A DNA stretch of 64,000 bases from the IMG/VR virus record IMGVR_UViG_3300030329_003230, positions 1 through 64,000 of that record; one strand, 5' to 3'. How positions within the stretch are numbered: the stretch's first letter is position 1; every line of letters starts with the position of its first letter. The position numbers and the translations under genes were made by a program. Source of the stretch: a virus. The notes under the pieces are model-generated. The model ran no database searches. It saw nothing but the letters and a program-made list of their open reading frames with translations, and was not told the origin of the DNA. Below, in pieces: positions 1-64,000 of this stretch.

Positions 1-361
1 TCAAATTCTCTATTGCTTTCGTAAAGATTAATTTCTCTTCTCCTTTCAAGGTCCGTCTATGTTTCTTCAAATCTTTAACAATAGCAGGGATTGTTTTGTC
101 ATTAATACGATATTCTTTAGGGAAAATATCTAACTGTGATTTTGCTTCAGTCACATTCATATTGTATTTTTTAGATACACTCATAGCAACTTCATAATCG
201 TCCATTATTGGTATAGTAGATACCCAATTTTGAATGGTGTCAATTTCACTAACAATGTCTTCCTCTTCATCTTTTAAATTAGCTAGTTCCTCAATAGTCT
301 TAGCCTGTTCCCTGAGGTTATCTCCCTTCTCCCCTTTAGAAATTGATGCCAAACATACCAC
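1..361 (-). CDS. Hypothetical protein, truncated at left window edge
   Basis: An open leftward frame runs off the window edge and overlaps the terminase 3' end. It has no early ATG. Possible starts are GTG at 361 or TTG at 352, each behind a G-rich Shine-Dalgarno-like stretch. The product is charged and helical (EELANLKDEEED, then KEYRINDK). The position directly downstream of the large terminase is where portal genes often lie, but no portal motif is visible in this piece. The start is uncertain. Confidence 0.5.
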   Translation of the reverse strand, partial: MVCLASISKGEKGDNLREQAKTIEELANLKDEEEDIVSEIDTIQNWVSTIPIMDDYEVAMSVSKKYNMNVTEAKSQLDIFPKEYRINDKTIPAIVKDLKKHRRTLKGEEKLIFTKAIENL

Positions 362-1784
362 CCCCTGCAAGCATTGGCTGAGGCTCCTTACTATCAAAGA
401 TTTCCATGTCATCCAATAAAATAAATGATTCTAACATATCATGAGTTGCAGAATTAGCAATAGCAAGTCCCATCACTAAATCATCATGTGCTCCCACACC
501 TTCGAACTTACCGTTTTCTGTTATACTGAACATAGATAATTCTTCAATAATATTATCTGTAACTTTTCTTGATTCATCGTTACCCCTTGGAAAAATAATT
601 TTACCATTCTCAATATTCATTTGTAGATTCAAAATAATTTCTTCTTTTTTACGTCGAGTCATAGTGACATCTCTAATGTTTAAATCAGTTTCATTTCGTA
701 ATTCTTGAGTGAATGATTTAGCAAAGGTATTAGTTTCAAAATAAATTGCGTCGGGCTCAAACAATTTACCAATCATTTTTATTTTATTGATGTTTTCTCT
801 AAATTCTACATTCTTTTGTCTATCAATATATATGACTCTCTTGTTTCTATCTTCATCTACCTCTAACACAATAATAACATTGTAATCACCATCAGTAGAA
901 ATAGCAGGGTCAACCCCCACGTAATATGAATACCCTGAATCTTTCCTGTGTCTGAGTCTAAGGATATCGTTTTTACCTAATTGTTTACAATTGTCTATGT
1001 GCTCCTGCCCAAATAAGGCAGTTCCTGTAGATATAGGAATACAAAGATATTCTCTAGTAAACTTAAGAGAACCAACCTCTTGCTTCCTCTGCATTAAATT
1101 ATCATAACTCCACCTTTCAGGCCATAAGGGTTCATTATTTTGATTAAGACAAGGGTAAGTTCTAACAGTATATACCTTAGAATATTCTTCACTTGCTAAT
1201 AAAGCAAAAATATCTGTATAAGTAAAGGGAGTTCCAATCATTCTCAATGTTGCTGTGTGGTGAAGTGTAGGAATCATGTCACCAAAAAACCAATCCGTTA
1301 CTTTCTTGATAGCAGTAAGACTGAATTCTTTCAAAGGGTCGTCAATAATTATTTCTTGAGGATGAAGCCCACGAATTTGAGAACCAACTGAACGCTCAAG
1401 GATAGAATTACCATTAGTGAGAGTAATGTTACCAACAGCCCATCCCCTTGATGGGCGAAAATGAGCAATAGTATCATTGTTAAACATTTTATCTATTTCT
1501 CTCATGTGAACCATTGTCTGTTTATGGTTAGAAGAAATGTATAGCATCTGATATGGGGCAGGCTGAAAGCATAACTGCCATACAGCCCAAGAATGCATAA
1601 ACACAGATTTACCGTGGTCACGACTACAGATTACAACAGTTCTATCAGTAGATTTCATTAAATCTAACCACTCTTGATGAAAAGAAGTAAAGTCAAACCC
1701 TAGAACTTCAGTAAAAAAATATGGAAAGGAGTTCTTGGACATCTCCAAGTCCATTTGTTTACTGAAATCTAAATCTTCTAACAA
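336..1784 (-). CDS. terL: Terminase large subunit
   Basis: DNA-packaging motor and nuclease, 482 aa, a normal length. The N-terminal ATPase has a deviant Walker A typical of terminases (CSRDHGKS, residues 53-60), a Walker B EIIIDDP (about 144-150) and a coupling motif near IGTPF (183-187). The C-terminal RNase H-like nuclease shows the acidic clusters GVDPAISTDGD (D292), YFETN (about 348-352) and GAHDDLVMG (D434/D435). It cuts concatemeric DNA and pumps it into the prohead. The gene is last of the leftward packaging group in view and follows the upstream gene by 4 nt. Caudoviricetes membership follows from this protein plus the tail genes. Confidence 0.95.
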   Translation of the reverse strand: MLEDLDFSKQMDLEMSKNSFPYFFTEVLGFDFTSFHQEWLDLMKSTDRTVVICSRDHGKSVFMHSWAVWQLCFQPAPYQMLYISSNHKQTMVHMREIDKMFNNDTIAHFRPSRGWAVGNITLTNGNSILERSVGSQIRGLHPQEIIIDDPLKEFSLTAIKKVTDWFFGDMIPTLHHTATLRMIGTPFTYTDIFALLASEEYSKVYTVRTYPCLNQNNEPLWPERWSYDNLMQRKQEVGSLKFTREYLCIPISTGTALFGQEHIDNCKQLGKNDILRLRHRKDSGYSYYVGVDPAISTDGDYNVIIVLEVDEDRNKRVIYIDRQKNVEFRENINKIKMIGKLFEPDAIYFETNTFAKSFTQELRNETDLNIRDVTMTRRKKEEIILNLQMNIENGKIIFPRGNDESRKVTDNIIEELSMFSITENGKFEGVGAHDDLVMGLAIANSATHDMLESFILLDDMEIFDSKEPQPMLAGGGMFGINF

Positions 1785-1788
1785 AGAA

Positions 1789-2319
1789 TCACCCTCTTAG
1801 ATTAATAAACCACTTTTGAACATCCCAATTATTACCATAATGTTCTCTAAAATGCTCAAGAACAGCATCTGGAATTACTTCATCAACTTCAGGTTGTGTG
1901 CCTGTTTTCCATTGAGAACCAGCAGTAGTGTATCCAGAAATAGTTGGCACTGAAGGTTTGTTATCAATGGCTTTATCTCTGGCCATTAAACCGTATCCTT
2001 CTCCTAAAACAGAAGCCTTAGTGCCTCCCTTGTAAGCATACTCTTTACCTTCTTTACCTTGTCTTACAGCAAAACCACTAATGGCTACTAATCTATGTTT
2101 ATCTCCTTGTTGAATAATGACCCCAAACCATTCATCTACAGGATATTCTGCTGTTCTTGTTTTACTACCTCTTAATTCATAAAGGTCATCTGGATTACTT
2201 ACATCCCACATTTCCTTCACTTTAGATTCATCATCACCTAAAGCAATAACTTTCAATTCTTCCCCGCCAGAAAGTCTTCTTAATTCTGGATGGAATTTTA
2301 ACGTATCAAACCAATTCAT
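1789..2319 (-). CDS. MNW-tagged hypothetical protein
   Basis: 176 aa with no recognised domain. The ATG at 2319 gives an N-terminus MNWFDTLKFHPELRR, a variant of the M-S-W-x3-L-K tag of the neighbouring genes. A GTG three codons upstream is possible but less likely. The protein is mixed alpha/beta with several Trp residues, and Gly/Ser-rich in the middle. It sits between the small basic protein and TerL in one leftward transcription unit. Confidence 0.75.
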   Translation of the reverse strand: MNWFDTLKFHPELRRLSGGEELKVIALGDDESKVKEMWDVSNPDDLYELRGSKTRTAEYPVDEWFGVIIQQGDKHRLVAISGFAVRQGKEGKEYAYKGGTKASVLGEGYGLMARDKAIDNKPSVPTISGYTTAGSQWKTGTQPEVDEVIPDAVLEHFREHYGNNWDVQKWFINLRG

Positions 2320-2321
2320 AA

Positions 2322-2588
2322 TCACCAATCCCTACAAGCCATACATCTTGCTGAATAATCATTCCTCTCACACGTTTCACATTTATGCCTCGCTCGAAAA
2401 GATTTCTTACGCTTGGTATTACCTTTTTTCCCAGTAACAGAAACTCCCTTTTGGCCCCAATGGACTTTCTTATATCCTCCTTTTCCGTTAGGAACGCAGG
2501 CCATCCATTTCTTTCCTTTACGGTCAGAACTAGTTTTCTTAGTTCTTTTAGTACAAGTGGATGCCTTTAGGGTTTCTTGCCAAGACAA
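2322..2588 (-). CDS. Small basic Cys-containing protein with LSWQETLK N-terminus
   Basis: 88 aa if translated from TTG at 2588, which has a GGAGG seven bases upstream. This start removes an overlap with the previous gene and gives the tag (M)SWQETLKAS shared with neighbours. An ATG at 2642 is the longer alternative. The body is very basic (GYKKVHWGQKGV), followed by KKSFRARHKC and a CxxC...CMAC cluster, so it probably binds zinc. From memory, a SFRARHxC motif recurs in small proteins of marine tailed phages near structural genes; function unknown. Confidence 0.75.
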   Translation of the reverse strand: MSWQETLKASTCTKRTKKTSSDRKGKKWMACVPNGKGGYKKVHWGQKGVSVTGKKGNTKRKKSFRARHKCETCERNDYSARCMACRDW

Positions 2589-2601
2589 ATTATTTCCTCC
2601 A

Positions 2602-4884
2602 TTACCTGAATAATGCCTTAATCGTATATACTGATTCCTCATTTATTCCAAAATTAGCGGCAATAGACTCGTAAGAAGATACAGCCTTAACTATTTTATC
2701 AACTTCAGTTGCGGTCAATTCCATACTTTGTTCAAGGTGTAATTTATTTATAATTAAATCCATATCTTCAATTGAATTTAAAGACAAATTAGCATGGTAA
2801 ATTGGTTCATTATTCATTTTTCTAATAGTATCATGAGCTTCTAGCATCACTTGATTTATTTCATCCATTTTATAGAAGTCATCAAAAGCAGAATCTAATC
2901 TTTTAAGTTCCTTATACATGTCTTTATCTTTAACAGATAAACCGCCACTGTCTTTATCTAAAGAGCCAAACATAGTAGTAAATTCTGGAGTATTAATTGC
3001 GTATCTTAATTGTTCAATGGGGTAAATTTCACCCTGAGACTTCAAATAATTATCATAGTGTTCTTTGATATCTTTCCAAAACGGATATTTCTTTACCATC
3101 TCAGATATATCTTCATCACTATACCTTGATTTTTTAGCCATATCATAAATGATATAACCTACAGATTGCATATTTTTCTCTTTAAATCTATCACCGAATA
3201 ATGAATTAAGGGCTAATACAGCCATTCTACCGTTAAAGAAATACTTGTTATCCCAAGTTTTAGCTCCTGCCCTTTTCACTGATAATATAAAATTAGTTAA
3301 TGCTTTTAATTGTCTAAGGTCTATAATATCGTCTAAAGAGCCTTCTATGGTTTTACCTAAAAGATACCCTATTGGGTTATTTTCTTCATTTTTAATAGCT
3401 ATCATGTAAGCAGTGTGACTGTTAGCCCATCTTGGGAGTTCTTTAGGTGAGAAAAAATACTTACTACTAATAGGGGAGATATAATAAGAATCCATAGCCT
3501 TTAGGAAATTATTCCAAGGGGCTTTAAATTTAGCTAATTCTTTTGATGGAGTTCCCATTGCTGCTGGCTGTTCAGTTTTTCTACCTACCTGTCGTAGCCT
3601 TTGAGCAGTTTGATATTGACTAGCTGTTGGCTCTAAATTTACTTCACTCCTCTCTTGGAAGATTGAAAATTTTGTTTTCTTATCTTCTAAATATTCTCCA
3701 ACATCTTCTATGAAAGTCTTAACTAATTCATCTTGCTCAGTAATATCTACGTTTTCATCAACATAGTCCTTACCTACATTAATAACCCAATCTGAAATTG
3801 GTAGGCTAAATGTCCCATTATATTGTTCATCTTCTTGGGTTTCCTCAATAAATCCATCAAACCAATTGTCAAAATCTTCTAATTCTGCATCTGTAAAAGC
3901 AGCGTATTTTAGAGGTGAAGTTTTTACTAATTCTCTAACCTTAGAGACTTCAGATTTAGGAATCACAATATCTTCATAATCTCTATGATATTTGTAATAA
4001 AAGATAGGGTCTACATCTAACCTCTTAAAATCGCCCTCTTGTATTTTAATATCTTCAAATTTCAAACTAGGGTCAGAACCAGTTCTTATTTTATTGTAAT
4101 ATTCTATAATTCTAAGAGCAGTAAGAAGGGTGTTAGGTGCTCTCATTTTGATGCCCACACTTCCTAAATCAACGATATAACTTGGTGGAGTTTCAAATGT
4201 AAATAATTCATTTAACCGATAATATTTATCTCCTCTTTTTGAAGTTTTAATCTCTTTCCATAAATCACTATCTTTATACTTATTTTTCAAAGTGGCAAAA
4301 GCATCATCTAATGCTTTCTTTTCTTTATTATCAATACTGGACCAATATTCATAAATTGCTTTTCTATTAGACCAATCACCTAAAGGTAAATCTCCTATTT
4401 CTCTAGCCCAAGATAAATAGAGTTTAGTCTTTATTTGTTTACTCGAAGTTTTACCTGATTGTTCTTTATTAAGATAATTAATTCTTTTAATCAAATCTTC
4501 TAAATTATTACTGGTATTGGCATCAGGCGACATTTCAATATATTTTTCTAAATTAACTATTACATTAGGAATATTACTTCTCATACCCACTTGTAACTTA
4601 ACTAAAGAAGAATTAAAATTACTATCCTTTAAATCCGCCACTTCTAACTTGTCGTTATTATAAGAAAAAGTATTTCGTAATAATTTAGTTATGTCTGTTT
4701 CTAATGTTAAAAACTCTTTATCTTTTTGTTTTTCTTCAAATTCAGTAGAGAGATAATCTTTTATTTCTTGGTCTGATGAATCAGGATTCTTACTTTTTAT
4801 TTCTTGTATTAAATCGTCAGGTATTTCTTCCCCTGACCTTAAAGTGCTCATAATTTTCTTTTTCAATTTTCTACCAATTATCAT
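2602..4884 (-). CDS. Large hypothetical protein (760 aa)
   Basis: Lys/Glu/Asp-rich, soluble and largely helical, with no transmembrane segment or signal peptide. I recognise no domain. Its ATG overlaps the stop of the upstream 726-aa gene by one base (TAATG), so the two are probably co-translated. It lacks the MSW-type N-terminus of its neighbours (it starts MIIGRKLKKKI). A virion or prohead-internal role is possible from position only. Confidence 0.8.
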   Translation of the reverse strand: MIIGRKLKKKIMSTLRSGEEIPDDLIQEIKSKNPDSSDQEIKDYLSTEFEEKQKDKEFLTLETDITKLLRNTFSYNNDKLEVADLKDSNFNSSLVKLQVGMRSNIPNVIVNLEKYIEMSPDANTSNNLEDLIKRINYLNKEQSGKTSSKQIKTKLYLSWAREIGDLPLGDWSNRKAIYEYWSSIDNKEKKALDDAFATLKNKYKDSDLWKEIKTSKRGDKYYRLNELFTFETPPSYIVDLGSVGIKMRAPNTLLTALRIIEYYNKIRTGSDPSLKFEDIKIQEGDFKRLDVDPIFYYKYHRDYEDIVIPKSEVSKVRELVKTSPLKYAAFTDAELEDFDNWFDGFIEETQEDEQYNGTFSLPISDWVINVGKDYVDENVDITEQDELVKTFIEDVGEYLEDKKTKFSIFQERSEVNLEPTASQYQTAQRLRQVGRKTEQPAAMGTPSKELAKFKAPWNNFLKAMDSYYISPISSKYFFSPKELPRWANSHTAYMIAIKNEENNPIGYLLGKTIEGSLDDIIDLRQLKALTNFILSVKRAGAKTWDNKYFFNGRMAVLALNSLFGDRFKEKNMQSVGYIIYDMAKKSRYSDEDISEMVKKYPFWKDIKEHYDNYLKSQGEIYPIEQLRYAINTPEFTTMFGSLDKDSGGLSVKDKDMYKELKRLDSAFDDFYKMDEINQVMLEAHDTIRKMNNEPIYHANLSLNSIEDMDLIINKLHLEQSMELTATEVDKIVKAVSSYESIAANFGINEESVYTIKALFR

Positions 4885-7064
4885 TAGTTCACAACCTGTA
4901 TCATATTGTTTTCTCTTAAAACGTTTAAGATATCTTTCTTTTCTTTTTCATAAGTGGGGACGTGCTCAATAATGTCTTTTACTTTTTCCTCAACATCCTT
5001 GATTATTCCTTGTCTAATTTCTGGAACTATATCTTCTAGTAATTTTGATATCTCTTTAATTTCCTGCTCATAAGGTGGCTCATTAGATAAAATTAAATCT
5101 TCTATATTTTCTGTTGGCTCTACTTCTTCTGAAATAGTAAAAATCCTATTTCTTTTATCTTTAGAATATCCAACAGCAAGAGAAAGAATGTTCGACACTA
5201 TCTCTGTTAAATCTAATGCTCCTTGAATTAAAGTGGTATCTGTGTCAAAAAGAATATCTGCTAAATTCTCAGGTTTTTTCTTCAAGAAACCCATGTAAGC
5301 TATTTCTGCCATATATTTCTCAACACCAGAGAATTTATCCAAATTAAAATCTGTTGAAAAATCATAATCTCCTTTTATTTTCTGTATATCAATATCTAGA
5401 CTTTTACCTTCTTCCTTTACATCTTCTTCAATTTCAGAATATAAATTTGTAAAGTTAGTATCTCTCATACCTTCTCTAAAGAAATCAATAATTAAACTTC
5501 TGTCATTACTTTTAGGCATTAAAAAGTAAGTAACATTATCAAAAGTAGTCTCAACTAACCTATCTTCTATCGATTTTAATTTGTCTTCCCCTGTTTTATT
5601 ACCTAGGAGTTCTCGATATAAATTAGATATTATTTTATTATTATTCAATATTTTACTAATCTCAATTTTATCATCCTCATCGGGGTCTAAAAATAGCTTT
5701 AAGAATTCTATCTTAGCTGCGCTTAAAGAGTCATTTAGTTTAGATAATGAGCGATTCTTATTTTCTAATTCTCTAACTAATTTCCTTTTATCAGACATTA
5801 ATAGATTTCTAATAGTATCCTTATATTTAGGCCAGTCTTTTTCCTCATCTAGTCCAGAATTATCCTCACCTTCTAAAATAACATAATAATCGCTGTCTTT
5901 TTTCTGTCCAACTGAGTCAAGCCAAACTTTTCTCATAGTAAAAGCAGTTATCATATCATCACTTAGAGTAGTTCTACCTTTCATATCCCCAATAAAATCC
6001 TTAAACATCTTATCATCTATAGTAAAATCAGGTGATAAAAGTTCCATAATGACTCTACGCTTATCTTTCCAATTATCTTTTCTTCTTACATTAGGTTTTA
6101 ATTTGTCAGGTCTTAATGAACTAGTGATTTTGGTATTAGGACCAGCAATTTTAACAAAATATAATCTTGCTTTTTCTGCATCTATATTTCCAGATAGGGA
6201 AAGTTTAGTTTCAGTTACTTTTTCTTTAGCTTCTTGACCTCCAAACAATATCCAAAGGCGGTGAGAACGAATATCTAACTTAACAGAAGAATCCAACTGT
6301 TGAACTTGAGAAGATATTAGATTATTAGGGGTAGATTTAGTAAAGTTTTTCACCCATGTATTATTCATTTTTTGGTAATTTAAGGTGTTAAAATCTTTAG
6401 AACTAGAGAAAGATACCTCTTTTAATTTATCATAAGTTACGTCTTCAGGACCAGTTTCTGTATCTTCCTTTAGTGTAAAGGTGGGTAAAGTTGATTGTTT
6501 AAGATAAGGAACTACTACATCAGCATAATTTTCTGTTAAGAAATCTCTGAATTTAGTTCTAGTATCTTTAGATAATATAGACAATTGCTCAATAATATCC
6601 TCTTTCTCATTATCAGATTTATTTTCAAACCCATCCAATAAATTAGCAAATCCTTCTTCAGTCATTGAAGAACTAACTGTTGGTTTTGCGGTAGTTTTTG
6701 ATTCCTTGAGTTTCGTCTCAAGAATAGGTAACACTTCATTTATTATTTTGTCAATTCTAACTTTCATATCAGCAATATGTTGGTCTTGATATATTTCTCT
6801 ATAAATAGAACTTATTTCTGGAATATCATCAAATGAAAGCCTGTCATCTCTCCATTGTTTAAGGGTAGAAATAGTTGCTGTAATTCCTTTAGTTTCATAT
6901 TTACCATCTTTAATTAATTGAATGAATTCCTCTGCTTTACTATCGTTAATTAAATATGGCTGCCATCGCCCTCCGACATTAGCAGGTAAAGGAATAGTTT
7001 CACTCTTAGTTATTAGACGAATATCAGGATATCTTGTATCCTTGAGTACTTCCATCCAATGCAT
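4884..7064 (-). CDS. Large MHW-tagged hypothetical protein (726 aa)
   Basis: Begins MHWMEVLKDTRYPD, a variant of the shared N-terminal tag. The rest is highly charged and predominantly helical, with Lys/Glu-rich coiled-coil-like stretches near residues 390-470 and 600-720, and no recognised domain. It is coupled by a one-base overlap to the 760-aa gene. Size and charge resemble an internal virion or scaffold component, but nothing in the sequence proves this. Confidence 0.8.
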   Translation of the reverse strand: MHWMEVLKDTRYPDIRLITKSETIPLPANVGGRWQPYLINDSKAEEFIQLIKDGKYETKGITATISTLKQWRDDRLSFDDIPEISSIYREIYQDQHIADMKVRIDKIINEVLPILETKLKESKTTAKPTVSSSMTEEGFANLLDGFENKSDNEKEDIIEQLSILSKDTRTKFRDFLTENYADVVVPYLKQSTLPTFTLKEDTETGPEDVTYDKLKEVSFSSSKDFNTLNYQKMNNTWVKNFTKSTPNNLISSQVQQLDSSVKLDIRSHRLWILFGGQEAKEKVTETKLSLSGNIDAEKARLYFVKIAGPNTKITSSLRPDKLKPNVRRKDNWKDKRRVIMELLSPDFTIDDKMFKDFIGDMKGRTTLSDDMITAFTMRKVWLDSVGQKKDSDYYVILEGEDNSGLDEEKDWPKYKDTIRNLLMSDKRKLVRELENKNRSLSKLNDSLSAAKIEFLKLFLDPDEDDKIEISKILNNNKIISNLYRELLGNKTGEDKLKSIEDRLVETTFDNVTYFLMPKSNDRSLIIDFFREGMRDTNFTNLYSEIEEDVKEEGKSLDIDIQKIKGDYDFSTDFNLDKFSGVEKYMAEIAYMGFLKKKPENLADILFDTDTTLIQGALDLTEIVSNILSLAVGYSKDKRNRIFTISEEVEPTENIEDLILSNEPPYEQEIKEISKLLEDIVPEIRQGIIKDVEEKVKDIIEHVPTYEKEKKDILNVLRENNMIQVVN

Positions 7065-7073
7065 TTCTATACC

Positions 7074-7340
7074 TCAAAAAGAAAAATACTCCTCTACTCT
7101 AGTTCTAACTTTCATATTATCTATAGCTTCGTGAACTGCACCTTTTCCACCTTGAACTATTTCTATCATAGTAAGAACATCTTCGTATTCCTTCTGCCAT
7201 TTGTAGGGCTTTTCAAAATATCTTAAGACATCTTCAACATTATTCAATTGTCCAAATTCTACTAACACATGAGCGAAAGCAACTGTACTATCATAAGAAT
7301 TTAATTTATCGGCTTTCACCAATTCTTCCTCCCAACTCAT
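7074..7340 (-). CDS. MSW-tagged small protein
   Basis: 88 aa. The start ATG at 7340 is chosen because AGGAG lies upstream and the N-terminus MSWEEELVKADKL matches the shared tag; a longer frame from 7361 would overlap the preceding gene. The remainder is acidic and helical (YFEKPYKWQKEYEDVL). No domain recognised. Confidence 0.75.
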   Translation of the reverse strand: MSWEEELVKADKLNSYDSTVAFAHVLVEFGQLNNVEDVLRYFEKPYKWQKEYEDVLTMIEIVQGGKGAVHEAIDNMKVRTRVEEYFSF

Positions 7341-7351
7341 TGTGATTGCTC

Positions 7352-7552
7352 CTAATCCCATGCTGATGAAGTGGGGGTTTTTTCTCCACTAATATATTCT
7401 ATTCTTTTATCAAAAGTTCCTAATTTTTTTAATTCTGCTGCAATTGAATCTTTAGTATATGGGCCTCTTCCATCAACATGGCCCATAATTTTCTCTTCAC
7501 TAAGCCAATTAATTACGGGGCCTTCTTCTTTTAACACACTTTTCCAACTCAT
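7352..7552 (-). CDS. MSW-tagged small protein
   Basis: 66 aa starting MSWKSVLKEEGPV. The rest contains VDGRGPYTKDSIAAELKKLG, which looks like a small helical fold. Its start overlaps the stop of the upstream gene. The peptide LKEEGPV recurs as LKEGGPV near the C-terminus of the protein at 10573-11028. Confidence 0.75.
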   Translation of the reverse strand: MSWKSVLKEEGPVINWLSEEKIMGHVDGRGPYTKDSIAAELKKLGTFDKRIEYISGEKTPTSSAWD

Positions 7553-7812
7553 TGTAATTTCTCCTTTAATTCAGGGTGGAATTTAAAAACTACTTTCTTA
7601 GCATCCTTCTTGATAGATTTCCCATCAACCAAAATTTCAATTGGATATGGTTTATACTCGTCTTTCCAGTATGCAACTTCATAGCCTCCATCTTTCAAAA
7701 GTTCAACAAGCAAGCCCCTATTATTTTTCTTGTCCTCGGCTTGTAGGATTTTCTGAGTTCCTCTTGGTAAAAATAAATCAGGTTTCTTTTTTAGAATATT
7801 TTCCCAACTCAT
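7549..7812 (-). CDS. MSW-tagged small protein
   Basis: 87 aa. The start at 7812 (MSWENILKKKPD) follows GGAGAGG; a longer frame from 7839 would overlap the neighbour. Basic, with a beta-rich centre (EVAYWKDEYKPYPIEILVDG). No known domain. It ends KFHPELKEKLQ; FHPEL also occurs at the N-terminus of the 1789-2319 product. Confidence 0.75.
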   Translation of the reverse strand: MSWENILKKKPDLFLPRGTQKILQAEDKKNNRGLLVELLKDGGYEVAYWKDEYKPYPIEILVDGKSIKKDAKKVVFKFHPELKEKLQ

Positions 7813-7825
7813 TGCAACCTCTCCT

Positions 7826-8083
7826 TCATTCCTTTTCAAAGTAATCTAAGTAGTCATCCATAAAGTAACCGTAACCGTCATCTAATCTATCTTCAAACAT
7901 ATCTCTTGCATCATCTTCGTTCATCAAAATCGAGCCTTCTTTAGCGGGCGAAGTTAAGATATAACTTCCGTAGTGTGGTTCAATTTCATAATATGCTAAG
8001 TGTTTATATTTAGGGTGAAAACCCTTAACATGTTTAACATCGTGGTCAAATCGTTCTTCTTTTAATATATCTTTCCAACTCAT
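7826..8083 (-). CDS. MSW-tagged small acidic protein
   Basis: 85 aa, MSWKDILKEERFD at the N-terminus, then a Tyr/Asp-rich acidic C-terminus (DDGYGYFMDDYLDYFEKE). The start overlaps the upstream stop by ATGA, preceded by a GGAG that is itself part of the upstream gene. No domain recognised. Confidence 0.75.
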   Translation of the reverse strand: MSWKDILKEERFDHDVKHVKGFHPKYKHLAYYEIEPHYGSYILTSPAKEGSILMNEDDARDMFEDRLDDGYGYFMDDYLDYFEKE

Positions 8084-8349
8084 TGTAATTGCTCCTGCAT
8101 CTTTCTAGTTATCATAACCATTTCATTATAGGAATCCCTCGCTTCATCTCTATTTTTTGCATTTTTTATTTTATCATAATATATTTTATATGTTTCAACA
8201 AAATCGTTCTGTTTCTTTTTCCAAAATTTATTTGTGATAAAAGGTCTAATATTGGTTTCCATGTTTTCTATTTGGTTTTGAATCCATTGGTAGTCGGGGT
8301 TTGATGCTCTTTCCCTAATGCTAATTTTAATTATATTTTTCCAACTCAT
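8080..8349 (-). CDS. MSW-tagged small protein
   Basis: 89 aa, MSWKNIIKISIRER at the N-terminus, helical, ending KMQEQLQ. The last six residues and the following start codon are encoded by a 31-bp sequence repeated exactly at the end of the next upstream gene (8338-8368 versus 8072-8102), which also supplies the GGAG ribosome binding site. Confidence 0.75.
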   Translation of the reverse strand: MSWKNIIKISIRERASNPDYQWIQNQIENMETNIRPFITNKFWKKKQNDFVETYKIYYDKIKNAKNRDEARDSYNEMVMITRKMQEQLQ

Positions 8350-9011
8350 TGTAATTGCTCCTGCATCTTCTCTTTAATATCCAACCAAACTTGAGGGTGT
8401 TGTTGTGCTAACACTTCTTGAACAACTTGCATCTGATGAACAATAATTGTATCTTGTCTCTTATGCACAAGTTGCCCTTTGAATTCCAACATATACTTCA
8501 GAGATTCACGAATCTCCTTTGCAAGTTTGGTTAGACTATCAATGTATTTCGGATTAAGGTCATCTTCAGCAAACAACAACTCAATCTTTTCTTCTAATCT
8601 ATGGATATTATCTGAAAGTAAATCTATCTCATTCAAATCTCTCTTCATAATTTCAACTGCTGCGGATTTCTGAACAAGGGGTTTGAGATGTTTTGACATG
8701 TGTTTCATAATTTGCTGTCTCGTTGTGTCTAAATCGTGAGCAGCTTTTGTTGGCGATAACTCCCCCTCATGTATTGCCATTTCTAATTCTTTTCTCTGTG
8801 GGCTTACACATAAGGCACAACGGGGGTTTGATTGGTCTGTATATTCGGTATTCATATGATTCCTCAAATGCCTCGCTGAGATTCCACTTGTCCAACCCAT
8901 CTCACTATCCAAATCATCTGGAGTAGTTTTAGCAGAAGCTAGTCTTTCCTCTAATTGGTCCCTATCTTCACTTTGACAAATTTTACAATGTCTTCGGGTC
9001 TTAGGCATCAT
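8346..9011 (-). CDS. Tandem zinc/HTH-like protein, candidate small terminase
   Basis: 221 aa. Two similar N-terminal modules are visible: CKICQS...LDSEMGWTSGISARHL..H (about 8-52) and CALCVS...AAHDLDTTRQQIMKHM (about 66-108). Each is a CxxC followed by a helix-turn-helix-like segment ending in His. A long helical coiled coil follows (about 115-180). DNA-binding HTH plus oligomerising coiled coil in a packaging operon is the usual small-terminase plan, so that role is inferred. It lacks the MSW tag. Confidence 0.75.
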   Translation of the reverse strand: MMPKTRRHCKICQSEDRDQLEERLASAKTTPDDLDSEMGWTSGISARHLRNHMNTEYTDQSNPRCALCVSPQRKELEMAIHEGELSPTKAAHDLDTTRQQIMKHMSKHLKPLVQKSAAVEIMKRDLNEIDLLSDNIHRLEEKIELLFAEDDLNPKYIDSLTKLAKEIRESLKYMLEFKGQLVHKRQDTIIVHQMQVVQEVLAQQHPQVWLDIKEKMQEQLQ

Positions 9012-9319
9012 TCGTCACCTGTCGGATAAATTACATTTAAGTCCTTTCCAAACTCTTCATTCCAAGTTCTAATCCAAGCTTTCAATTGCTCTCCTTCAGG
9101 ATTATAGCCTAATATTCTCCCTCTAGGAGTAGTAATTAATTCTAAATGTTCTTTATCATTGAAGCCTTCTCCTCCAATCTCAGCATCATCTCTTGCTTTT
9201 TGAGACTGCCAAGCCCAACTTCTGTACGTTAAATAATCTACAACTTTTTCAGGGTTTGTATCTACTTCTCTACCATCAGAAGTTTTACCTTCCAATTTTA
9301 GAATACTTTCCCAACTCAT
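9008..9319 (-). CDS. MSW-tagged small protein
   Basis: 103 aa starting MSWESILKLEGKT. It has a Trp-rich middle (YRSWAWQSQKARDDAE) and an acidic C-terminus. ATGA overlap with the downstream gene. No known domain. Confidence 0.75.
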   Translation of the reverse strand: MSWESILKLEGKTSDGREVDTNPEKVVDYLTYRSWAWQSQKARDDAEIGGEGFNDKEHLELITTPRGRILGYNPEGEQLKAWIRTWNEEFGKDLNVIYPTGDE

Positions 9320-9325
9320 CTTTAT

Positions 9326-10576
9326 TCATCCCCACAAAGAATTTATCCATCTTTTCTTAATTTGTGAATCTTGCACTGCTTTATCATAAGCAGCAGACCA
9401 AGGTTGACCATCTGTTTTTCTCCCACCACCTTCTGAAGACAATACGAATGGTTTTCCATTAGCACCAAGATGGGGAGGTACTACGAATTGAGGTCTAATC
9501 CACAGATTGATTAGCCTATTAAGTGCGGGTTTTCTGATATTAATTTTAAAAGTTTTAATGTCTTCAGAACCAACTACATCTTTTAGTTCAGGAGCAATAT
9601 CTCTCAAATATTTAGAAGAGGTTCTGTTACTCTTAAATTGATGATTTTTAATTCGGTCTAGTAGAGCACCATAATTTACTATGTGACCTCCACCACGATA
9701 AATTGATTTATCTTTCATAAGTTTAGTTAGAAGAGTTTTCAATGCTGTTAGTTTAGATAATGAGTTTATTTTCTGTTCAAAATTACCAACATCATCAATT
9801 ACAACACTTTCAAGATGAGCATTATCAAGTGAATTTTTGAAATTCTCAAGAATCTTCAAAAGACCTTCATCGAATAAATTACCTTTCTCACCACCTACTA
9901 CTTCAGAACCAGAATAAATCGCTTGCCACATAGGAGGCTTTGCTTCATTTTTATTACCACTATACCAAGAAGAATGAACTGCGGGACCACCTGCTTCTTC
10001 TTTTTTACCATCTACCAATTTTCTTTTCCTTATGTAATCTGGAGTCCTATAATGACCATAAACTTTCTCTTTACTAACAACTACCCATTTACCGCCTTTC
10101 TTTTCAATATCTGTAGGGTTATCAAATCTAATATTTCTTGGGTCACTATCTCCTCCAGACATAGAGTTTAATCGCCTTACGAAAACCAATAAGTTATCAT
10201 TTTCTTTCTCATCTATGATAGAATCTTCATCTTGAATTAATTTATTTATACCTTGTAAACTATTTTGCCAAACTCCATCTCTTCCTTCCTGTCCCGGCCT
10301 TTGTTTTTCTGGCTGAACATGAAATTCCAAATGCTCAAATAAATTTGAACTACCTTTACCACCTTCTTTAGAATGGCCTCTACCAGTAACACCAATATCT
10401 GATAATGAAAGACCTTCACATTTCCTCTTCCAAGCTATATACGCTTTCTGAATACTCTTAACTTCAGTTCCTAATTCTTGGTCTATAAGTACGTTGTTTA
10501 CTCTAACCAATCTCTTCTTTTTTACTCTCTTAAGAATCTTTGAAGAATGTTTTCTTAACGTTAAATTCCAACTCAT
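9326..10576 (-). CDS. MSW-tagged hypothetical protein (416 aa)
   Basis: Starts MSWNLTLRKHSSKILKRVKKKR, the tag followed by a strongly basic stretch. A possible globular domain extends to the C-terminus (residues 110-416) with conserved-looking GRDGVWQNSL and RPQFVVPPHLG. No catalytic motif recognised. It overlaps the upstream gene by ATGA. Confidence 0.75.
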   Translation of the reverse strand: MSWNLTLRKHSSKILKRVKKKRLVRVNNVLIDQELGTEVKSIQKAYIAWKRKCEGLSLSDIGVTGRGHSKEGGKGSSNLFEHLEFHVQPEKQRPGQEGRDGVWQNSLQGINKLIQDEDSIIDEKENDNLLVFVRRLNSMSGGDSDPRNIRFDNPTDIEKKGGKWVVVSKEKVYGHYRTPDYIRKRKLVDGKKEEAGGPAVHSSWYSGNKNEAKPPMWQAIYSGSEVVGGEKGNLFDEGLLKILENFKNSLDNAHLESVVIDDVGNFEQKINSLSKLTALKTLLTKLMKDKSIYRGGGHIVNYGALLDRIKNHQFKSNRTSSKYLRDIAPELKDVVGSEDIKTFKINIRKPALNRLINLWIRPQFVVPPHLGANGKPFVLSSEGGGRKTDGQPWSAAYDKAVQDSQIKKRWINSLWG

Positions 10577-11028
10577 TCGTCCTCATCCTCTTTCTTCTTT
10601 TTCTTCCTACTAAAAATTGGTCTTGTTGCTATTCCGGCAGTACTCGTCGTAACTGGTCCTCCTTCCTTTAACATATTAAACCAACGATTTTCATTCCTAA
10701 CCAATTTAGCCAATATGGACAAATCCTTTTCTTTAGCAATCTGCAACTCAGCTTCTTGTTGACTCATAGAATCCATCTTCCCCTTTAATTCCCCAATTAA
10801 TTGCGGATACTGTTTAACAAAATCAGTCTCAACAACTGCTTTCTTGAAATATTCTATTTGCCTAAGACGCTTTTCCGCATCTTTCTTATTATCGTATTCT
10901 CCCATATTTCTACCTCCTTTAGACTCTACTCGATATTTATCACCAATTCTTCTAATCAGCTTTCCACCACCTTCTTTCAGTAGTAGCACCAACATGTCTC
11001 TTCTTCGGACTTCCGGTATAAATGTCAA
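10573..11028 (-). CDS. Small protein with a YRVESKGGRNMGEY-type domain
   Basis: Up to 151 aa. The likely start is an internal ATG at 10995 (MLVLLLKEGGGKL), which reduces the overlap with the upstream gene. The segment KYRVESKGG..MGEYDNKKDAEKRLRQIEYFK resembles a small domain common in marine phage structural regions (from memory). The C-terminus carries RWFNMLKEGGPV, similar to the neighbours' N-terminal tag, then a basic/acidic tail (KKKKKEDEDE). Confidence 0.7.
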   Translation of the reverse strand: MTFIPEVRRRDMLVLLLKEGGGKLIRRIGDKYRVESKGGRNMGEYDNKKDAEKRLRQIEYFKKAVVETDFVKQYPQLIGELKGKMDSMSQQEAELQIAKEKDLSILAKLVRNENRWFNMLKEGGPVTTSTAGIATRPIFSRKKKKKEDEDE

Positions 11029-11272
11029 AAACGCCAGTTTCGTATTTCCTAAGAAAACGAGTTATTTCCGCTTTCGTTGGAATATTCCTACCTGTCAATC
11101 TACCATATTTTTTCTTAGCAGTCTTATTTTGCTCATCTATAAAATTCCACATATCATCTAAAATCTCACTTATTGTCCTCTTCTTACCGTCTGACAATAT
11201 GATATTGATTGTGTCTTTTCCCCACTGAGACATACCAAGATTTCTTTTTACTGATAGTCCCATTTCATTCAA
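10952..11272 (-). CDS. Winged-helix-like small protein
   Basis: 106 aa from TTG 11272, or 103 aa from ATG 11263. It contains RTISEILDDMWNFID...PTKAEITRFLRKYETGVFD, the spacing of a winged HTH DNA-binding domain. Early position in the leftward unit could suit a regulator, but that is inference. The 3' end overlaps the next gene by up to 77 bases. Confidence 0.65.
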   Translation of the reverse strand: MNEMGLSVKRNLGMSQWGKDTINIILSDGKKRTISEILDDMWNFIDEQNKTAKKKYGRLTGRNIPTKAEITRFLRKYETGVFDIYTGSPKKRHVGATTERRWWKAD

Positions 11273-11364
11273 CTCTTTTGGGGGTAATTATTCTCACCTA
11301 ACTTTTTCAAAAAATGACCTGTAATTTGTGTGGGACTAGCAAAAAATTTTTTTCTCCTTTTCAT
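11269..11364 (-). CDS. 31-aa basic peptide
   Basis: ATG at 11364 to TGA at 11269, starting MKRRKKFFASPTQ. The stop overlaps the TTG/ATG start region of the next gene, consistent with translational coupling. A GGAAATAG lies just upstream. Too short for a family assignment; could be a leader peptide. Confidence 0.4.
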   Translation of the reverse strand: MKRRKKFFASPTQITGHFLKKLGENNYPQKS

Positions 11365-11388
11365 CTATTTCCAGCCAATAGGCGTTAA

Positions 11389-11712
11389 TCACAAATCGTT
11401 TATCATCTCGGTAATAACTTGCAAGTCCAACTTTTGTTTAGCAACAAAAGTCTCATTATTAGCATGGCGGGAATCATCATTAGATTTTAGTGGTAATTGG
11501 GTTTGGGCATCTTCTCTCACGTATTCCCTTATACGCCCAATCGCATTACTTAATCTCTGTTCTACATTCTTTAACTCAGAGCGAACACCTTGCGCTTTTA
11601 TTGAACTGGCAATTTTATTTATTCTACTCAATGTTTCAATTAAATACGTTAATTTCGAATTAAGCATATCAATATCTTGTCTTCTTTGTTCATCTACTGT
11701 CAAAATAATCAC
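11389..11712 (-). CDS. Coiled-coil small protein, first leftward gene
   Basis: 107 aa, almost wholly helical with heptad-like Leu/Ile spacing (DIDMLNSKLTYLIETLSRI). The opposite-strand frame over the same interval is hydrophobic and low in complexity and is taken as a shadow. This gene begins the left arm at the divergent junction with the rightward genes. Function unknown. Confidence 0.6.
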   Translation of the reverse strand: MIILTVDEQRRQDIDMLNSKLTYLIETLSRINKIASSIKAQGVRSELKNVEQRLSNAIGRIREYVREDAQTQLPLKSNDDSRHANNETFVAKQKLDLQVITEMINDL

Positions 11713-11899
11713 AACACATTAGCAGGGTTATATTTACTCATATATCCGAACTGCATGTTAAAAACGCAAGGGAATCTGATTAATAGAAGTATGGTTTAGG
11801 CATTCTGCTAATAATTGTCTTTTATCGATTAATGATTTTTGTTAAAATAAATTTTTCTGCAAAGCCATATGGTTGTAACTTTGTCAACAACCTTAATAG
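11713..11899. promoter_or_regulatory. Divergent intergenic region
   Basis: 187 bp separating the leftward and rightward arms. It contains the first CCATATGG palindrome (11865) and, for the left side, an ATATATGA-like sequence around 11742 that could be a TATA box. Both arms are likely to be controlled from here; this is inferred from layout. Confidence 0.5.
11860..11895 (+). repeat. CCATATGG palindromic element 1
   Basis: Core CCATATGG at 11865-11872, right arm TTGTAACTTTG, then AACCTTAA about 25 nt after the core. The gene at 11900 starts just downstream. One of 11 copies in 4.6 kb. Confidence 0.85.
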
Positions 11900-12124
11900 A
11901 TGGTAAATGAACAAGGGCTGATGGACGAATTACAAGCAAGGACAAGGAAAACGATAGCGAGTCTGGACCCTCAACAGAAGATGGAAAGGATGTGTAAGAT
12001 ATTAAAGGACACATCTCAACATCAATCGGTTAACTCTAAGGTTTCATACCTCGTTACTTTCTGTGGAATACCATTTGTTGAGGTTATGGAAGCAATGAAT
12101 AGAATCAATACGGGAGTTGAATGA
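11900..12124 (+). CDS. Hypothetical protein, first rightward gene
   Basis: 74 aa, MVNEQGLMDELQARTR, helical, with no recognised domain. It begins a few bases after palindromic element 1, so its transcript may have a very short leader. Followed 3 nt later by a zinc-finger gene. Confidence 0.65.
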   Translation: MVNEQGLMDELQARTRKTIASLDPQQKMERMCKILKDTSQHQSVNSKVSYLVTFCGIPFVEVMEAMNRINTGVE

Positions 12125-12127
12125 AGA

Positions 12128-12331
12128 ATGAGCGATTTCCATTTGAAATTTACCCAATGTCACGGATGTAAAGGGTTTGATAAATATGAAGAGATGATTT
12201 GGGATTCAAAAAATCGGGCATTTTGCACCGAAGAATGTAAAGATGAAGCAGAGATTGAAGAAGCACACGATAATCATCAAGATTATCTTATGTTAGTAGC
12301 AAAAGAAGAGAGGAATGGTATTTATGATTAA
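12128..12331 (+). CDS. Small zinc-binding protein
   Basis: 67 aa with CHGCKGF near the N-terminus and AFCTEECKDE about 20 residues later: a C-x2-C...C-x3-C site. The rest is acidic and helical. A FCxxEC finger of the same type occurs in the protein at 45267. Function unknown; probably a protein or nucleic-acid adaptor. Confidence 0.7.
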   Translation: MSDFHLKFTQCHGCKGFDKYEEMIWDSKNRAFCTEECKDEAEIEEAHDNHQDYLMLVAKEERNGIYD

Positions 12332-12392
12332 GATGTGTTTTTGTACTTGGGATAAAACATGTTTAAGATGTTCAGAATTTGGAGATGATTAA
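12324..12392 (+). CDS. 22-aa Cys-rich micropeptide
   Basis: MIKMCFCTWDKTCLRCSEFGDD with CxC and CxxC pairs. The start overlaps the previous gene's end and the stop abuts the next ATG, which supports translation. Confidence 0.5.
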   Translation: MIKMCFCTWDKTCLRCSEFGDD

Positions 12393-12728
12393 ATGGTTGA
12401 TAGATACGAAGGACATACACTAACATCACCTATAGAAATGGACGAACCAGATAATACGGGACATATGGAGATGCTTTGTAATGGAGGAATAATAGGTTGG
12501 TTAAAAATGGGTAATTACCCAAGCGCTGATGTCAATGCTAAATTATTGATTGATGCCCCTCGTTTATTATTAGAAAATAGCGTTCTATCAGCAGAAAATA
12601 ACTATCTAAAACTAAAAGATGAACATTTGAGAAACGCATTAGAAGTAATGAGGGATTTAATTAAGAATATGGAAGTACCAAGGGCTCAAATTATTGTGAG
12701 CCAGTTGAATGACATATTAGAAGTATGA
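12393..12728 (+). CDS. Phage-type NAKLL-APRLL family protein
   Basis: 111 aa. The centre has ADVNAKLLIDAPRLLLEN, matching the NARLIAAAPxLL signature common in small phage proteins of unknown function. A long C-terminal helix follows. Recognition rests on that signature only. Confidence 0.7.
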   Translation: MVDRYEGHTLTSPIEMDEPDNTGHMEMLCNGGIIGWLKMGNYPSADVNAKLLIDAPRLLLENSVLSAENNYLKLKDEHLRNALEVMRDLIKNMEVPRAQIIVSQLNDILEV

Positions 12729-12748
12729 ACCTTAGGGTTCTATGGTGA

Positions 12749-12795
12749 CAAAGTACCGAACCATATGGTAAGCAACTTTGGGAGACGAACCTTAT
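12749..12795 (+). repeat. CCATATGG palindromic element 2
   Basis: Left arm CAAAGTACC, core 12761-12768, right arm GCAACTTTG, then GAACCTTAT. Lies between genes ending at 12728 and starting at 12826. Confidence 0.85.
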
Positions 12796-12825
12796 GAACT
12801 AATTATCTAATTATGGTTGATTAAG

Positions 12826-13161
12826 ATGATAGATAGTGTAACAGAGAAAGAATTTGTATTAAGATTTGAAAAAATAGGAAGAAGTGATAATTTCACCCCT
12901 TGGGGTAGAGTTGCGCTGTTTAATTACTTAGAAGAATACGAAGAGGCAACAGGTCAACAAATAGAATTCGACCCTATCGCCCTATGTTGTGAATTCTCAG
13001 AATATGAAAGCCTTGAGGAATTAAACGAAGCCTACGGGAAAGAATTTGAAGATTTAGAAGAAGTTAGAGACTATACTCAAGTTATAGAGATTGAAGTTAT
13101 TGGAGTTGTAGAAGGAGAACTCTCAAGATATAACAAAGGGTTCATCGTGCAGGATTGGTGA
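12826..13161 (+). CDS. Conserved phage protein with IALCCEFSEYESLEE motif
   Basis: 111 aa from ATG 12826; a TTG at 12817 is in frame but less likely. The sequence FDPIALCCEFSEYESLEE and ALFNYLEEYEEATG are hallmarks of a family widespread in phages, usually annotated hypothetical. Acidic and compact. Function unknown. Confidence 0.75.
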   Translation: MIDSVTEKEFVLRFEKIGRSDNFTPWGRVALFNYLEEYEEATGQQIEFDPIALCCEFSEYESLEELNEAYGKEFEDLEEVRDYTQVIEIEVIGVVEGELSRYNKGFIVQDW

Positions 13162-13165
13162 TATA

Positions 13166-13345
13166 ATGTTTCAAAGACGACATTTTGAGGCTATGGCTAA
13201 TGAGGTTATGACATGGGAAAAAACCATGACAAAAACCCAAATAGTGGATTATTTATGTTCCTTATTTGAATATTATAGCCCACACTTCAAACCTGAGAAG
13301 TTCAAAAAAGCCTGCGAAAGCTTTGAAGGGGAGTTGTCGGGGTAA
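13166..13345 (+). CDS. Small protein, FKPEKFKKAC type
   Basis: 59 aa, starting MFQRRHFEAMANEV and ending in a helix FKPEKFKKACESF. Similar F-x-P-x-x-F-x-x-A-C endings are common in small phage proteins. Start 4 nt after the previous gene. Unknown function. Confidence 0.6.
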   Translation: MFQRRHFEAMANEVMTWEKTMTKTQIVDYLCSLFEYYSPHFKPEKFKKACESFEGELSG

Positions 13346-13361
13346 TACCCGGCTTCACTCC
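13330..13361 (+). terminator. Hairpin at gene end
   Basis: Nested inverted repeats: GGAGT (13330) with ACTCC (13357), and inside CGGG (13338) with CCCG (13348). It spans the stop codon of the 59-aa gene and probably ends that transcription unit. Confidence 0.5.
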
Positions 13362-13396
13362 TAATTCCCAAAGTTAGTAGCTACGCCTAAGACACA

Positions 13397-13410
13397 TTAC
13401 CATATGGTAA
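13397..13410 (+). repeat. CCATATGG palindromic element 3
   Basis: Perfect 14-bp palindrome TTACCATATGGTAA. It lacks the outer CAAAG/CTTTG arms. Lies in the 228-bp gap 13346-13573 together with element 4. Confidence 0.8.
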
Positions 13411-13467
13411 TAAAATTTAGATATGTTACTGAGGATATAGTTTCACTTTCACATACAGTACATTTTT

Positions 13468-13499
13468 CAAACCATATGGTCTTACTTTGTCAATGACCC
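13468..13499 (+). repeat. CCATATGG palindromic element 4
   Basis: Core 13472-13479 with right arm CTTACTTTG, about 95 bp before the next gene. Confidence 0.8.
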
Positions 13500-13573
13500 G
13501 TTATAAAATCAAGGTTCCCGCTTAGGTTGAGAGGCACAACAAACGAAAACCCTTGAAATGGAGTTGAAAAGAT

Positions 13574-14098
13574 ATGGCAGATTATACAATGGACGATGAA
13601 AAATGGAATAACAGGGTTTCCCTCATAGAAAGCCACATGGAGCACTATGATGTTGGAGACATGGAACCTGTTCTAAAATGGAACTTGTCAAAGGGACAAG
13701 AAGATGTAGAAAACAGAAAGAGATACTGGGCAAACATTACCAATTTGTTTGCAACAGTAGAGAACTCACCTATCGTTATAGGAAAGAGGTCGAACCTCCC
13801 CCAAGGAGTACAGAACTCACTGACTACGATTTGTGCAGTATATGCAGAAGGACATGCTGCGCTTTTTGCGAGTCACCCGCTTTATGGTGAAACGCTAAGA
13901 GCACGTGGCCGTGCAGGATACACACCTTACGAGTCTGGTGAGGCATATGGAAAAGCAATGGCAAAGAATCTACGTTCACGACTAACCACAATGTACAACA
14001 ATTACGTGAACAAGGCAGAAGAAGAAGTTCAGTGGGACGGAACAGTTGATGAAGACGGTTCCCCAACTGGAATTATTTATCCGGAGGTTGAGGAGTAA
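13574..14098 (+). CDS. Hypothetical protein (174 aa)
   Basis: Starts at ATG behind GGAGTTGAAAAG. Central helices contain small residues (TICAVYAEGHAALFASH) and the C-terminus is acidic. No membrane segment is convincing and no family recognised. Base composition is richer in GC than in neighbouring genes, which may indicate separate origin. Confidence 0.7.
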   Translation: MADYTMDDEKWNNRVSLIESHMEHYDVGDMEPVLKWNLSKGQEDVENRKRYWANITNLFATVENSPIVIGKRSNLPQGVQNSLTTICAVYAEGHAALFASHPLYGETLRARGRAGYTPYESGEAYGKAMAKNLRSRLTTMYNNYVNKAEEEVQWDGTVDEDGSPTGIIYPEVEE

Positions 14099-14108
14099 GC
14101 CTGTTTGG

Positions 14109-14157
14109 GGTGCCTCTCACCTTTTGATTTGGCTTGGCCCTCTTCGGAGGGTCGGCC
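14109..14157 (+). terminator. Two hairpins, second UUCG-capped
   Basis: GGTG-CCTCT-CACC followed by TTTT (14109-14125), then CCCTC-TTCG-GAGGG (14138-14151) inside an outer GGC/GCC. Intrinsic terminator-like signals after the 174-aa gene. Confidence 0.65.
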
Positions 14158-14180
14158 ATTTCATACTTATCGGGTACGTT

Positions 14181-14223
14181 CAAAGCAGTACCATATGGTT
14201 CTAACTTTGGGCAATGAACCTTG
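14181..14223 (+). repeat. CCATATGG palindromic element 5
   Basis: CAAAGCAGTA, core 14191-14198, TTCTAACTTTG, then GAACCTTGA. The next gene starts about 25 bp downstream. Confidence 0.9.
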
Positions 14224-14248
14224 AATAATGAATATGGGGAATAAGGGT

Positions 14249-14497
14249 ATGAACTGGAATGAAGAAGTTGAGGAGTATAAGAAACAGTATGATGATGAAG
14301 ACGGGATTTATGAATACGTTGAAAGTTTAGTGCCTGTATATTATAATGACATCTCAAACACTTTCAATGATATGTCCGAATTGATAACGGCTGATGATGT
14401 AGCTGTTCCTATTTGGCAAGTGATGACAAAACACATCTTTAATGACTATCTTGAGTCATTTATGGAGGCGTGGACTCCTTTTGATGAAGAAGAATAG
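14249..14497 (+). CDS. Small acidic protein
   Basis: 82 aa from ATG 14249, which follows AAGGGT in the same context (GGGTATGA) as the genes at 14590 and 15805. A start at 14228 is also open. Strongly acidic and helical, ending in DEEE. Unknown; acidic small proteins of viruses are sometimes DNA mimics, but nothing specific is visible. Confidence 0.65.
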   Translation: MNWNEEVEEYKKQYDDEDGIYEYVESLVPVYYNDISNTFNDMSELITADDVAVPIWQVMTKHIFNDYLESFMEAWTPFDEEE

Positions 14498-14498
14498 C

Positions 14499-14510
14499 AC
14501 CCTTCGGGGT
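14499..14510 (+). terminator. UUCG hairpin
   Basis: ACCC-TTCG-GGGT directly after the stop codon at 14497. Short but stable tetraloop; probable transcript end. Confidence 0.5.
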
Positions 14511-14519
14511 CAATATTCC

Positions 14520-14565
14520 CAAAGGTATGACCATATGGTTCTAAACTTTGAGTAATAGAACCTTA
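14520..14565 (+). repeat. CCATATGG palindromic element 6
   Basis: CAAAGGTATG, core 14531-14538, TTCTAAACTTTG, then GAACCTTAT, 25 bp before the 14590 gene. Confidence 0.9.
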
Positions 14566-14589
14566 TGAAGTCAAAATAAACATTAGGGT

Positions 14590-14844
14590 ATGAGCGTAAT
14601 ATATGAAATACTAAAAGATGGACAAAGGCTGGGCGGAGGGAGTTTTTACTCCCAAAAAAACAGAGCACAGGAAAAAGTTGACCAAATGAACAAAAACGTG
14701 ATTCAAAGAATCATGTTTGAAGCAAACCGAATGAATGGAGCAATCAGAGGAGCAAACAAAGACGAATTCAGAAACATGATTGACCAAGTAGCGAAACCCC
14801 CATATACAGTCAAAAAAGTACTCGTAGATGATAGTTGGCGCTAA
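14590..14844 (+). CDS. Small basic protein
   Basis: 84 aa, MSVIYEILKDGQRLGGGSFYS. Beta-strand start followed by Lys/Arg/Asn-rich helices. Start behind TTAGGGT. No family recognised. Confidence 0.65.
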   Translation: MSVIYEILKDGQRLGGGSFYSQKNRAQEKVDQMNKNVIQRIMFEANRMNGAIRGANKDEFRNMIDQVAKPPYTVKKVLVDDSWR

Positions 14845-14947
14845 TTATCTCAAGCACAAGGCTACTTGGGCAGAGAACACCTAAGCATGTGTATAAACTG
14901 CTTTTCTTCGGAAGATGTGAATCTTCCACCATTTAAGGTCTTGATTT

Positions 14948-14989
14948 CAAAGTTAAGACCATATGGTAGTGACTTTGTAAACTACCTTA
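14948..14989 (+). repeat. CCATATGG palindromic element 7
   Basis: Best-formed copy: CAAAGTTAAG, core 14959-14966, GTGACTTTG, then ACCTTAA. Confidence 0.9.
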
Positions 14990-15091
14990 AAAAACAAATA
15001 ACGACTGTAAGGGTACAGCACCCAACCGGCGTTCGGTTAACTCAGTTCGTTAATTGTGTGCATATAGGACATGATTCAAGAACATCACAAC

Positions 15092-15191
15092 TCGCACACG
15101 TCCCTCAAGTAGTCACGGTAATGAGCCAACATTTTTCTAGAGAATGAAGGATGCACCTCAAAACCAAGAACTTCTTCGCACACGTCCCTCA
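15092..15191 (+). repeat. 16-bp direct repeat pair
   Basis: TCGCACACGTCCCTCA occurs at 15092-15107 and 15176-15191, with related flanks (AGTAGT / GTTAGT). No third copy seen, so not a CRISPR array. Confidence 0.7.
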
Positions 15192-15265
15192 GTTAGTTAT
15201 GTTCCTCTAAATCAGTATTCGATGGAGATGGCCTCCCATCGGATACAATTGTCCGGCTTGATATA

Positions 15266-15308
15266 CAAAGTTAGAGCCATATGGTTGTGAAAGATGTGAA
15301 CATACCTG
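15266..15308 (+). repeat. CCATATGG palindromic element 8
   Basis: CAAAGTTAGAG, core 15277-15284; right arm degenerate. Confidence 0.8.
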
Positions 15309-15345
15309 CGTAAAAAAACTAAAAAATAAATAATGTTGAAATTCT

Positions 15346-15372
15346 ATTACCATATGGTCTTAACTTTGGGTT
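15346..15372 (+). repeat. CCATATGG palindromic element 9
   Basis: Core 15350-15357 with right arm CTTAACTTTG; precedes the gene at 15410. Confidence 0.85.
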
Positions 15373-15409
15373 CTTCTCAGACCCTGAAATAGAAATCATC
15401 AAGGAAGGT

Positions 15410-15592
15410 ATGAGAGATATGATAGCGTGTGAGATGTGTAGAAGAGTTGAGAGTGTGAGTCCAATGATGAGAGAGACATTGCCTGTTGATATGGTGGGTG
15501 TAAGACTCCCCGTACCATCAGGATTTGGTAGGCTGGTAGAGTGGCATGATGGCCCCTGCGGTCTTTGCATTGAAGAGTTGAGAGGTGATTGA
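15410..15592 (+). CDS. Small CxxC/CxxC zinc protein
   Basis: 60 aa. CEMCRR at residues 7-12 and CGLCIEE near the C-terminus could bind one zinc. The start follows GGAAGGT. Unknown function. Confidence 0.65.
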   Translation: MRDMIACEMCRRVESVSPMMRETLPVDMVGVRLPVPSGFGRLVEWHDGPCGLCIEELRGD

Positions 15593-15594
15593 AT

Positions 15595-15783
15595 ATGGAA
15601 AAGGAATTCATTACCGAACTCCGTAGGATTGTCAATGATAGCCTTTGGGCCGTCCTTTATCCACTTTGCAACGAGGAAAATATGGAGAAATTCGACAGGC
15701 AGGTGAGAAAAAATAACGGCCTTCGGGTCATTATTTTCAAAGTTATGACCATATGGTTCTACTTTGTCAGCAACCATATATGA
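15595..15783 (+). CDS. Possible small protein overlapping palindrome 10
   Basis: 62 aa, MEKEFITELRRIVNDSLW. The first 45 residues look like a normal helical protein; the last 17 are encoded by the UUCG hairpin and the palindrome. Either the gene really ends in the regulatory element or its true stop was lost. Confidence 0.45.
   Translation: MEKEFITELRRIVNDSLWAVLYPLCNEENMEKFDRQVRKNNGLRVIIFKVMTIWFYFVSNHI
15711..15736 (+). terminator. UUCG hairpin
   Basis: AAATAA / TTATTT outer stem with inner GGCC-TTCG-GGTC, followed by T residues. It lies directly upstream of palindrome 10. Confidence 0.5.
15738..15781 (+). repeat. CCATATGG palindromic element 10
   Basis: CAAAGTTATGA, core 15749-15756, TTCTACTTTG, then CAACCATAT; 25 bp before the gene at 15805. 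Confidence 0.9.
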
Positions 15784-15804
15784 ACTCAATTAGTGGTTAA
15801 GGGT

Positions 15805-16011
15805 ATGAGATGGTGGAATAAGAAAAACACGATAGAAGCAACAATGGCAGAGCAAAGATTTGTTATTGAAGTTGGACATAATAGAAACAATGACCTTATC
15901 ATTAAAAAATTGAGAGTGAGCGGTGATAATTTAGAAAACTGCATATCTGATTTGCAATTAGCACTTCAGGATTTTAAGGTGCTACAATTTGAAGGAGGGG
16001 TACAAAAATGA
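15805..16011 (+). CDS. Small hypothetical protein
   Basis: 68 aa from ATG 15805, behind TTAAGGGT. Begins MRWWNKKNTIEATM and continues with a beta-beta-alpha pattern (FVIEVGHN...LIIKKLRVSG). No family recognised. Confidence 0.65.
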   Translation: MRWWNKKNTIEATMAEQRFVIEVGHNRNNDLIIKKLRVSGDNLENCISDLQLALQDFKVLQFEGGVQK

Positions 16012-16133
16012 AGCGACCTACCTTGAATAGCATGATAAGAGATGAACGGATTAAGTGGCTATCAAAAGAGGAAAGAATGCTTCTTCAAGAAATCAAGGAG
16101 GAGAAAACATGGCTTACTCAGATGAACAAGTAA
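16008..16133 (+). CDS. 41-aa basic helical protein
   Basis: MKRPTLNSMIRDERIKWL at the start. ATGA overlap with the previous gene, and the next gene starts inside it behind GGAGGAG. Unknown. Confidence 0.55.
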   Translation: MKRPTLNSMIRDERIKWLSKEERMLLQEIKEEKTWLTQMNK

Positions 16134-16351
16134 AAGACATTTTTGAATTAATGACTATAGTAATAGAAAATGCGACAGGGAAATATTCAGAATACGCTAA
16201 GACATACGCAGAGGCATCATTTGAAGCGTTCGTAATATACGCCGATGATGGATTAAGAATGCAAATACCTTACGTTCTCGCTAACCTTCAAAACTGGAGG
16301 GGAGAAGAGGCAAGGTTTACAAAATCAGCCTTAAAAGAATATATACGTTGA
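16109..16351 (+). CDS. Small helical protein
   Basis: 80 aa from ATG 16109 (MAYSDEQVKDIFEL), preceded by GGAGGAG; a longer frame from 16055 lacks such a site. All-helical. No family recognised. Confidence 0.65.
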   Translation: MAYSDEQVKDIFELMTIVIENATGKYSEYAKTYAEASFEAFVIYADDGLRMQIPYVLANLQNWRGEEARFTKSALKEYIR

Positions 16352-16366
16352 TGGTCGGTATTTAAC

Positions 16367-16426
16367 GACCTTTGCCCACCAAAAACGTAGTTCCATGCTC
16401 ATCCCACCCCCTAAGAGGCAAAGGTC
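16367..16426 (+). terminator. 10-bp stem after gene
   Basis: GACCTTTGCC (16367-16376) pairs perfectly with GGCAAAGGTC (16417-16426) across a 40-nt loop. A smaller GGTCG/CGACC hairpin overlaps its 5' side. It may be a terminator or a structured RNA. Confidence 0.5.
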
Positions 16427-16444
16427 AACTCTTATGGTCACTAG

Positions 16445-16475
16445 CAAAGCAGAACCATATGGTTTGGTACGCAGT
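16445..16475 (+). repeat. CCATATGG palindromic element 11
   Basis: CAAAGCAGAA, core 16455-16462; the right arm is not conserved. Last copy of the series. Confidence 0.8.
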
Positions 16476-16535
16476 TAAAACAGAATTGATTTTTATTAGG
16501 AGTTTAACGTTCCGTTCATTTTGGTCCCGCCGCTC

Positions 16536-16543
16536 TTTATATA
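16536..16543 (+). promoter_or_regulatory. TATA box candidate
   Basis: TTTATATA in a GC-richer surround, centred 28 nt before the ATG at 16568. That is the spacing expected for an archaeal leaderless transcript. Confidence 0.5.
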
Positions 16544-16567
16544 CTCTAGAGGTAGGTATGGGTAGAA

Positions 16568-16696
16568 ATGCAGAAATTCACACATTTTCTCTATTCTCAC
16601 ATGAAGAATGACCTCTTCAGTGCGAGTAATACCAATCCTCAATATAACAGCCACCTACCACATGGGAGTCATTTTAACTACCAATTTTCAAGGTAG
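16568..16696 (+). CDS. Possible leaderless 42-aa protein
   Basis: MQKFTHFLYSHMKNDLF at the start, His/Asn-rich later. The only support is the TATA-box spacing; composition is unusual. A 17-aa frame from 16558 overlaps it. Low confidence. Confidence 0.25.
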   Translation: MQKFTHFLYSHMKNDLFSASNTNPQYNSHLPHGSHFNYQFSR

Positions 16697-16701
16697 TTTA
16701 T
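16676..16701 (+). terminator. AACTACC/GGTAGTT hairpin
   Basis: Seven-base stem around 16678-16700 followed by TATTTTG. Separates the accessory region from the AT-rich iteron region. Confidence 0.45.
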
Positions 16702-17119
16702 TTTGATATACTTCAATTGGACATATACAGTATTGTATAATGTATAAATATAAGTACAAAATATCAAATATTGTCATAAAAGTAAAGAAAACGATTTATT
16801 ATTATCATCATTATCATCGAATGATAATAATTTTTGAAAAAAAGTGTTAGTGGTAAGTAATATTTTATTATTATTCTATTATTATCATTATTATCATATA
16901 TTATACATACTATACTCTCTTTTTCTCTCTCTTTCTCTTATCTTACATACATAGTATATGAGAGATGATAATAATGAGAAATATGATAATAATGTGAGAA
17001 TGTAGAGCAGCACAGCATTTATTTTCTCATTTTGCGAAAATGATAATGATAACTGATGATAATAATGAAGATTTTTCAATTATAGCGAAAATAATTATTT
17101 TTAATGAGAGGTATTCTCA
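16702..17119. other. AT-rich iteron region, candidate replication origin
   Basis: About 420 bp without genes. The 11-mer ATGATAATAAT occurs at 16821, 16965, 16983 and 17056; its reverse complement occurs at 16798, 16878 and 16887. An 8-bp stem ATTATCAT-CGA-ATGATAAT lies at 16810-16828, and a pyrimidine tract (CTCTCTTTTTCTCTC type) at 16914-16940. Iterons in both directions, a hairpin and very high AT upstream of the long rightward unit holding the replication genes are typical of an origin. A regulatory role is the alternative. Confidence 0.55.
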
Positions 17120-17230
17120 ATGATAGAATGTAACTGTCCAATATGCCAAGATAGGAAAAAAGGCGGGAAATTGTATCTTGCTTTTTTCCATCATGCGTGT
17201 AAAATGGAGAAATATTATTCGGGGGAGTAG
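17120..17230 (+). CDS. 36-aa Cys/His-rich micropeptide
   Basis: MIECNCPICQDRKKGGKLYL at the start, then HHACKMEKYYSGE. C-x-C-x2-C plus His-His-x-Cys could hold one zinc. Begins the rightward unit after the iteron region. Confidence 0.55.
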   Translation: MIECNCPICQDRKKGGKLYLAFFHHACKMEKYYSGE

Positions 17231-17232
17231 TT

Positions 17233-17505
17233 TTGGAAGAAATACAAAAGAAAATAAAAGAAACAGGTAAAGAAATCACAGACTTCTTGTTAAAGAAAAA
17301 TAAACAATACGGTAATTCCGTTTTTGAGCCAATGGGAATCTTTTCCAAAGGAACTCCACAAGAGGGATTGCGAGTTAGAATTGATGATAAGTTAAATCGA
17401 CTTATGCAAGGTAATGACTCAATAGAAACAGATGAAGATATCGTAAAAGATTTGATTGGATATCTCACATTATTACTAATAATGATGAGGGTAGAAAATG
17501 ATTAG
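17233..17505 (+). CDS. Nucleotide-modification-associated (Nmad1/DUF1599-like) protein
   Basis: 90 aa, TTG start two bases after the previous stop. KNKQYGNSVFEPMGIFSK, GLRVRIDDKLNRL and VKDLIGYLTLL match the conserved blocks of a small phage family (DUF1599, nucleotide modification associated domain 1), related to all-alpha NTP pyrophosphohydrolases. Likely acts on nucleotides; the exact substrate is unknown. Confidence 0.75.
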   Translation: MEEIQKKIKETGKEITDFLLKKNKQYGNSVFEPMGIFSKGTPQEGLRVRIDDKLNRLMQGNDSIETDEDIVKDLIGYLTLLLIMMRVEND

Positions 17506-17845
17506 ACAAGAATGTAGTGTATGCGATACACCTGTAGAGAAAGCAGGTGGAAAAATGATTATTCATTGGCCTGAATCTCAAATGTTCATGGGTCGTTCTA
17601 ATGTGGAAATAGCTAATCCTGAAGTTTATGGTTCAGCATCATATTGGGTTCCAGAAGAAGTAGTAACTGGAGAAATAAACGAAATGCGAAAAGAGATAAC
17701 AGATTTATGTGAAATTGTTGATTTGTTAATTGATGAAATAGGAATTAAAAGAGTTAGTGAAATTGTAAAGACCGATAATGGTCTATGTGAAAGACAAAAG
17801 AAGAATACGATAATTAATTTTGTCCTTAGCGATAATGAGGAATAA
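17498..17845 (+). CDS. Hypothetical protein with N-terminal CxxC
   Basis: 115 aa. MIRQECSVCDTPVEKAGGK at the start, then a beta-rich part and a C-terminal helix (LCEIVDLLIDEIG). Overlaps the previous gene by 8 nt. No family recognised. Confidence 0.65.
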   Translation: MIRQECSVCDTPVEKAGGKMIIHWPESQMFMGRSNVEIANPEVYGSASYWVPEEVVTGEINEMRKEITDLCEIVDLLIDEIGIKRVSEIVKTDNGLCERQKKNTIINFVLSDNEE

Positions 17846-17847
17846 TA

Positions 17848-18393
17848 GTGAATATATTTGTTTTAGATGATAATCCGTTTTTAGCAGCAGAGATGATGAT
17901 GGACAAACATGTTGTTAAGATGCCCACAGAAAGCTTACAGATGGTTTCGACCATAATGGATATGAATGGTTTCAACTCCCCTTTCAAACCCGTTATGGCG
18001 AACCATCCTTGCACTATTTGGGCAAGAGAATCATCAATTAACTTTAATTGGCTAATAGACCACACTATCGGTTTATGTAGAGAATACAAACATAGATATC
18101 AAAAAACTCACAAAGTTGAAACTCTTTTATCCAATTTCAAATATGATATTGAAGAAGCCTCAGCATTATTGAGTAATAGAGGTCTTACAGAATTTGCTCA
18201 AGCAATGCCTGATGAATACAAGAATGAAGATGCAGTAATAGCATACAGAACATATTATCTAGAGGATAAATGGAGAATAGCAAGTTGGAAATTTGGTTCA
18301 CCCAATTGGTGGCCGAATGACCACATAAAGAAGAAATCAAAAGAATGGTACGATTACCTAAATCAAGAAAACAAAAGAATAAGAGGAATTTAA
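17848..18393 (+). CDS. Conserved viral DKHVVKM/HPCTIW family protein
   Basis: 181 aa, GTG start behind GAGG. The blocks DKHVVKMPTESLQM, NHPCTIWARES, LCREYKHRYQKTHK, LTEFAQAMPDEYK and a C-terminal PNWW define a family I know from many marine phages and large viruses, where it is annotated hypothetical or as a DNA repair glycosylase. Conserved His, Cys and acidic residues suggest an enzyme. The catalytic role is not established here. Confidence 0.8.
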   Translation: MNIFVLDDNPFLAAEMMMDKHVVKMPTESLQMVSTIMDMNGFNSPFKPVMANHPCTIWARESSINFNWLIDHTIGLCREYKHRYQKTHKVETLLSNFKYDIEEASALLSNRGLTEFAQAMPDEYKNEDAVIAYRTYYLEDKWRIASWKFGSPNWWPNDHIKKKSKEWYDYLNQENKRIRGI

Positions 18394-18394
18394 A

Positions 18395-18634
18395 ATGAAT
18401 GACAAATACTTTACAAGAATAGAAACAGAATTAAATGATGTAATCAAGAATTTAGCAAATAATATGCTTGATGCAATTAAAGATGATGAGTGGGAAGCAG
18501 TCCTACTATCAGCAGGAGCAATCATGGATTGTGTAAAAACAATCTATCCAACAGCGTCCGGTAATTTACACCGAGTAATGAGTGGTAAATATAACGGACA
18601 TAACAGTGAGCCAAATGAAGCTTTATTTGGTTAA
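18395..18634 (+). CDS. Small hypothetical protein
   Basis: 79 aa, helical N-terminal half (IETELNDVIKNLANNMLDAI), ending EALFG. Start one base after the previous stop. Unknown. Confidence 0.6.
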   Translation: MNDKYFTRIETELNDVIKNLANNMLDAIKDDEWEAVLLSAGAIMDCVKTIYPTASGNLHRVMSGKYNGHNSEPNEALFG

Positions 18635-18641
18635 ATAAAAC

Positions 18642-18726
18642 GTGGATGTAGCCGAGTGGTCAAAGGCGAGAGGCTTAAGACCTCTTACATAATGTTTCGT
18701 AGGTTCAAATCCTACCATCCACACCA
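18642..18726 (+). tRNA. tRNA-Leu(UAA) with encoded CCA
   Basis: Acceptor GTGGATG/CATCCAC, D arm GCC...GGC, anticodon stem AGAGG-CTTAAGA-CCTCT (anticodon TAA), long variable arm with an ACA/TGT stem, T arm GTAGG-TTCAAAT-CCTAC, discriminator A, then CCA in the DNA. Decodes TTA, abundant in this AT-rich genome. Confidence 0.95.
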
Positions 18727-18727
18727 A

Positions 18728-18892
18728 GGGTCTATGGCGCAGTCAGGTAGCGCAGCGGGCTTTTAATGACGGTTTGTTTAATAAAAAGAAAAAATCAACT
18801 CTCTTACCCCAAACAAAGGAAAATGCCAATCATCCTTTTTCTTTACGTCAGAAGATACCCGTTGGTCGGGGGTTCGAATCCCTCTAGACCCG
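18728..18892 (+). tRNA. tRNA-Lys(UUU) with 91-nt archaeal intron
   Basis: Acceptor GGGTCTA/TAGACCC, D arm GCGC...GCGC, T arm GGGGG-TTCGAAT-CCCTC, discriminator G. The intron 18766-18856 sits at position 37/38. The bulge-helix-bulge is complete: GCGGG/CCCGT, 4-bp helix CTTT/GAAG, 3-nt bulges TAA and ATA, and intron helix TGACG/CGTCA. Spliced loop CTTTTAA. It needs archaeal tRNA endonuclease, which points to an archaeal host. Confidence 0.95.
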
Positions 18893-18927
18893 CCTTATTT
18901 TCAAAAGAATACAAAGAAGTGATATAA

Positions 18928-19176
18928 ATGGAAAAACAAATAGAATTTAGATTGATAGATAATGCAGCAATGCCACCAATTGTAATTACAGTTGGTGAGA
19001 ACAACGAACCTAAAGTAATCTTGAACTCCCATTACAAGATTTGGATGGGATGGAAAAGAAAGATGATTGGGGGAGTTGCTAAAAGTCTATATGATAAGAT
19101 AGACGAACTATTAGATGCATACTTAGCAGACCAACACGCCTTTATGCAGATGGAAGAAGAAGAATTCGGAGAATGA
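18928..19176 (+). CDS. Small hypothetical protein
   Basis: 82 aa. Beta-rich start (IEFRLIDNAAMPPIVITVG), a helical middle and an acidic C-terminus. ATGA overlap with the next gene. Unknown. Confidence 0.65.
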   Translation: MEKQIEFRLIDNAAMPPIVITVGENNEPKVILNSHYKIWMGWKRKMIGGVAKSLYDKIDELLDAYLADQHAFMQMEEEEFGE

Positions 19177-19412
19177 ACATGAGAATTTTTAGATACTTAA
19201 AAGAACATAATTTGGAATTAGAGAGGACAGAAAGCAAACATCACGTTTTCACATGTACTCATTGTTGGGAAAATGAAAGAGTAATTTATGATGTAAAGGG
19301 TAAGTTTGCCTGTCAAGACTGTATTCATAGTGATTCATTTTATGAAAAGATGCAGAAATTAGTACAGAAAATAAAAAGAAGAAAATTACCATTAATGGAA
19401 ATTAGGGAGTGA
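19173..19412 (+). CDS. Small zinc-ribbon protein
   Basis: 79 aa. CTHCWENERVIYDVKGKFAC with CQDC completes a CxxC...CxxC ribbon (residues about 28-50), flanked by basic helices. Possible nucleic-acid binder. Confidence 0.7.
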   Translation: MNMRIFRYLKEHNLELERTESKHHVFTCTHCWENERVIYDVKGKFACQDCIHSDSFYEKMQKLVQKIKRRKLPLMEIRE

Positions 19413-19417
19413 ATAGA

Positions 19418-20680
19418 ATGAATAGAGCAAGACACGTAAGGATGAATGATAGAGAATTTATAGCCACAGGAGATATTATTTCAGATGCTGTTGGAGGTAA
19501 ATGGCACAATCCAAGTGGAGCATATAACGTTGCACTGAAGGACAATTTAACTGAATTATCAGTATCCGATGATTGGGCAGAAGCAAGAAAAGAATGGAAA
19601 GCAACAGGTAACGTTTGGTATATACCTTTGAATCATACAATAAACGATGTATTACCAGAACCACATAATAATGCTCATCCACACGAATGTATTTGTGGAC
19701 ATAAAATCGCTTGGCATTTTGAGATAGAGAATACCGAAAATGGTAGATTAGAAATTGTTGGTAGCGAACACATTGGTTTTTGGATGATTGTTCGTCACTT
19801 GATTGAAAATCTAAATATTCCAGAAGATATGGTAACTCAAGAAAGAGTGAAAGAATGGATTACTGAAGCCGTTAAATCAATGAAAGCTGAATGGTGGTGG
19901 AAGACTCATGGAGAACAATTTGAAGAGTGGTTTAATGCAGTTAAAGAACTTGATTTGATTATCAATACCAGAAAAGGTAAGACATATTGGGATACCGATA
20001 CTGGAAGAAATGAGCATCAAATTCTTCTGAGAAAGAAGTCTGAAGGAACATTAGGGACTCCTGATTACCAAATGGCATCTATCGTTTGGAGATGGAATCA
20101 TCCTGATAATGATAAAACTGCTCAGATAAACACCAGAGGTTATCCTAATGACCGATTATGGAATGACCTAATGATATTCTACTTTAATCTAGAAAAGCAT
20201 CAAAATACATTTGATGAAATGAATAGAGAAAGAGAAGAAAGAGTAGCACACATTGTTGAGGAAAGAAGACAAGCAGCAGAGCGAAGAAGACTTGAACAAG
20301 AACGTTGGGAAGAACAAAGAAGAGTCAGAAGAGAAGAAGCAAATGCTAGAGAAGAAGAACAACAGAGACTCAAAGACGCTGCTCTGGAAACCTTCTGTCA
20401 AGACAATGAGATTAATGAATTTTCAGCAGATAACGGAAGAAATGATTGGGAGAAGTCGTTTTTAAGAGAAATGATTTACAGAATCAATAATCTTCAATAT
20501 TTATCTGAGAAACAGAGAAGGAGAGTCATTAAAATCATTAACCGTGAGGACGAGAAGGCAACGGAGAAGCAGTTAGCATATATTAGGAAACTTGGCGGAA
20601 CCCCAAATCAATATTTAACCAAAGGAAAGGCTAGTAAGCTTATAGAAGAGTTATTAGAAGGAGATAAAAATGAAGTGTGA
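19418..20680 (+). CDS. Multidomain protein: CxCGH module, coiled coil, C-terminal QxxYIxxLG domain
   Basis: 420 aa from ATG 19418 behind GGGAGTGA. Residues about 90-135 contain ECICGHKIAWHFEIEN and a later VGSEHIGFW, a zinc-binding module also seen in other phage proteins. Residues about 265-325 are an Arg/Glu-rich coiled coil. The C-terminus EKQLAYIRKLGG...KASKLIEELL resembles the small SAP/DUF3072-like helical domain at the ends of phage DNA-metabolism proteins. Likely nucleic-acid associated; exact role unknown. Confidence 0.75.
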   Translation: MNRARHVRMNDREFIATGDIISDAVGGKWHNPSGAYNVALKDNLTELSVSDDWAEARKEWKATGNVWYIPLNHTINDVLPEPHNNAHPHECICGHKIAWHFEIENTENGRLEIVGSEHIGFWMIVRHLIENLNIPEDMVTQERVKEWITEAVKSMKAEWWWKTHGEQFEEWFNAVKELDLIINTRKGKTYWDTDTGRNEHQILLRKKSEGTLGTPDYQMASIVWRWNHPDNDKTAQINTRGYPNDRLWNDLMIFYFNLEKHQNTFDEMNREREERVAHIVEERRQAAERRRLEQERWEEQRRVRREEANAREEEQQRLKDAALETFCQDNEINEFSADNGRNDWEKSFLREMIYRINNLQYLSEKQRRRVIKIINREDEKATEKQLAYIRKLGGTPNQYLTKGKASKLIEELLEGDKNEV

Positions 20681-20810
20681 TATTTGTGATAAGAACTACG
20701 TTGGTCTTTTTAGAATGTGGTGTGCTGAACACCGAGTATGTTTTTCTTGTATAAATTTCCTTATTAAAAGAGAAATAAAAGAAAAAGAAGAATGGAGTAA
20801 AGTGATATAA
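20670..20810 (+). CDS. 46-aa zinc micropeptide
   Basis: MKCDICDKNYVGLFRMWCAE at the start then CFSC: CxxC...CxxC. Overlaps both neighbours at stop/start codons, supporting translation. Confidence 0.6.
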   Translation: MKCDICDKNYVGLFRMWCAEHRVCFSCINFLIKREIKEKEEWSKVI

Positions 20811-21100
20811 TGAGTGATAAAACAAAAAATGAACTGAAGAAAGATTTGAAGAAATTAACAGAAAAAAATGAATTTCTCTTAAAAGAGAATGAAATGATAC
20901 ATCAATCTTTTAAAGATATGACCCAAACAAGTGACAATTATCGCACAGCAATTGTTCAATTACAGAACAAGTTACAAGAGGTAGCGAATATTGTCAGTCA
21001 TTACGAGAAAACCATCTTAGTGATGAGCGGGCGAATCCAAGAGAAAGACACTTTGATAAGTGAACAAAGAATGAAAATAGAAGGAGGAAAAATAGAATGA
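20810..21100 (+). CDS. Coiled-coil protein
   Basis: 96 aa, Lys/Glu-rich heptads through most of its length (LKKDLKKLTEKNEFLLKENE). Its stop overlaps the ATG of the ubiquitin-like gene (ATGA), so the two are translationally coupled. No catalytic residue seen. Confidence 0.65.
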   Translation: MSDKTKNELKKDLKKLTEKNEFLLKENEMIHQSFKDMTQTSDNYRTAIVQLQNKLQEVANIVSHYEKTILVMSGRIQEKDTLISEQRMKIEGGKIE

Positions 21101-21300
21101 AACTGAGAATTTTGAACGAAACAGGACACACTGAAATGTCAGTAGCAGTAGAGGAAATTATGGACCACATTAACGAACACGCAACACATTGGGTTTTCGT
21201 GGATGGTGAAATGATTAACCGAACAGACATCTCAGAAGTTAACTGGGATGACGTATCAGATGTAGACTTAGTTCCCGCTATTGTTGGCGGAAACTGCTAA
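21097..21300 (+). CDS. Ubiquitin-like beta-grasp protein (Prok_Ub/SAMP type)
   Basis: 67 aa. Strand MKLRILNETGHTEMSV, helix EEIMDHINEH, strand HWVFVDGEMI, then DVSDVDLVPAIVGG followed by NC. The C-terminal PAIVGG in a VDL-strand context is the signature of MoaD/ThiS/ubiquitin-like modifiers. The two residues after Gly64-Gly65 would have to be removed before activation, the job of a JAB peptidase. E1-like and JAB-like genes lie 4-5 kb downstream in the same direction. It could instead be a sulfur carrier. Confidence 0.7.
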   Translation: MKLRILNETGHTEMSVAVEEIMDHINEHATHWVFVDGEMINRTDISEVNWDDVSDVDLVPAIVGGNC

Positions 21301-21310
21301 ATCTAATACG

Positions 21311-21360
21311 TTAGTGGTTTGCCAGTAATAAGGGATTTATTGGTAATTTTATTCCCTTAT
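21311..21360 (+). promoter_or_regulatory. Pseudoknot leader element A
   Basis: S1 TTGCC (21319) with GGTAA (21342); S2 ATAAGGGA (21328) with TCCCTTAT (21353), interleaved as an H-type pseudoknot. Shares TTTGCC and AGTAATAAG with element B at 37.5 kb. It lies in the 196-bp leader of the gene at 21497. A CAACAT/ATGTTG hairpin follows at about 21380. Confidence 0.6.
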
Positions 21361-21496
21361 CCACACCCAATAGGTTTTCAACATTGAAAATAAATGTTGT
21401 AAATCTAAACCCTTTTTTCACTCTCTAAAAAAAGAGGGGTATCCTTCATATAGAGCAAAAAAGGTAGAGCAGTTTACCTGTTAGGAGTGATTTGAG

Positions 21497-21916
21497 ATGT
21501 ACAAGATGATAGAATTTATTGGAAAAAAATCAAGAAAACATGAGAGAATAGTTAGGTATTTGTCAGAAAATGGAGAACAATCTACTCATGATATAGTTAA
21601 ACTGTTTGAAACAGGAAAACTATGTGCTACTACTAATGAAATAGCCAATCTCCTCAAAAAGAGCGGACTATTCACAATAAGTGGACAGACTAACGTATCT
21701 AAATTTACTTCCCTTAGGAATTCATATTCAATATGTAAATGGGATTTAAATTATGAAGGACTAGTAAGAAAATATGAAGTTAAAGAGTTTGGTAACAGTA
21801 ACAAAGGTAAGTATATTTTCAATACTACCAATAAAGAATTATATCATCTTCCTACATTAAAAAGAGAAGGGCTATGGGAAAGCATAGAAAAAGAATTGGA
21901 AAAGGAAAAAAGATGA
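21497..21916 (+). CDS. Winged-helix-like protein
   Basis: 139 aa. ERIVRYLSENGEQSTHDIVKLF...TTNEIANLLKKSGLF has the helix spacing of a winged HTH domain. First gene after leader A, so a regulator subject to its own control is plausible. No closer family recognised. Confidence 0.65.
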   Translation: MYKMIEFIGKKSRKHERIVRYLSENGEQSTHDIVKLFETGKLCATTNEIANLLKKSGLFTISGQTNVSKFTSLRNSYSICKWDLNYEGLVRKYEVKEFGNSNKGKYIFNTTNKELYHLPTLKREGLWESIEKELEKEKR

Positions 21917-22221
21917 TATTTGATAATATACAACAATTAAGAGACTGTATGATAGAAGTATTACCCGAAATAATACCTCCAAGGCAATTAGATTCGGTAA
22001 TATCATACATTGATAAAATTAAACAATTGGATTTACAATTAGAGACTAAAGAAGTGCTATGTAATTCAGAAATAAGGAAAGTGTTGATAAAGAACAAAAT
22101 TGTCCCATCATATGAAATAAAAGATTGGTTACATCAAAGGCGAGAAGAATATCTCGAATTAATGGAATATGTCAAGAGGGATAATGAATGGAAAACCAAA
22201 CACAATATCGATACAGAATAA
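21913..22221 (+). CDS. Helical hypothetical protein
   Basis: 102 aa from ATG 21913 (ATGA overlap, preceded by AGGAAAAAAG); a longer frame from 21874 is open. Contains PEIIPPRQLDSVISYIDKI. Unknown. Confidence 0.6.
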   Translation: MIFDNIQQLRDCMIEVLPEIIPPRQLDSVISYIDKIKQLDLQLETKEVLCNSEIRKVLIKNKIVPSYEIKDWLHQRREEYLELMEYVKRDNEWKTKHNIDTE

Positions 22222-22382
22222 GTATCTGTAAAGCGAATGGAAGTGTTTGGATGGAGGAGTTTGATACTCAAAATCTCCTTATTCAGCAAATAGATGAATT
22301 ATTAGAAAAACACCCGCATCTTCTTATCTCTAAACAAAGAGTGAGTGATAAAAATGAGAGACAAGAATCCCGAATATGTTAA
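22188..22382 (+). CDS. Small hypothetical protein
   Basis: 64 aa, MENQTQYRYRISICKANGS, alpha/beta. Overlaps the genes on both sides by about 30 nt. Unknown. Confidence 0.5.
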   Translation: MENQTQYRYRISICKANGSVWMEEFDTQNLLIQQIDELLEKHPHLLISKQRVSDKNERQESRIC

Positions 22383-22506
22383 AGGGCGAAGAGGAAATAT
22401 AGCAACTAAATGCAGAATTTGTGGTGGGGCTTTAACCCATCCAGACGATATGAAACAGGAGATACATTCTCCCTGTCTCAGAAGATATAAGAGTAAATTG
22501 AGGTGA
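22354..22506 (+). CDS. 50-aa Cys-containing basic protein
   Basis: Arg/Lys-rich with CRICGGALTHPDDMKQEIHS and a later C: Cys-x2-Cys plus His and Cys, probably one zinc finger. The end is followed by GAGGTGAT and the next start. Confidence 0.6.
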   Translation: MRDKNPEYVKGRRGNIATKCRICGGALTHPDDMKQEIHSPCLRRYKSKLR

Positions 22507-22510
22507 TAAC

Positions 22511-23770
22511 GTGCCAGAATTAAAAATTAAAAGAGCCGATGATTCAGGGGAATATGATTCCACACTAGTTTTATTTGGTGGAGAAACGAGTTATAGAACA
22601 GAAACTATTTCTCCAACCATGTATAGAAAGGCTAACAATCCTATGATTGAGGCCATAAAAGTGTGGTTAGCGGGTAAACTAAAGATAACCAGAAAACACA
22701 TCTATGGTGAATCTTGGAGGAGAAATAGAAGACATAGAGGATTCTATACTCCCAACAACCAAATTGTTAGTAAAGAACCTGAAGAAAATAAACCAGAAGT
22801 AAACGAGTTTTCCCACACAATATCAATTGGAGATGAAGGCTACGTTGTTCTTTTTAACAAAGTAGGAACACGTTATTTCTTAAACGGAATAATGGGTAAC
22901 AAGTCAGTATTGATTGCTGCATTAGCAAGGACAATTTACAAGTCTTGTTTCTCTGATGATTCTCTTGAATTAGATAAGTTCCTAATTAAACATATTCAGC
23001 TCCCTGAAAATGTTCATTATGCTCTTGAGAATAGAGCACCTTACTATTTTTATTTGGAAGCAGAAGATGGGTTCCATTCTAAAAGGATTGAATGTCGATT
23101 AAAAGTCAACTTGATTAGCGACACTAAAGTAGCAGTCGAGATTTCAGATGGCATTTGGGGAGAATTAACTATTAGACAAATGAATGTCTATATGAATACT
23201 TATCTTAACAAAAAGAAGCAAGGCAATTGGAGTAACCTAAGCCCTGCTGCTTTATGGGAAAAGGTAATGAAAAGACTACCAACCGAATCTGAAGAACAAT
23301 TGATGGTAGCTTTCCTTCACCAGAATAGAACTTCAAAGGTAGTTAGAGAAAGAGCAAGAGATTTGATGATTCATATTCAATCTCGATATCCAGACAGAAT
23401 CAAGATTAATTGGGGAAGTCCTGACAAGTTACTAGATGTTTCAGAAAAGCCGACTATTATGTACATTAATGGTAAAGTTGCTGATTGGAAATTAACAGAC
23501 CGAGGATTAAAATCCCAAGGACAACAAAATGTTTCAACATACGTTTGGGTGGAGAAAGAAGGGATAGAAAAGGGAACTTGGAGTGGTCCTATTTGTGTGG
23601 ATAACCTCGATAATAAATCCCCAACAGGCGACCAGTTCGTAACAAGAGCGCTGGGATTACTGAATGATGACTTGTTAATTCAAAGAGTATCAACCATCAA
23701 AGGAAGATTAAATAGCGGCCATAAAGTGGGACAAACTGACCAAAGAATTTCGCTGTTCCAAAAGGAATAG
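22511..23770 (+). CDS. Hypothetical protein (419 aa)
   Basis: GTG start behind GAGGTGAT. The N-terminal 90 residues are basic (ESWRRNRRHRGFY), and an alpha/beta middle follows (GYVVLFNKVGTRYFLNGIMGNKSVLIAALART). No catalytic motif recognised. It precedes the TFB gene. Confidence 0.7.
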   Translation: MPELKIKRADDSGEYDSTLVLFGGETSYRTETISPTMYRKANNPMIEAIKVWLAGKLKITRKHIYGESWRRNRRHRGFYTPNNQIVSKEPEENKPEVNEFSHTISIGDEGYVVLFNKVGTRYFLNGIMGNKSVLIAALARTIYKSCFSDDSLELDKFLIKHIQLPENVHYALENRAPYYFYLEAEDGFHSKRIECRLKVNLISDTKVAVEISDGIWGELTIRQMNVYMNTYLNKKKQGNWSNLSPAALWEKVMKRLPTESEEQLMVAFLHQNRTSKVVRERARDLMIHIQSRYPDRIKINWGSPDKLLDVSEKPTIMYINGKVADWKLTDRGLKSQGQQNVSTYVWVEKEGIEKGTWSGPICVDNLDNKSPTGDQFVTRALGLLNDDLLIQRVSTIKGRLNSGHKVGQTDQRISLFQKE

Positions 23771-23784
23771 AGAAAAGAAACGGT

Positions 23785-23798
23785 CATCCTTCGGGGTG
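23785..23798 (+). promoter_or_regulatory. UUCG hairpin at the TFB ribosome binding site
   Basis: CATCC-TTCG-GGGTG. Its 3' strand is the G-rich sequence in front of the TFB start, so it could end the upstream message and also hide the TFB ribosome binding site. Confidence 0.5.
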
Positions 23799-23804
23799 GC
23801 AAAA

Positions 23805-24659
23805 ATGAAATGCGACGAATGTAAAGGCGATATTGTAGAGATAAATGGAGAATGGTCTTGTAATATCTGTGGGTTAATCACAGGTAGTATAATGGATTCC
23901 TCCCTTTTCAAAAACCAAGAATTAGTTAAACATCGAGATGGGAACTCTACTAGATTAGGGAGTCACATTGGTAAAGAAAAGATAAAGGGAGCAGCCAGAC
24001 TCAGGAGATTGGCAGTTATGCATAGTTTATCTAAAGAGCAGAGATTAATGAAAAAAGCTGAGTTTTACATGAATATGGTTCTCAGTGAATTTCAATTGTC
24101 AGATTGTGCTAAAAAGGACATAATGATTTATGATTCCACTTTAAGAAGAAAAGGTGTGTTTACTTCTAAAATGACATTAGAAGAAAGAGCAGGTGCTTTA
24201 GGGTATATAATTTTGAAAGAATATGGAAGAGAATATACTCTACAAGAAGTATCTCAAATATTAGAACTATCACCTAAAAGGTTGAGTAAATTAGCTAAAT
24301 TGTATGCAAGGCATTTGAATAAATCATACGTGTTTTCTAACATTAACGTGCCTTCATTGTTGGAGAAATTTTGTCTGAAATTAAATAAAGATAGAGCTTT
24401 CATTAATGATTGCGTAAGTCTGTATTATTACTTAGATAAGATAGAACCTAAACAGCCTAATTCAGCACATCTATCTGGCATTGTTTATTTTGTAGAGACA
24501 ACTAATACTAAACTAACTATGAGTCAGAGTGAAATAGCAAAGGAATTCAAAATTGGTTTGACTTCATTAAAAAATAATTACAAAAGAATATTGTCAATAT
24601 TGAAGATTGATAACGCATTTAATTTAACAGTGAGTGATATAATAGAGGGAATAAGATGA
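23805..24659 (+). CDS. tfb: Transcription initiation factor TFB-like
   Basis: 284 aa, close to archaeal TFB length. N-terminal zinc ribbon CDECKGDIVE...CNICGL (residues 3-24), a B-reader-like segment with RLGSHIGKEKIKGAARL, then two cyclin-like repeats: about 70-165 (ERAGALGYIILKEYG..LQEVSQILELSPKRLSKLAK) and 180-280 (VYFVETTNTKLTMSQSEIAKEF). TFB recruits archaeal RNA polymerase to TATA/BRE promoters. A viral copy would steer the host enzyme to viral promoters. The start is at ATG 23805; a GTG three codons upstream is open. Confidence 0.85.
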   Translation: MKCDECKGDIVEINGEWSCNICGLITGSIMDSSLFKNQELVKHRDGNSTRLGSHIGKEKIKGAARLRRLAVMHSLSKEQRLMKKAEFYMNMVLSEFQLSDCAKKDIMIYDSTLRRKGVFTSKMTLEERAGALGYIILKEYGREYTLQEVSQILELSPKRLSKLAKLYARHLNKSYVFSNINVPSLLEKFCLKLNKDRAFINDCVSLYYYLDKIEPKQPNSAHLSGIVYFVETTNTKLTMSQSEIAKEFKIGLTSLKNNYKRILSILKIDNAFNLTVSDIIEGIR

Positions 24660-24904
24660 GAGCAAAAACAGTGATACATGTAGAATATGAGATATTAAAA
24701 AATATATTACAATCGAAAGAAATAGGAATGGTAATTGAAAGAGTGAAAGCCAATATGGTTCCTCCTAATGACCCAGCCGCTGAGAAAAGATTCAATGCAG
24801 GAGTGACTTCTTCAGCCCAATTGATTCGCAATATAGTAGATAGAAGAACACACAGAATTCCTCAAAACCATCCCGACTTTAAGGTGAAGTCTAATGATGA
24901 CTGA
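24656..24904 (+). CDS. Small hypothetical protein
   Basis: 82 aa, ATGA overlap with TFB. Contains VPPNDPAAEKRFNAGVTSSAQLIRNIV. Unknown. Confidence 0.6.
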   Translation: MRAKTVIHVEYEILKNILQSKEIGMVIERVKANMVPPNDPAAEKRFNAGVTSSAQLIRNIVDRRTHRIPQNHPDFKVKSNDD

Positions 24905-25250
24905 TGAATTGAAAGAAGAAATAAATTCCTTGATAGAACAATTAGATGAAGAGAAACCCCCTTCATCAATTAAAGAAGCAGATAAGGCGATTAAAACTAA
25001 TCTGCTTGTTTATCTAAGAGGATATGTTGCTGATGATTTTTGGTATAACGGCTGGAAAGATGGGCCTAAGAATAAATTTGATTCTGCAAGAGTAAAACTC
25101 ATGGAAAGATTAGTGAGTGAAATAAAAGAAACACCATTTATACCTTTAATGGTGGAAGAAAGTGAATCTAATTCTGCATTTGAATTTGATGTAAAGGAAA
25201 TAAGAGAAGACGTATTAACGTTACAAGATTATTTGGAGATGAATGAATGA
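24894..25250 (+). CDS. Acidic helical hypothetical protein
   Basis: 118 aa, no Cys, so not an E2-type conjugating enzyme despite lying next to the E1-like gene. Helical with YLRGYVADDFWYNGWKDGP. Overlaps the E1-like start by ATGA. Unknown. Confidence 0.65.
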   Translation: MMTDELKEEINSLIEQLDEEKPPSSIKEADKAIKTNLLVYLRGYVADDFWYNGWKDGPKNKFDSARVKLMERLVSEIKETPFIPLMVEESESNSAFEFDVKEIREDVLTLQDYLEMNE

Positions 25251-25810
25251 AAAGAAAGATATTGATTATAGGAACTGGAGGTATAGGAAGTTTTCTTATT
25301 CCTCTTTTAGATAAGACTGAGTTATACAATATTACAGCCCATGACCCTGATATTATAGAAAAGAAGAATATCTCTTATCAGAATTTTAATACTGGTGAAA
25401 TAGATAAGAAGAAAGTCATGGTTATGAAAAACAGATATAGTTCAATAAAGAAGGCAGAACCATTTCTTGTTCTTACAGAAAAACAGATTCAGGGATATGA
25501 TTTAGTCGTTTGTTGTGCAGATAATCTTGATGTTCGTAGACTCCTTTATAGGTCATCAACTCGATGGCTGGATTTGAGAGCACAAGGAAGGAATGGGGCA
25601 TTGATTAGTTATAAGACCCCTAAAGATATGTTTGATGTTGTCCTTGCAGGACCAGATGGTAGTTTCTCTTGTCAAGGAACAGATTGGGCGGGAGATAATT
25701 CTGGATTACATTTTACTCATGTAGCAATTGCAGGTATGGCAGCGGAATGGATTCAAAGGTGGTTTATCAGCGATAGTGATGTTTGTGATTATAAGGTTGT
25801 GAATATTTGA
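25247..25810 (+). CDS. E1-like (ThiF/UbaA-type) adenylyltransferase, minimal form
   Basis: 187 aa. Rossmann motif IGTGGIGS (residues 9-15), AHDPDIIEKKNISYQNF (D33/D35, N41, Q45; the usual Arg is Tyr44), lysines 54-56, CCADNLDVRR (D92, R97) and a candidate thioester Cys142 in FSCQGTDW. ThiF/UbaA/E1 enzymes adenylate the C-terminal Gly of ubiquitin-like proteins. This one is shorter than UbaA (about 270 aa) and has no rhodanese domain. It is coupled to the CxxC gene and the JAB gene downstream. Confidence 0.85.
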   Translation: MKRKILIIGTGGIGSFLIPLLDKTELYNITAHDPDIIEKKNISYQNFNTGEIDKKKVMVMKNRYSSIKKAEPFLVLTEKQIQGYDLVVCCADNLDVRRLLYRSSTRWLDLRAQGRNGALISYKTPKDMFDVVLAGPDGSFSCQGTDWAGDNSGLHFTHVAIAGMAAEWIQRWFISDSDVCDYKVVNI

Positions 25811-26037
25811 AAGAGAAAAAGGAATTTCGACGAGAAGTTGGCGACGTTGTAGATGTCTTAGAAACAGATAATGGAACGTATTTTGATTGTGAAATAGTAT
25901 CTGTTACTTGCCCTGCCTGTGGAGAATCCTTTACTGGAATTATTAGAGAAGCAGGTGGTTTTATTGCTGGGCATCAAACATATCACGAATTCACAAATGC
26001 TCAAGACGTTATGATAAATGCTATGGGTGGTGCTTGA
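25807..26037 (+). CDS. CxxC/HxxxxH zinc protein between E1 and JAB
   Basis: 76 aa, TTG start overlapping the E1-like stop. N-terminal SH3-like strand pattern (VGDVVDVLETDNGTYFDCEI), then CPACGESF...GHQTYHE, a C2H2-type finger, ending MINAMGGA. The terminal Gly-Gly-Ala is noted, but no beta-grasp is evident. It could present substrates or the modifier; function unknown. Confidence 0.65.
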   Translation: MKEKKEFRREVGDVVDVLETDNGTYFDCEIVSVTCPACGESFTGIIREAGGFIAGHQTYHEFTNAQDVMINAMGGA

Positions 26038-26541
26038 ATGGAAGCTTGGATGAAAGATATACAGTCTAGTTTTAACGATGGAAATGGACTTAAGAGTATA
26101 TTCCATAATGAAAGAAATACATTTCTCCATGAAATCTGGAATCAAAGTATGAATGGATTTGATATCCCAAGGGAAATCCAAGTAGTTATAGATTCTAATA
26201 ATGAATTATTTATGAGTGTAGGAAGTCCTTCTTTTGTATCATTTAATGGACAAGATGAATCCCTTTATGGTAAGAATAATGAAAAGAAGATGAAACTACC
26301 AATCAAGTGTTGGATACATACTCACCCTTTTGGTAAAGCATATTTCAGCGGTACGGACATTTCAACAATCAATACTTGGAAACCACATATGATGTCAGCC
26401 ATAGTTTTAGGGGATAATGAACACCAAGTTTGGCAGAAGGTGAAACCGGATATTGCAAAACATGTTAGATATATTACTGAGACGATTATAGAATTAGGAA
26501 CTAAAAATAAGATAGATAAAATGGTAGAGGAATTGATATGA
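26038..26541 (+). CDS. JAB/MPN (JAMM) metallopeptidase
   Basis: 167 aa. CWIHTHPFGKAYFSGTDIST gives H94-x-H96-P...S104-x-x-D107, the zinc site of JAMM isopeptidases; the upstream catalytic Glu is probably E56. In archaea such enzymes cleave ubiquitin-like proteins from targets and trim precursors. It lies directly after the E1-like and zinc-finger genes and overlaps the GroES-like gene by ATGA. Confidence 0.88.
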   Translation: MEAWMKDIQSSFNDGNGLKSIFHNERNTFLHEIWNQSMNGFDIPREIQVVIDSNNELFMSVGSPSFVSFNGQDESLYGKNNEKKMKLPIKCWIHTHPFGKAYFSGTDISTINTWKPHMMSAIVLGDNEHQVWQKVKPDIAKHVRYITETIIELGTKNKIDKMVEELI

Positions 26542-26765
26542 AATTAGAAGCATATGGTGAAACGATAGTTTGTAGAGAAGCAAAGACGAAAACAGGTCAT
26601 TTCGTAATGACTGAGAATAATAAAGCAGAAGTCATTTCAGTTGGTGATAAAGTTGAGAATTTGAATGTAGGAGAATTCATCTTCTATGAACCAAATAAGA
26701 AAGAAATTATTGGTGAATTTTTTGTTATTCATTTTCAAAGTGTGTTATGTAAGGTGATGGAATGA
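26538..26765 (+). CDS. groES: GroES-like co-chaperonin
   Basis: 75 aa against about 95 in cellular GroES. KAEVISVGDKVENLNVGEFIFYE aligns with the conserved G-V-G-x(n)-VGD-V-F block, and the end (FFVIHFQSVLCKVME) with the last strands. The mobile-loop region (KTKTGHFVM) is short. It directly precedes the GroEL gene, as in cellular groESL operons. Phage versions such as T4 gp31 retune the GroEL cage; the same role is inferred. Confidence 0.75.
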   Translation: MKLEAYGETIVCREAKTKTGHFVMTENNKAEVISVGDKVENLNVGEFIFYEPNKKEIIGEFFVIHFQSVLCKVME

Positions 26766-26836
26766 GTGAAGAAGATTATGAAGTTAGTAAACAAAGACAA
26801 GAAGACAAAGCAGCGAGTTATAATAAGGGGGAATAA
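26762..26836 (+). CDS. 24-aa charged micropeptide
   Basis: MSEEDYEVSKQRQEDKAASY at the start. ATGA overlap with groES and 2 nt before groEL, so a coupling peptide is plausible. Confidence 0.4.
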   Translation: MSEEDYEVSKQRQEDKAASYNKGE

Positions 26837-26838
26837 GA

Positions 26839-28413
26839 GTGATAATAATAGGAAATGAAGCAAGAGAAAAAATGTTACAAGGAATAAATCTTACCGCCAA
26901 TGCGGTTAAGCCTACCCTTGGGCCTATGGCAAGAACAGTTGTTTTGAAAGAACGCTCTAAACCAATTATTGTTAATGATGGAGTAACTGTAGCAAAGGCA
27001 ATTCATCATGAAGATGAATTCGTAGATATGGGAGCTAAATTATTGATTGAAGTTGCAACTCAAGCCCAAAACTTAGCGGGTGATGGTACAACTACAGCCT
27101 GTGTTCTTGCCCAAGCCTTCTGTCAAGAAGGAATGAAATTAATAGAAGAAGGTAGTAATCCTGTAAAGATTGCAGAATCTTTGAAGGAAATAGTACATGA
27201 AATATCTGATTCTCTTTTAACGAAATCTCATCTTATTGAGAACTCTGATGAAATAAAACACGTAGCAACAATTGCTGCTAATAATGATAATTATATCGGA
27301 GGACTTATCGCTGAAGCAATAGAAACAGTTGGTAAAGATGGAGTAATTACTGTTAATGAATCTAAAGATATGAACACTACAATTGAGGTAGTTCAAGGAT
27401 TAGAAATAGATAGAGGTTATAGAACCCATCACTTAGCAACAGATAAAGAAAAGAATCAAACTGTTATGGAGAACCCTTTAATTCTGGTATCTAATTTTAA
27501 CATTATACGATTTCAAGAGATAATTCCAATCCTTGAGAAAGTTTCTGCAACTAAGCGCCCACTGTTACTTATTTCAAGAGGACTTGAGCAACACGCTATC
27601 AGTAATTTGATTGTCAACGTTATGGGTGGAGTAGTACAATGCTGTGCAATTGAATCGCCAGATTATGGTTTTGTATCTGATACACTTCTAGAGGATATCT
27701 CTATTGTTGTTGGGGCTAAATTCCTTGATTATCAGACCAATATCAAAATGGAAGAAGTACAAATCGAAGACTTAGGGGAAGCAGAAAAAGTGGTAGTAGG
27801 TGAACTAAGAACTACTATCATTAATGGTTCTGGAGATGAAGAGAAAGTAACAGAAAGAGCAACTATGATTACTAATCACATCAAAGACGCTGATAATGAA
27901 TTTATGGCTGATAAAATGAGAACAAGGGTAGCTAAACTGTTAGGCGGAGTAGCAGTCCTAAATGTAGGTGCAGCCTCTGAAGTAGAGATGAGGGATAAGA
28001 TGGAAAGAATAGATGATGCCCTTAATGCTACTAGAGCAGCAATAGAAATGGGAGTTATTTCTGGAGGAGGAACAGCTCTTGCGGAACTTTCTATGGCAAT
28101 GTCAGATAAGACTGAAGAAGTAGAAAAGGCAGTATTACTGGAGTGTCTATTAACTCCCTACGAACAAATATTGACTAATGCTGGTATTGATTACACTGAA
28201 AAGAAATATCAGAAAAAGAAAGTAAAATTACCACACATTAATGCTAAAAATGGAGAACTTGGAGATATGTATTCACTGGGAATTATAGACCCAGTTAAGG
28301 TTACTATTTCTTCTCTTAATAGTGCTGCTTCAGTAGCGGCTCTAGTATTAACATCAGAAGTATTAGTTGGAGAGGAAGAAAATGAGACTATGCAATCACA
28401 GGGCATGTTTTAA
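26839..28413 (+). CDS. groEL: Group I chaperonin GroEL
   Basis: 524 aa, GTG start behind GGGGG. ATP site: LTANAVKPTLGPMARTVVL and AGDGTTTACVLAQAF (catalytic Asp within GDGTTT). Apical-domain features are group I: ENPLILVSNFNII, KRPLLLISRGLEQ, VNVMGGVVQCCAIESPDYG. Also GGVAVLNVGAASEVEM and GVISGGGTAL. The C-terminal GGM tail is missing (ends MQSQGMF). It folds proteins inside a ring closed by GroES. Group I in an archaeal virus is unusual because most archaea use thermosomes. Confidence 0.93.
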   Translation: MIIIGNEAREKMLQGINLTANAVKPTLGPMARTVVLKERSKPIIVNDGVTVAKAIHHEDEFVDMGAKLLIEVATQAQNLAGDGTTTACVLAQAFCQEGMKLIEEGSNPVKIAESLKEIVHEISDSLLTKSHLIENSDEIKHVATIAANNDNYIGGLIAEAIETVGKDGVITVNESKDMNTTIEVVQGLEIDRGYRTHHLATDKEKNQTVMENPLILVSNFNIIRFQEIIPILEKVSATKRPLLLISRGLEQHAISNLIVNVMGGVVQCCAIESPDYGFVSDTLLEDISIVVGAKFLDYQTNIKMEEVQIEDLGEAEKVVVGELRTTIINGSGDEEKVTERATMITNHIKDADNEFMADKMRTRVAKLLGGVAVLNVGAASEVEMRDKMERIDDALNATRAAIEMGVISGGGTALAELSMAMSDKTEEVEKAVLLECLLTPYEQILTNAGIDYTEKKYQKKKVKLPHINAKNGELGDMYSLGIIDPVKVTISSLNSAASVAALVLTSEVLVGEEENETMQSQGMF

Positions 28414-28510
28414 TCTCGCTCACAGGGGGTTTAGAAAATGCTTATCCTGTTTGAAAGGAAACACACCAGAACAAAAAGAAAAGGATAGAAAAAGGTTGGA
28501 AGAAGAATGA
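28382..28510 (+). CDS. 42-aa Cys-rich basic micropeptide
   Basis: MRLCNHRACFNLAHRGFRKC then LSC: four Cys and two His in the first 23 residues, followed by a charged helix. Overlaps the end of groEL and the start of the next gene. Confidence 0.6.
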   Translation: MRLCNHRACFNLAHRGFRKCLSCLKGNTPEQKEKDRKRLEEE

Positions 28511-28770
28511 GGAATGAATTAATAACAAGAGAAGATGGGCTATACATTAACGAAAAGAAAGTAATCAAAGGTTGGGAATCAATGTCGGGTTGGTATTGGT
28601 TTGCCACAGAAATAGAAATGGAAGACTATCATGGATACCCCATATGGTTTGGTTTAGTTCAAGGTATTGAAGAAGAATGGGGAAGTTTTACTCAAATAGA
28701 ATTAGAGAATCAATCTTCTATTTGGGAAATAAAAGAAGGCGATTTACCTCATGCTGGGAGGAGAAGATAA
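28507..28770 (+). CDS. Small conserved-looking protein
   Basis: 87 aa, beta-rich, with WYWFATEIEME..GYPIWFGLVQGIEEEWGSF. The pattern resembles a family of small phage/plasmid proteins of unknown function. Ends in basic GRRR. Confidence 0.65.
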   Translation: MRNELITREDGLYINEKKVIKGWESMSGWYWFATEIEMEDYHGYPIWFGLVQGIEEEWGSFTQIELENQSSIWEIKEGDLPHAGRRR

Positions 28771-28916
28771 TGGATAGATGGGAAAGGTCAGCCAAGAAAA
28801 ATAGAAGAAAATTCTTGAGATTATGTTGTCATGGAAATTATAGTACATGTGAAAATTGCCCAACCGCTGCAAAGAGCGAACATTGGGTAGACTTACCGGA
28901 AGGTGGGACTAAATGA
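28770..28916 (+). CDS. 48-aa zinc micropeptide
   Basis: MDRWERSAKKNRRKFLRLCC, then HGNYSTCENCP: CC-H...CxxC. One-base overlap with the previous stop. Confidence 0.6.
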   Translation: MDRWERSAKKNRRKFLRLCCHGNYSTCENCPTAAKSEHWVDLPEGGTK

Positions 28917-29131
28917 CTGAAGAATTGAAGTTCCCTACAGTAGCAATACAGCTAACTACAGATGCTGGGATTCCTATAGATATGCCAGATGATTGGTTAG
29001 ATGCTGTCATATATATTGCAAGTATGATTAACAAAAAATATTCATGCGGTGTAGATATAGTGTATGGTTTAGCAAGTAAAAAGGGATTTAATATTTTAGA
29101 TAAAGAAGTAAGGAGGAATGAATATGAGTAA
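28913..29131 (+). CDS. Small hypothetical protein
   Basis: 72 aa, FPTVAIQLTTDAGIPIDMP start, alpha/beta. ATGA overlap. Unknown. Confidence 0.6.
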   Translation: MTEELKFPTVAIQLTTDAGIPIDMPDDWLDAVIYIASMINKKYSCGVDIVYGLASKKGFNILDKEVRRNEYE

Positions 29132-29630
29132 AGAAGAAAAAATAGGTGTTATTTTGAAGAAAGGAGAAGAGGATATGAGTAAGATGGAACAATGCGTTTC
29201 ATTTATTCTTTCAATGCGGGGTCAACTAATTATTGGACAAGCCCTTGCTAATTCAATTAAAGCAATGGAAAATAGATTGCCTGAAATGTGGAGAGAACCA
29301 AGTAATATTAAAGATATGAAATATATCTTGAAAAACTTCGGTATAGCAAAAGCAGTAACTGACTCTAAAAATAAAGACACAAGATATTTCGTCAAGAAGA
29401 ATGGAGAAATTATTGCAACTTATGATGATGCTGTTTACAATGGTGTTTTGGCTGTAGAAGTAGCAAAGAATATGCATTCTGTTGATACGTCCAATTATTA
29501 TGCAGCAAGTGTTGAGGTAACATTCAGTCCTGTGTTGATTGATGGTGGAGATAAAGAACCCACCGAGATTGCTATCTGGAGTTCTGATTCAGTAGCAACA
29601 GACGATGAGTTCGATTTTGATGGGGCCTGA
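29124..29630 (+). CDS. Hypothetical protein with acidic tail
   Basis: 168 aa from ATG 29124, seven bases after GGAGG; a second internal start at 29175 also has a good site. Contains MRGQLIIGQALANSIKAM, KKNGEIIATYDD, and an acidic end (ATDDEFDFDGA). Unknown. Confidence 0.65.
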   Translation: MSKEEKIGVILKKGEEDMSKMEQCVSFILSMRGQLIIGQALANSIKAMENRLPEMWREPSNIKDMKYILKNFGIAKAVTDSKNKDTRYFVKKNGEIIATYDDAVYNGVLAVEVAKNMHSVDTSNYYAASVEVTFSPVLIDGGDKEPTEIAIWSSDSVATDDEFDFDGA

Positions 29631-29632
29631 AG

Positions 29633-29851
29633 ATGAATGATGATGATGAATTATTAGGTCGTATTCCTAGAGACGCAAAGAAAGAATGGAAAGTAGTTAG
29701 AGGTAAATATTGGAATACTGAATACGTTGATATTCGTCTTTATGAAAATAATAAACCTACTAAGAAAGGAGCAAGATTGAATTTAGAAGAGATAGTATAT
29801 CTTAAACAAATACTAACTAAAATAAATATATTTAACGAGGAGGAAGAATAA
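29633..29851 (+). CDS. Small hypothetical protein
   Basis: 72 aa. GRIPRDAKKEWKVVRGKYW then VDIRLYENNKPTKKGARL suggests a small beta-sheet domain. Unknown. Confidence 0.6.
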   Translation: MNDDDELLGRIPRDAKKEWKVVRGKYWNTEYVDIRLYENNKPTKKGARLNLEEIVYLKQILTKINIFNEEEE

Positions 29852-30244
29852 ATGGAAACTGGATTATTTTGGAAATATAGTGATGATGCTTATAATGACT
29901 GGGTAGAAGAACACATGAATTGGATGGCGAATAATGTTCCTTCCCAAGTATGTGAGGCCTTTGAAAATGAAATAGAATCTCTAATTAATGATACAGATAG
30001 ACACGCCTTTATGTTGTATCATCTTTTACACATGTCAACTCTAGAAAATGATGATATGTACAAATTTAAAGAAGATGCTTCTGACATATGGAATTTAACA
30101 ATACCACTAATGCAGGCCTTTAACACCCTAATGTTAGGATTAGCAGCATCTGCTGGTGATGAAGATACAGTAAATGCTATTGGTTTATCTAACGCATTAA
30201 TGTTGAGAATGTTCGTCCCTAAAATCGGTGATAATGATGAGTAA
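29852..30244 (+). CDS. Helical acidic protein
   Basis: 130 aa, Trp- and Met-rich helices with a hydrophobic stretch (IPLMQAFNTLMLGLAASAG, about 87-105) that is borderline for a membrane segment. Start immediately after the previous stop. Unknown. Confidence 0.65.
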   Translation: METGLFWKYSDDAYNDWVEEHMNWMANNVPSQVCEAFENEIESLINDTDRHAFMLYHLLHMSTLENDDMYKFKEDASDIWNLTIPLMQAFNTLMLGLAASAGDEDTVNAIGLSNALMLRMFVPKIGDNDE

Positions 30245-30449
30245 TTTTAGTTACAATAGAGACTGGGAAGAGATAGAAATCATGCTAGATTTTGCAGAAA
30301 GAAAACAAAATAAACATTATTCTGAAATGCAAAATTGTAACAAAGGAGAACGAATGTACCATATGAGAAATTACAAAGCATTAGAAGGAGTAATTAAATC
30401 TCTTAGGTGGGTTTTAGGGGATAAAAATATAGAACACCCTTTAGAATAG
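30237..30449 (+). CDS. Small helical protein
   Basis: 70 aa from ATG 30237; a GTG at 30228 is alternative. FSYNRDWEEIEIMLDFAERK then YHMRNYKALEGVIKSLRW. Unknown. Confidence 0.6.
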   Translation: MSNFSYNRDWEEIEIMLDFAERKQNKHYSEMQNCNKGERMYHMRNYKALEGVIKSLRWVLGDKNIEHPLE

Positions 30450-30457
30450 GTGAATAG

Positions 30458-30565
30458 ATGAAAAGGTGTGCTCATAAATATAAGTGCCACTTGAGGGGGA
30501 TGTCTTGGTGTACCGTCTGTGGATTAACTTTGTTAGAGAGTGAAAAAGATGAAAAAAAAATATGA
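30458..30565 (+). CDS. 35-aa zinc micropeptide
   Basis: MKRCAHKYKCHLRGMSWCTV then CGL: C-x2-H-x3-C-H and CxxC, a compact finger. Overlaps the next gene. Confidence 0.55.
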   Translation: MKRCAHKYKCHLRGMSWCTVCGLTLLESEKDEKKI

Positions 30566-30779
30566 AACTATACTAAATAGAGTCAAAGAATATATTTCTG
30601 AATATGGCCCAGTTACTTCTGCTCAAATTAGTGATTGGTATGCGGAAAAGTTCGGGGTAAAACAAGCACCTGCTCCCGGACTTATTTCTTCTATACTTAG
30701 AATATATGGGGAAACAATAGACATAATGGGTTTTAAGAAAAACGTTTCTGGAGTCTATTTATGGAGGGATAAATTATGA
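30540..30779 (+). CDS. Winged-helix-like small protein
   Basis: 79 aa (GTG 30540) or 76 aa (ATG 30549). YISEYGPVTSAQISDWYAEK..LISSILRIYGETIDIMGF..GVYLW has the H1-H2-H3-wing order of a winged HTH. Possible small transcription regulator. Confidence 0.65.
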   Translation: MKKMKKKYETILNRVKEYISEYGPVTSAQISDWYAEKFGVKQAPAPGLISSILRIYGETIDIMGFKKNVSGVYLWRDKL

Positions 30780-30862
30780 GTTGGTTAATTATGATAATTA
30801 TAATTTTAACTTACGGAACAACTTTAGCATGGTCTTTGATAAAACACAGGAGTTTTGATTAA
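30776..30862 (+). CDS. 28-aa single-pass membrane peptide
   Basis: MSWLIMIIIILTYGTTLAWS then a basic end. One transmembrane helix with ATGA overlap. Unknown. Confidence 0.5.
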   Translation: MSWLIMIIIILTYGTTLAWSLIKHRSFD

Positions 30863-31144
30863 ATGTCTTTAATGTATCATTATGTAACTATTGCAATTGA
30901 ACATGTAGATAAAGCACTCGTTCTATGTGAAGAGTTAAGAAAAAGAGGAGTAACTTTTGACACTGGTTATAGCACAGAAGGAATGAATTGGGAATTAGAT
31001 TGGTCGATACAAGGTTATATGTCTGCCCAAGATATTCTTTTAGAGTTAGAGGAATTAAAGATTAATTATACCGTAAAAATGATTCCAGATAAAAAGAATT
31101 CTGCTTGGTTGAATAGGAGGAGTTTACATAAGAAAGAAAATTAA
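30863..31144 (+). CDS. Small alpha/beta protein
   Basis: 93 aa. YVTIAIEHVDKALVLCEELR and MSAQDILLELEELKINYTV give a beta-alpha-beta repeat pattern. Unknown. Confidence 0.6.
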   Translation: MSLMYHYVTIAIEHVDKALVLCEELRKRGVTFDTGYSTEGMNWELDWSIQGYMSAQDILLELEELKINYTVKMIPDKKNSAWLNRRSLHKKEN

Positions 31145-31247
31145 AGGATGTTGGTGTCACGGTAATTCGGTTACTTGTTTTGAGTGTATGAAGAACTGTA
31201 CTTGTTATAAACCAACTGAAAGGGAAGATTACTATCAAAAGGGATAA
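31128..31247 (+). CDS. Cys-rich micropeptide, non-standard start
   Basis: 39 codons from ATA at 31128, five to six bases after GGAGGAG; the frame has no ATG, GTG or TTG before the first Cys. Product IRKKIKGCWCHGNSVTCFEC, then CTCYKP: seven Cys in about 25 residues. Real if ATA or ATT is used as start; otherwise a relic. Confidence 0.35.
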   Translation: MRKKIKGCWCHGNSVTCFECMKNCTCYKPTEREDYYQKG

Positions 31248-31248
31248 T

Positions 31249-31506
31249 ATGTTGGAAAAACAAAAAGAAAATAATATGAAACATACAGTAAGTCTTAGAT
31301 GTGAAATATGCAACGGTGTTAGAGGAAGTCAAAAAAAGAGCCGCAAAGTGAAGAATAAATGGTTTATGTGTTCAGAGTGTATGAACAGTACACCTCCAGA
31401 TGAACATAGATGTAATGGCCAGACTGTGAATAAGCAAAGATGTAAAAGATGGACTTTAGGAAGAAAATATACACGTTGCTCTATACATGAGGATAAGGAA
31501 TGTTAG
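31249..31506 (+). CDS. Zinc-ribbon protein
   Basis: 85 aa. CEICNGV and FMCSECMN form a CxxC...CxxC ribbon; further Cys/His (HRCNGQTVNKQRCKRW..RCSIH) may bind a second zinc. Basic, so probably a nucleic-acid binder. Confidence 0.65.
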   Translation: MLEKQKENNMKHTVSLRCEICNGVRGSQKKSRKVKNKWFMCSECMNSTPPDEHRCNGQTVNKQRCKRWTLGRKYTRCSIHEDKEC

Positions 31507-31688
31507 GCGTTATTGTTTTTATGACGTGTTTTGGTTTTTCTTACTTCATCATACCACTATCTGTTTGGTGGGCTAAAAAAATAGAACAGAAGAATATTCA
31601 AGAATTATGGAGAGAAAAAAATGAAATGGGTAGAATTCAGCAGATTAAATCAAGCAATAGAAATGTTAACGCCGACAAAAACAATTAG
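31500..31688 (+). CDS. Single-pass membrane protein
   Basis: 62 aa. GVIVFMTCFGFSYFIIPLSV is one membrane helix; the rest is a charged cytoplasmic tail that overlaps the ligase start by 68 nt. Confidence 0.5.
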   Translation: MLGVIVFMTCFGFSYFIIPLSVWWAKKIEQKNIQELWREKNEMGRIQQIKSSNRNVNADKNN

Positions 31689-33138
31689 AATGTTATCAAA
31701 GGATTATCCAGAAGAGTATTTATCATTCATTAAAATATTATCTTTAGAACTACCCGCAAATAATTTAGCCAGCAAGAAGGCTATGAAATGGATAACTAAT
31801 GCTTTAGAAGTGTTTGATGATGAAATAGAATCTGCTATCTATATTCATGGAGATATAGGGGAAGCAATGTATCATTTTACTGAAGATGCACAAGACTCTA
31901 ATTTTAGCCTTGAAAGAGTTATAGATTTTTTATCTATGGATTGTAGCAAAGGTGATGGTGAGTCTTTTTCAACATTTAAGAATGTCTTTTCTTCTATGTC
32001 AGCATTAGAAAAGAAATGGTTTCTAAGGTACTGGTTAAGAACACCAAGGAATGGAATTAACTCTGGATTAGTGAAGAAGTTATTAGCCAAGGTGTATGGT
32101 AAGAAAGTAGGAGATATTACTAATCATCACCAACTACATTCTTTATCTGATATTGCTATGTATTACAATAAAGGACAAGAACCACCTAATGATTTGGAAA
32201 TTGGTAGATTTATTTCTCCAATGTTAGCTAAGGTAGTTCCTAAAGAAAAATGGCCTATGTTATTCATTATTGAATACAAGTACGATGGGGCAAGATATCA
32301 AATCCACAAAGGAGATGCAGTCATCATTTTCAATCGTAAAGGGAAAGTAGTTACAGAAAAATTCCCTGATATAGTAGAACAGGTTATTGGTTGGAATATA
32401 CCTGAGTCTTTCATTATTGATACTGAAATTTATCCGGTTGAGGATAATGGACGGCCAGCCCCTTTCAAGAAAATGGGAACTCGTATTCATTCTAAGAATG
32501 TGCAAGAGGCTATTGAAAAATGCCCAGTAAAATTAGCAGTGTTTGACTGTATGATGTTTAATGATGAAAATCTAATGGGTTTACCTTTAGAAAAGCGGCT
32601 TAAAATAATAGATAAATTTCCAGACTTAACGGAAAGAACTCCTCAAATGAAACATGATATATTCTATAATTTAGCAATTAATGATGGTTATGAAGGAATA
32701 ATGATTAAAGATTTGAATGCTCCATATGAAAGTGGTAAGCGTTCAATTGCTTGGGCTAAACATAAACCACCTAGATTCGAATTAGACGTGGTAGTTACTG
32801 GAGTTAGATACGGAGAAGGAAAAAGGGCAACAGTGTTTAGTTCATACGATATTGCTGTTAAAGATAAAAATGATTTCATTTCCATAGGAAGCATAGGTAC
32901 GGGTTTTTCAGAAATAGATTTAATCTATTTAACCAATGAAGCAAAGAAGATAATTCTATCAGTTGAGAATGGAACTTATACCCTCTCACCAAGAATAGTT
33001 TTAGAAGTAACTTGTGATTTAATAACTCAAGATAATGAAGGTAATTTAGGGTTAAGATTCCCTAGATTACTTAGAATAAGAAATGATAAACCTGTATCTG
33101 ATATTAATACAATTGAAGATATTGAAAATATGGTGTAG
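31621..33138 (+). CDS. lig: ATP-dependent DNA ligase
   Basis: 505 aa, normal for archaeal ligases. N-terminal helical DNA-binding domain (about 1-195), adenylation domain with motif I EYKYDGAR (nucleophile Lys220), motif III FIIDTEIY (264-271), motif IV EGIMIKD (358-364), motif V AWAKHK (377-382), then an OB fold with RLLRIRNDKP near the end. Seals nicks between Okazaki fragments. Start ATG 31621 behind GAGAGA. Confidence 0.95.
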   Translation: MKWVEFSRLNQAIEMLTPTKTIRMLSKDYPEEYLSFIKILSLELPANNLASKKAMKWITNALEVFDDEIESAIYIHGDIGEAMYHFTEDAQDSNFSLERVIDFLSMDCSKGDGESFSTFKNVFSSMSALEKKWFLRYWLRTPRNGINSGLVKKLLAKVYGKKVGDITNHHQLHSLSDIAMYYNKGQEPPNDLEIGRFISPMLAKVVPKEKWPMLFIIEYKYDGARYQIHKGDAVIIFNRKGKVVTEKFPDIVEQVIGWNIPESFIIDTEIYPVEDNGRPAPFKKMGTRIHSKNVQEAIEKCPVKLAVFDCMMFNDENLMGLPLEKRLKIIDKFPDLTERTPQMKHDIFYNLAINDGYEGIMIKDLNAPYESGKRSIAWAKHKPPRFELDVVVTGVRYGEGKRATVFSSYDIAVKDKNDFISIGSIGTGFSEIDLIYLTNEAKKIILSVENGTYTLSPRIVLEVTCDLITQDNEGNLGLRFPRLLRIRNDKPVSDINTIEDIENMV

Positions 33139-33140
33139 AA

Positions 33141-33638
33141 ATGAGATTTGCTGCAAACACAATATGTTATTATTCAGGAACTGTTAGGAACGGACATATC
33201 CTCTGTGATAAATTTCTAACAGATACTAGAATTACTCCTGATAAAGACATAGTTAATTGTCCAGATTGTTTACGTATATTAGGAACTAAAGTTAAACAGA
33301 AATATCATATTCATTTAAATTATAATTTTCTTAAAGAGGGCAAACTGAACCAAGATAATATTCTAGAATTTTCTGAGTATGAATCTAATCCTGATGATAA
33401 ACTAATATGTAATATACCTAAAAATAAAACTCATTATGTTACTAATGACCCAAGAGAAGCGACTTGTTCCCATTGTAGAAGTTATAAGTGGGGAAAGAAA
33501 GGTAATAGAATTTTCATTTTAACAGGGCTTCTGATAGAAAGTGGTTTAGAGTTAAGTAGACTCAATAAACTTTCTGAGTTTAGCACCAAAGAATTGGAGA
33601 AGATGCTAGATGTTTATCTTCACGGTGGCAAGGTATAA
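33141..33638 (+). CDS. Zinc-binding hypothetical protein
   Basis: 165 aa with Cys clusters ICYYSG..GHILCDK..VNCPDCLR and EATCSHCRSYKW, enough for two zinc sites. The C-terminus is helical. No family recognised. Confidence 0.65.
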   Translation: MRFAANTICYYSGTVRNGHILCDKFLTDTRITPDKDIVNCPDCLRILGTKVKQKYHIHLNYNFLKEGKLNQDNILEFSEYESNPDDKLICNIPKNKTHYVTNDPREATCSHCRSYKWGKKGNRIFILTGLLIESGLELSRLNKLSEFSTKELEKMLDVYLHGGKV

Positions 33639-33681
33639 GGGGTGAGATTATTACTACCATAAGACGGCGGTGACTAGTTGG

Positions 33682-34050
33682 ATGGTGGTGAATTTGGAGA
33701 TTCATGAGAGTAATAGGATAAAGCAAAGATGGACTGATATTTACGGAAAAATCACCGTCATTAATTACATGGTTTATGGTGATATAGGACAAAGAGATAT
33801 GTCCGTCATTAATTATGCTCTAAAAAAAACTTTTAATTTACATAAAACAGTTCAAATTGTGGAGCATATTGATTTCGAAATGGCAGAATTATTTGACATA
33901 TATCAAGGTACACATGTACAATGGATATTTCCAGATGAAATAAAAAATAAAGATAAAGTTATCCATCTAATAAAAGAAGGGTTAGAATTTCAAAGAATAA
34001 AAAGTGAATTTATGGGGGCTACAGTAGATGTTTACCAAAGAACAACTTGA
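33682..34050 (+). CDS. Hypothetical protein
   Basis: 122 aa from ATG 33682 (GTG 33670 alternative). Contains VYGDIGQRDMSVINYALKKT and IYQGTHVQWIFPDEI. Overlaps the next gene by 23 nt. Unknown. Confidence 0.6.
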   Translation: MVVNLEIHESNRIKQRWTDIYGKITVINYMVYGDIGQRDMSVINYALKKTFNLHKTVQIVEHIDFEMAELFDIYQGTHVQWIFPDEIKNKDKVIHLIKEGLEFQRIKSEFMGATVDVYQRTT

Positions 34051-34471
34051 AGGGATTATTGTTGCGTTAGCAAATCCTGAGATATCAATAGAGAAAGATG
34101 ACAAACAATCTATCGGTTATAGAATACGATTGAGAATTCATTTTAGGGCTATGAATGAAGATTTCATTTTAATACTAAAAGAAACATTAGAAGAACACGG
34201 TATAGATACTTATTATAGAAATAGAGAAAAAGAAACTAGACCTTACCCTTTACTTAGAATAACTAAGGTAGATAACATGTTTAATTTATTGAAGTTAATT
34301 CCTAAGAACTTAGAGTGGAATAGAAACTTTTCAAGTTTTTTAGAAGTATTAACCATAGTATCAAACAAGCACCATTTGGTGCAAAAAGGATTCGATAGAA
34401 TAGTAGAAATTAAAGAGGAGGCGAGCGGTTGGCGTTGGTGTCGATGGGAAATAAAGAAAGACCTATATTGA
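34028..34471 (+). CDS. Degenerate LAGLIDADG-like protein
   Basis: 147 aa. LEGIIVALANPEISIEKDD followed by RIRLRIHFRAMNEDFILILKE and PLLRITKVDNMFNLLKLI follows the order of a single LAGLIDADG homing-endonuclease repeat (helix, beta hairpins, helix). The helix motif lacks the catalytic acid, so nuclease activity is doubtful. It lies beside clamp-loader genes, a common homing target. Moderate confidence only. Confidence 0.5.
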   Translation: MFTKEQLEGIIVALANPEISIEKDDKQSIGYRIRLRIHFRAMNEDFILILKETLEEHGIDTYYRNREKETRPYPLLRITKVDNMFNLLKLIPKNLEWNRNFSSFLEVLTIVSNKHHLVQKGFDRIVEIKEEASGWRWCRWEIKKDLY

Positions 34472-35280
34472 TAACTGGAAAAACCGGCACAGGTAAAACC
34501 ACTATGGCTAAATCTTTAGTTAATGATAATCATATTATGTATTATGCTAATGAAATAGAAGATAGAGATTGGAAATCCATAGAGCAAGATATCGTTATTG
34601 AGGAAGTACATTACAAGCCTAAAAAAGATATTATCATGAACATAATACGTCACTGTAAAACTACTATTGTATTAACTTCTAATAATGAAAAGGACGTACC
34701 TGCTGACATTAAGAATTCATGTAAATTAAGAAGGGCAGGAACTGTCCCTCATTCTTTAGAAGAGATTAAGAAAATAGCACCAAGGAGTCAAAATCCTAAA
34801 AATAAAGATATGAGTGTATTTGAGTTAGTTCAAGATTATTTGAAGAACACTAATAGAGATGAAGTTGCTAGTAATCTGAAAGAAAACAAACCAGCAGATG
34901 TTCAGATAATGACTTGGTTAGGTATGAATCTTAATCCAAATAAATTAGCATTCGTTGATGGTAGAGTCAAAAGAAGATGGTCACAGAATTACTTCTATGA
35001 ATTATTATCTTACTGCCATGATGGTAGAATGCATTCTAAAATTAATTATCCGAAAAGAGGAGCATATTCCAAAGTACCAACTATATTGAGGAAATTGAAA
35101 ATAAAACCAAACCAAGGTTATTTGTTACCTCAGTTATTACAAGACGAAGATTTTGAGGGATGGGCAAAGAAGAGACTAAGAAGCGATGAAAGTAGAGTGA
35201 TAGGTATGAAAGATAGAAAGAAGAAAAGAAACGCACCAATTACACCAGATAGAACTTTGAAATTAGAAGGATGGTTTTAG
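34429..35280 (+). CDS. Clamp-loader large-subunit-like AAA ATPase
   Basis: 283 aa, TTG start 7 bases after GGAGG; ATG 34444 is alternative. Walker A ITGKTGTGKTT (about 16-26), a Walker B-like DIVIEEVHY (about 53-61), a C-terminal helical domain and the final peptide TLKLEGWF, a PCNA-binding (PIP-like) box. Shorter than RFC-L. Adjacent to the RFC small subunit, with which it would load the sliding clamp. Confidence 0.7.
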   Translation: MALVSMGNKERPILITGKTGTGKTTMAKSLVNDNHIMYYANEIEDRDWKSIEQDIVIEEVHYKPKKDIIMNIIRHCKTTIVLTSNNEKDVPADIKNSCKLRRAGTVPHSLEEIKKIAPRSQNPKNKDMSVFELVQDYLKNTNRDEVASNLKENKPADVQIMTWLGMNLNPNKLAFVDGRVKRRWSQNYFYELLSYCHDGRMHSKINYPKRGAYSKVPTILRKLKIKPNQGYLLPQLLQDEDFEGWAKKRLRSDESRVIGMKDRKKKRNAPITPDRTLKLEGWF

Positions 35281-35282
35281 AT

Positions 35283-36194
35283 ATGTTATGGACAGAGAAG
35301 TATAGACCCAAGAGTATTCATCAATTGATTGGACAAGAGGGTTTCAAGTTAGATGCTGAACATTGGATTGAGAACAAAGATATGCCAAATGTATTGTTAC
35401 ATGGCCCTGCTGGAGTAGGAAAAACTGCCGCAGCCGGTATTCTCGCATTAGAGATATTGAAACAAGAAATAGATTCTAATTTCTTTGAGATTAATGCAAG
35501 TGATGATAGGAGACTAGAAGTTGTAAGGACTACTATCAAAGATGTAGCACAACAACAAGCAATAGGTAATGTTCCTTTCAAGATTATTCATCTTGACGAA
35601 TTAGATGGTATGACTCCTGATGCTCAAAATGCATTAAAGAGAATTATGGAAAGGTATGCACATAACGTGAGATTCATCATAACTGCTAACGATAGAAGTA
35701 AGATAATTTATCCACTACAATCTCGTTGTGCTAACTATTATTTTTCAATATTAGATAACGATACAATTTCAACATTATTGATGACAATTATTCAAAATGA
35801 AGAATTATCACAACCATCAGAGACAGACTTAGCCACTTTTATAAGTCACTATAATGGTGATGTCCGTAGAACAATAACGGAGTTGCAAGCCGCATTTGCA
35901 AGTGGAATAAGCCTAAGAAAACAGACCGACAAAAGTTTGGAGCGTTACGACGAAATATTGAACTTATTAGTGGAGGAAAAATATAATCAAGCATTAATAA
36001 GATTACACGATGCTATTTATTCTGGAAAAACTGTGAAAGATATTTGTTATGGATTACACGAAGTTATTGTTAAAAGTGATATGACTGATAATCTAAAATT
36101 CAAATATCTAAGAGCGGTTGGTGAAGCAGAATGGAGAGGAAATTCAATGACCCCAAGAGTATTAATTTCTTGGGTAGTATCTCAATTGAGGTAA
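35283..36194 (+). CDS. rfcS: Replication factor C small subunit
   Basis: 303 aa. LWTEKYRPKSIHQLIGQ is the RFC start signature; Walker A LLHGPAGVGKT (about 39-49), INASDDR, Walker B IIHLDELDGM, sensor TANDRSKI and the Arg-finger SRC. C-terminal collar helices. ATPase that opens PCNA with the large subunit. Start at ATG 35283, where the RFC signature begins. Confidence 0.95.
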   Translation: MLWTEKYRPKSIHQLIGQEGFKLDAEHWIENKDMPNVLLHGPAGVGKTAAAGILALEILKQEIDSNFFEINASDDRRLEVVRTTIKDVAQQQAIGNVPFKIIHLDELDGMTPDAQNALKRIMERYAHNVRFIITANDRSKIIYPLQSRCANYYFSILDNDTISTLLMTIIQNEELSQPSETDLATFISHYNGDVRRTITELQAAFASGISLRKQTDKSLERYDEILNLLVEEKYNQALIRLHDAIYSGKTVKDICYGLHEVIVKSDMTDNLKFKYLRAVGEAEWRGNSMTPRVLISWVVSQLR

Positions 36195-36241
36195 GTAAAG
36201 AGTAAAAAAAAAAGAATAGAAAAAAAAAGGAGAATGATAAA

Positions 36242-37468
36242 ATGGAAGAACAAATGAAAGAAGAAATAGAAAAATATGCTGAAGTTATTGGCATTACGGT
36301 TGAGGATGCTTCAAGCATCTTTGATGGTATTGTCAAAGATAATAGTTTGGACGTAAGCACTGAAGAGGGACTCTTAGTAGCCCGAAGTGTCTTTAGGTCT
36401 AAATTTGCACAAACTAGAGCACGACTGAAGAAAGAAGAAGGTGGAGAAGAACAAACAACAACTGAATACACTGGCCCTACCTATACTCAAAAGGCAAAAG
36501 GATTCTTTTGGGCTGTAGAAAATGCTACTGATTGGGAAGAAAGAAACAGAAATAGTATTATGGCCGAATACCAAAGAGATGCTGATTCAGTTTTACAGAC
36601 TGGAAAAGCAGCGATAGCAGTTCAGCTATCTGATGGTAGGTATGAAGTTACTCTTGTATTAGATGGAGAAACCAATACTAAAGTTATGGAAAAACTACCA
36701 GAAGTAAGCCCAATGCAAGTTGATGATGACCGCTGGATTATACCAGTCGATAATCGTAAAGCTTGGGGAAGTGGTCAATCAAATCCATCTTATGGTAAAC
36801 CTCTACCCGCTAACCGATGGCAAAGAACTCTAATGTTTATTGGTAGTGTTGGTGATGGAGAACCTCAGAAATACCAGTTACGAGTTAATGGAGAACAAGC
36901 AATAGATTTCCATCCAAGGACTTTTGCTCTGTGTGAATTTGACTGTGTTCCTAATTCTAACAACCCTTCTAACCTTAGTGCAAGAAAGGATGGAAGTACA
37001 GTTAATTCCCTATCTTATTTAGATGAAGAAGTGGATATATTGAACATAGTTCAGGAACTATTAGGAGATAAGATTTCAGCATTAATTGCTCTAGACTCTT
37101 ATCATTCTGATAATTCACATAAGAATTATTCTGAGAGAATTGTAGTTACAGATGGTAATGTTGCTAATATGAATCTACAACCTTATGATAATGGGAACCG
37201 AGTTATCTATCTAAGTGACTTGAATGCAGACTTCGATTATGAAGGAGAAGGTTTCTCTTCAACTGCATGTTGGGTTCCTTCTACTATTGAAATCGATTTT
37301 GGAATCGGCAGCAACATTATTGTTGTTGGTCGTACCTCCCAAAGAGAAGTTGATGGCGAACTATCAAATGTTAGTATCAACGTTCTAGGGTTATATGTTG
37401 TGGATAGACATGGTAGTGCAGATGTTCCTGTACAACCAGAGGAGGACGACGATTACAGTTGGTTCTGA
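36242..37468 (+). CDS. Candidate single-stranded-DNA-binding protein
   Basis: 408 aa. N-terminal helical region (1-75), a beta-rich middle with OB-like stretches (KAAIAVQLSDGRYEVTLVLD; TLMFIGSVGDG; FALCEFDCVP), and an acidic tail ending PVQPEEDDDYSWF. Acidic tails with a terminal Phe occur in bacterial SSB and T7 gp2.5, where they contact replication partners. It lies between RFC and the RecA-fold ATPase. The SSB/RPA role is inferred from place and tail. Confidence 0.55.
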   Translation: MEEQMKEEIEKYAEVIGITVEDASSIFDGIVKDNSLDVSTEEGLLVARSVFRSKFAQTRARLKKEEGGEEQTTTEYTGPTYTQKAKGFFWAVENATDWEERNRNSIMAEYQRDADSVLQTGKAAIAVQLSDGRYEVTLVLDGETNTKVMEKLPEVSPMQVDDDRWIIPVDNRKAWGSGQSNPSYGKPLPANRWQRTLMFIGSVGDGEPQKYQLRVNGEQAIDFHPRTFALCEFDCVPNSNNPSNLSARKDGSTVNSLSYLDEEVDILNIVQELLGDKISALIALDSYHSDNSHKNYSERIVVTDGNVANMNLQPYDNGNRVIYLSDLNADFDYEGEGFSSTACWVPSTIEIDFGIGSNIIVVGRTSQREVDGELSNVSINVLGLYVVDRHGSADVPVQPEEDDDYSWF

Positions 37469-37480
37469 ATAAGATAATTT

Positions 37481-37582
37481 AGGGGGTTTTGCCCAGTAAT
37501 AAGTAGGGGCCATCATCACCATGTCAGGGCATTACGGTCACTTTATCGGTTTTTGTGACTGTATTCTACTTCCCCCCACTTA
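37481..37582 (+). promoter_or_regulatory. Pseudoknot leader element B
   Basis: S1 TGCCC (37489) with GGGCA (37526); S2 ATAAGT-A-GGGG (37498) with CCCC-ACTTAT (37571-37582); a side hairpin CGGTCAC/GTGACTG (37534/37554) between them. Ends just before AAGGAGAG and the ATG at 37601. Shares GGTTT(T)GCC..AGTAATAAG with element A. Confidence 0.65.
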
Positions 37583-37600
37583 TCTTAAGGAGAGATAATT

Positions 37601-38485
37601 ATGGGATTAACATCAATGAGTAAACCAAAACAAAAACAAGCAGTCGATTCTGAACTACAAAAAGAACTACAATATCAGAATTGGAAAAAATTAACTGCGG
37701 AAGCAAGGAAAGAACAACTATCAAGGAAACATTCTTTCATGGTTCTATCAATAGAAGGACAAGCAAAGAAAGGAAAATCTGGATTAGGTCTTGATATTAG
37801 AACAGAAAAAGAAATAGAAGAAGGACATCTTATTCGTTTCTTAGATTTTGATGACGGAGCAGAAGCGACTTGGAAAACCTGTTGGGATTCCGATGAGAAT
37901 ATTTTCGTTTATTGCCCTAATCATTACAATAGCGACGGAACAGAGAACTATTCTTTAACAATGCAAAACGCCATGAATTTCATTAGAGAAACAGAAGAAA
38001 TGATTGCAGATGAAGAAACTAATGTTAGAGCAATTATTGTTGATGGAATGGATAAATGGAATGATTGCGTTACTAATAAATTACGATATGAAAGAGTAAA
38101 AGGTGATAGAAAGAAAATGCAAGAACCAATCCCTCCAACAGCATATGGAGCTAGGAATATTGACCATAATGAGTTGTTTATTAGTGTCTTGAAATTGAAT
38201 TGTGATAAAGTATTCATAACTCATTTGAAGCCTACATTTGGCGACCATATGAACCCTACACCAACAGGTTATGTTGCTTCTTGGAATAAAGACGTTCCAG
38301 ATAAGATGCTTCAAATGATTAGTATTAGAGATGACAGTGTAGGTAACAATATCAAGTATGTTGCTAGATTGAAGGCAAGTAAAACCAATCCACACATGAT
38401 TGGTAAAACTTGGACTATCTTTGAATCTAAAGGGAATAAAGCCACATGGAATGGTATCCCTGAAATGCAAACGAGGGAGATTTAA
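37601..38485 (+). CDS. RecA-fold ATPase (Sak4/AAA_24-like)
   Basis: 294 aa. Walker A IEGQAKKGKSGLGL (about 51-64), FLDFDDGAEATWK, Walker B RAIIVDGMDKW (about 147-157) and a FITHLKP strand follow the plan of phage Sak4-type recombinases, single-domain RadA relatives. Likely drives strand annealing or exchange with the SSB. Expression is probably controlled by leader B. Confidence 0.75.
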   Translation: MGLTSMSKPKQKQAVDSELQKELQYQNWKKLTAEARKEQLSRKHSFMVLSIEGQAKKGKSGLGLDIRTEKEIEEGHLIRFLDFDDGAEATWKTCWDSDENIFVYCPNHYNSDGTENYSLTMQNAMNFIRETEEMIADEETNVRAIIVDGMDKWNDCVTNKLRYERVKGDRKKMQEPIPPTAYGARNIDHNELFISVLKLNCDKVFITHLKPTFGDHMNPTPTGYVASWNKDVPDKMLQMISIRDDSVGNNIKYVARLKASKTNPHMIGKTWTIFESKGNKATWNGIPEMQTREI

Positions 38486-38487
38486 TT

Positions 38488-38604
38488 CACTAATTAGGGG
38501 TTTGCCAAATAAAAACAACAGAGTTCGTCTACCCGTCACGTCACTTAATAAGTGTAAGGGCTCGGCAAGGGAGGATGGCTTCTTCCTGTTGTTCCCCATT
38601 AGTG
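38488..38604 (+). promoter_or_regulatory. Pseudoknot leader element C
   Basis: S1 TTGCC (38502) with GGCAA (38564); S2 AACAACAG (38514) with CTGTTGTT (38586); outer stem CACTAAT..GGGG (38488) with CCCC-ATTAGTG (38594-38604); small hairpins CACTT/AAGTG and GGAGGA/TCTTCC inside. Directly upstream of the clamp gene start. Confidence 0.65.
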
Positions 38605-38620
38605 TAAACAAGGTGATAAT

Positions 38621-39400
38621 ATGGAAATAGAAGTAAATAAAAAACAAATAGTTGAAGCATTGAAAAATGTAGAAATGAGAGGAAAGTGGGCATCGTCCAG
38701 TGGTTTATCTTCAAAGTCTTTAGGAAATTATATTTATTTTAAATTAGAAGATAATCATTTATTGTTGATTAATTCTGATGAATCTACAACTGTTATAGAA
38801 TCACTATCTGTTGATTCTGAAGATGAAGGTTCTTTCGTTTTAGATATTGAAACTTTAAAGAAGTATTTGACTAAAATGAATGATACGATTACATTTGAAA
38901 TTGGCGATACAATCGTAATGAAATCAGATGGTAAAAGAGCAACAATGCCTATTGTTATTGAACACCCGTATCACGGTAGAATTGGTAGATTTGTTTCACA
39001 GTGGCCAAACCTTTCCTTTGAAGAGGAGTTAGAAAATATACCTAATGTTGGTTCAATGAATCTAACTTGTGCTATACAGATGACAGGAGAACAACTGTTT
39101 GATGCACTTGACGCTTGTGAAATTGTTAACAATGGAGTCTACAAAATTGATTATGTAGAAGAAGATGAGTTAAGTGAATCTAAGTGTGTTATATCCTCTG
39201 AAGAAATCATCTCATCTTATCGGGAAGAGATTGAATATTTATCCTCAATTGGGGAATCTTCCACGGTTCTTTTCAGTGGACCATTACACCGATTCTTCAG
39301 TAAGAAAGACACTATCAATGTCTTCATTGGAGATGACCAACCAATAATTATGATTAGTAATAATAGCGCATTGATACGTGCTCCAAGATTGAATATTTAA
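38621..39400 (+). CDS. pcn: PCNA-like sliding clamp
   Basis: 259 aa, right length for PCNA. Two-domain alpha/beta pattern: MEIEVNKKQIVEALKNV start, inter-domain stretch around 115-150, and an end IGDDQPIIMISNNSALIRAPRL that matches the C-terminal strand of clamps. Tethers polymerase and other PIP-box proteins to DNA. Divergent, so the call leans on context between the recombinase, RFC and PolB genes. Confidence 0.75.
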   Translation: MEIEVNKKQIVEALKNVEMRGKWASSSGLSSKSLGNYIYFKLEDNHLLLINSDESTTVIESLSVDSEDEGSFVLDIETLKKYLTKMNDTITFEIGDTIVMKSDGKRATMPIVIEHPYHGRIGRFVSQWPNLSFEEELENIPNVGSMNLTCAIQMTGEQLFDALDACEIVNNGVYKIDYVEEDELSESKCVISSEEIISSYREEIEYLSSIGESSTVLFSGPLHRFFSKKDTINVFIGDDQPIIMISNNSALIRAPRLNI

Positions 39401-39409
39401 GGTGAAGGA

Positions 39410-40564
39410 ATGAGACAAACCTATCGTAATATGCCCTCTATGAGAGAGACACATCCTCATCTTGCTGAGGAATTTCATCCAACTAAGAATGGTGATTTAA
39501 CTCCTGATAATTTAATAGCAGGGACTAGTAAGAAAATCTGGTGGACATGTTCTACTTGTGAAAATGAATGGAAGACTAGGGGTGCTGACCGGACTTCAAG
39601 GGGACGAAAATGCCCACATTGTAGTCTTGGTAGATTACATTCAGATGGTAGAAACTCAATGGCTAACACCCACCCTGAATTAGCCAAAGAATATCAAGGA
39701 GATGCTACAAAAATAATAGCAGGAACGCATAAAAAGTTAGATTGGAAATGCTCTACTTGTGAACATAAATGGAAGACAAAAGGAAACAGTAGACAACAAG
39801 GAAGTGGTTGTGGTTATTGTGCCGGTCAATGTCTACATTCAGATGGAAGAAATTCTATGGCTAATACTCATCCTCATTTAGCACTTGAATACCAAGGAGA
39901 CGCTACAAAAATAATAGCAGGTACAATGAAGAAACTTCCTTGGAAGTGTTCCACTTGTGACCATGAATGGATAGCAGCAAGTTCTAGTAGAAGACATGCA
40001 AATCAGGGGTGTCCATGTTGTTCAGGAAGAGCGGTACATTCAGATGGTCGTAATTCAATGGCTAATACTCATCCACATTTGGCCAAAGAATATCAAGGAG
40101 ATGCTACAAAAATAACAGCAGGTACAGACAAACACCTTCTTTGGAAATGTTCCACTTGTGAATATAAGTGGTTAACTAAAGGTAAAGTTAGGGGTGGTAA
40201 ACAAGGCAGTGGATGTCCTTCTTGTGCAAAAAGGGCCTTCCGACCTAATGAAGCAGGTCATGTATATCTTATGAAATATGAAGGAGCAAATGAGAAAGTC
40301 ATTTACAAAATTGGAATATCTCATGATGTGGAGGAAAGGAGGAAAAAACTTCTTTCTAAGTATCTACAGAAAACACACTCTGAAATAAATATAGACATCA
40401 TTGACACAATGTACTTTGATACTGGTAAAGATGCAATGGAAATGGAAAAAACATTTCACGCAATGGAAGAACACCGTTTTACACCGAAAAAGAAATTCGA
40501 TGGTTGGACTGAGATGTTCAAAGCCTCGATTGTAGATGTATGGAATAGGATGGTAAAAACATGA
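39410..40564 (+). CDS. Four zinc-ribbon repeats fused to a GIY-YIG-like (T5orf172) domain
   Basis: 384 aa. Four copies of a roughly 67-residue unit (THPxLAxEYQGDATKI.AGT, WKCSTCxHxW, GCPxCxG, HSDGRNSMAN), each with two CxxC pairs, at about residues 15-80, 81-147, 148-214 and 215-283. The C-terminus GHVYLMKYEG..VIYKIGISHDVEERRKKL is a GIY-YIG-superfamily domain of the T5orf172 type. The repeats are close even in DNA, implying recent amplification. Possibly a selfish or DNA-cutting protein; target unknown. Confidence 0.8.
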   Translation: MRQTYRNMPSMRETHPHLAEEFHPTKNGDLTPDNLIAGTSKKIWWTCSTCENEWKTRGADRTSRGRKCPHCSLGRLHSDGRNSMANTHPELAKEYQGDATKIIAGTHKKLDWKCSTCEHKWKTKGNSRQQGSGCGYCAGQCLHSDGRNSMANTHPHLALEYQGDATKIIAGTMKKLPWKCSTCDHEWIAASSSRRHANQGCPCCSGRAVHSDGRNSMANTHPHLAKEYQGDATKITAGTDKHLLWKCSTCEYKWLTKGKVRGGKQGSGCPSCAKRAFRPNEAGHVYLMKYEGANEKVIYKIGISHDVEERRKKLLSKYLQKTHSEINIDIIDTMYFDTGKDAMEMEKTFHAMEEHRFTPKKKFDGWTEMFKASIVDVWNRMVKT

Positions 40565-40680
40565 GAAGAAAAACATTCGCACGTTGGTCATTGAAAAATC
40601 TACGTCAATTCTATCTTTCTAAATTGAAAGTAAAAGTTGTCACTGATGAATATGAATATGAGGAATGGGAATATCAATGA
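40561..40680 (+). CDS. 39-aa basic/acidic micropeptide
   Basis: MRRKTFARWSLKNLRQFYLS, then an acidic Glu/Tyr-rich end. ATGA overlaps on both sides, linking it to PolB translation. Unknown. Confidence 0.5.
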   Translation: MRRKTFARWSLKNLRQFYLSKLKVKVVTDEYEYEEWEYQ

Positions 40681-42332
40681 TTATATCTTGGATAGATAAA
40701 GACAAATCCATCAAAATAAGATGGAGAGATGAAGATAATAATCGTAAAGAGAAGAGTATAAACGATTTTGAACCATACTTTTTTATCCGTTCTATTGATA
40801 AAAGGCCAGAAACTTACAAGACTAAACATTACATTGGTCAAGGTAAATCAGTAAAACAGACGGGTTTTTTCAAATATAAAACTGGAAAGTATTACAATTT
40901 GAATAAAGAATCATTAACTAAAGTGTTCTACTCTCATCCTAAAGATGCAAAGAGTGCAAGAAATAACTTTTCTGCTACTTGGGAAGGAGATGTTCCTATT
41001 CTCCGTAGATATTGTGTTGACGAATTAAAGGCGGTTCCTGAATATGAATTGCGTAAATGGTATTGGGATATGGAATGGCTACCGGATGAACATGAACACG
41101 GTGGAGCAATTACTGCCATTAGTGTATATGATAACTATACTAATAAAATCAAATTATATTGGTGGAGCCATTGGCACGATAAGTCAAACACAATTATGAG
41201 AAGATTTAATTCAGAAAAAACAATGCTTGAGTCCTTCGTAAAAGATATGCAAAAGCAAGACCCTGATATGTTAATTGCTTGGTGGGGATTACAGTCTGAC
41301 GTTCCTAAATTAATTCAAAGATTATTTGATAATGGTATTGACCCAAGAGGACTTTCTCCCTATAAAGAAGTGAAGGGTGTAGGTTTTAACCATGTTAGTA
41401 AGTTAGATTACAGCGGAATTGAACAACCCATAAAAGGTAGATTATGTCTTAACTTAGATTTAGCATTTGAAAGACAATGGATGGATGCTCAAAGGGGAAC
41501 TCTACCTTCAACATCATTAGAATACTGTGCAAGTGTTTCTGTAGGTGAAGGTAAAAAGAAAGAGTCTAAATTTAAAGATAGAAATGAATTCTTTATGAAA
41601 GCGTGGGAAGAAGATACAACTAATTATCTTGAATACTGTATGCAAGATTCAGAATTACTTTATCGAATAGATGAGGAAATGGGATTAAGTGAAGGAGTAT
41701 TAGCAATTCAGAAACTAGTTAAAACACCCTTTGAAGATTGTTTCTTTGTTAGTCACATGGGAAGTACATATTTCATGAGAAACGCATGGTGGAAAGCCCC
41801 AACTGGGAAACATGCTGAAAAGAAAGAATATGATGGAGCATTAATCTATAATCCTCTTGACGAGGGAACTAATGGGTTACATACTAATGTAGCCGCTTTT
41901 GATTTCGCTTCTCTTTACCCATCGTGTATTCTTGCAAGGAATATATCTTGGGAAACTAAGAGTGAAACAGAAACAGAATTTGCTGTTAACATAAGAACAC
42001 CTAGAGACTTTTCAGATGTCACCCAAGAAGATTGGAAATACTATAAGACGGATGAGTTAGGTCTTTTACCAAATGCTATAGCTACTTTAAAGCCATTAAG
42101 GAAAGAATATAAAATTAAAATGTTAGAGGCTCTAAAATCAGATAATAAGAAAGACTACATTAAATGGAATTCAATGCAAATGGCAACAAAGCGACTATTA
42201 GCTTCTTTTTATGGAGTAGTTGCTTTACAGGGTTTTGGATGGTATGACGTGGATTTGGCTGCAAGTATAACAGCAAGTGCGAGAGAAGCAATTAGAGAAG
42301 CCGCATTTAAAGTGAGGGAGTTATCAGTATGA
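40677..42332 (+). CDS. polB-N: DNA polymerase B, large fragment (exonuclease, motifs A and B)
   Basis: 551 aa from ATG 40677 (ATGA overlap). 3'-5' exonuclease motifs: WDMEWL (D131/E133), WGLQSDVP (D208), YLEYCMQDSELL (Y320/D324). Polymerase motif A DFASLYPS (409-416) and motif B KRLLASFYG (505-513). It stops at residue 551, a few residues before the place where motif C should begin; motif C is in the product of 42719-43645. The same type of split is known for PolB of Methanothermobacter thermautotrophicus. The two parts must pair to be active. Confidence 0.93.
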   Translation: MIISWIDKDKSIKIRWRDEDNNRKEKSINDFEPYFFIRSIDKRPETYKTKHYIGQGKSVKQTGFFKYKTGKYYNLNKESLTKVFYSHPKDAKSARNNFSATWEGDVPILRRYCVDELKAVPEYELRKWYWDMEWLPDEHEHGGAITAISVYDNYTNKIKLYWWSHWHDKSNTIMRRFNSEKTMLESFVKDMQKQDPDMLIAWWGLQSDVPKLIQRLFDNGIDPRGLSPYKEVKGVGFNHVSKLDYSGIEQPIKGRLCLNLDLAFERQWMDAQRGTLPSTSLEYCASVSVGEGKKKESKFKDRNEFFMKAWEEDTTNYLEYCMQDSELLYRIDEEMGLSEGVLAIQKLVKTPFEDCFFVSHMGSTYFMRNAWWKAPTGKHAEKKEYDGALIYNPLDEGTNGLHTNVAAFDFASLYPSCILARNISWETKSETETEFAVNIRTPRDFSDVTQEDWKYYKTDELGLLPNAIATLKPLRKEYKIKMLEALKSDNKKDYIKWNSMQMATKRLLASFYGVVALQGFGWYDVDLAASITASAREAIREAAFKVRELSV

Positions 42333-42454
42333 AAAGAGGCGAAAGAAAAGACGGTAGCGTTGAAAAACACTGCGGAATTCGTATAGCGTCTAAGTGGAAT
42401 TACTGCCCGATGTGTGGTAAGAAAAAAGAAAAAGAGGTGATTAAATGGGTATAA
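42329..42454 (+). CDS. 41-aa zinc micropeptide inside the PolB split
   Basis: MKRGERKDGSVEKHCGIRIA, then WNYCPMCGKKKEK: one CxxC plus His-Cys. ATGA overlap with PolB-N. Confidence 0.6.
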   Translation: MKRGERKDGSVEKHCGIRIASKWNYCPMCGKKKEKEVIKWV

Positions 42455-42485
42455 AATATAAAATAATTACAAAGGTGATAGCATA

Positions 42486-42575
42486 ATGAAATTTCATATT
42501 GTTAGTTTGTTAATTATAATAATTAGTGCTATATCTATTCTTTGGGCTTGGTGGAAAGGGAGAATGGGGGATTAA
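42486..42575 (+). CDS. 29-aa membrane peptide inside the PolB split
   Basis: MKFHIVSLLIIIISAISILW, then basic residues: one membrane helix. Stop abuts the next ATG. Confidence 0.5.
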   Translation: MKFHIVSLLIIIISAISILWAWWKGRMGD

Positions 42576-42719
42576 ATGTTAGTTAAATGTCAAGAGTGTT
42601 CAACTCAATTTAGTATTAATATGTGGTCAACTATGAAACATCTATGTGGTAAGTGTTACCTTGAATATAAAAAGGAAATAAGAGAAGGCAAAAGGAATAG
42701 ATTAGGGAAGATGATATAA
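42576..42719 (+). CDS. 47-aa zinc micropeptide inside the PolB split
   Basis: MLVKCQECSTQFSINMWSTM, then HLCGKCYLEY and a basic helix: CxxC...CxxC ribbon. One-base overlap with the PolB-C start. Confidence 0.65.
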   Translation: MLVKCQECSTQFSINMWSTMKHLCGKCYLEYKKEIREGKRNRLGKMI

Positions 42720-43645
42720 TGGACGTAGTTTATGCACATACAGATTCCCTTTATGTCCCTATACCATCAATAGAAGTTGCTCAAGATGTTCAAAAAATAT
42801 TGAATAAACACATACAAGAAGTAGTGTTTCCTAATATTATGAATTTAGAATCTCATCCTATGGATTTAGAATTCGAAAAATACTATTCTGTATTAGGAGT
42901 AGGAGCAACAAGAAATAGAAATGCTGGTTACATTAATTGGAAAGATGGAGTATATCTTGCTGAACCTGAGTTCTTCGCTACAGGGTTCTCCGTTAAGAGA
43001 ATAGCTGAATCCAAATTAGCGAAAGAGGTACAGAAGAAAACCTTGGAGATGTGGATTAATCAAAAAACAGAACAAGAGATTGTTACCTTTGTTAAGAAAA
43101 AATATAATGATGTTCTTAAAGGTAGAATAGATAAATTAAACTTAGTTAAAAGAAGTAGAGTTAAAGAAAATAGAATGACTCTAAAATGCAGGTGTAGAAA
43201 GAAATACAATGTAGATTATGTTAGAAAATTGTTGAGTGTATTACCTGAATCCTTATGTGAAAAGGATAATTGTAATAGTAAATTAATCTCTTGTACCACT
43301 GTAGAAGATAAAAGACCCTCTTTCGGTGGAGGGTTTGCTGGTATGTTATATTATAATGAGCACATTAATCCTCAACAAAAATTAGATGATTCGTTTTACC
43401 ACATTAAGTGTAAATTTGGTATTAACCAAAAACAGACTTTTACTAATTGGAATGGTAAAGAGAATAAAGCTGGATATATAGCGGTTAGAAATTTAGAAGA
43501 ATTAGAACCATTTGAGCCAGATTGGCCATTCTTAGCAGAAGCAGAGGTTCTTAAAAAAGTGAAACCTATATTCGAAGCGATGGAATGGGATATATCTCAA
43601 ATAAAAATAGATGAGAGTCAAACAAGTTTAGGAGATTGGTTTTAA
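42719..43645 (+). CDS. polB-C: DNA polymerase B, small fragment (motif C, thumb) with PIP box
   Basis: 308 aa. Starts MDVVYAHTDSLYVPIPS: motif C at the very N-terminus, but the first Asp of the usual DTDS is His7, leaving Asp9. Then a thumb-like region with FFATGFSVKRIAESKLAKEV. Cys clusters lie at about 155-205 (CRCRKK, CEKDNC). The last eight residues QTSLGDWF are a textbook PCNA-interacting peptide. Works with the 40677-42332 product as one polymerase. Confidence 0.88.
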   Translation: MDVVYAHTDSLYVPIPSIEVAQDVQKILNKHIQEVVFPNIMNLESHPMDLEFEKYYSVLGVGATRNRNAGYINWKDGVYLAEPEFFATGFSVKRIAESKLAKEVQKKTLEMWINQKTEQEIVTFVKKKYNDVLKGRIDKLNLVKRSRVKENRMTLKCRCRKKYNVDYVRKLLSVLPESLCEKDNCNSKLISCTTVEDKRPSFGGGFAGMLYYNEHINPQQKLDDSFYHIKCKFGINQKQTFTNWNGKENKAGYIAVRNLEELEPFEPDWPFLAEAEVLKKVKPIFEAMEWDISQIKIDESQTSLGDWF

Positions 43646-44490
43646 TGGAATTTACATATCAATGGAACCCTGAATGGGAAGAAGACCCATCAATGCCTCA
43701 ATTAAAGGTTACAAAATCATCTTTGAATACGTTTGAATTCTGTAGAAAACAATATCAATTTAGCTACATAGAACGTATGAAGAGTGAACCTAACGCTGCA
43801 ATGGCAAGAGGTTCAGCAGTTCACGATTCCTATGAAAACTTCTACAATGAGTTTGACCTTAGAAAAGCAGAAAACTTAGACCAAAATAGCCTTTTTCAAT
43901 ATTGTATAGGTCTATTTCCCATAGATGATTACGGTGAAGTTTACCAGACTATGGCAGCGTTTGAAACTGAGAGGTTCTTCTCTTCAAAGGTAGAGAAATC
44001 TTTAGACAATTATCTACCAGTTGGTAATGAGGTAGCGTGCAATGCTAAACTCTTAATTAAGAAAGACATAAATCCGAAATTCGAATTAAAAAGAGATTAT
44101 ACAGTTCATATTCAAGGAATAATAGATAGAATTTTTAGAGAAGGTGATGGATACATCCCTGTAGAATTAAAGACAGGAGTTTGGAAAGATAGAAAACAAA
44201 CTCATATGAGAAATGAAATGGCTTTTTACAAAGTTTTGATGGATGCAGACCCTGATTGTAATTTTGACCCAGTAACTCATTGGGCTTGGTATTATCCAGA
44301 TTCAAATTATTTTCAAGTAGAAGAAGTGAAGAAAAGAAACCAAACTAATATTCCTAAGAGAATTTCTAAGTTGATTTATGCTTATGAACAAGGAATATTT
44401 CCAGCTTCTTACTTCCCAAATAAGTGTCAATTTTGTTCCTTCATAGGAATATGCGACTCTGCTCAACAAGCGGAACTTTGGTCGTGGTAA
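43645..44490 (+). CDS. PD-(D/E)XK nuclease, RecB/Cas4-like
   Basis: 281 aa from ATG 43645. FEFCRKQYQFSY (first Cys), GSAVHDS, GIIDRIF...IPVELKTG (catalytic D...ExK), NEMAFYKV (QxxxY equivalent), and NKCQFCSFIGIC with three more Cys, the 4Fe-4S arrangement of Cas4/AddB nucleases. Ends QAELWSW, similar to a PIP box. Likely 5'-3' exonuclease for recombination or end processing. Confidence 0.85.
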   Translation: MEFTYQWNPEWEEDPSMPQLKVTKSSLNTFEFCRKQYQFSYIERMKSEPNAAMARGSAVHDSYENFYNEFDLRKAENLDQNSLFQYCIGLFPIDDYGEVYQTMAAFETERFFSSKVEKSLDNYLPVGNEVACNAKLLIKKDINPKFELKRDYTVHIQGIIDRIFREGDGYIPVELKTGVWKDRKQTHMRNEMAFYKVLMDADPDCNFDPVTHWAWYYPDSNYFQVEEVKKRNQTNIPKRISKLIYAYEQGIFPASYFPNKCQFCSFIGICDSAQQAELWSW

Positions 44491-44491
44491 G

Positions 44492-44659
44492 ATGTCCTGC
44501 AAAAATTGTAGAAAACCACTCGAAGAAATTCTAATAGAAAGTAAAACTGACACATGTTTGATTTGTGGAAAAGAGATAGCTCACTATAATAGAGAGTTGA
44601 ATTTTTGGGATAAAATAAAAATTAAAATTAATACTTGGAGGAATAAAAATGAAAGATAA
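44492..44659 (+). CDS. 55-aa zinc micropeptide
   Basis: MSCKNCRKPLEEILIESKTD, then CLICGKEIAHYN: CxxC...CxxC ribbon with a basic, Trp-containing tail. Overlaps the next start. Confidence 0.65.
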   Translation: MSCKNCRKPLEEILIESKTDTCLICGKEIAHYNRELNFWDKIKIKINTWRNKNER

Positions 44660-45113
44660 AATATTAGAAAAAATAAATAGTAAAGATTGGAAATTCCATG
44701 AACTTCTTAAGTTAAGAGAAGCAGCGCAAGGAGTCGCTAAAGAATTGTATCATGAATTAGAAGTAACTTCCCTATTAGAGATGATGTGGGAGAAGAAAAT
44801 AGGTAGTGAAACATGGGGTTTTGTATTCAAAAAACACGCTATTGAAGAACTGGAAGAAGAAGTAATGAAAATTTTTCAAAAAAAGTTTGAATCAGCCACA
44901 GTTAATTTCGATGAAGGTAAAGTGGAACCAGTAGTAGAAATAACTGCTGAAAAACCAGCTTCATTAACAGAAAAATACACTAAAAGTGATGACCCGATGA
45001 AAGATTTAATCGAAGGTAAAGATGTTATTCCTGAGAAGAAAGAAATAAAGTTAGAAGAAAAAGATGGAATGGTTAAGACTAGAGCAGGCAATGTAAAGGT
45101 AAAGAGGGTATAG
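44649..45113 (+). CDS. Helical charged protein
   Basis: 154 aa. Helical N-terminal half (REAAQGVAKELYHELEVTS), extended Lys/Glu-rich C-terminal half, ending VKTRAGNVKVKRV. No family recognised. Start behind TTGGAGGAA. Confidence 0.65.
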   Translation: MKDKILEKINSKDWKFHELLKLREAAQGVAKELYHELEVTSLLEMMWEKKIGSETWGFVFKKHAIEELEEEVMKIFQKKFESATVNFDEGKVEPVVEITAEKPASLTEKYTKSDDPMKDLIEGKDVIPEKKEIKLEEKDGMVKTRAGNVKVKRV

Positions 45114-45114
45114 A

Positions 45115-45270
45115 ATGGTATTTGATGAACTATTAGACGGACAAAGAAAACTAACAGAAACAATGGAACAAATACATACCACTTTAAAATTCAGTAACCG
45201 AATAATCATGATGGTAAATGTAGTTAATATTGCAACTATTATTGTAGTGGGTTTGGTGTTATTGAAATGA
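45115..45270 (+). CDS. 51-aa membrane-anchored peptide
   Basis: Helical N-terminus MVFDELLDGQRKLTETMEQI, then IMMVNVVNIATIIVVGLVLL as a C-terminal membrane helix. ATGA overlap with the next gene. Confidence 0.55.
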   Translation: MVFDELLDGQRKLTETMEQIHTTLKFSNRIIMMVNVVNIATIIVVGLVLLK

Positions 45271-45413
45271 CCCTTGCTAGATTAGCAATTAAATGTACTA
45301 TTTGTTCAAACATATTTCCTATAATGAAAGTTTACAGGGAAAAAGTAGGAATTGATGGACACTTCTGTTCAAAAGAATGCTGGGATGAAGGTGTTAAAAA
45401 TGAAATTCCCTAG
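45267..45413 (+). CDS. 48-aa zinc micropeptide
   Basis: CTICSNIFPIMK then FCSKECWDE: CxxC...CxxxC, the same type as the gene at 12128. Overlaps the primase start by 14 nt. Confidence 0.65.
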   Translation: MTLARLAIKCTICSNIFPIMKVYREKVGIDGHFCSKECWDEGVKNEIP

Positions 45414-46482
45414 AGAGGTTTGGCCAAGCGCAAACAAACAAACTAATTCCTTTGCAAGTAAAAGAAAATTAGTTAAGAGCCAGAAAGAGTTCAATGATTT
45501 CGTTAAATTATATAATGGAAAAATGAACTGTTTTACATCAGTATATGATTACAAAACTTATACTGAAAAACAAGCTATAGTTAACACAGTTATTCTAGAT
45601 AGAGTATTTTTAGATTTTGATGCTCATCACGGAGAAGTAAACAAAGCAACTGGAGCCCAATTAATTAACCCTGAAGAAATAGGAAAATGTTTAGAAGATT
45701 TATTTTTAGTTTTAGATTATTTACATTCTAAGGATTATAAATACGATATGTCATTTTCAGGTAGAGGGTTTCACCTATATGTTTACGGAGAACCAATAAA
45801 GGATATTCGTAGATTAACAGCCTTTTTTAATCAAATAAAGAAATATACTGTTAATGGTACATTAGATAGTTCTGCTATTTCCAGTAGAAGATTAAGACGT
45901 ATTCGTAACACTATGAATATGAAAGCATCATATGGAAAGGGATGTTATTATTGCATACCTCTATCTTATTCTGATTTAGAAGAGAAAACATTCATTGATG
46001 ATTTATTGGATATGGCTAAAAAACCTAACTTTACTTCTATTAATTATAGAGGGAACAAGTTAGTATCTTGGCCAGAAGTACCACCTATTGAAGAATCTGA
46101 AATAGAAGCCGAAGTAATAAATGTAGGAAACTTACCTATGCCACCTTGTATGCATAGTGCTATAATGATTGAAAACCCAACGGACCAATCAAGAGCATAC
46201 TTAGTTAGTTGGTATAAGGATTTATTATTATGGACTGACCCAAATGTGGGATTTATGGATAGTAAAGCTACACCTAGTTTTGATTCCCGCAATAAAATTA
46301 CAAATAAAATAGTAGCAGAGATTAAACACTTACACGAAGAACATGATGTTTGGTTAGATTTTAAAGAAGAAGTCACTAAATACCGAGTTAAATATATTGT
46401 AGATGGGAACTATAGTTTCCCTAATTGTGATAAACTGATATCTAACGGATATTGTATAGGAAAATGTTGGAGGATGAAATAA
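45400..46482 (+). CDS. pri: Archaeo-eukaryotic primase, PriS-PriL-type fusion
   Basis: 360 aa from ATG 45400. Catalytic part: FLDFDAHHG (D72/D74), SFSGRGFHLYV (His125) and RRIRNTMN. C-terminal part: MPPCMHSAI (C250), then SFPNCDKLISNGYCIGKCW (C343, C352, C356), four Cys in the order of the PriL 4Fe-4S domain. It makes primers for PolB. Fusing small and large subunits in a short chain is known from some archaeal mobile elements (from memory). Confidence 0.85.
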   Translation: MKFPREVWPSANKQTNSFASKRKLVKSQKEFNDFVKLYNGKMNCFTSVYDYKTYTEKQAIVNTVILDRVFLDFDAHHGEVNKATGAQLINPEEIGKCLEDLFLVLDYLHSKDYKYDMSFSGRGFHLYVYGEPIKDIRRLTAFFNQIKKYTVNGTLDSSAISSRRLRRIRNTMNMKASYGKGCYYCIPLSYSDLEEKTFIDDLLDMAKKPNFTSINYRGNKLVSWPEVPPIEESEIEAEVINVGNLPMPPCMHSAIMIENPTDQSRAYLVSWYKDLLLWTDPNVGFMDSKATPSFDSRNKITNKIVAEIKHLHEEHDVWLDFKEEVTKYRVKYIVDGNYSFPNCDKLISNGYCIGKCWRMK

Positions 46483-46584
46483 ATGAAAGAAGGAAGACAA
46501 ATGACGTTATATGAATTTGGATTAAAAATGAAAGGACAAACTAGCTTATTGGATTATGGATTAAAGTTGGATGAAGAAGAATGA
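46483..46584 (+). CDS. 33-aa peptide with tandem PIP-like boxes
   Basis: MKEGRQMTLYEFGLKMKGQT then SLLDYGLKLDEEE. Two copies of Q-x-x-L-x-x-[F/Y]-G: QMTLYEFG and QTSLLDYG. The first resembles the QxTLxxF peptide of archaeal RFC-L. ATGA overlap with the XPF gene and adjacent to primase. Proposed clamp-binding adaptor or inhibitor. Confidence 0.6.
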   Translation: MKEGRQMTLYEFGLKMKGQTSLLDYGLKLDEEE

Positions 46585-47276
46585 CTCTAATAATAGATAG
46601 TAGAGAATCCTCTGATTTATCTGAAGAAGTAGAAGATAAAGCCAGAAAGATGAATATTATCACCAAAAAACAATGGATAGAAGTAGGAGACTATGTTATT
46701 GGTAATGTCTGTTTTGAGGCAAAATCTACTCATGATTTCTTATCTTCTATAGTAAGTAAAAGATTGTGGACTCAATTAGATAACATGGATAGGTGTTATG
46801 AAAATAACATAGTAATAATTTATGGTAGTCTACAGCACGCACTTACTTACACCAAATATTCTGCTAAATACAATAACATGCCAAGAGAAAGAAAAATACA
46901 ACTACTAACAAACAATTTCTATGGTGGTATTAGTAGAATAATTTTAGATTCAGATATTAAACCAGTTTGGGTTAAAGACGCATATGCAGCAGCATCAATT
47001 ATTTGCAGCGTTGCTAAAATGCAACCTGTAGATAGACCACCAATTAAGCCTCATATTTTCAAGAGGCAAACCACTGATGACATCAGAATAAACATGTTAA
47101 CGAGCATAAAAAGTGTTAGTGAAAAGAAAGCAAAGACACTTTTAAAACACTACGGGTCACTTATGGAAATAGGTGATTGCGACAAAAGGGAACTATGTTC
47201 TTTAGAGGGCATAGGAGACACAACAGCAGATAGAATATTATCTGTTTTCAATTCCGAAAAGGAGGTTAAACAATGA
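46581..47276 (+). CDS. XPF/ERCC4-type structure-specific nuclease
   Basis: 231 aa. ERCC4 nuclease: LIIDSRES, VGDYVIGNVCFEAKSTHDFLSS, where the usual ERK is EAK. C-terminal helix-hairpin-helix pair KSVSEKKAKTLLKHYGS and SLEGIGDTTADRIL. Cuts branched DNA during replication or recombination. Lacks the helicase domain, as in archaeal short XPF. Confidence 0.9.
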   Translation: MTLIIDSRESSDLSEEVEDKARKMNIITKKQWIEVGDYVIGNVCFEAKSTHDFLSSIVSKRLWTQLDNMDRCYENNIVIIYGSLQHALTYTKYSAKYNNMPRERKIQLLTNNFYGGISRIILDSDIKPVWVKDAYAAASIICSVAKMQPVDRPPIKPHIFKRQTTDDIRINMLTSIKSVSEKKAKTLLKHYGSLMEIGDCDKRELCSLEGIGDTTADRILSVFNSEKEVKQ

Positions 47277-48832
47277 ATTATGATGAAGAATATGGCTACA
47301 ATGAAGAAGTATTAGATGAAGAACAAGAGTTAGTTAGGGAAATTGATTTACCAGCTATTGTAAGAAACTGGGAAAAGGTAGCTACTTCTTATTCTAGAAA
47401 TAATAACATACCCGCAATAATAGGTTTCTATTCTTTATTGGGTGATATGGTAAAGAATATGGTAGAGATACCTTTTAAGGATACAACAATAGATACAAGA
47501 ATACATTTTTGTTGGATTCAAACAGCAAGGACTGGTAAAACCACTCTACTATCTTATGTTCTTAGCCCTGTAGCTAAAGAAATATATGAAAAATTAGCAG
47601 ATGATAAATATGTTAATTCTAAAGTAGTTAATTTTGCAGACTATACTACCGCCGCATTAATTGGTAGTCATACTGAAAATAAGAAATTCAACGAAGATGC
47701 TGAGGAATTATGCCAACAGGAATTGGACGCAATAGATAATAATGAAATGTTAGATGTTGATGAAAGAACAAATAGAATTAATGCTGCCATTAAGAAAAGA
47801 GATAGAACCAAAGATAATTGGCATATACATTTAGGCCCCATTCACGGAGAAGGGATATGGATAGCTGATGAATTTGAAGGTAGTGGTATTTTCAAAGAGA
47901 AAAGTCACAAAGAGAATATGAATATTGTATTTCAAACTTTAATGAATAATTTCCATAGTGGTGGAAATGTATATGAAAAAATATTGACTGGAAAACCAAC
48001 TATTACTCTTGATTCTAGATATACTATTATTGCTAGTACTTTTACTCCCGAACATTTATTAAAAACAGTAGCACAAAAAGGAACTCTTCAAAGATTTTTA
48101 CCTTTTGTATGGGATGTTCCTGACGATATCATTACTACAATGAGAAAGAAAGTTATCAGTGGGTTTGGAATAATACCTGAAAGAAGAGGACCGCCTCTAC
48201 AATTAACTGAAGGTTTATTGAATATATACAAATTAATGAAAGAGAGGTTTATTTCTGTAGACAAAGATATGTTCCGAACTATAACCTACGATGAAACAGT
48301 TGGAGATAGTTTAGATTTAGAACATAGTAATTTACTTAGATATATTAAAGATGTTAATCCTAAAATAAGAAGTATAATTAGATTATTTGAGCAAAATCTA
48401 GTAGAATATATTGCTAAATTAGCTGTATTGAATTGTATAGCTATGGCAAGGGGAATCAGTAATGAAAATCAAAGATTTATTGTTATGCCACAAAATGTAA
48501 GACAAGGAGCATATATTGTAAGGAAATGCTACATGGCTTTAGTCGATTGGTTAGAGAATGCTATTAAAATCGATAGACGTAACTTAATTACAAAAAGTAA
48601 CTGGCCAGAATTTGAAAAGGCATATGGCATAGCTAAGAAAAATGCGAAATCTGCGGAAACTTTAGATGGAGGTTATGTCTCGAAAACATTAGTACTGTTT
48701 GAAGCAGGTAAAATAATCCAAAGAGCCCCCGCACAAGTGTATAGGAATTTTGATAAAGTAAGTGAAATGTTTGAGAGTAAAAAGACAGGAAGAATAGTGT
48801 ATATTAGGCCGAAAATGGAGGAAGAGAAATGA
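47273..48832 (+). CDS. AAA+/P-loop ATPase, candidate replicative helicase
   Basis: 519 aa. Walker A QTARTGKTTLL (about 83-93), Walker B GIWIADEFEG (about 199-208), sensor region TIIASTFTPEHLL and a helical C-terminus. The layout resembles DUF3987/primase-helicase ATPases more than MCM, since no MCM zinc domain is visible. Position between the XPF gene and the exonuclease in a primase-nuclease cluster supports a helicase role, by inference. Confidence 0.7.
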   Translation: MNYDEEYGYNEEVLDEEQELVREIDLPAIVRNWEKVATSYSRNNNIPAIIGFYSLLGDMVKNMVEIPFKDTTIDTRIHFCWIQTARTGKTTLLSYVLSPVAKEIYEKLADDKYVNSKVVNFADYTTAALIGSHTENKKFNEDAEELCQQELDAIDNNEMLDVDERTNRINAAIKKRDRTKDNWHIHLGPIHGEGIWIADEFEGSGIFKEKSHKENMNIVFQTLMNNFHSGGNVYEKILTGKPTITLDSRYTIIASTFTPEHLLKTVAQKGTLQRFLPFVWDVPDDIITTMRKKVISGFGIIPERRGPPLQLTEGLLNIYKLMKERFISVDKDMFRTITYDETVGDSLDLEHSNLLRYIKDVNPKIRSIIRLFEQNLVEYIAKLAVLNCIAMARGISNENQRFIVMPQNVRQGAYIVRKCYMALVDWLENAIKIDRRNLITKSNWPEFEKAYGIAKKNAKSAETLDGGYVSKTLVLFEAGKIIQRAPAQVYRNFDKVSEMFESKKTGRIVYIRPKMEEEK

Positions 48833-49056
48833 ACGTGACTTGGGAAAATAAATATGTGGTATTCGATGTACAGGATGGCCCTAAAACTATGATAGAATCA
48901 TTAAACACTGAAGGTATTGACGGTTGGGAAGTAGCATCAATCGTTAGTGTAGCAGGGAATAAATTATGTGCTTTTCTAAAACGTGGAGAATACACTGTAG
49001 AACCTACTGCTGAAGAAGAAAAGAAAGAAGAGATTATGTCATTATGGGGTAAGTAA
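48829..49056 (+). CDS. DUF4177-like small protein
   Basis: 75 aa. ENKYVVFDVQDG...ESLNTEGIDGWEVASIV...CAFLKR matches the strand-helix-strand pattern of DUF4177 proteins (LNxxGxxGWE). Unknown function. Confidence 0.7.
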   Translation: MNVTWENKYVVFDVQDGPKTMIESLNTEGIDGWEVASIVSVAGNKLCAFLKRGEYTVEPTAEEEKKEEIMSLWGK

Positions 49057-49656
49057 ATGCCAAATGTTATGGCGATTGACTTAGAAACTAAGAATTTATC
49101 ATCAGATATTGGTGGTTGGGGTAATACCCATATGTTTCTAGTTTCTACAGTAACAACTTGGAACGGTAATACTGGTACTATTTATGTTGATGAACCAGTA
49201 TCTGATTCTTTTGTTAAGTCAGGGGTCCAGACTAAAACTCTTAACGAATTAAAATTTGATTTAGATGAACACTTCAAAAAAGGCGGATTACTATTAGGTC
49301 ATAACATTATATCTTTTGATTTACCAGTACTAAGAGATGCTATGGATATTTATTGTATTAGAAAATATATGACCCATAAACAATATATCGACACTAGCCA
49401 ATATTTACTAAAAGAAAGGGGAGAAAGATACGCACTAAACAATTTAGTTGACCATACTTTAGGAAGACAAAAGACTCTACACAGTATGGACGCACCCCGA
49501 TTATGGAAAGACGGAGACTATGATGCTGTAGTGGACTATTGTTTAAAAGACTCCCAATTAGTATATGATTTATGGAAATATGGTCAGCAAGAGGGAACAG
49601 TAAAGGCTTTTAATATAGACCAAGAGGAGGAAATAGAGATGGAGGTGAATTGGTGA
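49057..49656 (+). CDS. DEDD 3'-5' exonuclease
   Basis: 199 aa. Exo I MAIDLETK (D7/E9), Exo II LLGHNIISFDLPVL, Exo III VVDYCLKDSQLVY. Single-domain RNase H-fold exonuclease separate from the one in PolB. It may process RNA primers or recombination ends. Confidence 0.88.
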   Translation: MPNVMAIDLETKNLSSDIGGWGNTHMFLVSTVTTWNGNTGTIYVDEPVSDSFVKSGVQTKTLNELKFDLDEHFKKGGLLLGHNIISFDLPVLRDAMDIYCIRKYMTHKQYIDTSQYLLKERGERYALNNLVDHTLGRQKTLHSMDAPRLWKDGDYDAVVDYCLKDSQLVYDLWKYGQQEGTVKAFNIDQEEEIEMEVNW

Positions 49657-49811
49657 TGAGTACTGGAGAAGTTTTTGGCTGGATTATGTTCATCATTTTC
49701 ATTAGCATTTTGTTCTTTGCTGCCTTCGGTAGCACTTCCATAACGGAAGAAACTGTTGAAGAATACATCGGTAATCTCATGAGAGATGATGATACGGTTA
49801 TTAAGAGATAA
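49656..49811 (+). CDS. 51-aa membrane-anchored peptide
   Basis: MSTGEVFGWIMFIIFISILF: N-terminal membrane helix, then a charged tail. One-base overlap with the previous gene. Confidence 0.55.
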   Translation: MSTGEVFGWIMFIIFISILFFAAFGSTSITEETVEEYIGNLMRDDDTVIKR

Positions 49812-49813
49812 AT

Positions 49814-49945
49814 ATGGTTTTGAAAAAGAAATGTATAGCATGTGGAAAATATAGCATACCGAGAAGAATAAAAGGGGCCTACATAGGTTCAAATGATATT
49901 ATCAAAATTTGGGAATGCCGTTCTTGTCTTCATTTATGGAGATAG
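49814..49945 (+). CDS. 43-aa zinc-ribbon peptide
   Basis: KKKCIACGKYSIPRRIKG then WECRSCLHLW: CxxC...CxxC. Basic. Unknown. Confidence 0.6.
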   Translation: MVLKKKCIACGKYSIPRRIKGAYIGSNDIIKIWECRSCLHLWR

Positions 49946-49980
49946 GAAAAAGATTATACAATTAATCCCCCTGTAAATTC

Positions 49981-50148
49981 ATGATAACCTTGCTAGTCGA
50001 ATTGGCCCTTTTCATGATATTTTTATTTGGATTATATTTCACAATAATGGTACAAATAAACAAGGTATTCGATGAAGCATTAACTGAGTTATTCCAAGAA
50101 GGCGAACTACAAGAGTTAGCTTGGTCAGGACTCCACGATAAAAAGTAG
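49981..50148 (+). CDS. 55-aa membrane peptide, last rightward gene
   Basis: MITLLVELALFMIFLFGLYF: membrane helix at the N-terminus, then amphipathic and acidic. Followed within two bases by the terminator. Confidence 0.55.
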   Translation: MITLLVELALFMIFLFGLYFTIMVQINKVFDEALTELFQEGELQELAWSGLHDKK

Positions 50149-50149
50149 G

Positions 50150-50183
50150 GCGAGGGGCTTCGGCTCCTTGCTCTTTTTTTTTA
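50150..50183 (+). terminator. Intrinsic terminator of the rightward arm
   Basis: Stem GCGAGGGGC / GCTCCTTGC with a TTCG tetraloop (two G-U pairs), followed by TCTTTTTTTTTT. Ends the rightward transcription unit. Confidence 0.8.
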
Positions 50184-50255
50184 ATTTTATTTTTATTGGG
50201 GTAGATTATTCTTCCCTATTTTATCTTTATTTAAAAGTAAACAGAAATGAAAGAA

Positions 50256-50330
50256 GACTTTTTTCAATAGAATTTCAACATTGTACTTTTTTTTCTTACG
50301 GCTTATAACGTATGCCGACTTTTTTCAATA
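50256..50330. terminator. Convergent terminator with 14-bp direct repeats
   Basis: GACTTTTTTCAATA at 50256-50269 and 50317-50330, flanking a CGGC..GCCG hairpin (about 50299-50317). Located between the converging arms; likely stops leftward transcription. Confidence 0.5.
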
Positions 50331-50343
50331 AATACCCTATAAA

Positions 50344-50442
50344 TTAAGGTATTTTATAGAGAATTTCTAGTAAATGGCGAAATGCGCTTCCTAATGTGTA
50401 ACCAATGAGTAAAGAAAATATTGAACCCATAACCAAAGACAT
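50344..50442 (-). CDS. 32-aa single-pass membrane peptide
   Basis: MSLVMGSIFSLLIGYTLGSA, then FRHLLEILYKIP. One membrane helix, start just after the fibre stop with GAGGAAAT as ribosome binding site. Last leftward gene of the tail block; a holin-like role is possible but unproven. Confidence 0.5.
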   Translation of the reverse strand: MSLVMGSIFSLLIGYTLGSAFRHLLEILYKIP

Positions 50443-50448
50443 ATTTCC

Positions 50449-52827
50449 TCAAGCAGACGGTAAAGTTATCCAACCTTCAGTTCCGTTTAATCCGTGAGAA
50501 CCACTTGCAGCACCAAATTGCCCATCAGTATAAGCCATTAGAGTTATTGATTGCATAGTAGTTAATGTAATTACATTTGGAGCAGTAACTAATGGATGGG
50601 CAGTACTAGAACCTCCATCTAATACATCTGAACCAGAACCACCAGTACCACTATTATTAGGTATAATTGTAACAGTTCCATCACTAATATTTTTGAATAT
50701 GAAAAACATTTGTGCTACCCCACTTGCAGCAGGTAAACGATAATTATGAGCCGTAGAACTAGCGTGATTTAGACAAACTATTGTTTTACTTAAACTTAAA
50801 CTATCTACTCCACCAGCACCAGCACCTGAATTATTAACTTCTACTGGTTCTAAAGAAGTATAACCATTAGTGATTAATCCAGTAGTAGCAGTAACAGTAG
50901 TACCAGCAGTTATACCACCCGCAACAGATACATTATCTGAAGTATCCATCGTAATTGTGGCTCCTCCATCAGATGCTTGAATTACGTTTCCTGCAACTCT
51001 TAATTTACCATCAGAAGTTATTCTAATTGCTTCCGTTAATGTGCCATTTAAACTAGTTGAAAAAACCATAGCTGAATCTTGAGTACTTCCAGTAGCAGTA
51101 AATGATTGTTCTTTCAAAACTTGTATTTTACCAGAATCAACAGCGTTACCACCAGTATCTTCTAAATCAAACTGTATTGATACTTTACCAGCAGTACTTG
51201 CTGCGTCACTTTGATTGGTTAATTTTAGAGCAATTAATTCAGCATCTGTATCTTTACTTATTTCTAACATGCTGTCAGGGGCTCTTGTCCCAATACCAAC
51301 TAAACCTGTTTTAGTTATAGTAAAATCAGAATCAGTATAAGCACCGGCATCATCTGTAGCAGTGTTATAACCTATATGTAAAATATTATCTTGTGCAGTA
51401 GTTGCAGTACCTATAGCCCAATTATGATGAGTGGACCCATCTATATTTGTCATAATTATATTTGTACCATTATTACCAACATTGTTAGATACTAACTGCA
51501 TTCTTGCATCATCGTCTTCTATGATTAAATTTACATAATCATCAGGGTCATAATTTGATACTGCTGTTTCTTTAATATGTAATTGTGCTGATGGATTAGA
51601 TGCTCCAATACCTACTCTACCAGTTCTAATATGCATTGTGTCATTATCTGCACCAGCAACTTTAGTTCTAAATATAAAACCGCCATCTTCAGTACTATCA
51701 CTTTTATCGAATATTCTACAATAGATGTGAGCATAATCAATTTCTTCAGGCGTACCTGCATCATTCATTCCAGCAAAAATAATTTGACCTACATAATCAT
51801 CATCTGCTGGACTTGAACTTGTTCTTAGGAATTTAATATCGGGAGAACTGTTAGTACCAGCATCTGTGCTTTCTACTATTAACGCTGGTGTAGTGTCAGC
51901 ATTTAATGCATATTTAATGTGTAAAGGAGCATCAGGTGTGGTTTCTCCAATACCTACATGTCCACCATTAAATAGAGCAGCATAATTAGTATCACCACCT
52001 GAAACTGTAACATCAAGACCAGTAACGGTTTGAGTTCCACTACCTGCCCCTACAACATCAACATCCATACCTATTGCAGTTGAAGTTCCTTTACTCGATG
52101 AAGTAACATCTAAATCAATTCCTATATCGTTATGAGCAGCAGTTCCACTATCTTGGGTTGCTCTATCAAAATCAATTTTTAATGTGGTAATATCTTCAGC
52201 ACTAACAACAGTTGCTGCTCTATCTTTATCAATTATAACTCCACCAAGAGTTGGAGTAACTGTAATTCCAGAACCATCACCAGTAATATTACCCGATTCT
52301 GCATAATAACTACCAGCATCATACCCTATAGATACAGAATTCTTTTGTTTATCTAATGTGAATAATTGGAAATCATAATCAGCCTTATCATCATTTGTAC
52401 CTGCGGTAATTTTTACTAAAGCAATAGGAATATATCCTGCTGTGATGTCTGCCACTAAAGGTGTAGCAGCCGCAGTTCCTTGAACAATACTTAGGGATGG
52501 ATTTCCTCCAATATTGGGATTTAATAGAACCCAATCGTATCTAGTATGAGAAGCATGTTGAACGGTTGATGAATATGCCTCATCTAAATTGGTTCCATAA
52601 GTAGCATATTGTCCCTTTGAAGTAAAATGAATAGGTTGGGCTAAGTTATATTGTGTGTATGTTCCACCATCAGTAATTGTGAATCCTGCATGTCCTATAC
52701 ATATATCCCCTTCAGAATAAGCCTGTAATGCTTTAACTATTCCTGAATGAATATTATCTGTTCCGTCAATTAAACCCGCATTTGGTGTTGCTGCTAATTT
52801 AGTTATTTTTCCTTGATTTGCTACCAT
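50449..52827 (-). CDS. Tail fibre protein
   Basis: 792 aa. N-terminal attachment-like region with a Trp-containing block (HTRYDWVLLNPNIGG). Repeats of the type VGIGxxxPxxxLxI at about residues 294-306, 403-415 and 509-521, typical of phage fibre shafts, and a C-terminal Gly/Ser-rich tip. Probably the receptor-binding fibre. No intramolecular chaperone domain seen. Confidence 0.8.
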   Translation of the reverse strand: MVANQGKITKLAATPNAGLIDGTDNIHSGIVKALQAYSEGDICIGHAGFTITDGGTYTQYNLAQPIHFTSKGQYATYGTNLDEAYSSTVQHASHTRYDWVLLNPNIGGNPSLSIVQGTAAATPLVADITAGYIPIALVKITAGTNDDKADYDFQLFTLDKQKNSVSIGYDAGSYYAESGNITGDGSGITVTPTLGGVIIDKDRAATVVSAEDITTLKIDFDRATQDSGTAAHNDIGIDLDVTSSSKGTSTAIGMDVDVVGAGSGTQTVTGLDVTVSGGDTNYAALFNGGHVGIGETTPDAPLHIKYALNADTTPALIVESTDAGTNSSPDIKFLRTSSSPADDDYVGQIIFAGMNDAGTPEEIDYAHIYCRIFDKSDSTEDGGFIFRTKVAGADNDTMHIRTGRVGIGASNPSAQLHIKETAVSNYDPDDYVNLIIEDDDARMQLVSNNVGNNGTNIIMTNIDGSTHHNWAIGTATTAQDNILHIGYNTATDDAGAYTDSDFTITKTGLVGIGTRAPDSMLEISKDTDAELIALKLTNQSDAASTAGKVSIQFDLEDTGGNAVDSGKIQVLKEQSFTATGSTQDSAMVFSTSLNGTLTEAIRITSDGKLRVAGNVIQASDGGATITMDTSDNVSVAGGITAGTTVTATTGLITNGYTSLEPVEVNNSGAGAGGVDSLSLSKTIVCLNHASSTAHNYRLPAASGVAQMFFIFKNISDGTVTIIPNNSGTGGSGSDVLDGGSSTAHPLVTAPNVITLTTMQSITLMAYTDGQFGAASGSHGLNGTEGWITLPSA

Positions 52828-52828
52828 C

Positions 52829-53191
52829 TTATTTCACCTGCACCACAATTGTAAATTCTAAAATATCAGTTGCCGTTATTGGCCCCACACCATCAAAATC
52901 AATTCTGTTTAACATATTACCACTACTATCAAAAATTCCTACTTCTGTTATTGTATATCCAGTTAACGCCGAAGCACTTCCTAAGAAACTCGCCTTGAAT
53001 TCCACTCCTGTATCATTTGCTAATGTTGATGAAATATTACTTGTTACCGTTGGTACTCCATTTGTTGTTCTTGGTGAATCTAATTCATTTGCGCTTGGAT
53101 TAGTACTATCTGTTCCTGTTCCTACATCCATACTGGCAAAATTAGTTTTAATTAACGTTGCTATCTGTTTCTTTCCTTCTTCTGTTATCAT
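52829..53191 (-). CDS. Tail-fibre-associated protein
   Basis: 120 aa. ITEEGKKQIATLIKTNF start and LTGYTITEVGIFDSSGNMLNR, a pattern common in phage tail-collar or fibre-attachment proteins. ATGA overlap with the giant gene and one base from the fibre gene. Confidence 0.7.
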   Translation of the reverse strand: MITEEGKKQIATLIKTNFASMDVGTGTDSTNPSANELDSPRTTNGVPTVTSNISSTLANDTGVEFKASFLGSASALTGYTITEVGIFDSSGNMLNRIDFDGVGPITATDILEFTIVVQVK

Positions 53192-56100
53192 TCAAACGCC
53201 TTCCCTTTAGTTAAATCTAAATCCAACATTAATGTCTTATTGGATAGTGTTGCTGTTCCTCCACTCAAAGTAAATCCTAATGTGGTACTGAATCCTAATA
53301 ATGCCCCCGAAGAGAAACCTAAATTTGTACTTGCGTCTGCTGGACAATACAATAAGTCTCCTTTAGTTAAAGTGACACTGAGAGGAGTAACAAGAGTAAT
53401 CTGAGTAGAACTTACTGATTCTATAACCCCTAAGTTAGTACCAGCGTTTGTGTAGAGGTTCGCTCCAGCAAGGAAAGTGCTACTAATATCAATAGTTGTT
53501 GAAATTTTATCACCACTAGATACAGTAGCAGCAACGCCGGTATAATTCATATCAGCACTAGTAGTTATTTTATGAACTTGTAATGTTACTTCTCCTATCT
53601 CTAATTCATCAAATAAATCGATATCTTGGTTAAGAGTTTCTGCTATATCTTCTTTGAAAGTTCTATCTAATCGTTTAATTTCAGTAATATTTTCAGCCAA
53701 CAATTGACCCAATCCCTTTGAATATTTACTCAAAGTTAATTTGACAACTCCATCTATAGAATAGTCAATTCCAGTTATCATATAATTCGAACGAGGAATA
53801 TTTTCAGATGGATAATGAACAACTACACTATCTGCAATTTTAACTAATTCAGTACCTCTTCGGTCAGTTTCTATTTTTAATTCTATATTTTCAGAAGAAT
53901 GTAATCTCAATAATTTTTGAGCCAATTGTTCTGCTTGAACTTTATCAGAAATTGTTCTATCTATTCTTTCTAATGTCCTTTTACCTTTTAATTTGATACT
54001 TTCTAAATCTCTTTTTCTGACTTTCAAATCTTTACCATATACCACTACGTCATTGTATAACTCAAAGGTGTTTTTATTTTTGGAAGCCAACATAATATTT
54101 TGAGTATCTTTATTCATTTCATCTATTTCGATAGATGTATTACGTTCAAAATCTTTAGAAGAAGATACTTCTATAGTGTTATTATCAACATATAATTCTA
54201 AGTCTTTGTTACCCAATATAGAACTACAGGCTGAAAATAAGTTAGATTCTCCACCAAGGAATTCAGGAGCCATAAAATAACTTTTAGGGGTTTCTGTCAC
54301 TGAAGTTATATCAGACCTTTTAGTATAATCTATTTCTTCTTTCTTTAAAATATTATTAACTATATCTTCTATCTCTGGAGCAACTGTTACTCCTACTCCT
54401 ATTGATGCGCTTTTTATATCACTCAGAGTAATTCTATCTTTAGTTGTAATTTCAAATATTTCCCCAATAGACAATATCCCTGCCGCCTCTTGCATATTAG
54501 TGAAAGATAATTCTGTACTGTTAGTGGACGCTTTAACTAACATAGTATCTTCCACTCTTATTTCACCATCTGTTTTTAACACATTATACTGAGTATTATT
54601 AGTAAATGGTTTACCAGAACCAAATAAGTTTCCTTTATCTCTACAAACAACATAATCGGAATTATCTGTATCTACATCTAAAGTAACATACATTGATAAT
54701 AACCCTTCATTGAATGGACTATCAATAGAATTATTTGTATTATTAGAATTAAACGAATTATTTATTTGTCCATACATCTCATTAGAGTATGGTTTTTTAC
54801 TCGTTTTTCTACTCATTACATATGTTTCAATATTATTAGGAGTAAAATTATATGTGCAAATTTCAGCGGGTTTCATTATTCTAAAGTGAGTATTTTTAGG
54901 AATATTAACATCATCAGTTAGACTAGAATCATATGCGCCATCAATATAAATTATATGTCGAATAATGTTATCTCTACCTTGAGTACCAGAACCAGTGGGT
55001 TCTTCAGCCTGACTTTTAACCTGAGTTTCGTGAGATACAACATAATATATTTTATCTGGAGTTATTCCTTCTACATTCCTAAAGAAATTACTACTAACAT
55101 CAGTTCCTATGTTCTGTGATATTGTTTCTTTAGTAGAAATTTTAGCAACTGTGGTATCATTCGCATTATTAGAAAAAGCAACATCTACAGTCAAAGCAGT
55201 ATCACTTGTTATACCTGTAATAATTCTAGTTTCTCCACTAACAGTTATTGAATCCCCTACAGATAATTCTGTTAAAAATTGTGTTCCTACTCCAGTTACT
55301 GAAGTAGAAGCAGCAGGGTCTATACTTCCAGTTAATGAATCTGAAGTAGTTCCGCTTAAATTTTTATCAAATAATGCTTCACTAGACTTACTTTCTCCAC
55401 TGTAAGAACCTGCTTCTGATACTAAATACATTCCAGTTAAATCTACAAAATTTAAGAAACCGTTACCTGCGGCTTGCGGTGGTTCACTAGTGTCAAAGGT
55501 ATCAATTTCTATTCTAACTAATTTCTTACCATCTGGAGAATTTTTCCATTCTACATCGGTAATATTTCCAGTAGAATAATTCTTAGAAATGTAATCATAT
55601 AAGAAATTAAATTTTATTTTATTTATGGCTGTGTAAGATTTTTGAGTAATAGTAGAATCATTAGCAGTAGTTGCGGAATAAGAATCATTGTATTTCCCTA
55701 ATGTTAAGGGAGTAGTTAACGTAGAAAATTCAGTGGAAAAGAATCCCATATCTAACATAGAAATATTACTCATTCTAAGTGGATAATATGGGAATTTATT
55801 ACTTGCGAATGTATTAAAATCAGTACCTTCTCTAAATCTATTACCTGATTTTGGATTATAATAATAAAAACTGTAACAAGGCATTACACTACCACTTAAC
55901 ATATTAGGGGTAGGATTAACAGCGGGCAAGTCATTATCAGTTACACTTGTATCTAAAGATAATACAAATACTGGACAGGCAACATATGTTAATGAACTAC
56001 CAGAGTAACCAGTACCTCCATCAGTGGCAAAATTACTAACGCCACTATAAATAGCATTATTAATTGGGTCTAATCTAGTAATGGCTCCACCGGATGCAGT

Positions 56101-59100
56101 AACTCTATACACAGCATTGAATTTAGCATTATTAGTTCTACCACCACTACCAGTAAAATCACTTTCTAAAATTAAAGCAACAACATCATTAGTAACATAA
56201 CCAGTACCACCCGCAGTTATACTAGTAATAGCACTACCCATAGCACTAGAAGTAGTAGTAATCCTTGCCATCTTACCGTATTGGGGGATAGTTCCACCAC
56301 TTGCGCTTCTTGTTGATTGAGTAGGAGTGGCATCACAAGTTTTTATTCCTGTAATAGAATGCCAAACTTGAGAATTATCAGTACCTGCACCAGTTGAAAT
56401 AGGATACAAGAAATTTATTTTCATTCCGTCGATTAAAGGAATATAATCGCTACCTGAATATCCGTTCTGTCTAGGTAAAAATATGAAATCATTACCAGTT
56501 ATTCTAATCATAGTATGAGTTAAATCCTGTGCGTTTGCAGATAAGTTAGGATAAGCCTGACCCTCTATGCCAGTTATGTAATCATTTTGTGCTCCGGTAA
56601 CTGTCGCTACAATTTTACTCATATTAGTTATAGGTAAAGTAGAACCTTGCATTAGTGTAAAGAAATTATTACTTAAATTTCTATAAATTGATTGGTTAGT
56701 TCCTAAATCTTCTAAAATTAATTGAATAGTTCCATCATAAGGTCTAGTGGGTATCATCGGTAAACCGTTAGTTGTACTTGCTCTAGTTGAGAAATCTGGA
56801 TGTTGAAAACTGTGAGAAATTAAACCCTTTCTAATTAAAGATGGTTCTTGTAATCTTCTTATTTCTTCATAAATACTGTAAGGCTTACTTAATGCCGCTA
56901 CTCCTATGTGATTATAATTTCTAAACCCAGTCTTTCCATGAAAGTAGTAATTATTGTAAGGAGAAGCAATCCATCTTTGGGTAGTAGTGCTACCAACGTG
57001 ACTATTACCACTTAATTCTACATATTGGTGTAATAATGGACTAAATTTATTAGATACTGCATCTAATTCTTTGTATTTATCATCTGAATTTAACCAACTG
57101 AAATCGTTTATTTTAGATGGGTCGCCGTTATCACCAAATAAAGAAAGGGCTAATGTAGCAGTATCAGTACTACTTGTAGCAGCATCTAAATCTGGATACA
57201 CTGGAGATTGTGGATTTTTAAGAGCGTTAGTATTTCTAGTGATTAATTTAGTACTAACCCTACTGCCGCCACTTGAGGCTAAAGATGCCATATATACTGG
57301 CCCAATGTAACTAGTAGCGTGGAAAGTTCCAGAAGCCCCACCCTCATGTAATTCTATAAAATGCCCCGAAGCACCAGAAATAGGGTGAGTAGTAACATAA
57401 TTATTCGCTTTACCAATTAATTCTCCAAATCTAGTAAATAAATAATGCCCATCAATACTACCACTCGCTTCAGGGTCTGCATCTAAAGTAAGATATCCCA
57501 TCCTTGTGCCTGAAACGCTATTTGTATAAGCAGTAATTTGGAAATTATTCAAATTAGTACCATCAATATTATCAGGTAAATCTATTGGTTGATTCAAATA
57601 ATAATGTTTGATATCGCTATTATAGAGGCTTTCCTTTACAGTTGGTGGGTTTTCACCATCAATTGGGTTAAATGTAAAATCATAAGTTGCTTCTATTAAT
57701 CTCATTAATCCGAATCTTTTTATTTGGTTTGGGGTTATAGATGCCGAATTAATATCTAGGGTTTGTTGAGAAGTATCCAAATATTCATCTCTTGGGATTG
57801 TTCCTAAATATTTATCTTGTTTTAATTCACCTACTTTTTCTGGACTATGTGATTTTAAAATCAAAGAGTAATCAGTAAATACACTATCAGATAAAAACCC
57901 GATGTGATTATCTCTTCTCATAGATTCAGGTAAAATATCAGAAATTGAAAATAAGAAATAAGTTGGTGATTTTGGGTCAGATACTTGTAGCATATCTCTT
58001 ATTTCTAATATAGAATTGTATCCGTGTCTTGGTAGATGGGGGCTTGCATCACCACTAGTTTCATCATAATGGAAAGAACCAACAGAAAAAGTATTGCTAC
58101 CGGGTATTCCCGCTTTAGGTATCATATAGATTGGAGCCATTAAATCATCATCTTGTAAAAGAGAATTAGAACCTGTAGTAGCAGTATTTGTTTCAGCATA
58201 GAATTTCTCATAATCTCCGAAATTACTACCTAAAATACCAAAAGTTCCTCTTTCGTAGGGGGCTGGATATAAATTTTTAATCATTAAAGAGTTATGAACG
58301 TAATTTTTTGTATAATCTGTTCTTAATTCTTTAGTTAAAGACTCTTCAATAGTAATTCCACCCCTATTTCCGGGGTAAAATTTTACTAATTGGGCTACAC
58401 CTTTAACTTTAGAAGAAGTATTTGAGTAATTTAAATTATGAGAACTTTCAATATAATTTATTTTTTTAATCGGATTTCTATTGAGCGTTCCAGATTTAAA
58501 TCTATTTAAATTAGTATATTTGAAATATAACCCACCATAGGGAAAAAAGGTAAGAGGTACTGGAATTTTATAAGCATTAGAAATATTAGAGCCTTTTATT
58601 GAATCAATAGGAGCGATTATACCCCCAACAGGTAAACCTTGAGTGTTAATTAAATATAAGTGGTCTGTATTATTTTCACCTAACACCTGAATACTAGTGA
58701 CTCCTGACATTGAATCTTGGATATTCCTATCCATTTCTATTACATAATAAACTACAGAAGTATCGGCTGTAGCATCTAAAATGTGAGTCTCAAAAAATCT
58801 TTTTCCTGTACCTAAATACACTCCAGAAGTATTGTAAATTGGACCTAATAACCTCTTTAAAGTGGCATCACTCATAGCAGAAGGTAAAAAACCAGTGATT
58901 CTATTACCTTTACAATAAGCATGAATTGTAGTTAAACTATCATCAGCAAAAACAGAATTACTAGTTTCATTAGGGTTTTGGTCTACTCTTCCTAAAATGA
59001 CGGGGAAAGTTGGGGCTACTCTAATTGTAGTGCTAGCATCAGAATTAGGATTAAATGATACTATAGTATATTCTGATAAACTATTAGGGGAATAAGAGTT

Positions 59101-62100
59101 TACACCATCAAAGGAAGCACCACTTTCATCTCCCAATTTACAATAATATTTGGTTTCATTTTTATGAATAGAAGAAACATCATTTATGTAAAATCCTCTA
59201 GTTTTAGTATCTAACGATTTAAGTGAAGTGGAATTATTATTATATGATGTTCCTACTAAATCTTCACCAATAGCAGTATTTGCTGAACTAGTTCCATGTA
59301 TTCCCATAGTTATACTATTACCAGAAGTAAATACTACTCCCTTACCCGATGCTCCTCTTAAATTACTAAATGTATTTTCAGCACCAACATCTGATGAAAG
59401 TGCTTTACCTAAAAACCAATTATTAGGATAACTTTCAGTACTAGTATTATCATAAGGTTTGATGTATAAAACAGGACCAGATTCAACATTGATTGTTATT
59501 TCAGCAGAAGCAGTTGCTGCTTGAGAAATAGTAATAGTATTAGCATCTGTTATACCTGTAATAGTAGTTCCTGAAGGTATTCCACTTCCACTAATATTCA
59601 TTCCTACTTTTAATTCAGTAGTCGCATTTATTGCGATGCTATCTATAGTAGTATTACTATTAGTATCCGCTATAAAGGAACCCATTACTGTTAATGCGCC
59701 GGTTTTTAATTCTAAATTAGCAAGATTTTGCTTCGCACATTCCCCAAGGAATTTATTATCTGAAGTGAATAACCACCCATAATGAGTAGCTGTTCCTCCT
59801 CCAGTTGCAAACTCAAATTGTTTATCTCCAATATTAATAACTACATTTGGTGCTAATTTTGAGCCGCACTCTACTAAATTCATTACAGGACCTTGATTTG
59901 AATAAATATAATCTTCAGAATGAAGATAATTCTTGTTGACAACTGGACCTAATAATTTAGCCATTTTATCCATTCCTAAGAAAGTTAAAATTGGCTGTCT
60001 GTCTTGTGTTTCCGTATGAATTTCCTCTACTTCTCCTTCATGAACCGCCCTCTGAATTTTACATTGTCCTGAGAAGAAATCAAGATAATTACCAGCACCA
60101 GTAAACTGAGAATAAAGAACTTTATTTTCGTTCTGGAAATACACTACCCCGTTAGCCCTATCACCATAATCAATTAATAGTCTATCACCGGAATATTCTG
60201 CATCTCGTAATACCATCTCTAAATTATATATCCTCGCTCTAGTTTTAGATGTAGTAGTGTCATTTACTTTGTAAGTTGTAACAGCATGACTGACATCTAA
60301 ATCTGTATATGTTAAATCTGTATCAATTTCAAAATCTACTATTAAATTCTGACAAACACTAGACCATCTTCTTCTATATGCTGTAGCGGCAGTATAATTT
60401 GCCTGTAAATTACCTGAAGCATAAGCACCTAAAGCGTTAACTGCTCTATAAGAACCAACAGTGATAGTTTGGGAACCGCCTGAAGGCGCAGTAATAGCAG
60501 ATGGAATGTAAAAATAATCACCTAATTTGAATGATTCAAAAGTAGAACCATTCCTCAAAAGTGCTCTTAAATCTTGACCGTCTTTTAATTTAGTAACAGT
60601 TAGAGTACTACCACCACTACTACCCGCAAAACTTCCAAAAATAGCCGTGTCTTTTTCTTTAGTTATTTCAAGTTCAAATAAATCTTGATACACTTTGAAA
60701 GTGTCCTGTTCCTGAATTTTACTTGCTAAAATTTTCTTATGGTCTAACGCTTGAACTTTACATAAATTACCTACAGAGCCATACCCCTTTGATACACTTA
60801 TATCTAAAACTGTATTTACTATGTTAGTCTTAGTTGGTGAAATTTCATAATGTAGATAACGAGTAGGCCCATTGAAATTACCACTAGCGGCGGCACCACC
60901 AGAAGCATATAACCCATTACTACTTCTTTCACCATTAACCATAAAGGAGTGAGAAGAAGTTAAAGAACTAGTGTAAGAAGTAACTTTACCTCTTCCTCCC
61001 CCATCCATAATATTATTATTATATCTATCACTATCATATAATACATCAATTAACTGTGCTTGAGTATTATAAGGTCCAGTATCAACAATCTCTCTTTCGA
61101 AATCACGCCTTGTTCTAAATAACAAAGAAGAATGAGTAGGAGTTCCCCCTATTTCTTTAGATTGATTTAATTGGTATTTAGTTCCAGCATTTAATACATT
61201 CTTTTCATCTAATCTACTATTATAGAAATAAGTTGTGGGTCTAGAAAATTCTGTATATTTTAAATGTCTATTCTCAGAAGTATCTTGTATTAAACCATAA
61301 GCAACTGCTACTGTTTTCGTATCAGTGGTTAATGGACCTTTAAAAATTCTAAATTTAGTGTTAACTTCAATCTCATTTTCCATCGCTGGCTCAAATTCAA
61401 AGGCATCTCCACTATCATCAAAAGATAATAATTTAGTTATTTTAGCAAGATGATGTTTCTTAGCGTCATCGGAATGGACTAAAACAAAATAATCATTAGT
61501 AGTAATATCCATATTGCCATTATGTTCGTAGCCTGTCTCTATTGTGGTACTACCAGACCCTAATTTTATACCAATGTTAGCGGCGTTTTCCTGCCTATAA
61601 CAATGTATTCTATTTTCTCTTGTGGTACTAAGATTAGAAAAATGTAAAGTTATTGTATCTCCAGCGGTTGCATCATAAGGAGCATATACGTTCAATTGTT
61701 CATCTTCATCTTTAGTATTACTTACACCATTAACAGAAGCATCAGAAAGGTCAGCATCAAAAGTAAAGGTTTGATTAGCATTTGTGGCCGTTGTATCAGC
61801 ACTTAAAGTAAAACAAGTAGCGTTGTTAATAGAAGCAATGGTTGCTCCTGCCGGTACTCCTGTCCCTGTTACACTCATACCTACAGCCAATCTTGAAGTT
61901 GAACCCATTGTAATGTGACGTACATTATTAGTAGAACCATCAGATAATCCAGAGGTATGATTAGTATTACAAGTATCATCTGTAAATGAATTATCTATAC
62001 TTATTTCGTAGGAAGCAATACCTCCATTTGAAGGAGTAATTCCATTATCATAGAATACAGGATTTTTACTACTATTTGTATTACAATTAACTGGTGAAGA

Positions 62101-62166
62101 AGAAGCAAAGGTGTTAACTAATGTATCAGTTATTCTTACGCCAGAATTAAGAATATATTGCGTCAT
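53188..62166 (-). CDS. Giant tail hub/adhesin protein (2,992 aa)
   Basis: Thr/Ser/Asn/Gly-rich beta protein. Small beta modules LxVGMxVxGxGxPxGxTI at about residues 92-125 and 840-885, and an ELSVGDSITVSGETRIITGI module at about 2290-2330. The C-terminal 400 residues include VYGKDLKVRKRDLESIKLK and AEQLAQKLLRLHSSENIEL, then NYMITGIDYSIDG, which resemble the hub/Tal baseplate fold of siphovirus tails. Probably a baseplate hub carrying a very large receptor-binding extension. ATGA overlaps on both sides. Confidence 0.75.
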   Translation of the reverse strand: MTQYILNSGVRITDTLVNTFASSSPVNCNTNSSKNPVFYDNGITPSNGGIASYEISIDNSFTDDTCNTNHTSGLSDGSTNNVRHITMGSTSRLAVGMSVTGTGVPAGATIASINNATCFTLSADTTATNANQTFTFDADLSDASVNGVSNTKDEDEQLNVYAPYDATAGDTITLHFSNLSTTRENRIHCYRQENAANIGIKLGSGSTTIETGYEHNGNMDITTNDYFVLVHSDDAKKHHLAKITKLLSFDDSGDAFEFEPAMENEIEVNTKFRIFKGPLTTDTKTVAVAYGLIQDTSENRHLKYTEFSRPTTYFYNSRLDEKNVLNAGTKYQLNQSKEIGGTPTHSSLLFRTRRDFEREIVDTGPYNTQAQLIDVLYDSDRYNNNIMDGGGRGKVTSYTSSLTSSHSFMVNGERSSNGLYASGGAAASGNFNGPTRYLHYEISPTKTNIVNTVLDISVSKGYGSVGNLCKVQALDHKKILASKIQEQDTFKVYQDLFELEITKEKDTAIFGSFAGSSGGSTLTVTKLKDGQDLRALLRNGSTFESFKLGDYFYIPSAITAPSGGSQTITVGSYRAVNALGAYASGNLQANYTAATAYRRRWSSVCQNLIVDFEIDTDLTYTDLDVSHAVTTYKVNDTTTSKTRARIYNLEMVLRDAEYSGDRLLIDYGDRANGVVYFQNENKVLYSQFTGAGNYLDFFSGQCKIQRAVHEGEVEEIHTETQDRQPILTFLGMDKMAKLLGPVVNKNYLHSEDYIYSNQGPVMNLVECGSKLAPNVVINIGDKQFEFATGGGTATHYGWLFTSDNKFLGECAKQNLANLELKTGALTVMGSFIADTNSNTTIDSIAINATTELKVGMNISGSGIPSGTTITGITDANTITISQAATASAEITINVESGPVLYIKPYDNTSTESYPNNWFLGKALSSDVGAENTFSNLRGASGKGVVFTSGNSITMGIHGTSSANTAIGEDLVGTSYNNNSTSLKSLDTKTRGFYINDVSSIHKNETKYYCKLGDESGASFDGVNSYSPNSLSEYTIVSFNPNSDASTTIRVAPTFPVILGRVDQNPNETSNSVFADDSLTTIHAYCKGNRITGFLPSAMSDATLKRLLGPIYNTSGVYLGTGKRFFETHILDATADTSVVYYVIEMDRNIQDSMSGVTSIQVLGENNTDHLYLINTQGLPVGGIIAPIDSIKGSNISNAYKIPVPLTFFPYGGLYFKYTNLNRFKSGTLNRNPIKKINYIESSHNLNYSNTSSKVKGVAQLVKFYPGNRGGITIEESLTKELRTDYTKNYVHNSLMIKNLYPAPYERGTFGILGSNFGDYEKFYAETNTATTGSNSLLQDDDLMAPIYMIPKAGIPGSNTFSVGSFHYDETSGDASPHLPRHGYNSILEIRDMLQVSDPKSPTYFLFSISDILPESMRRDNHIGFLSDSVFTDYSLILKSHSPEKVGELKQDKYLGTIPRDEYLDTSQQTLDINSASITPNQIKRFGLMRLIEATYDFTFNPIDGENPPTVKESLYNSDIKHYYLNQPIDLPDNIDGTNLNNFQITAYTNSVSGTRMGYLTLDADPEASGSIDGHYLFTRFGELIGKANNYVTTHPISGASGHFIELHEGGASGTFHATSYIGPVYMASLASSGGSRVSTKLITRNTNALKNPQSPVYPDLDAATSSTDTATLALSLFGDNGDPSKINDFSWLNSDDKYKELDAVSNKFSPLLHQYVELSGNSHVGSTTTQRWIASPYNNYYFHGKTGFRNYNHIGVAALSKPYSIYEEIRRLQEPSLIRKGLISHSFQHPDFSTRASTTNGLPMIPTRPYDGTIQLILEDLGTNQSIYRNLSNNFFTLMQGSTLPITNMSKIVATVTGAQNDYITGIEGQAYPNLSANAQDLTHTMIRITGNDFIFLPRQNGYSGSDYIPLIDGMKINFLYPISTGAGTDNSQVWHSITGIKTCDATPTQSTRSASGGTIPQYGKMARITTTSSAMGSAITSITAGGTGYVTNDVVALILESDFTGSGGRTNNAKFNAVYRVTASGGAITRLDPINNAIYSGVSNFATDGGTGYSGSSLTYVACPVFVLSLDTSVTDNDLPAVNPTPNMLSGSVMPCYSFYYYNPKSGNRFREGTDFNTFASNKFPYYPLRMSNISMLDMGFFSTEFSTLTTPLTLGKYNDSYSATTANDSTITQKSYTAINKIKFNFLYDYISKNYSTGNITDVEWKNSPDGKKLVRIEIDTFDTSEPPQAAGNGFLNFVDLTGMYLVSEAGSYSGESKSSEALFDKNLSGTTSDSLTGSIDPAASTSVTGVGTQFLTELSVGDSITVSGETRIITGITSDTALTVDVAFSNNANDTTVAKISTKETISQNIGTDVSSNFFRNVEGITPDKIYYVVSHETQVKSQAEEPTGSGTQGRDNIIRHIIYIDGAYDSSLTDDVNIPKNTHFRIMKPAEICTYNFTPNNIETYVMSRKTSKKPYSNEMYGQINNSFNSNNTNNSIDSPFNEGLLSMYVTLDVDTDNSDYVVCRDKGNLFGSGKPFTNNTQYNVLKTDGEIRVEDTMLVKASTNSTELSFTNMQEAAGILSIGEIFEITTKDRITLSDIKSASIGVGVTVAPEIEDIVNNILKKEEIDYTKRSDITSVTETPKSYFMAPEFLGGESNLFSACSSILGNKDLELYVDNNTIEVSSSKDFERNTSIEIDEMNKDTQNIMLASKNKNTFELYNDVVVYGKDLKVRKRDLESIKLKGKRTLERIDRTISDKVQAEQLAQKLLRLHSSENIELKIETDRRGTELVKIADSVVVHYPSENIPRSNYMITGIDYSIDGVVKLTLSKYSKGLGQLLAENITEIKRLDRTFKEDIAETLNQDIDLFDELEIGEVTLQVHKITTSADMNYTGVAATVSSGDKISTTIDISSTFLAGANLYTNAGTNLGVIESVSSTQITLVTPLSVTLTKGDLLYCPADASTNLGFSSGALLGFSTTLGFTLSGGTATLSNKTLMLDLDLTKGKAFE

Positions 62167-64000
62167 TGATTTTTCACCTCTTCAAACCTATAATACAGTA
62201 ACGTGTCTCTCTTTCTTGGGGTTAAAGTGTAAAGAGTATCAAAGGTTTTTCTGGCTCCCTTTGTTATAGAAAAATCATGTAACTGGCCCATAAATTGAGT
62301 GTTTCTCGCTGTTAATCTATATGCATTTTCCCAAGGATTATGAGTAGATGGAATGTTATATTTATTCGCTAATTCCCCTTGAATAGTGTTCGCTTGAGTG
62401 TCAGTAAAATTAGCAGATTCTTTAATAATTATTACCGGCATATTAATTGTGGCCCCTGCTTCTGCTGATGGGTCATTAGTTTGACATCCAATTTGGTCCA
62501 TATTTAGAGTGCCTAAACCAGTAACATCTAATGTTTCGATTAAATTTCCATTATTATACAAATAAGCATCATTACCAGTTTTCTTTATTCTAATAATAAC
62601 ATAGTTAGAATCATCAGCAATTATTTCATTTGTACTTATTTTATTAGAACTATGAGGATGAGCGTATTCTCTAAAACCTATTTTTTTACCAGAAAATAAG
62701 ATTACATCATTCGCTGAACCAGATATATCACCACCTAATATAATCATATCAGAAGCAGTATATTTTGTAATGAGTATAATATCAAAATTAGTCCCTAAAT
62801 TAAATTGGGGATTACTACCATTAAAAACTAATAATCCAGCATCATTAAAATCAATAGTTGGATTACCATTTATTAAATTATTAAAATCTAATAATGGTAT
62901 ATCTGAACCATCTGAGGTTGCTTGTATAAGTGTGCCACCAGCACTACCTGAATTATTTATTCCTGCGAAAGTACCGTGAGCCTGTGTAAGTGGGCTTTCC
63001 CCTGAAGAATTATAACCGTCAGTATCAACCCACCAATCTGCATCTGTTTTTGTTACTGTTTGAGCAAGAGAAGCGTCTTGTCCAATATACGAATCAACTT
63101 GACCCCAATCAAATGTATCAGGATTAGCGTGAGTGTCTATTTGTGCTCTAATTCCATTAATGTAAATAGCCATATCACCAGTTGATTTATCAAAAGTAGC
63201 AGCGATGTGAAATATAGATTCAGCATATATTGCTTGTTTAGGTGCTTCAGTATAGACATTGCCAGAAACCCCACTATCAGGGATGTCCGCTGAAAAATTA
63301 ATCGTAGTTGATGATAAACTAGAAACAGTTCCAATTAACACTCCAGCACTTGTGTATAATTTTTGATTAACAGCAACATATTCTTCCGCAATATCACCAA
63401 CTGTAATTGCGGCATCAGCCGTACCACTTATGGCTAATTTAGTACTACCATCGTTAGTCACAGGAATATATTTCAATTCATCATTTGTAGCCGTATATAC
63501 CCCATCTGTTATGTTATAATATCCAGTAGTTCTTGGTGAAATTAAGGCAGAACTTTCTATTGTTTTTGTGCTACCAGTTGTTATTACTTTGAATACTATT
63601 TTGTAATCTGCTGGTTGATTATGATTAGTAGCAGCAGTAGTATTTTGTAAATATAACTGTACTTTAGAATTGGAGAATAACATCATTTTATGAGTACGCC
63701 TATCACTATAAGTAATGTAATTATAATCTTGATAGTTAGCAGGAGTACCGCTATCTTTAGTATATTGGTCTAAAGAAGGCATAACTTTCTTAGAAGAAAC
63801 AGCAGCAGCATAATTAGTAGTTAATGTAGATTTATTTCTTTCTTCCCCATATCCATTCACATCATATGGTGTAATTACAGTTTCAATAGTAAAGGAATCA
63901 TCGTGGTCCCAAAACCCTCTTACTTGAGAATCAAATGGAATTTTAATATAACCATTAGACATAACTGGAAACACAAGACCGTGTTTCTTTCCAACATAGG
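62163..64000 (-). CDS. LamG-like tail protein, 5' end beyond the window
   Basis: At least 603 aa. The frame stays open upstream of GTG 63974 to the window edge (YVGKKHGLVFPVMSNGYI), so the true start may lie outside. Contains the concanavalin/LamG pattern SFTIETVITPYD and AIYAESIFHIAATFDKSTGD..IYINGIRA, a carbohydrate-binding jelly roll. Also a VNQKLYTSAGVLIGTVSSLS module shared with the giant protein. Likely tail tip or adhesin. Confidence 0.75.
   Translation of the reverse strand, partial: YVGKKHGLVFPVMSNGYIKIPFDSQVRGFWDHDDSFTIETVITPYDVNGYGEERNKSTLTTNYAAAVSSKKVMPSLDQYTKDSGTPANYQDYNYITYSDRRTHKMMLFSNSKVQLYLQNTTAATNHNQPADYKIVFKVITTGSTKTIESSALISPRTTGYYNITDGVYTATNDELKYIPVTNDGSTKLAISGTADAAITVGDIAEEYVAVNQKLYTSAGVLIGTVSSLSSTTINFSADIPDSGVSGNVYTEAPKQAIYAESIFHIAATFDKSTGDMAIYINGIRAQIDTHANPDTFDWGQVDSYIGQDASLAQTVTKTDADWWVDTDGYNSSGESPLTQAHGTFAGINNSGSAGGTLIQATSDGSDIPLLDFNNLINGNPTIDFNDAGLLVFNGSNPQFNLGTNFDIILITKYTASDMIILGGDISGSANDVILFSGKKIGFREYAHPHSSNKISTNEIIADDSNYVIIRIKKTGNDAYLYNNGNLIETLDVTGLGTLNMDQIGCQTNDPSAEAGATINMPVIIIKESANFTDTQANTIQGELANKYNIPSTHNPWENAYRLTARNTQFMGQLHDFSITKGARKTFDTLYTLTPRKRDTLLYYRFEEVKNQ

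What the first reader, a model, noticed from the sequence alone, without database searches (positions are those of the whole stretch)
21097..26541. Virus-encoded ubiquitin-like tagging system: Ubl, E1-like and JAMM peptidase
A 67-aa beta-grasp protein ending PAIVGG plus two extra residues (21097-21300), a minimal ThiF/UbaA-type E1 (25247-25810) with a candidate thioester Cys142, and a JAMM peptidase with H94, H96 and D107 (26038-26541) lie in the same direction within 5.5 kb. The last two are translationally coupled through a zinc-finger gene. The modifier needs its last two residues removed to expose Gly-Gly, which the peptidase could do. No E2 or E3 is visible, as in archaeal SAMP/UbaA sampylation. 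The virus may tag host or viral proteins for the proteasome, for assembly, or for thiolation chemistry. A TFB gene and a GroES/GroEL pair surround it.
Basis: partly seen in the sequence, partly recalled or inferred. Interest (0 to 1): 0.9.

Follow-up and report, generated by a model that had tools for sequence, protein, structure and literature searches.

The report
Virus-encoded minimal ubiquitin-like modifier system
A tailed virus of marine archaea, and every one of its relatives that could be checked, carries a small ubiquitin-like protein together with the enzymes to activate it and to trim or remove it, so the virus probably tags proteins in infected cells (or uses the tag as a sulfur carrier).

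Summary
The window belongs to an 87.4-kb magrovirus-like genome (tailed virus of marine Poseidoniales archaea). The 67-aa protein has 109 distinct relatives; all keep Gly-Gly near the end, followed by a variable cap (2 residues in 64, 1 in 31, none in 12). AlphaFold gives the beta-grasp topology with a floppy tail, and the 50 best PDB matches are ubiquitin-family or MoaD folds. The E1-like gene keeps its adenylation motifs and Cys142, and all 157 distinct JAMM homologues keep the JAMM motif. In 72 distinct loci with full flanks, Ubl and JAMM are always present (72/72), while GroEL, the zinc gene and others come and go. The twelve uncapped Ubls still sit beside an intact JAMM, so the peptidase does more than expose Gly-Gly. 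Best reading: a self-contained, E2-less Ubl activation, processing and removal cassette, most likely for protein conjugation; a sulfur-carrier role (as in QbsE/QbsD or capped PtmS2/PtmS3) is not excluded. A prevalent ThiF/MoeB gene in archaeal viruses was already published; I found no report of the three-gene system.

The parts
21097..21300 (+). Ubiquitin-like modifier, 67 aa; beta-grasp, ends ...VPAIVGG with a 2-residue cap NC
22511..23770 (+). 419-aa protein of unknown family, present in 72/72 full loci; invariant Cys362 in GPICxDN; possible fourth component (unproven)
23796..24659 (+). TFB-like protein (zinc ribbon C-x2-C...C-x2-C; only sub-threshold Pfam matches), first gene of the overlapping run that leads to E1
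   Evidence: PMC10768690 lists TFB in the related reference virus
25247..25810 (+). Minimal E1-like (ThiF/MoeB/UBA5 superfamily) adenylating enzyme, 187 aa; G9-x-GGIG, D33/D35, N41, Q45, K56, D92-N93, R97, R111, R115, C142 invariant
25807..26037 (+). 76-aa zinc-finger-like protein (C-x2-C ... H-x3-H conserved), present in a subset of relatives
26038..26541 (+). JAMM/MPN+ metallopeptidase, 167 aa; E46, H94-T-H96-P, S104, D107 invariant
26538..28413 (+). GroES-like (26538-26765) and GroEL (26839-28413); JAMM overlaps GroES by 4 bases; neighbours, not part of the core set

Best explanation
A virus-encoded, self-contained ubiquitin-like modifier cassette. The Ubl is made with a 0-2 residue cap; the JAMM enzyme removes the cap to expose Gly-Gly; the minimal E1 binds ATP and adenylates the C-terminal glycine, possibly passing it to Cys142; without a dedicated E2, as in archaeal sampylation, the activated Ubl is joined to lysines of viral or host proteins; the JAMM also takes it off again. 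Supported here: the beta-grasp fold (predicted), GG conservation, adenylation motifs, JAMM motif, co-occurrence. Inferred: adenylation, thioester, conjugation, targets. A plausible consequence, by analogy with SAMP-dependent turnover of the transcription factor TBP2 in Haloferax, is redirecting host proteins to the proteasome or switching their activity during infection.
For: Ubl: AF2 order strand-strand-helix-strand-strand-short helix-strand with a disordered tail; the 50 best of 350,542 PDB chains are all ubiquitin, NEDD8, SUMO, other Ubl domains or MoaD; GG kept in 109/109. E1: ThiF E=8e-15; model pLDDT 89; nearest structures UBA5, ThiF, Cap2, MoeB; profile matches UBA5, Uba1, Uba3, Cap2, Uba4. 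JAMM: motif intact in 157/157; profile nearest AMSH and an archaeal Rpn11-like enzyme, both deconjugating. Co-occurrence: Ubl and JAMM in 72/72 distinct full-flank loci, versus TFB 70, ligase 69, GroEL 47. Ubl and E1 distances co-vary beyond TFB (partial 0.28 versus 0.04). Twelve uncapped Ubls keep an intact JAMM, pointing to a deconjugating role. No rhodanese, cysteine-desulfurase or PP-loop thiolase gene in the 87.4-kb record. Precedents: sampylation by UbaA and removal by HvJAMM1 (PMC4443979); TBP2 (PMC4895103).
Against: No conjugate has been seen. Foldseek E-values for the Ubl are weak (best 8e-3) and TM-scores 0.4-0.6. The usual N-x-x-R-Q arginine of E1 is Tyr here, and the N-terminal Arg-finger helix is missing. 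C142 aligns with a UBA5 CxxC cysteine, not the canonical catalytic one. No E2 or E3 was found. Capped Ubls plus JAMM are also typical of sulfur carriers. The window Ubl has only one lysine (K2), so chains are unlikely. Host genes could supply sulfur. The co-occurrence is within one virus order and partly reflects shared descent.
Confidence: 0.55

Rival explanations
1. Dedicated sulfur-carrier system: JAMM trims the capped Ubl, E1 adenylates it, host sulfur converts the C-terminus to a thiocarboxylate, and the sulfur goes to a small molecule, tRNA or protein needed by the virus (works like QbsE/QbsD/QbsC or CysO/Mec+).
For: 1-2-residue caps after GG are the hallmark of JAMM-dependent sulfur carriers (PMC6006322: PtmS2 cap MV, PtmS3 cap C, QbsD). 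E1 resembles ThiF and MoeB. Some Ubl members match Pfam ThiS weakly (5 of 54, best 8e-4).
Against: No rhodanese, desulfurase or PP-loop thiolase in the record; no conserved biosynthetic neighbour; JAMM kept where no cap exists, although a CysO-type hydrolase would also explain that; JAMM profile nearest to deconjugating AMSH/Rpn11.
Confidence: 0.27
2. Dual function, as for Urm1 and SAMPs: both sulfur transfer and protein conjugation by the same Ubl.
For: Archaeal and yeast relatives do both (PMC4443979; abstracts of PMC7911844 and PMC8561144).
Against: No sulfur acceptor identified in the virus.
Confidence: 0.1
3. Tail-assembly role, as for lambda TAPI (Ubl) and TAPK (JAB).
For: Phage tail clusters pair a Ubl with a JAB domain (PMC1779556); an E. 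coli phage tail-assembly protein is a very weak tblastn hit (E=5).
Against: Genes sit in the + strand replication/transcription block, not in the minus-strand block that holds the terminase; JAMM stands alone without NlpC/P60; an E1 is present; no Ubl member matched a tail protein I family in Pfam.
Confidence: 0.04
4. The 67-aa protein is a PinA-like (T4 Lon inhibitor) protein and the GG is incidental.
For: 22 of 54 members match Pfam Inhibitor_I24 weakly, best 1e-4.
Against: All below the curated cut-off (27 bits), not matched by the window protein, covers only about 47 residues and leaves the invariant GG unexplained.
Confidence: 0.03

Closest known systems
Archaeal SAMP / UbaA / HvJAMM1 (sampylation)
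   Same: GG-ending beta-grasp modifier, one E1-like enzyme, JAMM deconjugase, no E2 needed
   Different: Virus-borne and syntenic; Ubl capped by 0-2 residues; E1 only 187 aa without zinc CxxC pairs or the N-terminal helix; sequence far below the UbaA family cut-off (23 of 450 bits)
QbsE / QbsD / QbsC and PtmS1-PtmS3 (capped sulfur carriers with JAMM)
   Same: One- or two-residue cap after GG with a JAMM peptidase and a ThiF-type activator
   Different: No biosynthetic cluster; JAMM kept even with uncapped Ubl; in a virus
PRTRC cassette of plasmids and integrative elements (E1 ThiF, JAB protein A, Ub-like protein C)
   Same: Mobile-element-borne Ubl, E1 and JAB; E1 matches PRTRC_ThiF at 4e-8
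   Different: 33 bits against a cut-off of 145; no match of the JAMM or Ubl to any NCBIfam model
Crassvirales (Steigviridae) JAB + ThiF gene pair
   Same: Adjacent virus-borne JAB (HSHNNMATFFSGTD) and E1 genes; hhalign 98% for E1
   Different: E1 383 aa with N-terminal extension; JAB 411 aa; no GG-ending Ubl found nearby
Borg extrachromosomal elements (deSAMPylases; Lilac Borg SAMP)
   Same: Archaeal mobile elements with SAMP-like and JAMM genes
   Different: JAMM multicopy and proposed to counter the host; the E1 reported there is chromosomal (PMC12660748)
CBASS Cap2/Cap3, Bil
   Same: Prokaryotic E1 and JAB around a conjugated C-terminus
   Different: Those are host defence with E2 domains; here the virus carries it and no E2 is seen (one search gives only E1-domain matches)

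Membership tests
Ubiquitin-like (beta-grasp) modifier with C-terminal GG | Beta-grasp fold | tested here: met
   AF2 pLDDT 76.7, canonical element order; top PDB matches ubiquitin, NEDD8, MoaD; E-values modest
Ubiquitin-like (beta-grasp) modifier with C-terminal GG | Terminal or cappable Gly-Gly | tested here: met
   109/109 distinct relatives
E1 / ThiF / MoeB adenylating superfamily | GxGGxG, Asp for ATP, Lys, D-N...R motifs | tested here: met
   Invariant in 56- and 95-sequence alignments
E1 / ThiF / MoeB adenylating superfamily | ATP-contacting Arg of N-x-x-R-Q and N-terminal Arg finger | tested here: not met
   N41-I-S-Y44-Q45; protein begins at strand 1
E1 / ThiF / MoeB adenylating superfamily | Catalytic Cys in the crossover loop | tested here: inconclusive
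   C142 invariant in a low-pLDDT loop, but aligned with a UBA5 CxxC cysteine
JAMM/MPN+ peptidase | E, H-x-H-P-x6-S-x2-D | tested here: met
   157/157 motif; E46 invariant; 40/53 members match Prok-JAB
SAMP/UbaA sampylation system | UbaA-family E1 | tested here: not met
   23 bits vs cut-off 450 for SAMPActivE1UbaA
SAMP/UbaA sampylation system | Covalent lysine conjugates | not testable with these tools
   needs biochemistry
PRTRC system | PRTRC ThiF / A / C models above cut-off | tested here: not met
   E1 33 of 145 bits; others no match
Capped sulfur-carrier system (QbsE/QbsD type) | Cap after GG with a JAMM peptidase | tested here: met
   97 of 109 capped, mostly by 1-2 residues
Capped sulfur-carrier system (QbsE/QbsD type) | Linked sulfur donor or acceptor enzymes | tested here: not met
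   (host supply not excluded)
Phage TAPI/TAPK | Ubl with JAB-NlpC/P60 in the tail module | tested here: not met
Order Magrovirales | PolB, RFC-S, PCNA, ligase, TFB, GroES/EL, opposed replication and virion blocks, about 90 kb | tested here: met
   against PMC10768690; no phylogeny made, reference records not held

The most novel reading that the evidence does not exclude
The first complete ubiquitin-like conjugation system that is core equipment of a virus order: all magroviruses with this locus carry their own E2-less Ubl, E1 and JAMM, plus a dedicated fourth protein (the 419-aa product with invariant Cys362, present in 72/72 loci and co-varying most with the Ubl), which hands the Ubl to, or is, the main target, so that the virus rewrites host protein turnover with a modifier the host does not own.
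Probability: 0.25. Interest if true: 0.88.

Novelty: new variant of a known kind. Interest (0 to 1): 0.7.

Why it matters
Viruses are known to hijack or reverse host ubiquitin-like modification, and bacteria use it against phages, but a prokaryotic virus with its own modifier, activator and peptidase, kept through an abundant ocean virus order, would be a new strategy. The proteins are small (67, 187 and 167 aa) and all enzymatic steps are testable in vitro at once. It also bears on how E2-less conjugation works and on how sulfur carriers became protein tags.

Tried and rejected
Family searches of the window Ubl alone (Pfam, PHROGs, NCBIfam, PADLOC) found nothing meaningful; relatives and a fold were needed. 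PinA resemblance: sub-threshold, rejected as explanation. Crass 428-aa and 267-aa neighbours as homologues of the 419-aa protein and the Ubl: rejected. Cellular E1 relatives: only three loci, in marine MAG contigs named Maricaulis and Altibacter, with the magrovirus E1, so probably mis-binned virus; they say nothing on host. Reference magroviruses and the key magrovirus papers (Philosof 2017, Prabhu 2025) are not held.
Full report
Where it is. The window is part of an 87.4-kb virus record. It carries a large terminase subunit on the minus strand and, on the plus strand, ATP-dependent ligase, clamp loader, sliding clamp, a family B polymerase split in two ORFs, GroEL and a TFB-like gene, with strand-biased skew that switches at about 12 and 50 kb. 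That is the published layout of Aoguangviridae / Magrovirales, tailed viruses of marine Poseidoniales (PMC10768690). I made no phylogeny, and the reference record is not in the collections, so 'magrovirus-like' rests on gene content. The host is taken from the literature, not tested here.

The three genes. From the TFB-like gene the reading frames overlap or abut in series: TFB, 82 aa, 118 aa, E1, zinc protein, JAMM, GroES, so E1 and JAMM are probably translated together. The Ubl lies 3.9 kb upstream.

Relatives. Scans of IMG/VR with each protein returned 80, 61 and 15 loci; two more scans with divergent E1s added about 100 loci. With profile searches of all ORFs this gave 109 distinct Ubls, 151 magrovirus E1s and 157 JAMMs (the raw E1 count of 153 includes two crass proteins).

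The small protein. In 109/109 distinct sequences Gly-Gly lies at or near the end, followed by 2 (64), 1 (31), 0 (12), 4 (1) or 7 (1) residues of variable sequence. Inside, N7, G10, H11, H28, T30, W32, L58, G64 and G65 are among the invariant positions. Among close relatives synonymous changes far outweigh replacements. AlphaFold2 with 54 sequences gives strands 2-7, 10-15, helix 18-27, strands 31-35, 38-40, short helix 42-45, strand 55-60 and a disordered tail (mean pLDDT 76.7): the beta-grasp order. Of 350,542 PDB chains the 50 best are ubiquitin, NEDD8, SUMO, other Ubl domains or MoaD. The Foldseek E-values are modest (best 8e-3), so the fold claim rests on the unanimity of the list and the topology. 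Sequence families alone do not see it; a few members touch ThiS.

The E1. Pfam ThiF E=8e-15; model pLDDT 89, with UBA5, ThiF, Cap2 and MoeB as nearest structures. Invariant are G9-x-GGIG, D33, D35, N41, Q45, K56, D92-N93, R97, R111, R115 and C142. Oddities: it starts at the first strand, so the N-terminal Arg-finger helix of MoeB-type enzymes is missing; the arginine of N-x-x-R-Q is tyrosine; no zinc CxxC pairs. (The roles of those E1 residues are family knowledge, not tested here.) C142 sits in a low-confidence loop, as an active cysteine would, but the profile alignment puts it on a CxxC cysteine of UBA5. Adenylation is therefore likely, the thioester only possible.

The JAMM. Motif H-T-H-P-x6-S-x2-D in 157/157 sequences, with Glu46 invariant. 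As a profile its nearest solved relatives are AMSH and an archaeal Rpn11-like enzyme, both deconjugating. The archaeal Rpn11 cleaves its ubiquitin precursor precisely after Gly-Gly (PMC6043591). No other JAMM motif occurs in the record.

Do the genes belong together? In the two searches, 42/42 and 62/62 E1 loci with flanks had Ubl and JAMM; 40/40 JAMM loci and 11/11 Ubl loci had the other two. On 72 distinct E1 loci with at least 9 kb on either side: Ubl 72, JAMM 72, the 419-aa protein 72, TFB 70, ligase 69, the 423-aa protein 62, GroEL 47, GroES 46, zinc protein 32. All are magrovirus-type loci found through E1, so part of this is common descent; the weight lies in the trio persisting where GroEL, GroES or TFB are gone. 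Distance matrices over 117 loci give partial rank correlations Ubl-E1 0.28, Ubl-419 0.35, Ubl-JAMM 0.18, Ubl-TFB 0.04; pairs are not independent and I attach no significance level.

Mechanism. Capped Ubl, JAMM trimming, adenylation: well supported by anatomy. The next step is open. For conjugation: twelve Ubls need no trimming yet their genomes keep an intact JAMM, so the JAMM has another substrate, most simply Ubl conjugates; JAMM is nearest to deconjugases; no sulfur-relay gene, PP-loop enzyme or biosynthetic partner is seen. For sulfur transfer: one- or two-residue caps are exactly what JAMM-dependent sulfur carriers have (PtmS2 MV, PtmS3 C, QbsD; PMC6006322), the host could supply sulfur, and a CysO-type JAMM would also keep acting on an uncapped carrier. 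I give 0.55 to conjugation, 0.27 to sulfur transfer, 0.1 to both. Targets are unknown. By analogy, Haloferax TBP2 is sampylated and degraded by proteasomes (PMC4895103), which makes host transcription factors an attractive guess beside a viral TFB.

Missing parts. No E2 family in the record (both families also score nothing above cut-off in the control genomes, so these tests are weak) and no HPN-type E2 motif. The 419-aa protein is always there and has an invariant Cys in G-P-I-C-x-D-N, but a direct profile comparison with an E2 fails and no family or structure matches. The zinc protein, in 44% of loci, could be an adaptor; Iyer et al. proposed this for zinc-finger proteins in bacterial Ubl operons (PMC1779556).

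Known or new? The RaFAH study listed a MoeB/ThiF gene as one of the most prevalent auxiliary genes of archaeal viruses and pointed to ubiquitination (PMC8276007). Searches of the held literature for magroviruses with ubiquitin, ThiF or JAB terms found no description of the Ubl or the JAMM, but three key magrovirus papers (Philosof 2017, Zhou 2023, Prabhu 2025) could not be read. Borg elements carry JAMM deSAMPylases and one SAMP (PMC12660748). Steigviridae crassphages carry an adjacent JAB and E1, so virus-borne E1/JAB may be wider than this order. I file it as a new variant of a known kind.

Noticed in passing
L158:6268-8657 and L157:6222-8654 (crassphages): Steigviridae crassphages have an adjacent JAB protein (411 aa, HSHNNMATFFSGTD) and ThiF/E1 (383 aa), preceded by a 428-aa and followed by a 267-aa unknown protein: a second virus-borne E1/JAB pair whose joint role I did not find described.
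   Followed up: partly
window 22511-23770: A 419-aa protein of no known family is present in every full locus with E1 (72/72) and has invariant W216, G321, Q339, C362, D374, Q375, R379, N385, D386; deserves a structure prediction.
   Followed up: partly
window 25807-26037 and relatives: Zinc protein (C-x2-C, H-x3-H) comes and goes between or near E1 and JAMM; in the window it also ends in GGA, but that is not conserved.
   Followed up: partly
window 40665-43645: Family B DNA polymerase is split over two ORFs about 390 bases apart (40665-42332, 42719-43645), as in the Aoguangviridae reference virus.
   Followed up: no
L159-L161 (MAGs named Maricaulis and Altibacter): Bacterial MAGs in the species genome collection contain contigs with the magrovirus E1; likely mis-binned virus sequence.
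   Followed up: no
L062 / L129 (IMGVR_UViG_3300021958_000021, 184,733 bases): This contig is about twice the usual magrovirus length; possibly a head-to-tail assembly duplicate.
   Followed up: no
window 53188-62166: A 2,992-aa minus-strand ORF without PHROGs match in the presumed virion block.
   Followed up: no
window 18642-18726: A virus-borne tRNA-Leu (anticodon TAA) lies 2.4 kb upstream of the Ubl gene.
   Followed up: no
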